This document shows, in pieces, positions 1 to 64,000 of a stretch of DNA of 64,000 bases. The stretch lies in NCBI RefSeq assembly GCF_026151205.1, contig NC_087084.1, forward strand, positions 11,311,453 through 11,375,452. The letters are read 5' to 3'. This stretch comes from Bolinopsis microptera. Lineage: Eukaryota; Ctenophora; Tentaculata; Lobata; Bolinopsidae. Position 1 is the stretch's first letter. Every line of letters starts with the position of its first letter. The notes under the pieces are model-generated. The model was not told the DNA's origin, ran no database searches, and worked only from the letters and a program-made list of their open reading frames with translations. Made by a program: the position numbers and the translations under genes.

Positions 1-2712
1 CTGCTCGTTAAGCCCACATCTTCTGTTACTGGATTTTATACTTACCAGGTTAGTCAACGCTCTTATTTCTTTTAAAAAAACTATATTACGATCATAAATG
101 CTAATGATTTCTGAAATTGTCTTATAACAGCTGCAGTCTTTGCAGCTGGTCAGCTATAAAATGCAATATTGCTGAAATGCTGATACGATCAGAACCATGT
201 AAATTGTTATGACTACAGAGAAAAGGATACCATATCTTCTCAATACATTCTTGCTGAGATCCCTAATGACGAGGAAGGGCCTTATAAAAGTACAATTTAG
301 GTAGCGGAGGAGGGTGACGAGCTAAAGTTATATTGTTTGACATCAGGACAAGACATAAAGTGGTCAAGGACCGTTAATGGGATTAAGGAAGAACTGAAAG
401 CCCCTACGTATCAGGTCTCGAAATCGTACAGGTGAAAATAATGTTTACAATCGGAAATAGAAACCACAAAAACTAATTAGATTTCTTAGTACAGTGAGAT
501 TCTGACCTCTAGAGCCCGATTTACCGCAATACAAAAACTGATTTGTCATTTGCTTCTCCCAAACTCTTGGTAAAGCAGAGTTCGACTGGACAACAAGCAC
601 TTCATGGCGCTTAGCCAAGATATGTTTGTCAATGATTGATGTAATTTAAATGTACTTAGTACTATGAACCGCAGTTTAACCTAATTAATTATAAATTTAA
701 TATATATAATTATAAATCCCCTATCACAGATGTGGGAACCCGTACATGTGTGGCGGGTACGATGTAGAGGAAACTAAAGTGTGCCTCAGGAGCACTCTGA
801 CCCTGAGGGGTCTTCAGAAGAGCGATAGTGCTACTTACTTTTGTCAAGAAGGAGTTCAGAAAGGAGCGTTTTCCTTCGCTTACGTTTTAACAGTAAGTGT
901 TGAAGATGGCGTGTAGTTTGGATGTACATGATAATGTAAAAAGTTTTGTGGAGTAGTTAATTTTGAGATTTGTGTGTTATTCTTTCTATGCTTAAGGCTT
1001 TTATAGTTCTAAATGTCCGATAGAGCTTTTAGCTAGAAATATTAAATTTTTACTTATTTTGTTATTGAAATATTAAAATTTTCATTTTCATCAGGTATTC
1101 AGCAGTAATGCTATGCCTCATATTTATGATTTTGAGCCTCTGCAGTGCAACAATACAGATTGGTACGGTTGCATAGCAACAAAAAACTCCGCCAGGTTGG
1201 TAAAAATATTAGTTGTTATTAATTGAAACATCAAAATTAAATTTTGTTTCCAAGAAGTTCCTCTAAAAACTAAATATGTTCCTGTCAGTTGAAACTAATA
1301 TCAAATAATAACAGATACGAGTTTTTCGTACAATCACAAGGAGACAAGACGACACTAAAAGGAACCTATAACGAAGCTAATATTACCAAAATTGGTGATA
1401 CAGACGTGAGATATCTTATCAGAGATAACTACATCGCACTGCACGACTTCTCTATACTGAATGTGAGACTATTTTCCAACAGTTGTATTATAATCCGGAA
1501 GCTTGCGACAATCGCGCTCACATTGGGATGTCCGCGAAGTTTCTTGTTTTTATTCATCTCGGGTCTTTAAAATAGTATGATTGAGAATTCAGGCCATAAT
1601 CCTTATAAACAGAATCTTGAATAATCTATCTTTCCATTTCAGCAACCTGAAATGAAGTTTGGGTGTAGGGCTTTTGACCGTTCTGGTAGATTCACCGAAT
1701 TTGCAACAGGTATTAATAAAAAATTCGTTCAGATTAAACCGCATATGGGGTCGTTCACATATTAATACGTTGGCTAGATTTTTGCCATTTCAGACTCCAT
1801 CCCCCGACACTACTTTGTAGAAACTACACTATAGCTTCCTAAACCCCCTCCCCCTACAACGTTACATATGAACGATCCCTATGAAAGTTATAAAGTTTAT
1901 TAGGTTCTAAACTTAAAGTCCGATTGTTGAGTAAACATGCAACGTGTTGAAGGCAGACATTTTAAGCAGGCTTTGTCTATCATCTTATTAGCATTAATTA
2001 AAATACCTACATTTCTCTCGATGAAAAACCGGTCTTTATAAAAAAATTAATATTTATCTTCACCGACAGCAACACCTTTATAGTTTATATTAAAGTTTAC
2101 TTTTAGTCACATATTATTTTAAGTACTCGGTATTTTAAAATGTATTTTCAAATCGGAAGTTTTAGGTAAAACGTTTGTCGACCTTGAACCACCAAGAAGT
2201 CAAGATACGTACGAAGCATATCTCGTTAAATGGATAGGTGTTGGTAAGTCCCTTATTTTAATAAAATTATTGATAAAAATAATAATTATTAAGACAATTT
2301 GTACATCTAAAATATCAGTTAATTTTGGAGTTCCACAAGATTTGAGACTCCTTTTGATGTTTTTATAGAGTAATGATAAAGGAAATATAACTGATACTCA
2401 AGAAAAATCTGAAATATCAGTTAATTTTGGAGTTCCAAAAGATTTGAGACTCCTTTTGATGTTTTTATGGAGTAATAATAAAGGAAATATAACTGATACT
2501 CAAGAAAAATGGAAATATTTACTATGCAATAAATAGTAACAATAATAAAATCTTTTTAACAAATTTTGCAATTTTCAGGCGTCGGATCGTTTGCAGGGTT
2601 GATAATTGTTATTTTTGTTTGCTGTAAACTTAAAAAGCGTTGTGGAAGAGAAAGAAGACATTCTGCAACCTACACAGGGATAGATAGGCAAGGAGGTCAT
2701 CAGGACCTGTAA
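1..2712 (+). CDS. Ig-superfamily type I transmembrane protein, 3' part (8 exons), one in-frame stop
   Basis: Exons read by eye: <1-48, 193-431, 730-892, 1095-1195, 1315-1462, 1643-1709, 2166-2243, 2579-2712. Every GT-AG junction keeps phase. The first clear Ig-like domain runs from EGDELKLYC (exon 2) to SDSATYFC (exon 3), the usual B-strand and F-strand cysteine contexts. A second Cys-paired region follows, with QCNNTDWYGC in exon 4 and FGCRAFDRSGRF in exon 6. The last exon encodes a hydrophobic span (VGSFAGLIIVIFVCC), a basic stop-transfer KLKKRCGRERR and a short cytoplasmic tail ending GGHQDL. The product should therefore sit in the plasma membrane with the Ig part outside. TAG at 298-300 interrupts exon 2, and the same frame reads Ig sequence on both sides. 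That makes it a pseudogene, a null allele or a base error. An AATAAA lies at 3018-3023. The 5' part is outside the window. Adhesion or recognition is a family-level guess; no orthologue is named. Confidence 0.75.
2311..2510. repeat. 102-bp tandem duplication in the last intron of the Ig-like gene
   Basis: Two adjacent, nearly identical copies lie just upstream of the transmembrane exon. Both contain TTTTGGAGTTCC and GACTCCTTTTGATG. The period is 102 bp, measured from the repeated AATATCAG at 2311 and 2413. Only a few substitutions separate the copies, so the duplication looks recent. Confidence 0.85.
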
Positions 2713-4026
2713 CTAATTAATTAATTAATTAATTAATTAAAAATGTGGTCATCAGGACCTGTAATTGAATTTTTACTTTTCATTAAGTGTTTTATTTGGG
2801 TTTCCTCCACCATAAACTTTAAATTGTTGATGTTTTCATGTTGTGTGACATTGTATTAATTAATACTAATGGAAATACGTTGACTTGTGAATACTTTTAG
2901 TGCAGAAGACTGTGACGAATACGTTTTCTAATTATTTTCGTAGTTTTAATGGTTCGTTTGTTTCAACAAATAATACATGTGTTTGGTAAGGATGATGTGG
3001 GCTTAAAGACTGACAAAAATAAACATATGATTGGCAATATTTATTTGAAAAAGAAACCTTTCATCGAACCATCTGAAATTAATATCATGTGAATGTTACA
3101 CGTGATAACTATTATTAACACTATTATAGAGTTAACTTTGCTATCAATGTTTTGCAGTAGAACTAGACGATATAGTTGAAACAGATTTTATGATGATAGT
3201 ATATTTTAATTGTAATTATATTTCATCGCATCTATAATACTTGAAATAAAATTACTAAAAAAGATAGTTATAAGCATCAAAAATATTTAATAAATGCATT
3301 ATTAATTAGTGATTACTAATAACTATACCAAATGTTCGAGCTTTTGTTAGTTCAATAAATTATTGTTGATGATCATTCACTTCTCCTATCGCCAGCAGAG
3401 TCTTCCTCTCGCAGTATTACATTGGCATCCTTGACCACTTCGCTTCGTTGCATTTAAATGTGATTATCACCTACTTAAGTCATCCTTTGATGTACCTTGC
3501 AGTATTTGTTCCTGCTCGAGGATGAATGCATCAACCGCGATGCAGCATCACGATGAACTCTATTGTAATTACGTTTAGATGAAGCGGGGGATTCTGTATC
3601 CTGAGCTGCTAGTGTCCGAGTTTGGTATCGCTGTGGCCAAAGGTTTGAGGAATGGTTGCTAGAAACATTAACAGAGGTATCTACTATCTGATCAAAGAGT
3701 TTTACAAGACATCAGTTTGGATCCTAATTAAATTCAAGTAAGTGATCATGAGGATGATGCAGAACTCAGCACCAAATGATCAAAGGATATGTATGTCAAT
3801 GTAAAGGCAGAAACTAATGCCTGTTAAGAGTTAACAATCCGATGAGATCGGTACAAAATATCGAAAAGACTTTTATTATACTCTTTTTATCACGTTAAAA
3901 CGTTAAAACAGTCCAAATACAGAAAACAGATAACAATTTGTACTACCAATGTTATTGTTACAATAGTCTTTTATGGGCGTTTACTTTAGTCTTTTTGTCT
4001 ATGTTACTGAAGGAAGTTGGGACAAA
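2713..4026. other. 3' flank of the Ig-like gene; no gene recognised
   Basis: AT-rich sequence with short TTAATTAA runs just after the stop and a candidate AATAAA polyadenylation signal at 3018-3023. Short open stretches near 3490-3830 are broken by stops in every frame and match nothing I recognise. Confidence 0.6.
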
Positions 4027-4034
4027 CTCTAAAG

Positions 4035-4791
4035 CATAGATGCGGAGTTCGTTGATTTTTGGCGTAGAGTTCGTGGAGTTCGTTCAAAATTTGGAGTTCG
4101 TTAGAGTTCGTTGGAGTTCGTTAGTCAATTTTTCAAAAAAAAACATGGAAAATGTTTTTTTAAAAAAGTAATCAGCTCAGGATTTCTCGCATGATCTCAG
4201 ATATTTATATCAACTTTACTGTAGTACTGTACACTGTCTACTTTACTGCTGAAAGTTGTACCTACAATGACATTTGAATCATCAACTATACCTATAAGTC
4301 TATACACAGTGCACTTCAATTTCAAATAGTTCAGTCTGCTGTACATGGCAAAATAAAATGTATACATCATACATGAACACTGAATGTACAATGTACATTC
4401 GGTGTGATCACAGCTGTTTACAGCAGAAGAAAACGAAACGCAACGCCAGAAGTACAAGTTGAAGTTTTCTGCAACGTGTCCAGGGAACGTGCGCGCGCAA
4501 ACTATTGGCGCCAGAATGTTCCAGTCGATCGACCAGTCCTTGTACTGTGAAATATACACTTACAGTGTACACGCGACGCGTGGTAGAAGTTTCGAGTACC
4601 AATATATTTAGTTGTTTTACAATCGTAAGTTATGTATTGAATTGGCTGAATTGTAAATACAATTTCTGTTTAATTTCATTTTACGTAAGTTGTACAAAAC
4701 GAACTCCTCAAGAGTTCGTAATTTTGGGTTGATGAGTTCGTAGAGTTCGTTGTCACTGAGGAGTTCGTAGAGTTCGTACGTATCATCTATG
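4035..4791. mobile_element. Non-autonomous hAT-like element with GAGTTCGT subterminal repeats
   Basis: The ends are CATAGATG at 4035 and CATCTATG at 4784-4791, an 8-bp terminal inverted repeat. A perfect 8-bp direct repeat, CTCTAAAG, flanks them at 4027-4034 and 4792-4799. An 8-bp target duplication is the known hallmark of hAT insertions. Both subterminal zones (4044-4125 and 4690-4780) are packed with the octamer GAGTTCGT, sometimes overlapping as GAGTTCGTAGAGTTCGT. Such iterated motifs are often transposase-binding sites; that role is inferred here. No transposase is visible. Open frames of 75 to 120 codons inside look accidental. Confidence 0.72.
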
Positions 4792-4799
4792 CTCTAAAG

Positions 4800-6957
4800 A
4801 GGAACTGCGAACATAGTAGTATGTAGTAGAGTAGTAGTAGTAGTACTAGTAGTTTACTTTAGGTGTATTGCAATTTTATTCGATATTTTGAACAACTATT
4901 GATTTTAAACGATAATAACAAGCACCAAGTACCGTAAAGTGTTGTATTTGATCCAATCTAACGCAAAGAAAAACTTAAAACAAGCGAACAGAGCACACAA
5001 TACAGGCAATTTCTAGCTTATCAAATAGGAATTAGGAAGCGCATATCGACTATCGAGTAAAGGTTTAGTGGTGATAACAGATAAGTGACGTATCATGAAT
5101 TTAGGTTGACCATTGTTAATGGTCTGGCCCGGCGTGCGCTACTTCGTAGCACTTGCCGTCGGGCGCTACTTCGAAGAAATTTAGACGAGTAACATCCGTC
5201 AAGAATTTAAAACGTTCAGTCTGTAACTCGGTCAGTAATCGGAAGAGTTAAAGAGGTAGGGATTTCACTTATTTAATAGTAACTCTCTGATCTCCGTATG
5301 TGGCGGCAACAATTACCAATTAATGCAAATTAAACTTTTGTCGTTGTGATCCTTTAGTGTTTTTTTGCGTCCTATGACTTACATTTCAACAATGTTCTTG
5401 CTAGTGATCAAGAATTTTGTTTTTATTAACATATGATACTTTAGATCATTTAAGGTATTACTAAACCCAAGCAATGAGCAGTTCCGTACATTATCATGTC
5501 TCTGATCAGAACAAACTTAAAGCCGATTTTTGTAATTATCGCGATCCAACTTGCTCAGCAGCTTATTCAGTTTTGGACAAAAATAGCTGTATGAACTATG
5601 AACATTTTGAGATTTTTCAATTGAAAAAAGACGAAAAACAATTTGGACACGCGATTGTATAAATCATATACACAAACTATGTACTCTTCTTGCCCCATTA
5701 ATGTATATTTAATACTTGGAAGAGTGAAGAGTGAAACATTTCCACCAGCAGCTCTGGATTGTTACCATAATTCTCAGCACACCACCACAAATGGTTCACA
5801 AGCTGGCTGCTATTCCAGGCGCCTATTTTAGGGTGTTCTTAGCTGCATTGTTTAATTTCTTTCGCAGATTCTTTGCCATGTGCCATACATCGTATTGATT
5901 GATTGTAAACCAAGACGGTGCCCGGGTGGTTCTAATGACAAATTTTAATCTCAACAAATATATAATAAAATAGTAATAATCCCTCACAAGGGCATTGCAC
6001 TCTTAATACGTTAATAGTAAAATGCCACACTGTGTAGATCAGCACTTTACGACGGAATCGGAACCTCATCTCCCAAATATTGCAAAAACTTAAAGTTTTG
6101 TATGCTCCAAAGTCCAACGGCCAAAAAGAATAACTCAACAAATAAAATTGTTTATCACAACGGGACAAGTCCCCATCTTCTCACGAACACTATCGTCCCT
6201 AATATAATAGCAAGACATGTATTGAAAAAATACACTCTAAAAAAGCCACACTCATCCCACTGATATGTCTTCAGTATGAATTCAAATTGTCCCTCCGTAA
6301 TTCGCACCAACAGGCAACGTTACGTCACTGCTTGACTGGCCGAGTAGTCTTCTCATTCAACTTGAGCTCCATCTATTATCTCTACTAGCAGGAACCCGTC
6401 TAACCCTAAAGTGGTGTCAAGACTCAAAAGACTAAGATAATTATTACCTATTTAATTCGCGTTTTTGTCACCACTTGGGGGTCCAAATTTTGGGCACTAA
6501 AATTCTTATTCTTTTTTATTATTTCATGCTGATTTGAAGGCCATTAAGGCATTTGACCCAGTCAAAAAAGTTTCAGTTGTATATCTTTCACGGTTTTTGC
6601 GGAAAGTCGCGTTTATAAAGTTGATGCCGTGGTGTCAGTAAAATGGCACGGATCCATGATATATATCGTCTCGCTTTATATATAGTAAGATTAGTCTGGT
6701 AAGACTAATAGAGATAATAACAATGATCTTTAGTAAGTATCCTTAATTATTGTTGATTGACAATTATAATTTGGTAATAGCATTATCTTTGTTAGTCTAG
6801 TGAGTGTGAATGTGTGGATAGCCGTGGTTATTCAGGTAAGACTAATAGAGATAATAACAGTGATCTTTTGTACGTATCCTTAATCATAGTTGATTGACTT
6901 TTACATTAATTAATTGTCATTATCATCAATTGTGTTTTCATTGTCCTCTCTTATATA
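4800..6957. other. Intergenic, no gene recognised; contains a dispersed repeat
   Basis: Only short open stretches of about 60 codons occur, for example 5474-5662, and none looks like a known family. The segment near 6380-6475, containing AGCAGGAACCCGTC and AATTCGCGTTTTT, reappears in inverted orientation near 38285-38380 inside the TIR element of collagen intron 34. It is therefore a dispersed transposon fragment. The motif AGACTAATAGAGATAATAAC occurs twice, at about 6702 and 6841. Confidence 0.55.
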
Positions 6958-7243
6958 TCAGTTATCACTGAGCTCCATTGCGCGTTTCAGTCTAATCTCC
7001 TCAAATATGTCTCCGACTGTTCTGTTCAAGTCTTTACTGGAATCTTCAGGAAAACCGAAAATCATGATATTCTTGCTCAAGTCTTCTGCTTGCACCACAG
7101 ACTTGACGACTTCCTTCAAAGTCTCGGGTGTAACTGAACTGTCAGGTTATGACAAACCATGACATTTTCCTGAACTGCATCGCTGTACGATTTAAACAGA
7201 CGCTCAACCGTGTCTTTAAAAACGGTCTGCACTGCCTGTGCAA
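6958..7243 (-). pseudogene. LINE ORF1-like remnant, frameshifted
   Basis: On the minus strand one frame reads AVQTVFKDTVERLFKSYS and ends at a stop. An overlapping frame then continues TPETLKEVVKSVV and LSKNIMIFGFPEDSSKDL, ending at a stop at 6958. The block 'KNIMIFGFPE...D' followed by a DIFEEI helix resembles the nucleic-acid-binding core of ORF1 proteins from invertebrate non-LTR retrotransposons. The frameshift and lack of a neighbouring reverse transcriptase mark it as dead. The family call rests on pattern resemblance only. Confidence 0.5.
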
Positions 7244-7322
7244 GGTATAGTTTAGTTAATATGTTTTGTTTGAGGCATGTTACAGTTACACAGTAATTAC
7301 ACAGTTAATGGTGTTATTATAG

Positions 7323-10300
7323 TGGCAGCCCGAAGCACGCCTTCAAAGTCGAGCTCGAGCAAGGAGAGAGGTCTGGTCAGATGATGGTTATGGAGACGAA
7401 CTTCTACCACTGCTACACGTGTGGGTTTATCCCATGGGAGTATGGTCCCATCGGAGCCCCCTGGAGAGGATGGTGAGAGATTGTAACTTGTTCATTCACT
7501 TTCTGCTATTAGATCAATGATCCTGTCAATGATGACCGTCATTTACCCTTTCAATTTGCAATGGGAAAAAATAAATCGTCATGGTTCGGTATTTTTCCTT
7601 TTATTTACGTTTACAATAAAAAGATTTTCGTTTTGATTAAACATTTATTATCACAGTTCCTGTCCCAACCCGTTTGCACTGATGCGAGGACAGGTGAACG
7701 GGCATCAGCAGCAGAACCCGAATGCAATAAGGAGGATGCTGACACCACGCGTCTTCGAGGGCAAGGCAAGGGTTCTCAACGTGACACCCGGGGATAGGAG
7801 GTACCAGCAAGGGTTCTCAACGTGACACCCGGAGATAGGAGTTACCAGCAAGGGTTCTCAACGTGACACCCGGGGATAGGAGGTACCAGCAAGGGTTCTC
7901 AACGTGACACCCGGGGATAGGAGGTACCAGAAAGGGTTCTCAACGTGACACCCGGGGATAGGAGGTACCAGAGGGCAAGGCAAGGGTTCTCAACGTGACA
8001 CCCGGGGATAGGAGGTACCAGATTGAGGGCAAGGCAAGGGTTCTCAACGTGACACCCGGGGATAGGAGGTACCAGATTGAGGGCAAGGCAAGGGTTCTCA
8101 ACGTGACACCCGGGGATAGGAGGTACCAGATTGAGGGCAAGGCAAGGGTTCTCAACGTGACACCCGGGGATAGGAGGTACCAGATTGAGGGCAAGGCAAG
8201 GGTTCTCAACGTGACACCCGGGGATAGGAGGTACCAGAGGGCAAGGCAAGGGTTCTCAACGTGACACCCGGGGATAGGAGGTACCAGCAAGGGTTCTCAA
8301 CGTGACACCCGGGGATAGGAGGTACCAGATTGAGGGCAAGGCAAGGGTTCTCAACGTGACACCCGGGGATAGGAGGTACCAGATTGAGGGCAAGGCAAGG
8401 GTTCTCAACGTGACACCCGGGGATAGGAGGTACCAGATTGAGGGCAAGGCAAAGATCCTCAACGTGACACCCGGGGATAGGAGGTACCAGATTGAGGGCA
8501 AGGCAAAGATCCTCAACGTGACACCCGGGGATAGGAGGTACCAGATTGAGGGCAAGGCAAGGGTTCTCAACGTGACACCCGGGGATAGGAGGTACCAGAT
8601 TGAGGGCAAGGCAAGGGTTCTCAACGTGACACCCGGGGATAGGAGGTACCAGATTGAGTTTAATAGGGCAAGGCAAGGGTTCTCAACGTGACACCCGGGG
8701 ATAGGAGGTACCAGATTGAGTTTAATAGGGCAAGGCAAGGGTTCTCAACGTGACACCCGGGGATAGGAGGTACCAGATTGAGTTTAATAGGGCAAGGCAA
8801 GGGTTCTCAACGTGACACCCGGGGATAGGAGGTACCAGATAGAGTTTAATAGGGCAAGGCAAGGGTTCTCAACGTGACACCCGGGGATAGGAGGTACCAG
8901 ATAGAGTTTAATAGGGCAAGGCAAGGGTTCTCAACGTGACACCCGGGGATAGGAGGTACCAGATAGAGTTTAATAGGGCAAGGCAAGGGTTCTCAACGTG
9001 ACACCCGGGGATAGGAGGTACCAGATTGAGGGCAAGGCAAGGGTTCTCAACGTGACACCCGGGGATAGGAGGTACCAGATTGAGGGCAAGGCAAGGTTTC
9101 TCAACGTGACACCCGGGGATAGGAGGTACCAGATTGAGGGCAAGGCAAGGGTTCTCAACGTGACACCCGGGGATAGGAGGTACCAGATTGAGGGCAAGGC
9201 AAGGGTTCTCAACGTGACACCCGGGGATAGGAGGTACCAGATTGAGGGCAAGGCAAGGGTTCTCAACGTGACACCCGGGGATAGGAGGTACCAGATTGAG
9301 GGCAAGGCAAGGGTTCTCAACGTGACACCCGGGGATGGAGGTACCAGATTGAGGGCAAGGCAAGGGTTCTCAACGTGACACCCGGGGATAGGAGGTACCA
9401 GATTGAGGGCAAGGCAAGGGTTCTCAACGTGACACCCGGGGATAGGAGGTACCAGATTGAGGGCAAGGCAAGGGTTCTCAACGTGACACCCGGGGATAGG
9501 AGGTACCAGATTGAGGGCAAGGCAAGGGTTCTCAACGTGACACCCGGGGATAGGAGGTACCAGATTGAGGGCAAGGCAAGGGTTCTCAACGTGACACCCG
9601 GGGATAGGAGGTACCAGATTGAGGGGCAAGGCAAGGGTTCTCAACGTGACACCCGGGGATGGGAGGTACCAGATTGAGGGCAAGGCAAGGGTTCTCAACG
9701 TGACACCCGGGGATAGGAGGTACCAGATTGAGGGCAAGGCAAGGGTTCTCAACGTGACACCCGGGGATGGGAGGTACCAGATTGAGGGCAAGGCAAGGGT
9801 TCTCAACGTGACACCCGGGGATAGGAGGTACCAGATTGAGGGCAAGGCAAGGGTTCTCAACGTGACACCCGGGGATAGGAGGTACCAGATTGAGGGCAAG
9901 GCAAGGGTTCTCAACGTGACACCCGGGGATAGGAGGTACCAGATTGAGGGCAAGGCAAGGGTTCTCAACGTGACACCCGGGGATAGGAGGTACCAGATTG
10001 AGGGCAAGGCAAGGGTTCTCAACGTGACACCCGGGGATAGGAGGTACCAGATTGAGGGCAAGGCAAGGGTTCTCAACGTGACACCCGGGGATAGGAGGTA
10101 CCAGATTGAGTTTAATAGGGCAAGGCAAGGGTTCTCAACGTGACACCCGGGGATAGGAGGTACCAGATTGAGTTTAATAGGGCAAGGCAAGGGTTCTCAA
10201 CGTGACACCCGGGGATAGGAGGTACCAGATAGAGTTTAATAGGGCAAGGCAAGGGTTCTCAACGTGACACCCGGGGATAGGAGGTACCAGATTGAGTTTA

Positions 10301-12219
10301 ATAGGGCAAGGCAAGGGTTCTCAACGTGACACCCGGGGATAGGAGGTACCAGATTGAGTTTAATAGGGCAAGGCAAGGGTTCTCAACGTGACACCCGGGG
10401 ATAGGAGGTACCAGATAGAGTTTAATAGGGCAAGGCAAGGGTTCTCAACGTGACACCCGGGGATAGGAGGTACCAGATAGAGTTTAATAGGGCAAGGCAA
10501 GGGTTCTCAACGTGACACCCGGGGATAGGAGGTACCAGATTGAGTTTAATAGGGCAAGGCAAGGGTTCTCAACGTGACACCCGGGGATAGGAGGTACCAG
10601 ATAGAGTTTAATAGGGCAAGGCAAGGGTTCTCAACGTGACACCCGGGGATAGGGAGGTACCAGATTGAGGGCAAGGCAAGGGTTCTCAACGTGACACCCG
10701 GGGATAGGAGGTACCAGATTGAGGGCAAGGCAAGGGTTCTCAACGTGACACCCGGGGATAGGAGGTACCAGATTGAGGGCAAGGCAAGGGTTCTCAACGT
10801 GACACCCGGGGATAGGAGGTACCAGATTGAGGGCAAGGCAAGGGTTCTCAACGTGACACCCGGGGATAGGGAGGTACCAGATTGAGGGCAAGGCAAGGGT
10901 TCTCAACGTGACACCCGGGGATAGGAGGTACCAGATTGAGGGCAAGGCAAGGGTTCTCAACGTGACACCCGGGGATAGGAGGTACCAGATTGAGGGCAAG
11001 GCAAGGGTTCTCAACGTGACACCCGGGGATAGGAGGTACCAGATTGAGGGCAAGGCAAGGGTTCTCAACGTGACACCCGGGGATAGGAGGTACCAGATTG
11101 AGGGCAAGGCAAGGGTTCTCAACGTGACACCCGGGGATAGGAGGTACCAGATTGAGGGCAAGGCAAGGGTTCTCAACTTGACACCCGGGGATAGGAGGTA
11201 CCAGATTGAGGGCAAGGCAAGGGTTCTCAACTTGACACCCGGGGATAGGAGGTACCAGATTGAGGGCAAGGCAAGGGTTCTCAACTTGACACCCGGGGAT
11301 AGGAGGTACCAGATTGAGTTTAATAGGGCAAGGCAAGGGTTCTCAACGTGACACCCGGAGATAGGAGGTACCAGATAGAGTTTAATAGGGCAAGGCAAGG
11401 GTTCTCAACGTGACACCCGGAGATAGGAGGTACCAGATTGAGGGCAAGGCAAGGGTTCTCAACGTGACACCCGGGGATAGGAGGTACCAGATTGAGTTTA
11501 ATAGGGCAAGGCAAGGGTTCTCAACGTGACACCCGGAGATAGGAGGTACCAGATAGAGTTTAATAGGGCAAGGCAAGGGTTCTCAACGTGACACCCGGGG
11601 ATAGGAGGTACCAGATTGAGTTTAATAGGGCAAGGCAAGGGTTCTCAACGTGACACCCGGAGATAGGAGGTACCAGATTGAGGGCAAGGCAAGGGTTCTC
11701 AACGTGACACCCGGGGATAGGAGGTACCAGATTGAGTTTAATAGGGCAAGGCAAGGGTTCTCAACGTGACACCTGGGGATAGGAGGTACCAGATTGAGTT
11801 TAATAGGGCAAGGCAAGGGTTCTCAACGTGACACCCGGGGATAGGAGGTACCAGATAGAGTTTAATAGGGCAAGGCAAGGGTTCTCAACGTGACACCCGG
11901 GGATAGGAGGTACCAGATTGAGTTTAATAGGGCAAGGGTTCTCAACGTGACACCCGGGGATATGAGGTACCAGATTGAGTTTGATGTTCGTGGGTGGCAC
12001 TACACAACCATCATCAAGAAGAAGCGTCCCCACTTCGAGTGGGTGGAATACCAACTACAGCGTGGGTTGCTCACTGGAGCAAGAATAGTCATCGCGGCTA
12101 CATTGAGAGACGATATCGAATGCAGTATTTGGGTTCACAAGCTAGTCCTTTGGCGGATAGCTTTAAAGGACAATACATATCGCTTCATAGATGTGTTCTC
12201 TGGTGTTAATAATGTTTGA
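7323..12219 (+). CDS. Unrecognised Cys-containing protein; exon invaded by tandem amplification of its own codons
   Basis: One exon, 7323-7472, has flanking AG and GT and encodes FYHCYTCGFIPWEYGPIG. It joins in phase to an exon beginning at 7657, which reads CSCPNPFALMRGQVNGHQQQ, then TPRVFEGKARVLNVTPGD. The same sequence resumes after the repeat array as TPGDMRYQIEFDVRGWHYTT, then KKKRPHFEWVEYQLQRG, and can run to TGA at 12217-12219. So 7657-7760 and 11940-12219 look like the two halves of one ancestral exon, with the copy-number gain between them. As assembled, the array does not preserve frame: equivalent GTG codons start at 7781 and 11947, in different frames, and 41-bp units create stops. 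The CYTC and CSC motifs suggest disulphides or metal binding. I do not recognise the family, and upstream exons were not found. The C-terminal part after QLQRG is the least certain. Confidence 0.5.
7757..11975 (+). repeat. ~4.2-kb exonic minisatellite, main unit 54 bp (18 codons)
   Basis: The 54-bp unit encodes GKARVLNVTPGDRRYQIE in one frame and has no stop in several others. Variant units of 62 bp carry an 8-bp insertion, giving GAGTTTAATA. Units of 41 and 50 bp lack the start of the unit and cluster at the left end (7770-7980, plus one near 8280). Small variant blocks recur in neighbouring units: AAGATCC near 8450 and 8505, AACTTGACACC at 11177-11290, and CCCGGAGATAGG near 11350-11660. That pattern indicates local segmental expansion and homogenisation. 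Dividing the span by the mean unit length gives roughly 75 copies. Each unit has the palindromes CCCGGG and GGTACC. All long open frames here on either strand are by-products of the repeat. Confidence 0.93.
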
Positions 12220-13994
12220 GTCTAGATATGTGAACTGGTATTGCTAGTCGTATATTTAGTTTGATTTGACAGTAAAACAATGCGCAGAATTTTTGTAAAA
12301 TTAAAAACAATTTATATATAAATAACAACTAACTAATTCTCTTCTTTTGAAGATGTGGACCCGCAGACAATTGTTTAATTTACAAGACGTTATTGTTTTA
12401 TAATCATCTATACTATTGATTGCTTCTTTATTATGAAACACGGTATTTTTCTGATCTTGTTCAAAACCAATATAATTCATCTTTGAATAATAAAATTTAA
12501 CATGCAATATAATATTAATAATAAAATTTTACATGCAATATAATAATTTTACAACAATATAAATATTTAAAAAAATTCAGTTCAAAACACAGTCAGGCTC
12601 TTCAGCACCAGCCTCCGTAGCAACATGTTGTTGCTGTAAAACATTCTAAGCACGAGGTGCAGCTCTGCAACACCTTGCGGATGGTGCTTAGCTGTTGATG
12701 TTGGTACTGCACCAACTCTATAGAGATCAGGCGTCTCCTTACTATAAAGAATCCCCCTGTTGATATGTTGTTGTTGCATAACGTTAAAGTTGCCAGTTCG
12801 ACAACTGCTACTATCCAACCCTCTGACACAGAGCCAACACATCACAGATGTATCAGCGAGGAGGGTAGGTTTAGGAAACTGTTCACCATCTGTTCACTAT
12901 CTCCCCCAGTAAAAGTAATGTTCAAGGTCGTTAATTGGCTGCACTGGGCTGCACTGGGCTGCACTGGGCTGCACTGGACAGCCATCTGAAGTACCCTCAG
13001 CATGTTGCTGCTTGCGATATATATGTACATCACTGTAAGTCTTTCAAATGCCATATGCCTCCATTAACCGCTGACTCCTATAAGTGGCATTAGCTCCACA
13101 TCGGTGAACAAATTAGAAACGTGGTCAAGGCTATCATGGTTAATAGTTCTCTCGAGAGACAAGTTGATGCATGAATTTGAAGTCATTATAAAGTATAGTA
13201 AAGTAAAGTAGTAAAGTAAATAAACGGCCGGGATACCGGTAAATCTGGCGGACGGATTTTAGTGTAAAACCACTTTGTAATTTATACACCACTACTAGTA
13301 CTATTATACGTTACATCACTGCAATACGTCATTTTACAAGAACTTTCAAAATTATTATGTACGGTAACATCATCAATGTATCTAAATAATCGTGAATTGA
13401 CAGACGATTTTTACGTCATCATATTGACATACTAAGTTCTAACATAATATGTTGACTATTAAAATAAGATGTTTGGATCAAACCGCTCTTTGTCGGCACC
13501 TTTTTGCTGTTCATTCAAAGATTTATGTTTTTGTCTGTCAAAACTATGCAATTATAAGGTTTAAATATACATATTAGAAACGTATCATATACGATGTCAG
13601 CAAATCATGCAACAACATGGTGTTTTGTCCTCTACTTCATGCATTTATCAGCAGTTTTCATATGACTTTTGTAGTCCATCTTGTAGACGTTTATTACAAT
13701 TTCCTTGTAAAAGTGTGAAGACAGTGAATGTTAACATTTTACTATTCAATATTAGAAATTCCAATATCCAAATTCAAAGGCGAAATTTGATCCCAAAACG
13801 TAACCTTCCATTTCCCTTAATTTTGACTTCTGAAATGCCTCAAGTCTTTGAATACCCATATCCCTTAAGTTACCCCATCATGATCAACATTAGTAATACA
13901 ATATTTCCTTAGAGTTGCATGATTAACGATGGAGCGCGGGTAGTATTCATGTGTTTTCACTTATAATTGGACCTAAATACTTGTCTGTGGGGCT
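12220..13994. other. Intergenic; short 10-bp tandem repeat, no gene recognised
   Basis: AT-rich sequence. A small array of the 10-mer GCACTGGGCT, about four copies, lies at 12937-12978. Open stretches on both strands (for example 12582-12845 and 13607-13912) have no recognisable motif. GAGCAAT-type AT-rich DNA and scattered AATAAA/TTTATT around 12490-12540 could hold the 3' end of the preceding gene. Confidence 0.5.
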
Positions 13995-16779
13995 ATGGAT
14001 TTCGCCACAGAATTCGAAAATCAAACAGTCGCTAAATCTTACATTGAACAAGCAAACGAAAGGTTGCAACCAGTTCTCTCTGCCGGGCCTGCAAGTGGCA
14101 GCAAAATAATTCAGCAAACAGGGCATAATCCTTACCCTCAATGCTCTTGTGAAAAACCCGTATTACAAGCATCTCCAATAAACCACCAAGGAACACACCC
14201 TGTGCAGCAGTCTGCGTCATATCTGGCAGTCTGCCAGGCTGCCAGTCTGCAGTTTCACCTGGGTTGTGTTGTGCTTGTAGGATGATACAGAGGTTACCTG
14301 TTTGTGATTGTGACAAACCAGGGCTGAGAGATGGACCACTGTCTGGATCTGCTGGTCAGGAGGAAAATAATATATCTGACATTAGACCAGCTGTTGAAAT
14401 ACGAGGAGGGACGGATAATGGACATGATGTGGTGAAGAAGAAACGGGATGATGCTAGAAGGAAAAGGAATGAAGCACGGTACAGGTTGTTAGAACCGACC
14501 CAGCACAAATTCAATATCAAGCCTTTACAAAGAGAAAAGGAACATGCTAGTTTCCTACCTTGGTACTCTAAAACCTGGGTTACTCCAATGCGTACCTTCC
14601 CAAGACGCCACATCAGCAGGGTAACAAGAAGGTAAAATTGTTATTTTGATATTTTTCACACGTTTAAAAGTTTTAAGCCTCCTTTACAAATGATAGCTTG
14701 ATTAGCCTAGAAAACCTGTTCGCCACTGGTTCAAAGCAATATTATTGTTATGAAAAAAATGCATCGTATTTTTAGGTTATACAGAATCCACTTTATAATT
14801 TTTTATATTTCGTAAACTTATGATCAATCTCTCAGGTCACTGTTTCGAGCTCGAGAAGATCAGGACTCAACCTATAACGACCCACCTCTACCTACCCTGG
14901 ATACTAGACCTCTTCTCAGGGCCCTTATGGAGATCAACGCTAGTGTAACGACTGTGTCGACTAGTACGGGTTGTTGTTGTGCAGGAAATCATTGTAACAC
15001 AGGTATACCTACACTCACTGTTAACAATACCACGTGATGACGTGCACTCAAACTCGCGCGAGAAAATGTGCTTGACCAGAAGTGACAAATGTGTAATGTG
15101 TATGCCCCCTCACTCCATAATCCATATGAGCAAATGAAATCTGAATGATGAACTGATGGAGAAGGAATGATTTGTAGTGAAACTTCTCAATCTGAGAGAT
15201 AAATTATAACTGAAATCAATATTTTGTAGTTAATTCCAATATCAATGCAATTAACCAAAGTTGCGCCATATCAGCACACAGCATAAAATACAATGCTACA
15301 ATGTCACGATTCTGATTTTCAATGTTCCGATGTATTTTCCAGGTTATTCACAGCAAAGTCCCCAAATGATGCCTCAAATGATGCCTCCAATGATGTCTCC
15401 CATGATACCTCCGATGGTGCCTCCAATGATGTCCCCCATGATGCAAAGTGCTATGATGGATCCCACAGCTATGATGAGGAGTTGGAACACTGCCAATTCA
15501 CCCCGATACAGTGTCTCTGAACCTAGTGGGGAGGAGCAAGGTAACTAGCATTTATTTCTTCTTTATATCATTTAGTTTTTCAAAAGTTCTAGGAGCTTGT
15601 ATTCATCTTTTGAAGTTTTGGTTTACAAAAACTACAGATTAAAGAAACTTGTAACTGATTTTCAATAAATTTTATTGATGAGATGAGATTTTTGGCGGAG
15701 TACATATAAAAAAATAAAATAATATGTTGTGTGCTTTGAACGGCAATCTTAGTTATGTGGAAAAGGCCCCAAAATTTCGGATTTGCTCTAATGTAACAAA
15801 ATATGGCCTGTCTTTCGAATGTCGAACTATTCGACATTTCTAATTCGTTGATTTTCTTCGATTATCATTTCTTGACTTTGTTGTAAGTAAAGCAGAATGC
15901 CAGTAGAATTAATTTTGATATTTTGGGGCTTATTTTCTTACAAGAAAAGTAGTTAGTAGTTAATAGTAATACAGTCGAACTTTTCGATCAGTTTCAATAT
16001 AATATCATAATTAGATATGAACAGATTTTCATATAAAATAAAAATTTCAAAAATGAAAATAAGCCCCAAAATTCTCTGCAGAGAAGTTAAGCAGGGATCA
16101 AATGCAATCAACCAGCCCTAACGTCCCTCGTATAATCGAAGAAAAAACAGCCGGCTCCCTCCGCAACACTCCTCCTCCGGCAATCTCACTTCCTGTTGAA
16201 AACGTACCAAAGCTGAAGACTGCACCTCACATAGTGGTACCTAACATGATGGTACCTAATATAGTGGTACTTGAGCCTACTTCTGTACCGGACTCCTCCC
16301 AGAGGATCAGGGATGATAACTCGTCCCAGAGGAAGGACGATAACTCGTCCACTTTGGGGCAGATTACTGAGTTAGATCACGATCATGCTCTATTATCTAG
16401 GGATGATCTATCTGAAATGGTTACTAAACGAGACTCTGATCCAACCAACCCCATCACCAATCCAATCAGTACATTCCAAGTTGATCTAACAATCAAACAA
16501 ACAACTAAGATCAGCTATCACGATTCAGTCCTTCTCAAAGAACCGAAGAATCACCCCAGTAAAATCATACACATCCCAAGCTCAAGAGATCCTAAGAAAA
16601 TACGAGGCTTCCTCGTTCCTAAGGACTTTGAGCCGGTTAAGACCTGCAAACGCAGAGAGTTGCCCCCTGAAAGTGTGCCGCTAAAATGCCAACATGACCT
16701 GCCTGTTGATAATAGAAAAGGGAGTTGCTCTCTGCACGGTGCCAACATTGGATTTGTGTGTACGTGTGTAGATGACTAG
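13995..16779 (+). CDS. Unrecognised protein, ~545 aa, Cys clusters plus a Met/Pro-rich repeat
   Basis: Proposed exons: 13995-14148 or -14209, 14208 or 14281-14631, 14836-15002, 15343-15540, 16082-16779. The last four joins are phase-consistent, with normal GT-AG ends and good acceptor tracts. The first join needs a short intron, 14149-14207 or 14210-14280; both restore frame, and the second keeps two similar motifs, CSCEKPVLQ and CDCDKPGLR. Start MDFATEFENQTVAKSYIEQA. Exon 2 is basic (KKKRDDARRKRNEARYR). Exon 3 ends GCCCAGNHCNT. Exon 4 is a low-complexity run of MMPQ/MMPP/MMSP units. Exon 5 is polar and probably disordered, with VVPNMMVPNIVV and DDNSSQRKDDNSS repeats, ending in a Cys-rich tail (KCQHD...GSCSLHG...FVCTCVDD). 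No signal peptide or membrane span is seen. Neither family nor function is recognised. Confidence 0.6.
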
Positions 16780-18617
16780 GGGGTTTGTGGGTGTTTTAGG
16801 ATTTTGTTTTAACATTAGTGTACATTTTCACTTTTCAGACATCGACTAATTTCAGGATTTAATTTAATGGTATCATGAATATATTAAATGTTAATTGCTG
16901 CACAGCTACAGTTTACTTGTCTCAGATTGAATTTTCGGTCAAAATTACCATTGCATTTGTTAATGACGATTGATTTAATATTTTTAGGTTTGATTTTTAT
17001 AATTATATGAGACATTAATATGACTGTTATTAATTATAATTAACATAGGAATATGAGTATTGAGTATGAGGATCCCCAACCAAATGTGCATTTTAAGGTA
17101 GAGAAGGTTACCCTATAATTATAATATGATTCGGTTTTTGTTTGTTTTATTTCTGGCCTGTGCAAGTGCAAAGTGTACGACATAGTTCCATTTTAGTTAA
17201 TCGAGCATTCTAAATCTAAACACTAAATAACTCATGTTAATTGTTAAACCTACAGCTGATTTAACAGGACTAACGATTCAACATTCCCCAGAAAATCCCG
17301 GTAAATTGTGGTTTCAGTAAACTCTCAGCTGGAGCATGGACAATGGAGGGTATAATTGATAATTATATACGTCAATTCTAGGGAAAATATTTTAGGGAAT
17401 ATTCTAGGGAAAATCCTAGGGAAAATATTCACTATCTCATAATTTCATAAAATGTTATCGTCGCGTCGCTGGTCGCAATGGCATTGTGTAATTGTAACAC
17501 AATGCATTACTGCATTACTTCATTATGATTATAATGATATGTTGGGGTCATTAGCTATTTTATGCACAAGTTTTAATATTCAAGTTGACAATGGTCACCG
17601 CCATTTTGGCTAGAGATTATTAGTAAAAAGATGCTTTCTCATTTCTTAAAACTACTTTTCATTGACTAAAGAGTGAACACGTCTTTTTACACAATAACAA
17701 GTTTTGGGAATCTCTTTTCATCAATCAATAATAATGGCCATGACTATTGTCAACCTGAAGATTCGATTGTATTTGCAATTAGTAAAGCAAATATGCATCC
17801 TGAGAAATTTATTGCCCGACCAGAGACCTTGTCTCAGTCACATACATTTGTTAAATATTGGACAATGAGTGACGTGAGATAAATAGTTTATTTGCGGCTC
17901 TTCTGATCGTTCACAGTTCACACTTGCGTTTCAATAAAAGTATCTGGGATAGTAAGTAAAAATACCAGGGAAGAACCGAGATTTACCTGTGCGCGGCGCT
18001 CTTTTCAAGCTTCCTGATACGTGAGAGAAGCGAGCAATAGACTAGCAAGAATCTAGATAAAACCAAGATATAACTTAAAGTGAAAGACCCGATCTGCGGT
18101 CACAATAGGATAAATACTCATAGTAATACATCTGTTACGAAGAATTCGCAAAAATTTAAACTATGTTGAAGCAAATTTTATTTCAGAATGACAATATTTA
18201 AAAGTGCCCCCTTTTCATTTAAGAAGTATCTATATAAATTTTCCAAAAATGCCTCTTCCTATTCCGACGATTTTTCATTCCAAACAAAACGCAAAAATGT
18301 AACACACAATCAAAATCCCAGTAAACTGATTTGTGAGATACTGGGTTCAAGAAATATTATTTCCGAAAATGGGAAAATATGATTTTCCATTTTGTATTGC
18401 TTACCACTTCTTTGGTGATCTAAGCTCAGTTTTTAAAATACTGCTGACCCATGCTCTGGATGTTTACCAATATTGTTGCTGCAAATAAAGTTAACTATTT
18501 GTATTATACTTAACTCTACTGAAGATGCAAAAGTGAAAAAATGTTGTCAAATGTCATATCAAGTCAATGCGTCAAAATGTTCAGTAAAACATATAGCCAT
18601 TAATTAATTAGTGCCTA
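16780..18617. other. Intergenic, no gene recognised
   Basis: AT-rich sequence with short direct repeats such as TTCTAGGGAAAATATT near 17377-17430. The open stretches at 17673-17882 and 18188-18382 are short, AT-driven and without motifs. The 3' end of the preceding gene presumably lies here, but I found no convincing polyadenylation signal close to its stop. Confidence 0.5.
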
Positions 18618-19433
18618 CCTTATCGGACCTTATTTGGACGGATATTACTTGAACGGACATAATTATGGACGGACATTTATATGAACGCTAGAAGGCAATC
18701 AAAACCATAAAAAAATCCGAATTTTGTTGAACTTTTTTTTAAACGTTTTTTTTTTGATTTTAGCAAATGATTTTTAAATCCATTTTTATACACTAAGCAA
18801 GAAAAGCAGTCTATAATAAGTAAAAATGTTAAAATATGTGTACATGATCATTATCTAATATCACATATAATCTTCATCAAATGGGTTTTCGTGCAGGGAG
18901 ATATCCCGGTTTGTCTTCTACTTTATCGAGATGGGTGGTATGGTAGAAGGTATCGTAGCTGACATAAGCCACCGAAGGTCGCCTATACCAAGTGGGGAGC
19001 TAGAGATAAAGCTTAAGCTGCAGTACTTTAGGCATTCAAGTATTTCTCTAGTAGATCAGTTGGGATCGTTCATTGCCCGGTACGACTACGAGTTGGACAG
19101 ACAACCAGTTGTAAGACAAAATGAGGTAGAAGAAGCCGAAGATCAACTTCAAGATAGTGAATATCATGCAATAATGTGATATTTAAAATTCAGATTGTTA
19201 AAATTTTATGATACCTTGTTTTTATTGATTCAACGATATTGTTTATTTTAATGATAGCAATTGAAATTTACTGAAATTAAAAAGTTGTCATATTCTGGAC
19301 AAAAAGTTCTAAATGGAAAAATTTTGACGGACTTTAACTTGGAGTTGGACGGACATTAATTGAACGGACTTTACTTGAACGGACATTAACCTGAACGCTA
19401 GGGCCTCCAGCGTTCAAGTAATTTCCGTCAAGG
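18618..19433 (-). mobile_element. TIR DNA transposon (CCTTATCGG family) carrying unrelated coding sequence
   Basis: The left end reads CCTTATCGGACCTTATTTGG and is flanked by TA (18616-18617). The right end retains the inverted version with a short internal deletion, ending CCGTCAAGG next to TA (19434-19435). Segment 18690-18896 is the reverse complement, with divergence, of the transposase 3' end and right subterminal region of the element at 46032-46929; both share the codons for HENPFDE. The segment at about 19260-19330 matches that element's other end (GACAAAAAGTTC). The interior, 18897-19190, matches nothing in that relative. So this is a non-autonomous copy whose transposase body has been replaced. 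Confidence 0.7.
18931..19179 (+). CDS. Unrecognised 82-codon ORF inside the transposon
   Basis: An open frame beginning MGGMVEGIVADISHRRSP and continuing GELEIKLKLQYFRHSS, then FIARYDYELDRQPVVRQ, with an acidic tail (EVEEAEDQLQDSE). It stays open upstream through SRFVFYFIE, back to a possible acceptor at TTTCGTGCAG. Composition looks protein-like: charged heptads, no low complexity. It lies antisense to the transposase remnant and between the two TIRs. A host exon captured by the transposon or a degenerate transposon protein are both possible; I do not recognise the family. Confidence 0.4.
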   Translation: MGGMVEGIVADISHRRSPIPSGELEIKLKLQYFRHSSISLVDQLGSFIARYDYELDRQPVVRQNEVEEAEDQLQDSEYHAIM

Positions 19434-19471
19434 TATATTTATAATCACGTCAATTAAGGATATTTATTCAG

Positions 19472-19842
19472 GAAGCAGACACTCCAATCAAAACTTCAAG
19501 TTTCATTTTGAACCGAAACAACACATTGTGGGAAACGAATGTGACATAAAGTTCAATAAACATACTTTCCCAGCTCAAACAGAAGGTTTGCAGAACAAAA
19601 TGAGCAATGTGTGTTCAGTGATGAGCCTGCGGATGTCTACGAGTACCGCGAACACGGCACTGGACTACAATTAGGGGAGCAAAATAACAATTTTCTGCTC
19701 CAGGAAGACCCTGCTAGAAATACAACCAGCAGTCCCGCCAAGACTGCAGGTGGTTCCTGTGTATATGTTGGCTCTCTGACCACTCCACTTGACTATGAGG
19801 ACTCGGACGGACTATGAGGACTCGGACGGGCTTGACGATTAA
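19472..19842 (+). pseudogene. C-terminal exon of an unrecognised protein, frame-disrupted
   Basis: After a plausible acceptor (TTTATTCAG), one frame reads RHSNQNFKFHFEPKQHIVG to about 19600. A second frame then takes over with QNEQCVFSDEPADVYEYREH and NNNFLLQEDPARNTTSSP. It ends LDYEDSDGL and a stop at 19815-19817. The 19-bp sequence GACTATGAGGACTCGGACG is present twice in tandem here. Read with only one copy, the frame would end ...SDGLDD and TAA at 19840-19842. So two disruptions are visible: a frame change near 19590-19600 and the 19-bp duplication. No upstream exons were identified, and the protein family is unknown. Confidence 0.45.
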
Positions 19843-20335
19843 GGAGCAGCCAGAACTTTATTACTTTAATACAACGCAACTTTCATTATTTGCGGTTTAT
19901 TTGTTATTTAGTTTTGCAACCTCAATTTCTCGTTTTACGCTACCGAACAAAACCATGCTATAAAAATAGTTTAGTGTTTATTATTTTGTTTAAAAGTTAT
20001 TGTTTTTTAGATTTGAATAGAAATATTTCTTGACAGTGTTTATTTTGGGAAGCTTTACTATTTTTGAAATGAATTTTATAATTATACTGTTTCACTTTCA
20101 TTGGGAAGGGTAAGCAGATAAAGTCACATGTTACTCATTGAGTTATATGAAATGCGCGTAGAGTATGAAGAATATATTATTATAAACATCTCTCAAATCG
20201 AGCATATAAATATAACTATATCATAATTAATCACAGGATCTTATAATTAATTATGATATAACCATACAAAATAGTTTGCAACCAGTAAAAAATGGGATTT
20301 CTGAAAAGTGCAGGCAAATCCCGAATGCAAGCAAT

Positions 20336-20824
20336 TACTACCGTAGTCAAGATAACAATATTTTACAGGAAAGCTAAAAGAAAAATAATAATTGTAGAAA
20401 ATAATTTAGCGATAAAATCATAAAAAGAAATTTAATCATCAACTGTAAACTAGCGTATAAATTTACTTTAAACACCTCTTCTCTACTGTACAAAAGCAGC
20501 TATCAAAGCGATCATCTTAATTAAAAAACCCTGCGGTATAAACCCTCTTTCACTAGTTACTCGTGGTCATTGTCAATAAATAAAGCAATTTTGAACAACA
20601 ATAAAATATCAAAGAAGAATTTTACTTGTCTCAGATTTGGTTCCTAAAGTCTGTTTAGATTTACTCAGGTGCAGCGTTCATGTAATACCTTCCGCCACCA
20701 AGTTGGAAGACTTGGCCTTCAGCGTAGGGGGTCTTGAGGCATACCACACAACGTGCAACTCCTGGTAGTTTTGTAAGGTTAGTTTAATTATCTTAATAAT
20801 ATTGTTATCTTGACTACGGTAGTA
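20336..20824. repeat. 27-bp perfect inverted repeat around the last collagen exon
   Basis: TACTACCGTAGTCAAGATAA and the following seven bases at 20336-20362 are exactly inverted at 20798-20824. The 435-bp spacer contains the collagen stop exon (20661-20761) and its immediate 3' flank. AAGAAATTTAAT also occurs just outside each arm, but in direct orientation (about 20427 and 20873). Nothing else gene-like lies between 19850 and 20660; a smaller AT hairpin is at about 20215-20270. Confidence 0.8.
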
Positions 20825-21735
20825 TTAAACTTTTAATTATTTTATATTTATCATTCGGCATAGAAAGTGACAAGAAATTTAATAGTTAGGGTAAAATGGC
20901 TAACTTAATTAACAAAGATCAAATAAACAATGGATAATAAAAATGCAACAAACCTCTATCCTTAATGTCATCAACTCCGTTGTATACGCTTCCCATACCC
21001 CACATACCGGGTTGTAGGAGGTCCTGAATTATTGTTCGTCGATAAAAAAGATAATATTGAATAATGTGCCGTAATTATTGGTAATTTTGAGCAGCATAAA
21101 ATTCTATTGAAACATGATATGTGCGATATAAAATTATTTTATAAATTAACCAACAACTGCACCTAACGAATTCATTGCTAACAAACAAGCAATAATTTAA
21201 AAAGTATGTTGTTCATAAATGTTATCATACCGGATTTCTTGCGAGCCAGAAGTCGATATTATTAGTGAAGAAGGAGCAGGTTCCTCGTCCATTGCACTCA
21301 ATGAACATAGGGTTACTCATGGTCTCGTGGCAGGATCCTACAGACTTCAGTTGTTGTCCCATGCCCATTTTACCGGACTTGCCCTGTGTAATGGTGGTGT
21401 GAGGTTATCAACAATTAAACATTTTAGTAGAGTACGTGATTTTTACTTCGTGGAGATTATAATATCATTTATGATTATTTGTCCTTCGAAGCAATATCCC
21501 ATTGGGGCTCGCTATTATCAACCAGTTAGCCAAATTTGATTAACTGCGTGTCAACCGTGCTCTATGAGGCCAATAATTGTTTATCGACAGATAACAAAGT
21601 TGTCATATGTAAAATGTTATTAATTACCATGATGTAACTGAATCCAGTCCAGAGCTCGCTCCATCCTGGATCACAAACTGGTGCAGCAACATCTGTGGAG
21701 TGCTTCACGATAGGAGCTTGAGTTCCCATACAGGC
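20661..21735 (-). CDS. Collagen IV exons 38-41: second C4 repeat and stop
   Basis: Exons 21628-21735, 21231-21383, 20954-21023 and 20661-20761. Exon 38 reads [20 protein letters not shown], then [16 protein letters not shown]. Exon 39 reads [18 protein letters not shown], then [15 protein letters not shown] and IDFWLARNP. Exon 40 reads [17 protein letters not shown]. Exon 41 reads [16 protein letters not shown], ends YYMNAAPE, and has TAA at 20661-20663. The normal C4 site VHSQT is altered to VKHST in this half. The Met-rich KMGMGQQ segment lies where the family has a Met engaged in inter-trimer cross-links; that function is not inferred here. Confidence 0.92.
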
Positions 21736-24700
21736 CTGCAGGATGGTTGGAATTATTGAAGGGAAATTTTTTGATTTGTGAAATAAGTAGAGAGTCGATT
21801 GAATAAAATGGTGAGATTGATAACTGATCCTTGGTGATAATTAAAGGAAACAGTGCTTTTGTCTTTCTAGGCAATCCATATATTATATAAAAATATCATT
21901 TTCCCGTAAAAATCTCGAAGCCAGCCTTTGAAGTCTAATAAAGTAATAACACTAATGTGATTTAATGCAAACTTTTAGTCCGAACTATTAAAGATCAGCA
22001 GATTTTCGACTGATAGATTGGATAATCTCGATTGCTGTATAGATTCCTGCAGACTTGGTCTAATTGCATTCTTGGGACTCTATCATGACCCTGTCTCTGA
22101 TAGAGTACTATTCCGAATCTTCGATAGAATTCGTTATAAATGGAGATTATCATATTCTTGAATATACATCAATTGTTCTAAAAAGGCTCTTATGTACCAA
22201 ATAGGTTATATTATGCAATCTTATTAAAGTAAAACCCCGATTTACCGCGGAGTTTGGGGGAAAGGAAACTTTCGTGGTTAAATCGGGGTTCGCGGTAAAT
22301 TGGGGAGCGGTAATCAGGGTTTCACTGTAGTTTATGTTTCAGTCAAAAACCAGCGTTCACTACGTAGTTTTCACACAAAAGCTCCATCCATCTCAGTAGA
22401 CAAATTGAAAACTTCTGCGCCGCAGAAGTTTCACGGTAAATCAGTGAAACCCTGATTTACCGCGCCCCGATTTACCGCGAACCCCGATTTACCGCGAAAG
22501 TTTCCTTTCCCCCAAACTCCGCGGTAAATCGGGGTTTTACTTTAATAAGATTGCATAATATAACCTATTTGGTACATAAGAGCCTTTTTAGAACAATCGA
22601 TGTATAAATCAAGAATATGATAATCCCATTTATAACGAATTCTTTCGAAGATTCGGGAATAATACTCTATCAGAGACAGGGTCATGATAGACTCCCAAGA
22701 ATGCAATTAGACTAAGTCTGCAGGAATTTATACAGCAATCGAGATTATCCAATCTATCAGTCGAAAATCTGCTGATCTTTAAAAGTTCGGACGTGACCAA
22801 ACTTTGCACTAAATCACATTAATGTTATTACTTTATTAGACTACAAAGGCTAAGACACACTACTATCAATATAATCGCTATTATCCCTAAATCAATACTT
22901 CTAAGTCAAGGATGGCCAGCGCCGTGTTGCTAAAAATAACTTTAAAAACCATTTCTAACGACTAAACCGACTATTGGCCAATGACATGTTGATGTACATA
23001 AAATAATACATGTGATTAGTCCTAAACCCTGGCGAATAAACAATGATACTATTCAGTACTGTACTGAATAGTAGCAATGTTTATTCGCCAGGGTTTACGA
23101 TACGAGTTAATAAAACAAATATTTAATAAAACAAATATTTATTTTTAATATCAATAATTTATAAATCAGGGGAGGTTTGAAGAGGTTTCAAGTGCCGAAG
23201 GCCACTGCTTATCTTTAGGATTTGAGAGTGACCTGTGCTTGAAACCCCCTCAACCATCCACTTATACGTCAATATACTTATTATACAAATATAGAAAAAT
23301 ATAATAATCTAAAATTGCCTATTGGTCTAGTTTGGTGACACAGGAGAGCCCAGTTGAGTTTTAGTTTAGGTTTTGGTTTTAAATCATAGTTTAAAAGGTT
23401 AGCCATGTTTCATGGCAGAGATAGATATCATGTGTGCAGAGCCGTACCGGATGTAGAATTTGAGATATAATATAGATTAGTTACCATGTATTAGGGTCAT
23501 CTCGATTTTGGAAGGATAGCAAGTGCTTTTTAAGGTTAGATTTAATAATACCTGACGAGGCTGATAAGTCTGAATTTTTGGAAGAACCCGGGATTATTAT
23601 CCCATCTTCATTAGCATCACATATTTCGAATACATAGGGGATGAGATCATCCCACATTTTTATAGAGGTGTACAAAAAGTTCTGTTGGGAGATATCTAAC
23701 CTGATCAATAATGGGACAATCAGACGAAGTTTATCATTTCTAGGACAGAACAGTTTCTAGGACAGGACAGTTTACACTCGGTCACTTGTCAAGGCATGTA
23801 AGGTCATTCGGCGATATTTTCTTTGAAATAAAATGATGTATTTGTGTAACAATTTGAAAGTTTATTGATTTAAAAAAAAACTTGAAAAGATCTTTAATCG
23901 ACTGGGGGACATCAAATTTGAGAATTTTGAATAGTTCCATAAATGTATGGTACATGTGCAGATTCTTCAGGTTCATAATTTTACAATAGCTTAGATGTGA
24001 CATAAAAAGAGCATTGTATAGTTTCAAATATTCAGATCCGCAGAACTCAGTGCTGAGTTCTGCGGAGAATTCTGCGTAATACAAAACACTTGGTATATAT
24101 TTTGTAGGTATAACTATAATATATCCAATATTTCACATGGCACATGTTATAACACATCTTAATCATTTATCTTTAAAGCTGAACTCTAGTAGCATCGATT
24201 AAGAGAATTTGCAAATTCATTCCCAAATCTGAATATTTGAAACTATACAATGCTCTTTTTATGTCACATCTTAGCTATTGTATAAGTTGCTGGGGTGGGA
24301 TCCCTAAACATAAGCTGAATAACATATTTGCAATTGAAAAACGATGTATAAAACTGCTATTTGGTAACATTCCCAATTTTGATCATAAAGAATACTACTT
24401 AACCTGTGCACGTTCAAGAACTTATAACGAACATATAGCTAGCAAGAACTACTGTCTTGAACACACTAAACCGCTATTGATCACTGAGCAGAAAATTATG
24501 AACCTAGAGAATCTGCACATGTACCATACATTTATGGAACTATTCAAAATTCTTAAATTTGATGTCCCCCAGTCGATTAAAGATCTTTTCAAGTTCTGTC
24601 CTAGAAATGATAAACTTCGTCTGATTGTCCCATTACTGATCAGGTTAGATATCTCCCAACAGAACTTTTTGTACACCTCTACAAAAATGTGGGATGATCT

Positions 24701-27700
24701 CATCCCCTATGTATTCGAAATATGTGATGCTAATGAAGATGGGATAATAATCCCGGGTTCTTCCAAAAATTCAGACTTATCAGCCTCGTCAGGTATTATT
24801 AAATCTAACCTTAAAAAGCACTTGCTATCCTTCCAAAATCGAGATGACCCTAATACATGGTAACTAATCTATATTATATCTCAAATTCTACATCCGGTAC
24901 GGCTCTGCACACATGATATCTATCTCTGCCATGAAACATGGCTAACCTTTTAAACTATGATTTAAAACCAAAACCTAAACTAAAACTCAACTGGGCTCTC
25001 CTGTGTCACCAAACTAGACCAATAGGCAATTTTAGATTATTATATTTTTCTATATTTGTATAATAAGTATATTGACGTATAAGTGGATGGTTGAGGGGGT
25101 TTCAAGCACAGGTCACTCTCAAATCCTAAAGATAAGCAGTGGCCTTCGGCACTTGAAACCTCCCCTGATTTATAAATTATTGATATTGTTTGATTGTGCT
25201 TGAAAAATAATTATTTGTTTTATTAAATATTTGTTTTATTAACTCGTATCGTAAACCCTGGCGAATAAACAGTGCTACTATTCAGTACAGTACTGAATAG
25301 TATCATTGTTTATTCGCCAGGGTTTAGGACTAATCACATGTATTATTTTACGTACATCAACATGTCATTGGCCAATAGTCGGTTTAGTCGTTAGAAATGG
25401 TTTTTAAAGTTATTTTTAGCAACACGGCGCTGGCCATCCTTGACTTTGAAGTATTGATTTAGGGATAATAGTGATTATATTGATAGTAGTGCGTCTTAGC
25501 CTTTGTAGTCTAATAAAGTCATAACATAGGAACATTAATGTTGATTTAGTGCAAACGTTTGGTCACGTTTTTGTAGAGGTGTACAAAAAGTTCTGTTGGG
25601 AGATATCTAACCTGATCAATAATGGGACAATCAGACGAAGTTTATCATTTCTAGGACAGAACAGTTTCTAGGACAGGACAGTTTACACTCGGTCACTTGT
25701 CAAGGCATGTAAGGTCATTCGGCGATATTTTCTTTGAAATAAAATGATGTATTTGTGTAACAATTTGAAAGTTTATTGATTAAAAAAAAAAAACTTGAAT
25801 AGATCTTTAATCGACTGGGGGACATCAAATTTGAGAATTTTGAATAGTTCCATAAATGTATGGTACATGTGCAGATTCTTCAGGTTCATAATTTTACAAT
25901 AGCTTAGATGTGACATAAAAAGAGCATTGTATAGTTTCAAATATTCAGATCCGCAGAACTCAGAGCTGAGTTCTGCGGAGAATTCTGCGTAATACAAAAC
26001 ACTTGGTATATATTTTGTAGGTATAACTATAATATATCCAATATTTCACATGGCACATGTTATAACACATCTTAATCATTTATCTTTAAAGCTGAACTCT
26101 AGTAGCATCGATTAAGAGAATTTGCAAATTCATTCCCAAATCTGAATATTTGAAACTATACAATGCTCTTTTTATGTCACATCTTAGCTATTGTATAAGT
26201 TGCTGGGGTGGGATCCCTAAACATAAGCTGAATAACATATTTGCAATTGAAAAACGATGTATAAAACTGCTATTTGGTAACATTCCCAATTTTGATCATA
26301 AAGAATACTACTTAACCTGTGCACGTTCAAGAACTTATAACGAACATATAGCTAGCAAGAACTACTGTCTTGAACACACTAAACCGCTATTGATCACTGA
26401 GCAGAAAATTATGAACCTAGAGAATCTGCACATGTACCATACATTTATGGAACTATTCAAAATTCTTAAATTTGATGTCCCCCAGTCGATTAAAGATCTT
26501 TTCAAGTTCTGTCCTAGAAATGATAAACTTCGTCTGATTGTCCCATTACTGATCAGGTTAGATATCTCCCAACAGAACTTTTTGTACACCTCTACAAAAA
26601 TGTGGGATGATCTCATCCCCTATGTATTCGAAATATGTGATGCTAATGAAGATGGGATAATAATCCCGGGTTCTTCCAAAAATTCAGACTTATCAGCCTC
26701 GTCAGGTATTATTAAATCTAACCTTAAAAAGCACTTGCTATCCTTCCAAAATCGAGATGACCCTAATACATGGTAACTAATCTATATTATATCTCAAATT
26801 CTACATCCGGTACGGCTCTGCACACATGATATCTATCTCTGCCATGAAACATGGCTAACCTTTTAAACTATGATTTAAAACCAAAACCTAAACTAAAACT
26901 CAACTGGGCTCTCCTGTGTCACCAAACTAGACCAATAGGCAATTTTAGATTATTATATTTTTCTATATTTGTATAATAAGTATATTGACGTATAAGTGGA
27001 TGGTTGAGGGGGTTTCAAGCACAGGTCACTCTCAAATCCTAAAGATAAGCAGTGGCCTTCGGCACTTGAAACCTCCCCTGATTTATAAATTATTGATATT
27101 GTTTGATTGTGCTTGAAAAATAATTATTTGTTTTATTAAATATTTGTTTTATTAACTCGTATCGTAAACCCTGGCGAATAAACAGTGCTACTATTCAGTA
27201 CAGTACTGAATAGTATCATTGTTTATTCGCCAGGGTTTAGGACTAATCACATGTATTATTTTACGTACATCAACATGTCATTGGCCAATAGTCGGTTTAG
27301 TCGTTAGAAATGGTTTTTAAAGTTATTTTTAGCAACACGGCGCTGGCCATCCTTGACTTTGAAGTATTGATTTAGGGATAATAGCGATTATATTGATAGT
27401 AGTGCGTCTTAGCCTTTGTAGTCTAATAAAGTCATAACATAGGAACATTAATGTTGATTTAGTGCAAACGTTTGGTCACGTCCGAACTTTTAAAGATCAG
27501 CAGATTTTCGACTGATAGATTGGATAATCTCGATTGCTGTATAGATTCCTGCAGACTTAGTCTAATTGAATTCTTGGGAGTCTATCATGACCCTGTCTCT
27601 GATAGAGTATTATTCCCGAATCTTCGAAAGAATTCGTTATAAATGGGGATTATCATATTCTGAATTATACATCGATTGTTCTAAAAAGGCTCTTATGTAC

Positions 27701-30700
27701 CAAATAGGTTATAATATATTATGCAATCTTATTAAAGTAATACCCAGAATTACCGCGGAGTTTGGGGGAAAGGAAACTTTTGCGGTAAATCGGGGTTCGC
27801 GGTAAATCGGGGCGCGGTAAATCAGGGTTTCGCTGTAGTTTATATTTCAGTCAAAAACCAGCTTTCACTACGTAGTTTTCACACAAAGCTCCATCCATCT
27901 CAGTAGAGAAATTGAAAACTTCTGCGGAATACAAAACACTTGGTATATATTTTGTAGGTATAACTATAGTATATCCAATATTTCACATGGCACATGTTAT
28001 AACTGGTATCCTAAACCCTGGCGAATAAACATTGTATTATTTTATGTACATGTCATTGGCCAATAGTCGTTATAGTCGTTAGAAATGGTTTTTTAGGTTA
28101 TTTTTAGCCAACACGGCGCTGGCCATCCTTGATTTTGAAGGATTATGTTAGGGATAATAGCGATTCTATTGATACTTCGGCCGTGATTTCACTGCCGCAG
28201 TTTAAAAGGGTAGGAAAAATTCCCCGCCGAGTCAAAACCCGCATTAGGTGACCCAATAGTATCTTTATAGAAATTAACCCTTGTTAACTCCGCATGCCAC
28301 ACCCGCCTATTATATTTGGAAACACGCATAACATTGTCGTATGAACTCTCTCTCTGCAGTCCAAACAGACCCCAAACACTAAAGCACTAACAGTCCCCTC
28401 TCCCCTAACTCCCTAATAAGCTTATGGTAAAAAAAAGAAAAAAAAAGCTTATGGTATAACATTTTAGCGAATCTTCCTGGGCTAACCCAATTATGACGCT
28501 ACTTATGCACTTATGCAGCTACATAATATACAGTAATGAGAGAGAGTGAGCCCCGTAACTCTTGCCGTTCTGCTCAAGCCATTTTATGTAACATTTGTGG
28601 TACAAAACCATCAATTAAACCACTTACCACCTGCCGATTTAAAAAAAAAAACCATTTGACTTCCTCATAGTTTTGTCGGCACTATACCAAAAAACTGGCC
28701 CCGTAACTCTTACCGTTTTTTTGATTAAGCCACTCTGAAATTACACGCGGACAGACAAAACACACATACACACACACACACAAACATTCTGGGATTATTA
28801 AGGTGATAGTGTTCATTTTTTTCAAGCTGTACGATTCTTCTACCCTGCAGGACTAGGAGTATAGATCTTAGCAGCGGAGACAGGATGTCAGGAGTATCTT
28901 AAAATAGAACTGCAGGGTGCAGGAGTCATATTCAGAAATAAAATAGGGCGTCAGAAATATCGTACGGGATGTTAGTGTTACAGCGTGCTCCCTGATAGAC
29001 AAAGTCACCAATTATTCACTTGAAGGGAGGGGACCAGCCGGGAAATATTAATTTCATGGTTATCGTAGGGGTGCCTTACTGATTGTCTGATTTTATTTGC
29101 AGCTCTGTATTTAAAAAAGAGTCTATTGATAGCGATTACTGATCTATATACTATTTAGGACCGGCATAGAAACAAGGAGGTGACTCCTTTGAATGTAGAT
29201 TGTCTGTAAAAAGGGGTCACGGAGTTAGGTACAGTTAGCCACAAGAAAGTAAGCCGCTACTCATATATCTCGGAGTCAAGACCCACCAGAAACTGCCCTA
29301 GACGGATACACGCTATTTCACCGTTATTTCTATATCACCCTGTAAAGAGCTGTTGTACTGTTGCAGTTGTCTGGGGATTGTGAGAAAAGACAGTAACACT
29401 TGCAAATGACTTGTTCAGTGAGAACTGGTGACTATCATGGTTCTCACTGACGGACAAAATACAAACAAAAGGGTTTTTAGACCAGATAATTTTCTATGTC
29501 ATATTACTCATGAGATTGCTAGTTCTAAAAGTTTCTAAAAGTTTTACTTACAACACATCTGGAGATATAAGGAGTGATAGAATCGATATCAGCCATTGGT
29601 TTGAGAGGTGGATCCTCCAGATCCGAGTTAACCAGCCAGTAAGATCGCTCTGTTCTGACAGCTTGTCTGCACACATCGTTACCTGGCAGGAAAAGTGTCA
29701 AATATTAAACTAATTACAACACTACAAATCTATTACATTTGTTGAGGACGTTACAGAAGGAATTAATTTAATGCAGTTTGAAGAATCCTAACTCTCCTCA
29801 CGTCCAAAAATATTGACACCTAACATGTTTCCTTTTGTTTCATACTGCTGAAAAAGATGCTTAAGAATAAACAAAGATATTTTCGTGCGTAGTCCCATAG
29901 ACCAACGGACTGTTCGTGTTTACTACCCGACATTATGCTGAATTTAAAATGTGAATAATAATTATTCACATACCCGTGAATTAAGTTGATCATGAATCGT
30001 TAAATATGAATTGTAAAATGCCACTGTAGGCTGCTGTAGTCCGGACCACAAGGTGTCGGTTGAAGTTTTGTGTCATGATTTAAGAATGTTGCTGGTATTT
30101 GATAAACACCAATCTTTTCATTACAGAATGACATGATTATGTGGCATAATTATTACACCATTATGTGGTATAATCATGTTTAAGTGATTACGGAAATGTA
30201 CGGGGGTTTGTATGGCCTGGTATTAACCCATATTCTTCCACGGTACTTTTAAAAGTACGGTTCATAAGGAGCACCTCTGCAGAATATGCGAATGTATGAC
30301 GTGGATTGTTTGGAATTCTTTAAATTTCTAACGGTTGTCGACAATTTTATTATTTTTGCAGAAATGCTGAATAATTGAATATCTACATCCTCGCTTTCAC
30401 TTGTGAGAGCTTGGACTAGTATAATGAAATTACGCCCTGTTCTCGACCGGATTATTTTGAGCTTTAGGGAATTTTCCATTCCCTATTCATGTCATAAGTA
30501 CAACAATTTAAGATATATAGTGAAGCAACAATAAATTTGAGTGCCTTATCATGGTCTAATCCTATAAGTTGTATTTAAGATTGATCAAGTATCCAATTCA
30601 AAAACCAAATTAACTATATGCTGCTAATCTTACTATCCTGACAAAAATCATTGTAAAATCATGATGAAAGTTGATAATCATTGTTGTGGTCAGATTTGTT

Positions 30701-33700
30701 TTCATTGAATAGGAAAATCACGTGAGAGGAGACGTAGAGATCAAATTAAAAAATAAGATCAAATATAAAAGAAGTAATCTCCCAAGATATCTATACTTAC
30801 GATAGTTGACGCATGCAGTAGTCAAGACTTAAGCCTAAGAAATATGTTTTCTTAAAACATCTTTTTAAAGGGGAACTCCTCACCAATTAAAGACCGAAAC
30901 TATGATTAAAAACAGTTTTATAACAAACACCCTGGATAGGTTTCACAACATTTTTCAGTTATGTCAATATAAAGGCCATGGTGAAGAGAAATTATCAACC
31001 TTAATAATCTCAAGAAATCTGTGTGTGTGTGTATGTGTGTTTGAAATATACAAAAAAAGGGAGGAGTTACGGGAATGTTTTTTTCGGTATAGTGCCGACA
31101 AAACTCTGAAGAAGCCAATAAGGATATTTTTTTTAAATCGGCCGGTGGTAAGTGGTATTAATTGATGGGTTTGTACTCTCTGAAAAATGCCTGGCAATTT
31201 TTTAAAGGCCTAACTCAAAATTTCAATACAAGACTTAAGGTCGAAATGCGATTCTACGTTGATTCTGAAAATTTCATGTAAAAATATTGAAACCCTATTG
31301 AGTTCTATTGTTTTGAGCGAAATCAGTTTTGCAAATATCGCGAACTGAGATATGGACGATTTTGTTCATTTTTTGTGATTATTTGCACACAGAATCCACA
31401 GTTAGGTAGATACTGAGCTGATAATCATAGAGAATGTGTAGTATAAGCTTACCTTTCATATAAAGTTGGTTTCATTCAAAAATATTGATATTTTACCAAT
31501 TTATGGGCCAAAATCGATCAAATTTGGTGCGTATGCCCAAATATGGTCATATGGTTTTTGACTCATAACTCAGTCATTTTTTGCCCAATCTTGATGAAAA
31601 TTCATATACTTGTTTAGGGGACCACTAGCTACAAGTAAAGCACCTAAAATCTGGGTTTTGGGCATGTTCAGGGTATTTGGCTAAATTGGGCCTAATTTGG
31701 ACCAAATATGGGCGTGGCTGCCCCGCGGGCACCGTTTGGCGGTTGGGGTCGGGGACCCCCTCAAAAGTTTGGTCACTGGTCCTAGTTTGTTGGTCAACTG
31801 CTATCTCGAAACCAAGTTTCACAAAAAAATCAGGGTAAACGTGGTACAGAGTTTACGGCCCTTGTGATCATGGTAGGTGGTGTCACTGGTGCCTAACAAT
31901 GACTTAATTGTCCACGAGAAAGAACTGATTATGCGACTATGTTTTACTGACTCAGCGGGTAAATACTTCTACCCTTTTTAACTGCGGCAGTGAAATCCCA
32001 GGACTGATATAATATATTTTGATTTTGCGAAAGCCTTTGATAGCGTTTCGCATGACCTCATTTTAAGTAAATTAAAGAATATTTTTAATGTCGATGGACT
32101 AATGCTTAAATTTATTAAGTCCTATCTTGAGGGGCGACAACAACAAGTAGTGATAGGAGGCCAAACGTCTTCTTCTCTGCCAGTTCGGTCTGGTGTCCCT
32201 CAAGGTTCTATACTCGGCCCTTTATTGTTTGTAATATTTATAAATGACATGTTCTCCTGTGTCTATGAAGGCACCAATATCGCCCTTTATGCAGATGACA
32301 CTAAAATTTGGAGGGAGATTCTTGGTTACCCTGACCATCACATAATCCAAAATGACATCAATAGATTATATGATTGGTCAGTGAGAAATCGAATGAAGTT
32401 CCACCCACAAAAGTGCAAAGCCCTCTCTGTGTCCCTGCAAAGAAACGTGCTGGATAACTTGCCATTCAATACCTTCTTTTATAAACTTTCTGGAAGTGAT
32501 ATTGACTTTGTGCCCTCTCAGTCAGATTTAGGAGTCACAATAAACTCCAGGTTTAATTGGGGTGCACAATGTAAAGCGCTTGTTTCCAAAGCTACATCTA
32601 GACTTGGACTACTTAAGAGAACATGTCATTTCACTACTGATAAAAGGCAGAAAAGATCGTTCTATTTAGCGTTAATTAGGTCTATATTTGAACATTGTTC
32701 TGTCATATGGTCCCCTCAATCTGCAACTCATCTTCAACAGTTTGTTGCTATCCAAAAGAGGGCTATTAAATGGATCAATGGTGAACCTTACTCCAGTTAT
32801 AATGACGATAAACTTGCTACAGAGCAAAAGAAACTAAATATTCTCCCTGTTAAACAGAAGTTTATTTATAACGATCTTATGACCTTCTATAAAATAGTGA
32901 ATAGCATAATTCCAGTTTCGCTCCCTACATATATAGTCCTATGCCGTCCAGAGGGCACCCGATACACTAGGCACAATGCTCAAATAATTGATATGTCGGA
33001 TACTTCAACTTACATGAGTACCACTGTGCCCTGCTCGGATGCCTTCCGAAATAGCTTTTTTCATAGATCTATGCTGAATTGGAATAGTCTACCAGTATGT
33101 ATCCGGCAGTCAGAGCGGATTTCTACTTTTAAGGCCAAACTGATCAAGTACCTCTGGGCTGCCGATACTGTCTGGCCAGATTAGCTCATCAGTCTTATGA
33201 GTCTCAGAAATTTGTTTTTGTTGGTTACAATTCTGTCCGTCCAATTTCCTATCTGCTTGTCCTTTTCTTATTTCTTTATCAGTTGTGACGGAATTGTAAT
33301 GAACAAAATCCTTATAATTATTTATGATATGTTTGATTTCTTGTTAATGTTTGTCATTCAAATTTGGTAGACGGCCCCAACGTTAATGTGGCTCTTGCTA
33401 TGTGTTGGTTCAGCCGAATTAATTATTATATTTAATCAAGTTTATTTTTCTCGTTAGTTGTCATCCGGCCAAACATTAAGCAACTTATATTGCAGTACCA
33501 TTTATCATTTAGTAATCAAAATATGTCATTGTAATTTTGCATGGCTGAAATGTAACGCTTGATTTATATATATAATGATTAATTGAATTTTCAAATAAAA
33601 AAAAAAGTGAAATCCCAGCCGAAGGCCGGGTTACACTAGTACGTGAATAAAGCGCAATGAAGTGCAATAAAGCCACTTCCGTGCTAGGCTTAGAAAATCC

Positions 33701-36700
33701 AGTTACAAAGGAACTAAGGAAGTACCAAGACACAAGAAAGTGGTTTTTTTATGTGAGTATGTGGATAGTTCTTATGCCGAAAATTACAGACCATGCAGTA
33801 ATTATATCATAACAATTCATCCGTGAGAACAAATTTAACCTACATGCAATCCTAAATACCGCTGAGGAATCCATGATAATAATTATGATATCCTCAAGGA
33901 AATAATTCAAGGACAACTAACCTTGACACGCCATCATAGCCATGATGTCGAATCGCTCGACACAAGATCCGGTATCTCCGAGATCCTGCTCGGTCACGAC
34001 AAAGCCAGCTGTGAGGGACAGGAGACTGTATCCGGACCAAACAGCAAGGTGGTTTGAAGGGCACTCTGGGATCTGTGGGAGCGTAGGAATAGTAAGGGTA
34101 TTCATGAGAGTGGGAGTGTAGGAATAGTAAGGGTATTCATGAGAGTGGGAGTGTGGGAATAGTAAGGGTATTCATGAGAGTGGGAGTGTGGGAATAGTAA
34201 GGGTATTCATGAGAGTGGGGGTGTGGGAATAGTAAGGGTATTCATGAGAGTGGGGGTGTGGGAATAGTAAGGGTATTCATGAGAGTGGGAGTGTGGGAAT
34301 AGTAAGGGTATTCATGAGAGTGGGAGTGTAGGAATAGTAAGGGTATTCATGAGAGTGGGAGTGTGGGAATAGTAAGGGTATTCATGAGAGTGGGAGTGTA
34401 GGAATAGTAAGGGTATTCATGAAAGTGGGAGTGTAGGAATAGTAAGGGTATTCATGAGAGTGGGAGTGTGGGAATAGTAAGGGTATTCATGAGAGTGGGA
34501 GTTCGGGAATAGTAAGGGTATTCATGAGAGTGGGAGTGTAGGAATAGTAAGGGTATTCATTAGAGTGGGAGTGTGGGAATAGTAAGGGTATCCATGAAAG
34601 TGGAAGTGTGGGAATAGTAAGGGTATTCATGAGAGTGGAAGTGTGGGAATAGTAAGGGTATTCATGAGAGTGGAAGTGTGGGAATAGTAAGGGTATTCAT
34701 GAAAGTGGGAGTGTAGGAATAGTAAGGGTATTCATGAGAGTAGGAGTGTAGGAGAGTAGGAGTGTAGGAATAGTAAGGGTATTCATAGGAGTGATCAATT
34801 GTTTTGATGAAAGCTTTGGTTGGTTGTTTGATTTTACTGCGTTGATATGGCGTGTTTTAAAAGTTTTCTCTGCAACTTTTAAAAAAATTTTACACTGCAG
34901 ATTCAAAAGTACTTAATCAAAAAAGCAACAATGATTAAACACCCACTAACCGCATCAGTCTGACTATGAACAACAAAGATGTGAGTATCACAGTTACACT
35001 TTCCAGTAGTTCGGACTGTGCAACCACAAGCTCCGGCATCACCATCATCTCCGAACTTGCCTTCCTTTCCTTCGCCTCCCTGAAAACAGTTCATATCAGT
35101 TACTGTGATTTTAGATACTTCATTTCAAAAATGTCAAAAATTGTCCGAAATAGTCCTCAAATTATGGGCTCGTCCACCATTCGGAGCGCTGAGCCAAAAG
35201 GAAAAAAAGCTTTTGTCGTAAATTTTGTTTTAAATTTTGCAAACTGTTCCTTTTTGTCTCATCAACACCTCAGTTGATGCTTAAAATTCCAAGAGGTGCT
35301 CATAAATGGTAATTTTCCCAGCAGGCCTGAAACCCAAAAATGAACGATAGGCCAAATTTGCATAAATTATGCAATTTTTTCCTTTTCACCCTTTTGAAAA
35401 AAGGCAATAGTGAAAGGTTACGAATGGAGGTTTTTGCAGAAAAACGTGGATTTTGGAGATAGCAGTAGGCGGGTCTAAATATGATGTCATTCCGTCCGTT
35501 ACCATGCAACGAAAAAGTTGCGCGCGCACGAGGATTGCTTGCGGAGATGTGATGTATAGATAGCCTGTGATCTATGAATGCGCGGCGCGACTGTGTTTTA
35601 ATGTATATGATGCATGTAATATATAATATTACTATTAGGTAATACGCCCAATTTGTACGTGGCACGCATAGTGTATTGATGTGTACACGAGTATAGTTTA
35701 CCTTTGCTGATAATTTCTTGAATTACAGATACAAGTTAAGTTCTACGGCAATTGAACTGAATTTCAAGTGTTTCCCGTATTTGATGCATAATTTATCAAT
35801 ATTATTATCATGAAGATTGAAGGGAGCTGATTGGAGCTTATACTTAAATTTATAGTAAATGTGAAATGGAAATCTAGCGTCCGCCAAAACAAAACAACGG
35901 GCGCAATTCTTGTTTATGTGAGTCGTTGATTTTCTAGTTTTAATGTTCCTTGGTGAGTGTACTGACAGCTTGACATAGTAAGGATATCTTCAAGATCAAC
36001 AAAATGTTGCCCATCAAGTTCATAATATGAGACTCCTAACAAATCTCCTGACCCTTTAGAAAATCATATTAAGAGATTAGAACCAAGGGGTTAAAACTGA
36101 GAAAATGAGGAGGGGCTCTTATTGAGTAGTATTTTTTAGGACACCCTGTATATGCTGATGGAGCTGGTACCGCGATCTAAACTTTAAGCCGTAGTACATA
36201 CATATTACATTACACTGGATTGGCTTACACAGTGTAATTTCCTCCAGTCTGCGCCGCGCGCCTATATAAACATATGCGGCGCAGACTGGAGGAAATTACA
36301 CTGTGTAAACTCCAGTGTAATGTAATATGTATGTACTACGGCTTAACGACGTGCCCTCGTGCCGTCTAGTATGTACTCCAGAATGTGGCCCAAACTTAAA
36401 GAATGTGCTTTGGAATGCGCATGAACGTCGCTCGTTCGTCTTATCTCGTTGAGTTCGTCCCTCTCATACAATACTTACTAATTGGTTGGTTATGAAGCGT
36501 TTTACCATATATAGTTAGACTTTCTACGACCATATTTTGTCTTATCTCTTTGAGTTCCGCTGTTCCAGCCATGACACAATCTTACGTTTTCCTATATATA
36601 ACAAAACACGCTATAACCAACCTTACTACAACACAATTCAACAGAAGAATGGAAGATTGTATAGACCTTAGTTCTCAGAAGGTTCACACATTCACACCTC

Positions 36701-39700
36701 TCTCATTTGACTCCAATTAAAAGCTTGTCCGCGCCCTTTTGTTAAAAAATAGCACATTAGAGGGGCTCATGATCTCTCTCAAAGATCACATATATTCACA
36801 TTTCTGATGTATAACTTCAAATTAAGTAACCCAATGCAAAGTATGATATCCGTACCGTGATCATTGTTCTAGCCAAGCCGTAAAAATGAATGAATAAACC
36901 TGAAACATAATTTGTTCATCACGCGAAGAAGGTAGGCCGGGTCATTTCAATTAGCATGTTTCCTTCATTCAATTCTAATCTAAAACAAATTCGCCTTAAC
37001 AACTTAACATTATATTTTGTCTTATGGTGCTGATTTGATGGTGATTCATTTTATTCTCAGATTAGCTGCTAGAACATAATCATATTATTTCATAATTTGA
37101 ATTTGCTCAGAGGAGTAACTTTTTGATATTTCAATCTCAACCATTGTTTTTAAATTTTATCGATAAATATTTTTCAACTTGCGAAATTTAGCTAAGATTT
37201 TTTAAAGATCTTAAAAACAAAATTCCAAAGAAAACAAAGCAAGGTTCAAAAATTTTAAAAGTGCAATCAATAACAGAAGCAATCATCACTGATGATTGCT
37301 TCTGTTATTGACTGCACGAAACTTTAAGTTTGTGACCTTTAGAGTGTTCTGGATAGATAAGTACCTAAGATGAGAAGTACGTACCGTACCCGGCTAAAGT
37401 ACGTACGGTACGAGGTTTTTCATTAAATTTTTCTGAAAGAAATGATGTCCGTTTTTTACCTTATTTTTCTATTGTTGTAAAATTTGCAGGTATGTATGCA
37501 ATTTTCAAACCACGGTTTTGGTGCCAGTCAATGGCGTACACTGTACGTACACTGTACAGTCATACAATTCTAATGATGGAAATAAGAATGCAGCGACATA
37601 AGTTTAAATTTAGTTGCCCGTAGCGCAACTAAAGTGTTGCGTTCCTGTAGTGTTCCTGTAGTGTTCCTGTTATTATTATGTCACGAAAGTTGGACTTTCA
37701 TCAAAAACTCATTTATCGTACTTTATAACCAATTTTATTAGTACGTACGCGGTGCGGTACAGCCATATTTTAAAGTACGTACCGTACGAACTTCTCATCA
37801 TAGATTAGTACGGTTTCAAACATGTGTAGATTAATTCGTGAAGGAGCAATTAGCTACTTGTTGCGTTCTTATCTTTGTAAATAGATTACAATTATGTTAC
37901 AACCAGTTAAGATATCAAGCGGTTGACAAAATTATAAAAAAAATGTGCTGTAACATCCTGAGTAGAGAAATAAAAGCAGAAAACATTTTTGCCAGAATTA
38001 TTTGGAAATTGGTCGCCAAATTTTTTATTGGCCTCCAGTCTTAAATTTAATAAATAGTGTAAAGTCAAATACGATTTATATTGAATTTTATGCAAAATTA
38101 ATTCATAGGATTAAAGAATTAATTACAAATACTCGACCCCAATCTTAACCCTAACCATAAAGCTAACTTTAAACTTACCTTATCGGTAATAATTATCGCG
38201 TACATAACTTTCACGCTGAAGACCTTAGTATGAACAATTAAATCCGTGAAAATAATGTCTGTGGCATTATCTTACTATATATAAAAAAAACGCGAATTAA
38301 ATAGGTAATAATTATTTTAGTCTCTTGAGTCTTGACACCACTTTATAGTAAGACGGGTTCCTGCTAGTAACTATAAGGTCCGTAAATAATAAAGTCTGGT
38401 AATTATTTCCATTAATTTTAGTGTGTGTCTCTACATATGCGTAGATATGTGTGTAGCCGATTACTATATTAGTTTATTAGTATACTAGGACAAATAAATC
38501 ACTCCTTAGTTGCACATTCTAGAGTTCAAAAAAAGAGTAAAACACTTATTAAAAAATCACCAACAATTTTCGCATTTTTTTGCACATTTTGGGCGGTCAC
38601 GGGTTATGAGCAAAAATAATTATGTCCACTTCTAACCACAACCTTACAGTTACACAATAGAATTTGCTGTTTGTCGAAACAGTTTTGTTTTGCCCGTTGC
38701 TCTTCAGGAGAGCATTTTTACCCTACGACTTGGATTGATTCTGAATCAGCATCCAAAAATACATCGACAAAAGCTAATTTTACACCCTTTGTGCCTTTTC
38801 ACAACAATTTCAAGCGACCGATTTAGTTTAGTATTAATTAAATTAAATTAATATCATATTCAACAAAGGACTCTTGCTCGTTTATCCCAAAAGACTATGC
38901 CCTAGTACAATTGCATTCCGAGAAGCTCGATAAGAGAATGAAGCCGACCTCTTTCAGACAAACTCATATCAGACAGTTGAATCGAATAAAAAGTTCGATT
39001 TAAATATAGCACCATTGTTTTCAAGCTCTTCGTCAAGGATGATGTTCATGTTTATTTGAAGTAGTCACAGTTGAACAGACAATAATCTATATATTGATAT
39101 GATAGCGTCGTCTAGTACAGTCAGTCATTTTGAGTTTTGTTTTGTGTCAAATATTGTGTTAGGTATTTACAATAACATATTGTTTAAATTCGGCCGGCTG
39201 TGAGACTTTGAATTTGTCATACTATATATATAAACATGTAACAAAGTTAACATGGCCCCTTGCTGTCGTGTTTGATAAAATTTCCGAATGGCCAGTTGAT
39301 AAGATAACTACCTTATCGGACATAATTTTCACGGACATAATTGTCACGGACATAATTGTCACGGACATAATTATCACGGACATAATTGTCACGGACATAA
39401 TTGTCACGGACATAATTATCACGGACATAATTGTCACGGACATAATTGTCACGGACATAATTGTCAAGGACATAATTGTCACGGACATAATTGTCACGGA
39501 CATAATTGTCACGGACATAATTGTCACGGAAATAATTGTCACGGACATAATTGTCACGGACTTTATTGTCACGGACATAATTGTCACGGACATAATTGTC
39601 ACGGACATAATTGTCACGGACATAATTGTCACGGACATAATTGTCACGGACATAATTGTCACGGACAAGTTTTACACGGAAAAGTTTTTCACAGACATGT

Positions 39701-42700
39701 GTCCAAAAATTTGTAAACATTTTTGGTTCTTTTTTGGTTCTTTTTCTGAACTCTCAACTCTAGAATATGACTGAGGAGTAATTATATTTGTCCTAGTATA
39801 CTAATAAATTAATAGTAATATAGTAATCGGCTACACACATATCTACTCATATGTAGGGACACACACAATAAAATTATTGGAAATAATTACCGGAATTTAT
39901 TATTTACGGACCTTAATGCCACAGACATTATTTTCACGGACTTAATTATTTACGCTTAAGTCTTCAGCATGAAAGCAATGCCCGTGATAATTTTGACCGA
40001 TAAGGTATTATATACATAAGTATTAAGTAATGGCTTTTTCTTTAAATAGTACCACCAGGTAAATTTCGTCACTCATTTAAGAAATATATATGAGGGATGT
40101 TTAGGACACTCAGAGCATTTGTATATTCTTTCTGAGCATTGAGCACCTAGAAGCACTAGCCCACGGTAATTTAAATTGATATCGTTTTCTTTCGATTGGA
40201 CACTGGCAATCGTCGCCGGTTCACTCTGCCCAAGTTTAGATTTTGATCAAAAGATTATTGGAAGACAATCAATACAAAGGGTAAAGTAATATGGGCAATC
40301 TGGTTTTGCCATAACACTTCATATGCTATTGTCCATCTAGACAGCTGAGTTGCTGAAGAATTCCTTCAAAAAATGTTTTTAATCGAGTTGAATGGCATGA
40401 CTGCCACTCACCACGGTCTATTTGACCTCTATTGACCAATTACTTTGGGAATAACGGTGTTGCAATTTGATTCGGTTTTTCGCAATATATTCTCAGAATG
40501 AATTGTATATTAATTCTATTATTCATCCTTTAATATAAATTGTATTTTAAAATAAAATATTATTTTTAGCGCAACTACAAAGCGCCAGGAAAATAGTTTA
40601 ACTATTGTTTATTCTACAATTATAAATTCTCCCAGATAGGAGATACCATCATGATGCTCTTCAACTGTTGCAAGGATCCGTCATGTCTTGAAAATAGTTG
40701 CCTGGTCACAGCGAATAAAATATCACGCGGAAACACCCCAGATTGTGCCCCAAAAAATAGTCGTAAAACTGAGACAAAAGCTTTGAAAAAGAGATCATCA
40801 GTGGCTGTGAAGAGCGGGTCTACTAGTGAACCTGACGTAGAGGAACGGGAAATTAAAGGTGGACCGCGAAACTACGACCTGCCCGAAGAGAAATATTCTG
40901 TAAAAGTCACTCGGAAGCTCAGTGAGATAATCGTTCCGGACGAGAATGTGGAAGTCAAAGTTAATAGATCAAGAAGACCGTCCGTGATAAATGGCGTTTA
41001 TGCTGTTCAAAGGCCAAGTGTGGTAAGAATGAATTCGGCTGAGATTGCTGCTGCGATTAAAGAAAATAACAAAAAAAAGATTTTTGAAAGGGATCCTTCC
41101 TTTAATGGAAAAAGAATGACCGAGGAAGAAAAAGCGAAAGATGCCAAAAAGAGAGAAAAATCATTTCTGTCAAAAGCCGTAAAAAGAAAGAGCAAAGTTA
41201 AAGTTTAATCGAAAACTTAAAAAATCAACATTATATAAAGAAGAATATTCGAGCAATACTATGGCAATCTTTCCTTACCTTGGGTCCTTGATCACCATGG
41301 ATACCATTGACTCCTGAGTTGCCTTTCTCTCCAGGATTTCCTGGGTTTCCATCGGGTCCTTGGTCACCAGTGATTCCTTCATCACCTGGCGCACCTGGTG
41401 CTCCTGCTTCTCCCTGTAAATGTCTTTTTGAACACTAAGTCGCGTTACCTTTATATTCGACTAGGACTACTTCTGGATGTTTAATGTTTATAAACAATTT
41501 TCTAGAGTTTTCAGACGTTTATGATGTCAACAAAATACCTTTGAGGCGGTTTTCGTGTGAATTTTCATCATTTTCATTTTGCGATCGAATTTAAAATTTA
41601 ATGGGTTTGGATATTCGTAGGACAGTGACATGACTTTTATTCAAAACAAAAGAATATTCTTTCAAAATTAGTACCTTACTTATCCTGCTAGTATCAAAGT
41701 TCATAACTAGTTACACTTATCAACTAAGCAGAGTATAATTACTAACCTTGTTACCAGAAGCTCCAGGAAGACCTGGATGACCATCAGCACCATCAGCACC
41801 ATCCGTACCATTCAAACCGTCCTCTCCAGCTTCATAGTTCGGCTGTCCCTTTTCTCCGAAATCACCAATATCTCCCTTCTCGCCAGTATCAAGACCTAGA
41901 AGCTCTTTGTTCTCTTCAAAGAAGGTTACGATTTCAACAACGAGAGGATCTTCTGGCTTGCCATCGGAAACCTGAAATGAATAGTGATAAAGTGGAGGGT
42001 TCGTTACAGTAATTCCACCATTCATCACATGACTCCTTTAGTAAGGTAATACAATTTTAAGAAACTGGTCTCAGATATAATTACAACTTTGTAAACATTT
42101 AGTGTTAGGATAATTCAACACGAAATATTACCTGAGGCTCAATTGGCATCTCCTCCCAGTATTTTCCTTTGTTTCCCTTGGTTCCCTTGTCTCCGTGTTC
42201 TCCCTTGACGTAGTTAGCTTCTCCCACGGGTCCCTTGGCTCCCTCATCTCCTGGCAGACCGACGATTCCAATATCTCCAACGTCTCCCTTTGGTCCCTAA
42301 AAAGTCGAGTATTATATATACAGATATACGACTTATCTAGGAAACAGGTTAGGATTTATGGGCCAAATAATATTCTTCCATACCAATAACCGTCACTGAG
42401 GGGCCAATAAAAGGTAATGAGATCCGATCTCTGGTTATTGATCTCGAAATCTCGGATCATGTGCGAGATCATGTTTTTTTTTCAAATGAAAAAATTAGTT
42501 GGCTTTAACTTTTCGTACCATAATTGATAATTGATTAAACATCCTAATGATATTATCAAAATCCGGTTAACCGGAAATGAGATTGATATCCGACGTTTCT
42601 GGTCCGGCAACCAAAATTATAGACCGGTTGATTCCTAAGCGTATTTTATGACATTTATTTTCACTCTTCAGGCACAAACTAAAATTTTAAGTCAAGCTGG

Positions 42701-45700
42701 GATGATATTGTTTGACCGGAGCCTACAGTGGCTGTAAAAGTGTAAATAGACTAGGTTCTCTTATTGTGGCAGCTAACTCGGCTGTCCGATAACTAAATCA
42801 CCAAAAGTTCATGTCCAAAAAGAACGAACATTGTTGATAGTAGTCTATTGACCTAATTACTGTCCAGGCTTAGTCTCGCACAGATTAAAATGTTGAAGCC
42901 GCAGCAACAATAGGCTACAGCAAATCATGCACAGGATTGTATTCGGATATTTGCAACAAAGCCTAATGATACGTTTTCAAATTATTAAATTCGGTTGCAA
43001 TATGTTAAAATGTAGTTTCTATCATATTCCCCAGAACGGTGATGAGCCATATTGAAAGGGCGTTGACTTCACCGATTGGATTAAACAATATTGGCGACAG
43101 ATCTCATGACTCTTGAGTGAGAAGTAACAGTCTGCCATAAGTAAAGTTACAAATCTTAAACATGAAAAATTGCTATATTGTAAGCCCAGACGTTCCATGT
43201 AGCAAATAACGAGATAAAGCTAGCAAGTAACTGACCTCAGGTCCCACTACTCCTTCACCTCCAACCTCACCAGGTTCGCCAGGTTCACCAACTTCACCAG
43301 GCTCTCCAGGGTTTCCTGCAATACCTTTGGGTCCTTCCTCTCCGGGAACACCATCGGCACCTTTAGCTCCGTCGATACCGTTATCACCGTCAATACCGTC
43401 AGATCCTAAACAGGTTATCTTGTAAACATGATTAAAAATACGGTCATTGATCCGATGGTAAATACTTAATATCAGGCAGTAATAAAAGTACTATAACTGA
43501 CGAGAAAATTTGTTATTCGTCCCAGCAACTCAGAAAATCATTAGAATTCAAAGCCACAAGTTAAAGAGAAATAAAATTATAAATGATTTGTCAGAATGAT
43601 GGAATGTTATTATTAAAACCTATGGTATCTTGTCCTGGTTCTCCCTTGTGGGTGGCACCGGGAACTCCCTTATTTCCTGCTTCTCCGGGCGCTCCATCAT
43701 TACCCTGAAAAAACAGAATGCAGATACTTGAGATTGATCAAGAGTAACCTTAACAAAGCCGAATATGGATGTGGTAGTTTATCACTGGGGATTAAGTGTT
43801 TACGATCAGACGGAGTGAAAAAAATGTTTGATGATTGCTAGTTGTTAAGTAGAACTTCTCCGTAAAGTCGAAGCTAGTGCTTCCACAGTTAAGAGTAAGT
43901 TAAGGGCAATTGTTTCATCACGTTACCGGTTACATGTGAACAAAACTCAGACATCATACATGATCATAAAGACTTACAGCTTCTCCCTTGGCACCAGATT
44001 CTCCCTTATCTCCAGAAGTTCCAGGGAATCCAGGTTGTCCTTGGTCACCTTGATCACCAGGTTCACCACCATCTCCCTGTTCTCCTGGTTCTCCCTTGGA
44101 ACCGGGTAATCCGGGGAGACCTGAATCTCCATCTGGACCCTTTTGATGGGCTCCTGGGATGTGGCACTTTTAGTACAGCTTCCGGTGGAGATATGCAGTC
44201 AATTAAAGTTGATATTACCATTTGAAAACTGCATTTTAATTTAGTAATGAAGTAATTTTACCTTTAGCGATGAAAAGTACTCCATCTTCACCAGGGAGGC
44301 CATCACTTCCATTAGTTCCTGGTTCTCCATCTGGTCCTTGGTCTCCTATTTCTCCCTGTGGTCCTTGTTCTCCCTCGTCTCCTTGATCTCCCTCGTCTCC
44401 TTGAGCTCCCTCGTCTCCTTGATCTCCATCGGGTCCTTTTGGTCCTTGGGCACCTTTTTCTCCATCAGCGCCTACATCACCTTTTTCGCCTACAACACCT
44501 TCATCTCCTTGGTCACCTTGATCTCCCTGAAAAAGCGCATCACGTTATACATACATTATGCAGAAACATAAATGTCTAAACGCTCTGTTCTGATCAAATA
44601 CTGCTCAAATGCCATGGAATAATTGCATTAAACTATAAAAAACTTGTACAACTTAAGTACAATCAATGTTAAAGTGAGAAGAACCACTAAAAGTCAATAC
44701 CTTGGCTCCATCAGATCCGGGAACGCCGGGTAGACCCTTAGCACCATTTGCACCGGGCTCTCCAATAGCACCAACATTACCGTCACTTCCTGGGTTGCCA
44801 TCGGCTCCAGCATCACCTGGTTCTCCTTGTTCACCAGACTCACCCTAAAACATGGGTGTTAGTCAATTTAGATGCATTTAACATCATAGTATCAAGTAGA
44901 GAATTATATTTCAATGAAACTGACCCATTGAAATTAACATTGCAATATGTAAACAAACATACTATTTCAAGATACTGGGTTTGATTTTTTTCTCCTATTC
45001 GATTCGAACAGTTTTTGGAGATTTCGCTGACCATTTTATGGTACCGTTAATGATTGTGCTTCTACTCAAGTTTAATGTGTACTTACTTGGTCACCCGCTG
45101 GAGCGTGGAGTGGATCGGGAGCTTCACCAGGATCTCCTTTCTCTCCCAATACTCCAGAATCTCCAGCCAGTCCCTTAATACCATCTGGTCCTTCTTCTCC
45201 CTCTTGACCGTCATCAGCATCAAGTCCTGGTTCTCCTTTGTCTCCTACGTCTCCTTGTTGACCTGAGCACAAAGGATACAGGTGGTGGGTATAAAGCTTC
45301 TGCTAGACTTATATACAAACGGATTCTTTGTCTTAGTTAAATAAACGATCACATTATGATAAATGCTAAGTATTACCTTGAGCTCCAGGTTCTCCTTGAT
45401 CTCCCTCTTCTCCATTTGCGCCAGGGGCACCAGGTTCTCCACTAGGTCCTACTTCTCCTTTAGGTCCCAGGGGACCTTCAGGTCCGGTTTCTCCTTGTTC
45501 ACCGTCAGCTCCGTCAAGGCCATCTAGACCGTCATCACCGGGTATTCCTTCAGGTCCTTGTTCACCGGGAACTCCAATTACACCCTGCAGAAAATTAATT
45601 AAGTGGATATGCCAACTTTTGTGTTCCACAACCACATTATTCACCTTAATGCGGCAATAACTGTTTAGTAAGCTGAATTAATCATATCTGTACTTTTGCC

Positions 45701-48700
45701 GGATCAACCAAAAATAAGTACAGACCAAAAAATAATTAGGTTTACTTACTTTAGCTCCGGCATCTCCAGCGGGTCCAGCAGGTCCATCAGCGCCATCCAG
45801 ACCATTGGGTCCTTTGTCTCCAGCAACTCCGTCATCTCCGGGCTCTCCAGCAGCTCCGGCCTCTCCAGGGGCACCTTGTCCACCCTTTGGTCCGACACCT
45901 CCCTTACCTCCTGGGGCTCCATCTTCTCCGTCAGGTCCTTTTTCTCCCTGTATTTTAAAGTCAGTAGAAAAAAATGAGTTCAGTAAATAACTGAGCGTCG
46001 ATGTTTTCACAACTTTACACAAGTTTGATTACCTTATCGGACCTTATTTGGACGGACATTACTTGAACGCTGGAGGCCCTAGCGTTCATTTTAATGTCCG
46101 TTCAAATAAAGTCCGTTCAATTAATGTCCGTCCAAGTTAAAGTCCGTTGAAATTTTTTCAAAAATTTTTTCATTTCGAACTTTTTGTCCAGAATATGACA
46201 ACTTTGAGAACTTTATTGTGCCGTAAGTTAACGATGGAAAGGTTCTCTTTGGTCTGCCGGAGGCACAGAAAACTCTGCTAGTATATGATATTTTCAAGGG
46301 TCACTTGGCGGAAAAAAGTCAACAAAATTATGGCACTCAACAACATAGTTCATGAACTAGTCCCCGCCAACATGACAAACTTGTTCCAGCCTCTAGATAT
46401 TAGTATTACGGTAAATCGTGTTTCCAAGGACATTGCCCGACGTTGTTATAGTTCATATTACTCGGGGCGGTAATGAAACAGTGCTAGCAAAGCTCCACGT
46501 GATGTTAAGGTTAACCTTAAGTTGTCTAAGATAAAACCACTTCACGCCGAATGGCTTGTAAAAGTTAACACTGAAATGCAGGACCGGGGTAGTTTGATAA
46601 AAAAGGTTTCCATAAACTTAAAGCTGGAAATCACTGATGCTTTAAACATGGACTATTTCATGCACGAAAACCCATTTGATGAAGATGATATGTGATATTA
46701 GACACTGATCGAGTACACATATTTTAACATTTTTACTGCTCAATGACAGCTTTTCTTACTTACTGTATAAAAATGGATTTAAAAAGCATTTGCTGAAATT
46801 TAAAAACGTCAACAAAATTGAAAAAATTCGGTTTTTTGATGGTTTTGAATGCCTTCGAGCGTTCATATTAATGTTCGTTCATAATTATGTCCGTTCACGT
46901 AATGTCCGTCCAAATAAGGTCCGATAAGGTAAGCAATAAGTGGAAACAGCAAATTCTTTTGTCGATCTGTACTCACTTCCACGCCAGCTTCACCCGTGGG
47001 ACCGGTGACATCAGGACCAGATTCTCCCTGAGGACCCTGTTCTCCCTTTTCTCCGATTATTCCAATTGGGCCTTCTTCTCCTTGAGGTCCGGGTTCTCCT
47101 TGATCTCCTTTGACATCACTTGTTTGACCAGATCTGGAGAATTGGCTGATCATTTAACGATAACCAAGTTTTATTTAAGGTTCATGAATAAAGTTAGGTC
47201 ATCAAGAATTTAAATTTGTTTTTAAAACTATAAAAATAGTTTACTTACTCTCCAGGTGGACCAACTTCTCCCTTAGCACCGTCAACTCCAAATTCACCAG
47301 TTTCTCCCTCGAGACCATCATCTCCATCAATACCGTCATGTCCAGGTTCTCCATTGGCTCCAGCAGCTCCCTGAGGTCCCTTCACTCCTGGTTCCCCAGC
47401 TTCTCCAGCGCCTCCGGGGTTTCCGTCAGCTCCTAATGAACAGATTTGATACCGTCAGTACTTTTAGCGGGAATGGTTACAGCTCGTGGTCATGTTATCT
47501 GCTTTCACATTATGGTAGGAACAGGTTCATTGTACAATTAATGAAACAGTGCATTTCAGCTGATCAAACAGGCATTACAGTAACACGATATTCTGAGATT
47601 ATCGTTTGAATATCGGGTCTGAATTAAAAATATGCCCCAGAGACCTGCATCCAAAATACTTGCCTGGATTTCCATTAGCTCCATCAGCACCATCAAGACC
47701 GTCGACACCAGCATCTCCGTAAGCTCCTTGTTCACCAGGTGCTCCAGGGGAACCGTAATCGCCGGGGATTCCGGGGGGTCCTTGATCACCAGGTAATCCA
47801 GGTAGACCGTCCAATCCGTCAGTTCCATTATTGCCATCGAGACCATCCTCACCTGGATAATAGCATCATAAATGGATTGGTAAATTATAGCTGCTTCAAG
47901 CTAGTTAATTTTAAAAAGTCCCCGTCGTTATCCAGTCTCAGGTTAAATACAAACAGTAACTGTTAAATTTATTTGAGCACTTACCCTTGGGACCCTCAGC
48001 ACCCTCTGCACCAGGCTCTCCAACTGCACCCTGTGCACCAGGAGCTCCATCAGCACCATTATCACCAGGATTTCCGTCCAGACCGTTAACTCCGTCTTCA
48101 CCGGGGGCACCTGAAGCGAGTATTAATCACTGTAAATAATCTGGAAAAGTGTGGCATGTTTATAACAATCAACATTTAGATTTGAAACGAACCATAGCCG
48201 TATCAGCAAACAAATAATAAGCAATTTTAAAAGAGAAACAAACAATGAGTAGAGACTGAACTTTTGGAATAACCATTTAAAAAGTAAAGTTTTTGTTCCT
48301 AACCTTGGTCACCGTCATCACCATCGGCTCCTTGTTCTCCCTGATCTCCTTGATCTCCTGGTTCACCATCACTACCTGTGGTTATTGACTTTCACATTGG
48401 TATCCAGATTAGAGGAAAGTTGTTTTATATCTTTATATGAATTACGAGGGACCTAATTAAACATATAAATCAATTTTGGAAATTATTTCCGTGCCTAAAC
48501 GTTTACAAAATGCCAAAAATATCGAAAAGAATAATATAACGAACCGTCGCTGCCGGCGGCTCCAGCGGGTCCCTCAGCTCCGGGTTCTCCCGGTGCTCCA
48601 TCCATTCCTCGTTCACCATCATGACCGAACTCTCCACGTTCACCCTTAGCTCCTGGAAGAAATGAGTTACAATTCAAGTCCAGTGAGAAACATTATCACG

Positions 48701-51700
48701 ATGGAAATAACATGAACCATGGCATCTATTCAACACCCTTTAACAATCCACCTGATGTGTACAAATTACTGAATATACAGAAACTCGTAAGTCAATTGAA
48801 ATTCTAACCGTTGTTGCCAGGTGCTCCATCAGCTCCAGCTTCACCAATTGCTCCATCAGCACCATTCTCACCATCCTCGCCATTCTCACCATCAGCACCG
48901 GGGTTACCATCAGCACCGTTAGCACCATCTTCTCCAGGCTCTCCAGCAAGTCCTGGCTCACCTTCAGGACCCTTAGGACCTGGAGGAGCTTGTTTGTTAG
49001 CGTGAGAAGCACCGACATGCGGCACACTGAGGTCAGCAGGATCGGGTAGTAATCATCCAACATCACATTTCAGCGCAGTTCACAGCGAGTAATGATTATG
49101 CTATAGTTGCATAATTAAATGACATTGAGATGATTGCTTTCATGATGTTCTGATCATGAACAAGTTTGACAGATGATGCTTGAAGCATTTCTAAATGTTT
49201 AAAGGTAGTTTGAACCTTGTCTTCTGATCAGAACATTATTTTAGTGTTAACATAAATTCTGTAAAGTTTAAATAAAATATAACACCGTCAAATTTAATCA
49301 ATTCGTCCATACGAAACGAAATAGATGTAAATCACACTTGTTAATATTTTGTTTAAAATTTAATGCATGCAGCACATTTAAAACCAGCATATAGATCAAT
49401 ATGAATTAAATTAATGCTATCTACAAAGTTTGCAGCATAATTTAATAGAATAGATTAACTAACATAGAAAAGAGGCAGCGGCTAATTATAGCTTTATAGG
49501 TTTGGAAAATCTTAAATAATGACGATAAAGCTTTGTAAGATAACTGTGGTGGGATAACAGTAATATGACTATATGAGATGATAAGCAGTTCCAGCTGATT
49601 GAGAACACCTTACTTTAGCTCTCTAAAGAATGAATTTCAACTCATGGAAACTGATGCAGCAAATTTCATGTCTGAAGGTGATCAGCACGATTATTTAAAC
49701 GCTGCTTAAATCTGGTGGATTCGTGTAGTGTTATTGAGTCTCATGATTTGATGTTTCTTTCATTCAAATTTCTAATTGTTTCTGAATAGACTCAGTGAAG
49801 ACAGATTTTAATGGAAATTTTTATTTATTTCCATTAGAATCTGTCTTCACTGAGTCTATTCAGAAACGATCAGAAATTTGAATGAAAGAAGCTGCTTAAA
49901 TATCAATGGTGTAGTCTTTTACCATTGTCAGGCGAATTAGCAGCTAAAATCAATTCAGTGGGGTGAATGGAATAAAATGATATTATGTATTAATCATGAA
50001 GTGTGGCACTCCTTATATGGTAGTCACGTGACATGATGTTAAAATGATATAGAATTACTAAAACAATCAGTTTTAAACATTCAACGCTGACGGATAGAAT
50101 TGTCAGGTGACACAAAGGAAAGTTATTGTAGTATTAGCAAACAGGCAACCAGAGTTTTATGTTAATTAAATTGCGTATTGTAGTATAGTTAAAGCGAACA
50201 GCTTTTTGTGTTAATGAAATGGCTTAAAATAGTTGTTAAAGCAAACAGGCTAACAGCGTTTCATGTTAATTAAATTGCTTATTGTAGTATAATAGTAAAT
50301 GTGAACAAGCAAACAAGCAAACAGCGTTCTCACAAGGATTTAACTGCTAATTGCTATCCTAGTATTAAAGCTTATAAGTCCACAGTTGCCGATATAATTT
50401 GAACATGAACTAAACAAGAAGTCAACATAAAATCAACACAAATTCCGCATAGATTCAATATACTTTTAACGGAAAATCAACAAATAGCTCGTAAGCGGAT
50501 ACCAAATAAAAAGATTATAATATTGTTATAATCAAAATTCATTTTCAAACAGAGACCACGTTAAAATTCCAAATATAACATTTTAGCCTACCTTCTTCTC
50601 CTTGAGGACCTTGTTCTCCCTTCTCGCCTTGGGGGCCAACATCACCTGGAAGTCCTTCTCCTCCATCAACTCCATCAACTCCATCGGCTCCGTCAAGACC
50701 GTCGCTACCGGGCTCACCCTTTGCTCCTTGCTCACCTTGTGGACCTTGTGGTCCAGCTTCTAGCACCTTCATTGAAACAATGGCGTCAGATGTTTCGATA
50801 TATTTTAAAATATAATTTTATTTGCATTGGTAGAACTTAAAGGAAAGAAAAGTGTAAATAAACCCTGACACTTACATCAATACCATCAGCACCGTCAGCA
50901 CCATCCTCTCCATCAGGTCCTTTCTCTCCTGCTGCTCCTTCAGCTCCCTGTGGTCCTTGGGCTCCTAGATCACCTTTGTCTCCTGAGAACAAAAACCATG
51001 TCACAACAAATCAAGATACCTATAGTCAATAACCTAGCTGAAGACGATTTACACATGTATTTTGAAAGATCCTGCTAAAATAAACTTCTCGTATCTCTTA
51101 TATGTTTTAAAACAAATACCCTCCAGGCTAATAGTTAACAATCAATATTTCGCTAAATAGTTAATAAGCTTCCAAATTATGGAAATACATAAAAAATAAA
51201 ATGTATATTCGCTGCAGGATCAATATCATACCAGGTTGTCCCTTAGCACCGTCCTCTCCACTCTCGCTGACACCAGGTTCACCAGGTGGGGCAGAGTCGG
51301 GGGTAACACCATCTGGTCCGGGCTCTCCTACTGCTCCTACCTCGCCTTTGGGTCCCTGAAACAGAAAGACGCTGAGTTCTGTGCCATGAGCAGTGTCAAT
51401 AGGATAATTTTTAATTCAATCAAACACAAAAACAGGATTTTAAAATATGTTTACCCTTTTCTAAATATTGAACTTCTCTCATGCACGTACCTTATCTCCA
51501 GGTTCTCCAGCGGCTCCAGTGGTAGCTTCTCCCTGAGGTCCTTGTTCGCCTTTGGAACCATCAGCACCGTCAGCACCATCCTCTCCATCAGGTCCTTTCT
51601 CTCCTTCAGCTCCTTGTGGTCCTTGGCTTCCTGGCTCTCCTACTGATCCCTGAGGTCCAGGATCACCTTGTAAAAGTACGGTTGTAAGAGAAGTGTTTAG

Positions 51701-54700
51701 TCATAAAATTCAACTCCTTGCTATAGAATCAACTTTATCTTTACAATCATTGATATTAATCCAATACTGACGGGGAGACGTCAGACACGCAAGAAATATG
51801 GTAAGTTATAGAACTCCTGACCAAACGAGTGCCGAAGGCACGAGTTTTGTCAGGAGTTCTATAAATTGCTTATGGTACGGCACAAGACTCAAAATTGTGA
51901 GCTGTGAATCTAATTTTGCTTAAGCATGAAATCCAGCCCTTCTCGCTGGCTAATATTGGTCACGTTATCTATCAGCTGACTACACCTCGTGACTGCGTCA
52001 CTCGGTGACCACGTGCCCGACTGGCTGGTGCCGTACCATAAAAATAATGATTGGTCTGTCCACTTTATAGTCAAAATAAATGTGTTTTATAATTTATTTC
52101 CCCTCGAGTATTTCAATGCCGGATTCTATAAAAACCTTTTGATCCGCCGGGTCCTTTGGCTCCTGGTCCTCCATCTTCACCATCTGCAGCATCAGCTCCG
52201 GCAGGTCCTTGATCTCCTTGGGCTCCTTGATCTCCTGGGCCTCCTTTGGCTGCAGCAGCACCTGGGTGTAGGGTGTTATATGCGTTCTTGTGCTTTAAAA
52301 TGTTTAATACAGGAATATGCATTTGTCATCGACTGAAAATAGCTGCCGTAAACAACTGTAAATAGACAATAAAACGACTTTGTAATAACCACATTACCTA
52401 ATTACCAACAATATTAAAAAATTCAGGTAGGCTTATACACGAGCCTTTTATCTAATGCAGATGAACAAAATCAAGTTTTCAACATGTAAGCCAATTTAAC
52501 GCCAGCTTAAAGCCAGGTAAAAAGCCAGTTTTCAAGTAATAAACCTACCTGGTGCTCCCTTTGCTCCAGTAGGTCCAGGTTCTCCCTTCTCCAGCTTTCC
52601 TCCTTCAAGTCACCAGAGCCTCCTAGAACACAACTATTAGATCACAGTTTTCACATGATTTAAACCATTTAGCAGATTGTGGATCTGGTGCAGCAGTTAT
52701 TTTAGATTAATCGAATGTTTAATCTCCACATTTTCCAGTGAATACAATACATTTTCTTTTATTTGCTTCCACAGAGAGCTGGATGCGAGTAAAGAAAGCA
52801 TAAACTGCGCACCTGAGTCTCCACCGGAACCATCTCGGCCGGGTAGACCATCTAGACCCTTTGGTCCTTTAAGTCCTTGAGGTCCTTTCTCTCCTTTAGC
52901 TCCTTCCTCTCCGAGTAATCCTGTTTTGAACGTAGCTTGTGAATTTCATAATACCAATATTTTAATTTTGAGGTTAAGATTAATTGAATAGGTATTGGCC
53001 TGATAAAATTCCAAACCTATCATGGCTGTTTGAATAAAAGGATAGCGTAAGTCGTAAGTCCGCAGTTATTTCCACTTACCCTTAGGTCCCTCATCTCCGA
53101 CTTCACCGGAAGGTCCGGGTTCACCAGATGCTCCTTGTGGTCCTAGCTCTCCGACAGGTCCAAGAGGTCCTTTCTCTCCATCTGGTCCTGCTGATCCATC
53201 TCACCGGGTGCTCCCTCAGCTCCTGCCTCTCCTGAGATATTGAGGCTTATCACCTAGTGTATTGTACAAAATGGGTTCAATGAACGAAACCATTTCAATA
53301 AACAATTTACCATTTCAATAAACAATTTAGTAAGAGTATTAATTAAAAAACACCATTTCAATGAATAATTTAGTAAAAGTATTAATTAAAAAACACCTGG
53401 CGTGACATCAGTAAGCAAATAGAATAAAACATAATCTATGAAACAACAGATTAAAACTTCCCCTCACCTTGTTCACCCTGAGCGCCCTGCTCTCCGTCGG
53501 GACCGGGCTCTCCCTGAGCTCCCTCTTCTCCGGGTACCCTGTCACCTGGGGGTGCTTGAAGGTTAGCGTGAGTAGCACCGCACAGTTACATGCGGCACAT
53601 TCATCAGCTTCAGCAGGGTGACGGCAAGTGTGTTCCTCAGCTCACATTTATATCAGTGTGCGGATATGGTGGCTAGAAGTGCTGCTGAGAGGGGGAAGTG
53701 ATGCACGTGCACCATCTCCACGCTCCTAGCAACATCTAGTGACTGTCCATCGAGACATGCAGCGGAAATTAAACAGCGTAAATTATTTAAATTGAGTTGG
53801 ATAGCATATGTTTGATTACAAGAATCGATTGGAAGTCGGTTCTAAGCCACCCTAAGTTCAACACGAAATCTTAGCGAGATTAAAGCTATAGTGGAAAAAT
53901 TTGAAGTTGGCGTTCGAGATCCTTGATTATCTGTGATTGAAATTTCGTTAAAATACGAAAGTAGGATGTATCGGACAGGTATTTCTAACCACTAACTTCA
54001 AATCGTTCCACTATTAACACGTAACAGCCGGTCAAACAGTAATATCCTCGGCTAACAGCTTTAATCAGATTATGTATCATGCTTTGAGTTTTGCTTAATA
54101 GAACAAATTGTAAAAACTTATTTTGTTCTTAAAATACTGCATAATTGAGCAGCTAGAAATATGCGGGGTTCGTTTATGATTTATTCGTTTGCATAGGATT
54201 TATATCTTGACAACGTTGAATATAACCAAGACCGCAAGATTGTAAAACTACCAAAATGCAAGGCCTGTGCAGAACAATGTCAGGGTGACCGTGCTAGCTT
54301 TTCAAATATTAATTGTTTTGACAAAAGCATGGAAATATGTTGAGGCCACTATAACAATGGCCTGGGTTCTCCAGAACTTCTTTCGCGGTGTGGGGTGGGT
54401 GGCTCGAACGGGAGGTGTATGGGTGTTTCTAACCTATGCTAAGGAAGGGACTAGCCATCTCTTATACAACAATTTGGTCTCGGATCGGACACTCAAAACA
54501 ACAATAGAGGAACGGTCTACACGCTCACAGGCTACTATGTCTCGTGTAACCCCAGGATTTGACACGTTCACAGGCTACCACGTCTCGTGTAACCCCAGGA
54601 TTTAACACGCTCACAGGCTACCACGTTTCGTGTAACCCTAGGATTTAACACGCTCACAGGCTACCACGTCTCGCGTAACCCTAGGACTCTAACACTTAAC

Positions 54701-57700
54701 AGACTCTAACACGCTCACAGGCTTCCACGTCTCGTGTACCCTAGGATTTGGTTTTGGATCGGACACTCAAAACAACGATAGAGGAGCGGTCTACACGCTC
54801 ACAGGCTACCATGTCTCGTGTAACCCCAGGATTTTACACGTTCACAGGCTACCACGCCTCGTGTACCCCCAAGATTTAACACGCTCACAGGCTAACACGT
54901 CTCGTGTACCCTAGGATTTGGTTTTGGATCGGACACTCAAAACAACGATACAGGGGCGGTATACAGTGACGTTACAGGAACATGGCATACTCCTACGAGT
55001 TGCACGTAGCAGGCCATGACCTCCCCTGGAAGTCCCTGTCTCTCCGTCGTTAACCCGGCGGGGTTGCACCAGGGGCGGTGGTAACAGGACTTCAAGACTC
55101 TCGGAGTCTGTTGTCGATATCTATGTTTAATATATTTATGATATATGATTTGGGAGTCTCTCTCTCCGGCAGCAGGAGTTGGAGAATGGGGACGCGTTGT
55201 GAAAGCCACCGTAAGGAAGGCTTACTGTCGACGCCGACCAATAAAAAGAAGAACAATGGCGCGGAATTAGATGAATTAATTTTTTGGAAATCCAAATTCT
55301 AACAGTATTGGATTACATCACCTCAACGATGGCTGACGATGGCACAATATTTAGAAGTAAGTGATATTGTATGGCAAGAAATCAGCAGCGTGAACAGAAA
55401 TTTAGCGATATAATAAAATCTTCAATATTTCAGCGCAGCAGCTTCATGCAATCTAAAATGAGAAGTACGTACCGTACCCGGCTTAACGTACGTATGATAA
55501 AAGGTTTTTTTCCCTACTCTTGCCGAAGGCAAAAAGATCGTAGGGAATAAGTAATCGGGTTTGGATATATGAGGTGGCCCGACGGTCCTACGGTGATGAC
55601 AAAAGTCTGCTCCTTCGCAATATAGACCACTCCCCTATAATTATGTGTATAAAAGGAGTCTATTTTGCGCGCGCGACGCTGGTTATGAGTTAATTAATTA
55701 CAGGCATAGCAACCAGTTTTTGGTGCTTGACGACTGTTACAAACGGATCAATCATCAATATAGGTGTTATTTGTGTGAAACAATCTTAATAAATTACCGA
55801 GTGATAAAATTCAGCAAGTCAAAACAAATAAAATTATGATGTCAGCTGATAAACTCGTGGCTGTGGGCTGATTATTTAACAGTTAATCGACACTGAATGG
55901 TAGAAAGCATTGGAATACATAGTTGAGAACAAATGTTACTTCACAGTTACATTTAAGAAGCAACTATAATATCAAGATTGTGGTATTCTTTTAAAGAATC
56001 CTATATCAAATAAAAGGCTCGAAAGTCGATGGTGCTGTGATGTGTCGAGTAAGAATCAAAATGTATTAGTTTATGTTAGATACAAATAATAACTAAGACG
56101 AGACAGCATATTTTATTACAGTCAATAAGGTGGCATACGATGCAGTAATATGACGTGACATGATACGCATATCGTTATTGTTAACACGAAACAAAACCGC
56201 GCAAAGTATGAAATGATCTACAACCAAACCACATACAGATCGACGGCGACACCTCAGATGCGCGCAGGATTTTTCAAGTTCTGCACGCCTAATATAATAT
56301 AAACGTTTATTACATTGTACATGCGCCAAACACCACTCTGGGATACAATAAAGTAGAACAATTAAATTGTATGCAGTAGCTCAGTAGGGAAATTTGATCG
56401 TGCGTGGTGTTACCGCGGCGAAATTCTTGTTTATTAGTACATACCGTACAACCTCTTTAAAGTACGACATTTTGTATGTAGTGTCTAATCTAACTCCACC
56501 ATTATCTAATTATCTAATTATCTAATTATCTAATTATCTAATTATTTAATTATCTAATTTTCTAATTTTCTAATTATCTAATCATCTAATCTAGATCCTC
56601 AATTATCCGAACTCAGATCAGCTCTCCTGAGAAATCTCGGTCTCCTGATCATCAGAGGACATGTTTTTAGCAGACCGAGATCTATCAAGGAAGCCACGTA
56701 CTAGGTTCGGATGAAAAAGGCACTTCAGTGATACCGATACTGATAGTATAATATCACCATAATTTAAACATTATAACATGCAACAGACTGATTGTTTCAC
56801 TGCAGTTTGATAGAGTGTACTGCAGAAATGTCAGCTAACAGGTTGCCATGGTAATACCATGGCATGGTATACAAAACAGCTCAACAGGTGGAATTCAGCT
56901 AACATTAACACATTGAAACGTTAAAATAGTGTTGATAGCGCGCATGCTATTGCTATATCAGCAATGGCGAACTTAGAAACATATAAAATAGTAAATGTTA
57001 CTAAAGTAGTAACATATTTTATAGATCGGAATGAAGGCAATTATACTATTTATTATTACTGATACGTTTTGATACTTTATATCATTAGTACTACAGGAGA
57101 TTGGATTAAATCCTTTGTACAAATTAAGGCCAGGCAACGGTGCGAGGCAAAACTTAGGTACACCTGCCTATCATGGAGAGCCATTTTAACATTAAGGAAT
57201 TAATCATTAATTATAAATGTTGGGTCTCTAATCAAGTGTGCTCAATCAATGAGTTCTAGATTAACAAATTGTATATTAAAGCGTAGAGTGTTACCAGGTT
57301 ATGTTAATATGGTAGCACTACCATATAAGGTAATGTTAACATGGTAACACTACCATAATAATAAGATAATGTATATCAGAGCGTAGGATAAAAAGTGTTA
57401 CCAGGTTCTCCTTTGGGTCCAGGTTCTCCTTGATCTCCGGTGGGACCATCGACTCCATCAACTCCATCAACTCCATCAACTCCTGCAGGTCCTTTTTCAC
57501 CCTCGGGTCCTTGTTCAGGTCCTTGTTCTCCCTGAGTTTAAATGGGGTGCAAATAGTTTCACTTGCTAATATCGTTCAAATCCTACGGACGCGTTTACAC
57601 TCTAACACTCCACTTTAAATCGTCGTAAAACTGCATCACGATAGAGCTTCAAAGTGTTGAAAGTAATAAAGATTTGAAAGTATGAAAATAGTTTACCACG

Positions 57701-59118
57701 TCTCCAGGGGCACCAGGTTCTCCAGGGGCACCAGGTTCTCCTTGAGCACCATCCTCACCGTCGATACCGTTACTACCGGGTTCACCTGAAAGAGGACCCG
57801 TTAAATACTGTTTTCATGTATCGTGATCTTTGTAATGGAACAGGATTGTCATGCTGCATAAACTATTTTAACTTTATTAATGACTGGTAATTATGAGATG
57901 TGCTAGGAGGTAAAATAGCGTGTTAGTAAAGCTTGCTTAAGTCTATCAAATATTTTAGTATTCCTAACCCCAACTACACCACTTATGCATTTATTATAGA
58001 TATGGTAAATATGAATTTGAATCACAGTGAATCTAACCTGCAGCTCCTTCAAGTCCGGCTAATCCATTGAGTCCGTTAGCTCCGTCAGGTCCGGGAGCTC
58101 CCTGAGGTTCCTGGACATCTGCGCCAGGGTCTCCTGATTCTCCTTTTTCACCGTCAGCTCCGTCAGCTCCTGCTGGACCGTCAGCTCCCTACAAGGTTTT
58201 AAATTCTCATCTAACTAACACTACTAACACTAATCTGATACTTTCATTTCGTATGTTAATCCAAACGGATTATGCGAATAAACAGTGGCTATGCACAGGA
58301 GCTCACTTTACTGTTCTTACTGATATAAGTGTTGATTTGTATCGCTAGGGTGGTTTAAGGTTTTAGAGGAATTTTTTTTTCTCCCTTTGAATCAATCAAG
58401 CTAGATGATTTGTTGTAAATACTGAGATCAAACTATCAATTTACAGGCTATAATCGGCAAACATGTTGCAAGGCGTCATCTTCAGTGACATAAGCCTACA
58501 AATTGTAAAAGGTTAGGTTTTAGAAACAAATCTGATCAAGTTGCCATGACAACACCAAGGCTTACCTGGACACCATTAGGACCCATATCTCCCTTGGGAC
58601 CATCTTCAGCGTCTGTACCGTTACAACCATCAACACCGGCCATACCGTCTTCACCATCTTCTCCCATGATACCGGATACTCCCTGTTCTCCAAGGGGACC
58701 CAACTCTCCAGGTTCTCCCTAAGGTTACAAATGTTAGATGCAATGATTGTAAATACGGAACTTTTAGCCATGACAAAATTGCATAATTTGATCGCTTCTC
58801 TATCTAATCTAGGATCACTAAAATGAAAACATACCAATGATCAAACGACATTATTTTTAGAATCTAAGACTGAACTGGAACTTATAGACGTTTGAACATA
58901 CCTGCATTCCCTTGAGTCCGGGAAGTCCTGCGAGTCCGGGTGTTCCTTTGGGACCAGAGACTCCGGAAGGACCCTGGGGTCCAGTTTCACCTTGTGCTCC
59001 TGGAATTTTTTACCGTAAACTTAAGCGAAAAATGTTTCAAACCTAATGAATTCTTTGGAATGACATATTTCATTATGGTATCCGTTGTAAGAACCAAATT
59101 ATTCTTGTTGTGAAAATG

Positions 59119-59203
<85 letters not shown>

Positions 59204-59795
59204 AAATTACCTAAATGTCCTGCTGCTCCCCTTGGGCCGGGTAGACCACTGTCTCCCCTCATTCCTTTCAGAAATCGGGCCCTCTGAAATTTTACAAGTT
59301 AAATACGTTCAAACCCGCTAATTCAAGATGATTTCAACTAGGAAAATGTAATCATGAGATAAGTAATCCACCGCCCGATCAAATCATCGTGAATTATTAA
59401 AGTATTAACATTAAAACTTTCTTAGACCTTTAGACGTATTCATAAAATTAAATTGTTAAAATCAAATATGAGCTGCTAAGTTAACATACATCTAATTTTG
59501 CTTCATCACTATATTTACACCTAGATATTATATAAATAAACATCACATACAAACTCCTAAATATTTCATTAATAACTAAGTTAACTCCTAAAGATTACAT
59601 AAATAACAAAATGTTAACGCCTAAATATTTAAATAATATTAAATAAATAAATAAATTTTCACTCACTCTTCTGCAGCATGCAGCGGGGTCTGCTTCAGCT
59701 TCAGCATCGGCACGTGCTACGCCAAGCTGTATTAACACTAATAAGATTACGTACAGGTACCTGAGGTTAATTATGTTAATTATTAGATCAATCAT
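20661..59795 (-). CDS. Collagen type IV-like alpha chain, complete 41-exon gene
   Basis: Secreted basement-membrane collagen. The order is signal peptide (exon 1), Gly-X-Y domain with short interruptions (exons 2-35), then the C-terminal NC1 made of two C4 repeats (exons 35-41). Diagnostic features are GCNGT in exon 4, VVHSQT and GYSLL...GSCVERF in the first C4 half, and a second half with [28 protein letters not shown] and RCVVC. I traced 41 exons by their splice sites. Every junction keeps phase except that exons 9 and 11 are each one base short. Exons total 5,740 bases, about 1,913 residues once those two bases are allowed for; vertebrate alpha(IV) chains are usually near 1,700. X and Y positions are unusually rich in Asp and Glu. 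Known family biology: three chains trimerise from NC1 and assemble into networks. A cysteine-rich 7S region is not obvious; exon 1 has one CC pair. Introns range from about 120 bp to 7.8 kb. Confidence 0.93.
24237..24863 (+). pseudogene. LINE reverse-transcriptase C-terminal fragment, copy 1
   Basis: An open frame reading [20 protein letters not shown], then [15 protein letters not shown], ending [10 protein letters not shown]. The 'L..SHL.Y....WG' block followed by 'IQKR.IR' is the region downstream of the catalytic domain in CR1/jockey-type non-LTR retrotransposons; the LINE at 32002-33606 has the equivalent [10 protein letters not shown]...IQKRAIKWI. The catalytic domain is missing. Rearranged, internally deleted minus-strand pieces of the same sequence lie at 23481-23708 and 23782-24084. 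In the second of these, SHLSYC is joined directly to [14 protein letters not shown]. Confidence 0.75.
26150..26776 (+). pseudogene. LINE reverse-transcriptase C-terminal fragment, copy 2
   Basis: Its 208-codon translation is identical to the copy exactly 1,913 bases upstream. It arose by the tandem duplication of this part of intron 37 rather than by a second retrotransposition. It has its own deleted minus-strand companion at 25773-25997, matching 23782-24084. There is no catalytic YADD and no start of its own. Confidence 0.75.
29552..29682 (-). CDS. Collagen IV exon 37: end of first C4 repeat
   Basis: Encodes [18 protein letters not shown], then [16 protein letters not shown]. Compare the family pattern N.C....R...SYWL...(18-20)...ISRC. 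It lies isolated between two large repeat-filled introns and is flanked on both sides by inverted copies of one repeat (about 28172-28800 and 31000-33626). Donor GTAAGT, acceptor TGCCAG. Confidence 0.92.
32002..33606 (+). mobile_element. 5'-truncated LINE (non-LTR retrotransposon) with intact RT C-terminal ORF and target duplication
   Basis: The reading frame starts at [18 protein letters not shown] (about 32021) and remains open to 33184. It carries RT motifs [20 protein letters not shown] and LYADDTKIW, with the catalytic YADD at about 32289-32300, and continues through HCSVIWSPQ and [11 protein letters not shown]. The 5' portion (endonuclease and RT fingers) is missing. The 3' end is an A-rich tail (AAATAAAAAAAAAA). 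The 12-bp sequence GTGAAATCCCAG is present at 31990-32001 and 33607-33618, a perfect target-site duplication, so the insertion is young. The clade is CR1/jockey-like by appearance only. Confidence 0.88.
33922..34072 (-). CDS. Collagen IV exon 36: first C4 repeat
   Basis: Encodes [18 protein letters not shown], then [18 protein letters not shown], ending MMACQ. It matches the C4 pattern of CP...W.GYS, followed by Q.L...GSC...F...F/M..C. The acceptor CCCACAG directly abuts a 35-bp minisatellite derived from this same splice-acceptor region. The exon ends in phase 1. Confidence 0.93.
34084..34790. repeat. 35-bp minisatellite adjoining the exon 36 splice acceptor
   Basis: About 20 copies of a 35-bp unit containing GGAATAGTAAGGGTATTCAT and GAGAGTGGGAGTGT. 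On the gene's strand this reads CTTACTATTCCYACACTCCC. The bases immediately before exon 36 are ACTATTCCTACGCTCCCACAG, so the functional acceptor is itself the terminal unit of the array. Internal units have CCCACACTCCC and lack the AG. Confidence 0.9.
34951..35079 (-). CDS. Collagen IV exon 35: end of helix and start of NC1
   Basis: Starts [16 protein letters not shown], the last triplets. It then switches to a cysteine-rich linker ([14 protein letters not shown]) and enters the first C4 repeat with [17 protein letters not shown] is the conserved opening of each C4 half. Four cysteines before VVHSQT are more than I would expect of typical collagen IV linkers. The acceptor is TTTTCAG and the donor GCG|GTTAGT. 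Confidence 0.92.
36184..36346. mobile_element. Palindromic fold-back element with TTAA ends
   Basis: The two arms (36185-36258 and about 36276-36345) are almost perfect inverses; the left ends TCCAGTCTGCGCCGC, the right begins GCGGCGCAGACTGGA. TTAA stands at both outer ends (36184-36187 and 36343-36346). TTAA duplication is known for piggyBac-type insertions, but TTAA here may be simply part of the inverted repeat. No coding capacity. Confidence 0.7.
37242..37340. repeat. Fold-back hairpin
   Basis: The core 37261-37317 is a near-perfect inverted repeat, ATAACAGAAGCAATCATCA against its inverse, with almost no loop. The weaker match continues outward (GGTTCAAAAATTTTAAAAG against GGTCACAAACTTAAAG). 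It is likely a short MITE. Confidence 0.7.
38178..40005. mobile_element. Non-autonomous TIR transposon (CCTTATCGG family) with internal minisatellite
   Basis: Ends CCTTATCGG (38178) and CCGATAAGG (40005), each flanked by TA. Long inverted arms follow. 38240-38275 matches 39918-39955 (GTGAAAATAATGTCTGTGGC against its inverse). 38385-38495 matches 39782-39905 (ATTACTATATTAGTTTATTAGTATAC type). The CCTTATCGG end, TA duplication and CGGACAT motif are shared with the elements at 18618 and 46032. No transposase ORF. The centre is the 15-bp array described separately. Confidence 0.8.
39318..39672. repeat. 15-bp minisatellite, unit ACGGACATAATTGTC
   Basis: About 23 units in perfect 15-bp register, with single-base variants (ATTATC, ATTTTC, AAGGAC, ACTTTA). 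Because 15 is a multiple of three and the unit lacks stops, open frames such as IIVTD repeats appear on both strands; they are not genes. The unit resembles the element's own terminal sequence ACAGACATTATTTTCACGG. Confidence 0.93.
40651..41208 (+). CDS. Unrecognised 185-aa basic protein nested antisense in collagen intron 34
   Basis: Starts [17 protein letters not shown]. It has a Lys/Arg-rich, Ser-rich middle ([15 protein letters not shown] and [20 protein letters not shown], containing two R-R-P/R-P-S-V-type sites) and a helical charged C-terminus ([17 protein letters not shown], then [16 protein letters not shown]), ending KRKSKVKV and TAA at 41206-41208. The frame is open upstream to a good acceptor, TTCTCCCAG at 40627-40635, so this may be the last exon of a longer gene. 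The N-terminal CC could be acylated (inference). There is no known domain. It lies only 70 bases from collagen exon 34 on the other strand. Composition looks coding, unlike the surrounding AT-rich intron. Confidence 0.55.
   Translation: MMLFNCCKDPSCLENSCLVTANKISRGNTPDCAPKNSRKTETKALKKRSSVAVKSGSTSEPDVEEREIKGGPRNYDLPEEKYSVKVTRKLSEIIVPDENVEVKVNRSRRPSVINGVYAVQRPSVVRMNSAEIAAAIKENNKKKIFERDPSFNGKRMTEEEKAKDAKKREKSFLSKAVKRKSKVKV
41279..45947 (-). CDS. Collagen IV exons 24-34: triple-helical region with long interruptions
   Basis: Exons 45750-45947, 45377-45584, 45087-45262, 44701-44844, 44262-44526, 43978-44153, 43620-43704, 43236-43405, 42132-42296, 41747-41971, 41279-41413. Several carry collagen IV-type interruptions: exon 26 ([13 protein letters not shown]), the exon 28/29 junction (VLFIAK, then GAHQKGP), exon 30 (ATHKG), exon 32 (ANYVKG and [11 protein letters not shown]), and exon 33, which opens with a non-helical stretch of about 30 residues ([20 protein letters not shown]). 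Long interruptions like this add flexibility in known collagen IV chains. All splice sites are GT-AG and phases agree. Intron 31 (42297-43235) shows nothing recognisable. Confidence 0.9.
42297..43235. other. Collagen intron 31, nothing recognised
   Basis: AT-rich intronic DNA of about 940 bases with short GAGATC-rich palindromic words (42415-42475, for example GATCTCGAAATCTCGGATC). No coding sequence, long repeat or transposon end was seen. Confidence 0.6.
46032..46929 (+). mobile_element. Pogo/Tigger-like DNA transposon remnant in collagen intron 23
   Basis: The terminal inverted repeat CCTTATCGGACCTTATTTGG continues with ACGGACATTAC at 46032; its perfect inverse ends at 46929. TA is present on both sides (46030-46031 and 46930-46931). 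Subterminal regions carry repeated GTCCGTTCAA and CGGACATTA words. The inside holds a transposase C-terminal fragment. TA duplication plus this transposase fits the Tc1/mariner-pogo superfamily. Confidence 0.85.
46285..46695 (+). pseudogene. DDE transposase C-terminal remnant
   Basis: In one frame it reads [20 protein letters not shown], which matches the 'P.N.T...QPLD' block of DDE_1-type pogo/Tigger transposases. Two successive stops follow (46471-46476), then the same frame continues [20 protein letters not shown], then [20 protein letters not shown] and TGA at 46693-46695. KPLHA.WL is also characteristic of this family. The N-terminal DNA-binding region and the first catalytic aspartates are missing, so it is dead. 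Confidence 0.75.
46977..48979 (-). CDS. Collagen IV exons 17-23: triple-helical region
   Basis: Exons 48809-48979, 48545-48652, 48304-48375, 47985-48110, 47664-47852, 47249-47432, 46977-47133. These are among the most acidic: exon 17 is largely GADG, GENG and GEDG triplets. Exon 21 ends CCAG|GCAAGT, so its donor is GC rather than GT. Exon 22 ends in phase 2 and exon 23 starts with one base completing Glu; this is the only phase-2 junction in the gene. Exon 23 begins [10 protein letters not shown], a short interruption. The transposon in intron 23 ends only about 47 bases from the exon 23 donor. Confidence 0.9.
48980..50591. other. Collagen intron 16 contents
   Basis: A 1.6-kb AT-rich intron with a fold-back element (49755-49890) and three imperfect copies of a roughly 90-bp sequence (50120-50345; AGCAAACAGGC, GTTAATTAAATTGC). 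No coding sequence was seen. Confidence 0.65.
49755..49890. mobile_element. Fold-back MITE-like element
   Basis: The arms, about 49755-49818 and 49827-49890, are inverted with few mismatches: TTCTTTCATTCAAATTTCT outside, and TGAATAGACTCAGTGAAGAC within. The loop is about 8 bases. No target duplication is obvious. Confidence 0.75.
50592..53545 (-). CDS. Collagen IV exons 8-16: triple-helical region
   Basis: Exons 53468-53545, 53080-53231, 52813-52920, 52549-52622, 52136-52261, 51491-51666, 51232-51355, 50876-50982, 50592-50766. Exons 9 and 11 each lack one base relative to phase and to the glycine frame: near 53200 (CCATCTCACC where other exons have CCATCTTCACC), and near 52607. Exons 13 and 15 share [19 protein letters not shown]-type codons at nucleotide level, a sign of exon duplication. 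Exon 14 has interruptions around TPDSAPP and VSES. Exon 16 starts GTG CTA GAA, using an acceptor at AATGAAG. Intron 12 contains the hairpin at 51808-51864. Confidence 0.88.
51808..51864. repeat. Hairpin, arms TATAGAACTCCTGAC
   Basis: TATAGAACTCCTGACCAAAC pairs with its inverse ending GTCAGGAGTTCTATA around the loop GCCGAAGGC. A weaker match extends outward. It is probably the end of a small element in collagen intron 12. Confidence 0.65.
54474..54958. repeat. 43-bp minisatellite with a longer super-unit
   Basis: Eight copies of a unit with CACGCTCACAGGCTACCACG and TCTCGTGTAACCCCAGGATTT. Blocks of units are separated by GGATCGGACACTCAAAACAA, which itself occurs three times (54482, 54756, 54928). 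So several 43-bp units plus this spacer form a higher-order repeat. Open frames crossing it (for example 54267-54605) look accidental. Confidence 0.85.
56501..56592. repeat. 8-bp TATCTAAT microsatellite
   Basis: About ten units of TATCTAAT with a few T substitutions, in collagen intron 7. Confidence 0.9.
57402..59283 (-). CDS. Collagen IV exons 2-7: start of the triple-helical region
   Basis: Exons 59211-59283, 58902-58999, 58566-58718, 58038-58188, 57697-57785, 57402-57531. Exon 2 begins [16 protein letters not shown], the switch to Gly-X-Y. Exon 4 contains [13 protein letters not shown], resembling the conserved GCNGT site near the helix start of collagen IV, with a one-triplet interruption. 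Exon 5 has a longer interruption (DVQEPQ). Exon 7 has four tandem GVD triplets. All donors and acceptors are GT-AG and phases agree. The introns between them hold only AT-rich DNA. Confidence 0.9.
59110..59205. repeat. 6-bp GTGAAA microsatellite beside the exon 2 donor
   Basis: About 15 units of GTGAAA end five bases before the exon 2 splice donor on the gene strand, where it reads TTTCAC. It gives an artefactual HFHFHF translation on the minus strand. Confidence 0.9.
59667..59795 (-). CDS. Collagen IV exon 1: start codon and signal peptide
   Basis: ATG at 59793-59795 starts [20 protein letters not shown], then [17 protein letters not shown] and a CCRR end. The hydrophobic run followed by small residues (GVARA) is a classical signal peptide. 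The donor is AGA|GTGAGT in phase 0, and exon 2 opens in phase 0. The unusually long polar stretch before the hydrophobic core leaves open an alternative start, but no other in-frame ATG lies upstream close by. The Asp/Glu/Ala stretch and paired cysteines are all that stands where a 7S domain would be expected. Confidence 0.8.
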
Positions 59796-60069
59796 GTTAA
59801 TAATTAGGTTAATTATGTGAAATTAAGAATGTGTTACTGTAAGTGTAAGATTTCTTATGGAATTGTTAGTAATGTAGTAAAGTGAAATTCATCAAAACCC
59901 GGACCAGAAAACCCGAGGTTCAAAGTTTTACTGTATGTTTTAGAGCTAAGATGACGTGTTGATTCTCTGTTTACATATTTGTGGTGAGGTTTCAACTTTT
60001 AGTTGTTTATATTTTAGGTTGATTTTGTGGTTACTGTGAGAGTGGTAGGTGGATATGAAATGTGGTATA

Positions 60070-60130
60070 ATAGTGGTAAAATAGTTGTAAAAAAGTGGTA
60101 AAATAGTGGTAAAATAGTGGTAAAATAGTG
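60070..60130. repeat. 11-bp AGTGGTAAAAT tandem array
   Basis: About five to six units of AGTGGTAAAAT with small variants, a few hundred bases upstream of the collagen start codon. Confidence 0.85.
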
Positions 60131-60529
60131 AATTCACGGTGGTAATGAATTGTGGTACTAGTTACCAAAGTTACCTTGCCATGGTGCGGTTATTAGATGT
60201 TGTGGTTTTAATAACAGCCGGAAATCAGGACATCCCACCTACTACTGTGGTTGTGTGGGTTAGAAGACAGAATAATATTAAAGTATTAACACTAACTATT
60301 ACCCTATTCGTTATCAAATTAAGATATATCTATAGAATGCTAAAATTAAATATGAGCTACTGTAGTGTGCGTGTTAGAAGGTTTTGACGGAACTAAAAAC
60401 ATTCGCATCATCTAATAGAATAAGATACAGATCCTGTCGCACACTGTCGCACACTTCAAAGTGTGCGGTAATCTGCAGCTGACTCTGCTGTAAACTCACG
60501 TCCACTCGGTAGACTGCTGCAGTCAGCTA

Positions 60530-60635
60530 CAGTAAAACCCTGACTAATGACCGCGGAGTTTGGGGGAAAGGATACATTAGCGGTAAATCGGGATCCGCGG
60601 TAAATCGGGGTCCGCGGTGAATCGGGGTTTTACTG
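60530..60635. mobile_element. 106-bp MITE, ends CAGTAAAACCC / GGGTTTTACTG
   Basis: The termini CAGTAAAACCC and GGGGTTTTACTG are inverted, with TA on each side (60528-60529 and 60636-60637). The inside has repeated GCGGTAAATCGGG units and GGAGTTTGGGGGAAAGGA. The same sequence forms the palindromic blocks at about 22227-22330, 22441-22540 and 27735-27835. TA duplication and the CAGT.AAACCC end suggest a mariner/pogo-type non-autonomous family. Confidence 0.82.
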
Positions 60636-63600
60636 TATATGATTAATAGCTGGCAGACTCTGCAAAGTGGCAGACATGACATAAAGCAGAATACTGCTCC
60701 TGGCTCATAAAGCATAAATCTCAAATAAGCGGTACAATCCGTGATACAGTAATTACTAGATATTGAACGTAACAAACAACAACAACGAAGTCGTACAACT
60801 GACTCTTATCGCAACTCACAAATTAAACAATAAACATGCATTATGAAGGTGTTTAGTGTCTACACCAAAAATAACACAGACACCCTGATGCAATCATGGA
60901 ACCCAAAACCCAAGAAAAGTCCTTGAAATTTCATAAGAAACACTCGAAATTCCAGCACAACGTCTGGGTGCAAGGTAACAACATATCATGTAACAATCAA
61001 TAAAACCAGATAAACCAGCGACCCAAACACACTGGTGTACTGCAGTGTATACGTCTAGCAGTTGGCAGGCTTCTGGGACCTTGGAGAATAAGGTGTGAAA
61101 AGAAGAGAGAGGGGAGAGAGAGAGAGAGGGCGGAGGATAATTTTATGATGATATGCGCATATCCGTGAAAGGTGAGGTCATTAAAAGGTCGAGAGGGTCG
61201 CATAACGCAGTAATTGAAAACGAAACTAACTTAATTTTAGATAATATGGAATATGTTAGAAGGATCGGGAGTGTAGGTTTGTGAAATATTAATAGATAAT
61301 CGAGTTGTTGGAATAATTGAATGATTGGTGGAGAAGAAGTTTTTTATTTAAAAGAGCTGGGAAGCCCTCACTAAGCACCATTGATGTAAAAAGTAGAGGA
61401 TTGGAAGAAAAATAATTTGAAAATTGTTTGATAATTAATGGCTGATCGAAATTAGACAATAACAAAAATGTCATTGATATTAGTGATGCATTTTGGAGAT
61501 GGATATACGCTTCAAAAATACGTGACACGTCAGAGAAACAGTGGTAGCTGCAAAATATTGCCAAAATTTAAATTTATTTGATATTTATTGTATGCTGCTC
61601 CTGACTCCTACAGTTTATAACTCATCGACTCAACAAATCAATCAAAATACTTTAACGGAAAAGAATGTGGCGACAAACTACAAAACTAAATTGTGGCCTT
61701 TAACAAATAAATAATAATGATCTGTAATGAAGTTGCAATGGCTAATTGGTTACTACTGGTTACTACTGGTTACTAAGTTGCAATGGCTGGATGTACGAAG
61801 TACTCCTCGTGAGGTGACCTAGGGCGTGACGTGGACTTACCAATTGGAGCGGGTTGCAATGGAGCACTGAGCAGTTTATCGGATTACCGCACGGATAGAC
61901 AGTGCTGAGCTGTCTCATGAGCTGATATGCTGTGTATGGGATGAAGCTTGCAGAGCGGGATTAAATTAAGTCACTGATTAGGGGGTGTCGTGTCATCATA
62001 AAGGAAACTGCAAAAGATGTTGTGCAAATGCTGAATCCTAGGAAGAACAATTTGGCCCGGGACATTGTAATCTGGATAGGATTAAATGAAATCTGTGTTG
62101 ATGCCCCACCAATGGCTTAGCACTGACAAATTGTTTAAAAGGTGCTAATAGATTAGTGTGAGTTTTGGTCCTGGTAAATCTAATCAGTAGCATCGAATGA
62201 TGCCCCCGGTGGGCGACCCAGCTCACCTCAACACAAAGATACGATGTGATACACTAATCGCCAGACACTAATTACTTCTCACAGCTTTCATTGTCTCTGT
62301 ATTGAGAGTGTCTTGGCACAGCTGCAAGATTTTCTGTTGCTAAGATCGTTTGTTGCACACAGTTGGACCTGCAACGAGCGGTAACACGGCTTCAGGTCAA
62401 GGTGGTAGAATTTTAAACGGTTAAACGACGATAATAGAAATGTTTTCACAGTAAAGCTGGGTGTTGGACGTTGAGTTATGAATATGGTGCGTGTTGACAG
62501 TTGGCCTCCCGTTTTAAATTTAATACTTCCGTAAATCTACTATATGTGACAAATAATTTGAGGCTCTTGTGATTTAGTTCTACGGAGATTTCAAAACTGT
62601 GTTTCCCTTTGTATTCAAATAAAAATGACAACATATTCCCCGTTTTATAATTAATAGACATAGTGTAAATTAATTAGTGCTAGGGTGTTTAGTCTTTGTT
62701 GATTTGACGCGTAACATATTTTTACCTGATTTTGCTTGTTTCAGAACGAAAACTTGTAGCCTATGGCGATATCTAAGATTTAGTTTCAAAATTATAAAAT
62801 TGCAATCAAGTTTGTTCCAAATTTAATTTGATTGTAACTTATTTATATTTATATCCGCATCTTCAAAATCTGTTTATTAACTTGTCAATGATTTAATTAT
62901 AATTTATTTTACAAGTTAAAGGTGCCGGCACCTTTACGGAGGGAGAGACCCAGGGAGACATTCTTACGCTTTATCAGACGGAAGTATTATAATCTTAACT
63001 GAATTGGTAACGTCGTGAATGTAAAGTTGCAGGAACTTCAATATCTCGAGTGAGAGCCAGGGCGACGTCTATTATAAATCGCGGCGGGGGTAAGAGGCAT
63101 GGAAATTTAAAGTTTCGCCACTGTGGCATTATCATTAATTTAATCTTGCGGTTTAAAGGAATATTTGTTAGTGCAATTATGTTTTCAATAAAATCGCTTA
63201 TATACAGTTTCAGCAGAACCGGAGAGATTCTATTCATAAAACTGAACACAAAGGAAATTAGACGGACATGCAATGATGTGAAGACTGAAGAATTATTAAT
63301 ATCATTATTAATATTATTACTCAATTTTACGTAGTCCGATTATTTTGTGGATCACAATGCCATTCAGGCTCATTGTGGAATGTGGATCAGCACTAATTAG
63401 CTGCAAAAGTTTTGCAGTCCCAAAAGTCATATCTGAGGAACTAGAGTGAGGATTAACAAAATGTTCGAGCGCATTCTGTTACCTACTTTGAGGATTAAAA
63501 CATTGTGCGGAAGGAAAATGACACGTTCTTTGCATACTTGTGTCTGTGTCCTCTAGCATGCACCTACTGCTACTTTAAGTTTATGTTTTAACAAAATAGG

Positions 63601-64000
63601 CTTCCAGAATCTTACACATGCAGGTCATCAAAAAATAATCAATTTTGCGTTCAACCTGCGTTCTGCTCTATTCAGGAAATGCGAGGTCAGTGTTAAGGAA
63701 AACATCACTAACATATTGATAAATATGACCTTTGTACTTACAGTTGTGAAAATAGAGTTGTATCCTACGGCTTCTCTAATTCTAAAGTTTTTGAGTTTCC
63801 TTAGACCAATCACCAACAATTTGAAAAATAAAGAAGAATTAGAAGATGAAAAAAAAGTTTGAACCCATACGATCAATGTTTTTAAATGTTTCTTTAGTAG
63901 AAAAGTTAAGCAAAGCAAAACATGTTACATTTATAAAATCGGAAACACGAAATTTTCAAATCAAAACAGCATTAATATTATCACTAAAGCACTAAGATAA

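Follow-up and report, generated by a model that had tools for sequence, protein, structure and literature searches.

A coding-exon minisatellite and the probable pseudogenisation of its host gene, from a small family, in the ctenophore Bolinopsis microptera

The gain of introns through duplication of an exonic segment containing AGGT is a published model, as presented in the accessible parts of the two articles concerned (PMC4974935; PMC3443670). For fission yeast, introns consisting of tandem repeats were described, and the authors state in the accessible part of their article that the intron in vivo needs more study (PMC3629103). Tandem repeats are also present in human coding sequences, and of the coding repeat polymorphisms 13.9% (abstract) or 14.24% (text) were reported not to be a multiple of three, in the portions of the source that were available (PMC1273636). 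A literature search joining intron gain, internal tandem duplication and minisatellite found no paper in the collection that was covered. Here, we describe a tandem array in a window of 64,000 nucleotides, i.e., the whole stretch of DNA that was analyzed, which is located on contig C13 of the Bolinopsis microptera genome (Table 1). With a probability of roughly three in four we regard it as an exonic minisatellite that, in the sequence as assembled, has turned one gene of a small family into a pseudogene.

Table 1. Features of the locus, in positions of the window.
Feature	Position	Strand	Remarks
Exon A, upstream coding exon	7327..7472	+	SPKHAFKVELEQGERSGQMMVMETNFYHCYTCGFIPWEYGPIGAPWRG; donor ATG|GTGAGA; 5' edge approximate, homology to L015 beginning at 7327
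Exon B, left part, last coding exon	7657..7759	+	Ends in SCPNPFALMRGQVNGHQQQNPNAIRRMLTPRVFE; acceptor ATCACAG; paralogs at C3 and C6
Minisatellite array	7760..11979	+	TRF, direct parse and neighbour-identity comparison; 76 units; GKARVLNVTPGDRRYQIE in the one open frame of the unit
Hypothetical intron	7801..11966	+	AG|GT of unit 1 to AG|GT of the last unit; 4,166 bases
Unit 2	7816..7856	+	Two states (GGA, AGT) of the closest paralog, L019; without AGGT
First stop codon from the left flank	7823..7825	+	Inside unit 2
Exon B, right part	11980..12219	+	FDVRGWHYTT...SGVNNV; stop TGA at 12217-12219

An initial annotation of the window had placed a minisatellite of about 4.2 kb at 7757-11975, built mostly from 54-bp units and interspersed with units that break the reading frame. 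TRF and a direct parse agree on a tandem array at this place, and the parse, with 76 anchors, confirmed the composition: among the 75 spacings, 54 bp occurs 40 times, 62 bp 23 times, 41 bp five times, 55 bp three times, 50 bp twice, and 53 bp and 57 bp once each, 41 spacings being multiples of three and 34 breaking the frame. The edges were read by eye, on the left after CTTCGAG (ending at 7759) and on the right before TTTGATGTTCG (starting at 11980 with TTTGATG). Tandem units in the range of about 10-100 bp, present in many copies within one block, are characteristic of an exonic minisatellite and are seen here. A DNA query of two joined units resulted in at least 79 matches in the genome, at least 75 of them within the array and at least four representing single-copy paralog segments on C6; among the matches listed, no second array was found elsewhere in the 264,652,675-base genome (232 contigs). 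The array length and the unit order are those of one assembly.

The array separates the two parts of exon B, which is joined to exon A by an in-frame splice junction. The acceptor ATCACAG of exon B is the same in the paralogous locus L015, the exon A donor GTGAGA is present in L015 and L021 as well, and three relatives of exon A were found elsewhere, i.e., at C12:11948333 (with a TAA), C6:15440756 and C6:15574165. Relatives of the right flank are located on C6 (15.40-15.71 Mb) and on C3, and the same applies to the left flank, the paralog set comprising seven 9-kb stretches. The two flanks had initially been taken to be found only once; this is correct within the window, where each occurs once, and incorrect for the genome, where both have paralogs on C6 and C3. 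At its C-terminal end the window copy is similar to L016, which reads SGLNTV followed by TAA. A Pfam search gave no match for the window copy, queried with pieces of exon A and of exon B, or for L013, and the use of the paralog alignment resulted in just two weak matches, each by one member of six (E 0.15 and 0.21). A PDB profile search gave no match, and the predicted structure of 11929-12216, composed of strands, is poor (mean pLDDT 52.1). A search for further exons among the window ORFs of at least 25 aa in 1-7320 and 12221-22000 yielded just four short, weak matches to the paralog loci.

The sister exons reveal the state of the exon with a single segment. The segment is present once in every one of the eight paralogous exon copies found that extend to both sides of it (L013, L014, L015 twice, L016, L017, L018 and L019), with the left part shorter or diverged in the far L015 copy, L016 and L017; two more exon copies, in L017 and L018, are without the left end. 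Because these eight copies hold the segment once, sequence comparison supports that the array arose within a coding exon of a small gene family, in line with the initial annotation, which had proposed growth inside an exon and had anticipated exactly one copy in relatives. The single-copy counterparts, the in-frame junction, the L016-like C-terminal end and dN/dS values below 1 all support a location of the array in a coding exon. L013 and L014, as the only paralogs, are open through all 125 codons compared, and L016 is open across 112 codons with a TAG just upstream. Frameshifts interrupt the near L015 copy and L019, and L018 has a TAG and a shift. As most of the paralogs are thus disrupted or truncated, the gene family may decay often, array or no array. 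A remoter copy, L022 at C6:15568556 (41%, two TGA), added nothing. In L015 (C6:15569500-15578500), the near copy contains a short duplication, with GGAATAGGAGGA present twice, within the segment from which the array of the window grew. Among the C6 copies L013, L014, L015, L017 and L018 (15.40-15.71 Mb), several have long blocks of about 90-98% identity in common, and the ORF beside the gene in L013, labelled by its motif, is presumably reverse-transcriptase-like; the shared blocks together with this ORF suggest recent segmental duplication of the C6 copies.

To compare synonymous and nonsynonymous changes, the flanks of the window copy were joined by one consensus unit. The dN/dS values are 0.141/0.475 (about 0.30) for L013, 0.141/0.454 (about 0.31) for L014, 0.164/0.789 (about 0.21) for L016 and 0.062/0.206 (about 0.30, over 69 codons) for L019. 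Furthermore, the right flank differs from L013, L014 and L016 by 12 synonymous and 12 nonsynonymous changes, with 21.5% synonymous changes expected at random (P 0.0019); L019 was left out of this comparison, and some of the changes may predate the split from L019. The left-flank changes private to the window copy in comparison to L013, L014, L015 and L019 comprise 0 synonymous and 3 nonsynonymous ones, which are too few to show or to date relaxed constraint. These counts disregard the order of changes within a codon. Judged by these sequence comparisons, the gene lineage was constrained over the history of the window copy up to its latest part. The variants of the array units look unconstrained; taken singly, four of the 11 are synonymous, one of these being part of a two-base amino-acid change, and 38 of 162 possible changes are synonymous. 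Selection for frame acting on the unit length was considered and rejected, as two of the seven length classes (54 and 57) are multiples of three, which is about chance and gives no evidence for coding constraint.

The three main unit lengths (54, 62 and 41 bp) can all be traced to the ancestral exon if different breakpoints are assumed. For the 54-bp unit the breakpoints fit two GAG triplets, TTC[GAG]GGC and ATT[GAG]TTT. The 62-bp unit corresponds to the 54-bp core extended by TTTGAT of the right flank (now TTTAAT by one G to A change) and by AG of the left flank, and the 41-bp unit extends from CAAGGGTT to TACCAG. Two orders of origin fit: the 62-bp unit may have been the first and have lost eight bases, or the 54-bp unit may have preceded it, the 62-bp class then being seeded by the right end. 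A scan of positions 10-48 and 51, leaving out three of the 76 units with indels, resulted in 11 single-base variants. Five of these match L019, with 5.8% expected (P 0.0002; 0.002 with two linked changes counted once), and six match some paralog copy, with 23.3% expected (P 0.025); apart from L019, each of the six remaining paralog copies shares 0 to 2 of the array variants. An extra variant, C to A at position 8, matches no paralog copy. Because five of the 11 variants match L019, older states seem to have been retained in some units, the others having been homogenised by local duplication; the paralog-like states would fit with retention from the founder as well as with gene conversion. Ongoing local duplication had been proposed from variants shared by neighbours, and this is supported by the identity of adjacent units, found in 30 of 74 pairs (last unit left out), whereas 5000 shuffles averaged 14.9 such pairs and reached at most 27. 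A search for an outside donor of the odd units 15-16 with AAAGATCCTCAACGTG gave two matches, both in the array. Secondary structure as a driver of the expansion was rejected, the fold of two-unit DNA being no stabler than that of shuffles (z 0.79; 152 of 200 at least as stable).

Next to its origin, the consequences of the array for the reading frame were analyzed. The 54-bp unit has one open frame and stops in the other two, and the 62-bp unit in tandem has stops in every frame. Across the three frames of the array, open runs reach at most 182 of about 1,400 codons, and the reading stays open from the last two units into the right flank (ORF 11869-12219). The extended repeat protein envisaged by the initial annotation is not supported for this haplotype, in which translation from the left flank ends within unit 2 and many of the spacings break the frame. 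A disrupted frame next to intact relatives, here L013 and L014 over the same 125 codons, is what marks a pseudogene. An antisense ORF of 408 aa (8970-10196) was dismissed as a gene and taken as a mechanical outcome of the periodic sequence.

These observations are consistent with the following course. An ancestral last exon would have carried the 54-bp segment once, as the eight sister exons support, and a tandem duplication within the exon presumably followed. Repeated local duplication or unequal exchange, supported by the neighbour identities, would then have enlarged the array and homogenised most units; unit 2, units 15-16 (14-15 in the neighbour comparison), the last unit and some units with GGA or ATA all carry paralog states, which would stem from the founder or from gene conversion. 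In the sequence at hand, the frame-breaking units lead to stops in every frame, and the unspliced exon is thus unable to encode the family protein. The break of this gene copy is probably recent, since the flanks are otherwise open and were constrained.

The last step applies to the unspliced exon; with the array removed by splicing, the gene would be unbroken. The array might be a new intron that uses the AG|GT of unit 1 as donor and the AG|GT of the last unit as acceptor, so that the protein survives, which we consider unlikely, and its more specific form, a spliceosomal intron being born by first-to-last splicing of 76 exon-derived units, we consider quite unlikely; in that case the ancestral protein would persist and the repeat could grow and drift freely. 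The duplicated exonic segment does contain AGGT: of the 76 AGGT sites in the array, 75 represent the unit's own GAGGTACCAG site (GGAG|GTACC). In silico, removal of the hypothetical intron yields an open exon of 131 codons that contains the segment once, i.e., splicing between the outer copies leaves the coding sequence unaltered. Among the 2850 AGGT pairs, two keep an open frame as far as the stop. Other frame-keeping splice pairs next to the array would also do; the best-scoring of the 84 found in the scanned ranges, 7694 to 11868, gives 128 codons to the stop. The splice sites were scored with a matrix built from 18 donors and 23 acceptors, picked by eye from 39 Gly-X-Y runs, plus the exon A donor and the exon B acceptor. 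The left flank contains a CAG|GTGAAC donor (score 4.2) and the 62-bp units carry an acceptor-like GAGTTTAATAG|GG (score 5.3 at 11930), both within the range of real sites. However, this donor is no adaptation to the array because it is also present in the coding exons of L013, L018 and L019. Moreover, the AGGT donor scores 0.2, under all 19 real donors and over 62% of 3481 other GT, the AGGT acceptor scores 0.3, at or above one of 24 real acceptors and over 76% of 3353 other AG, and no polypyrimidine tract is visible by eye ahead of the AGGT acceptor. Because the AGGT sites score weakly, splicing-out of the array is rated low; it is allowed and not favoured.

It is very unlikely that the array is an assembly artefact with collapsed, expanded or mis-ordered units. 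A length of 4.2 kb is short relative to modern long reads, the window contains no N, the contig extends over at least 11.37 Mb by match coordinates and the variant pattern is structured; moreover, miscounted units would leave the origin from the exon unchanged. A working repeat protein, for which other alleles composed of 54-bp units only would encode many GKARVLNVTPGDRRYQIE copies within the family protein, finds some backing in the 40 of 75 spacings of 54 bp and the one open frame of this unit and is most improbable nevertheless, given the stop in unit 2 and the 34 of 75 frame-breaking spacings of the allele present here, unit variants that include frameshifts and mostly amino-acid changes, and the single segment in the eight sister exons.

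The window contains other long arrays, which like the one in exon B are local and made of similar units, i.e., a 35-bp array of 19.4 copies with 95% matches (34075-34753) and a 15-bp array of 23.4 copies (39317-39667) with the unit CGGACATAATTGTCA and several open frames on both strands. Runs of 15 bp of similar look start at 18624, 19345, 46092 and 46860, a 43-bp repeat is present at 54519-54919 in two blocks (4.1 and 3.0 copies) with about 100 bases in between, and GTGAAA is repeated 16 times at 59110-59205, directly after one of the 39 Gly-X-Y (collagen-like) runs that a pattern search revealed on the minus strand at about 35.0-59.3 kb. Furthermore, a tandem duplication of about 1.9 kb (23653-25568 and 25564-27481; 99.6% identical over 1918 bases) is surrounded by inverted repeats, both copies containing a 226-aa ORF (24183-24863 and 26096-26776) with no Pfam match at E 0.01. 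At 31994-33184, an ORF of 396 aa carries a reverse transcriptase domain (RVT_1, 2.7e-19) and represents a retroelement copy or remnant.

Read as an exonic minisatellite that pseudogenised its gene copy, the locus allows a minisatellite to be compared with its single-copy source, as the eight sister exons provide the starting sequence and the main unit classes can be mapped to breakpoints; the units with older states hint at the path of homogenisation. It is also a test case for whether an AGGT-bearing exonic tandem duplication turns into an intron or just kills the gene. The coding tandem repeats and minisatellites of humans, as far as covered by the available portions of the source (PMC1273636), resemble the array in consisting of tandem copies of a coding segment, for which a change in copy number alters the protein and can shift the frame; in contrast to these, 34 of 75 spacings are no multiple of three here, and eight sister exons still show the source of the repeat as a single copy. 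ATP2A1 and the fission-yeast gene SPOG_01682, as described in the accessible parts of the articles (PMC4974935; PMC3443670; PMC3629103), share with the array an exonic tandem duplication with AGGT, for which splicing of the outer copies would restore the protein. However, according to these parts the introns of the fission-yeast genes span four and two copies, respectively, of a segment of 24 bp, whereas the array comprises 76 units and 4.2 kb with splicing that is putative, and its AGGT sites score weakly.
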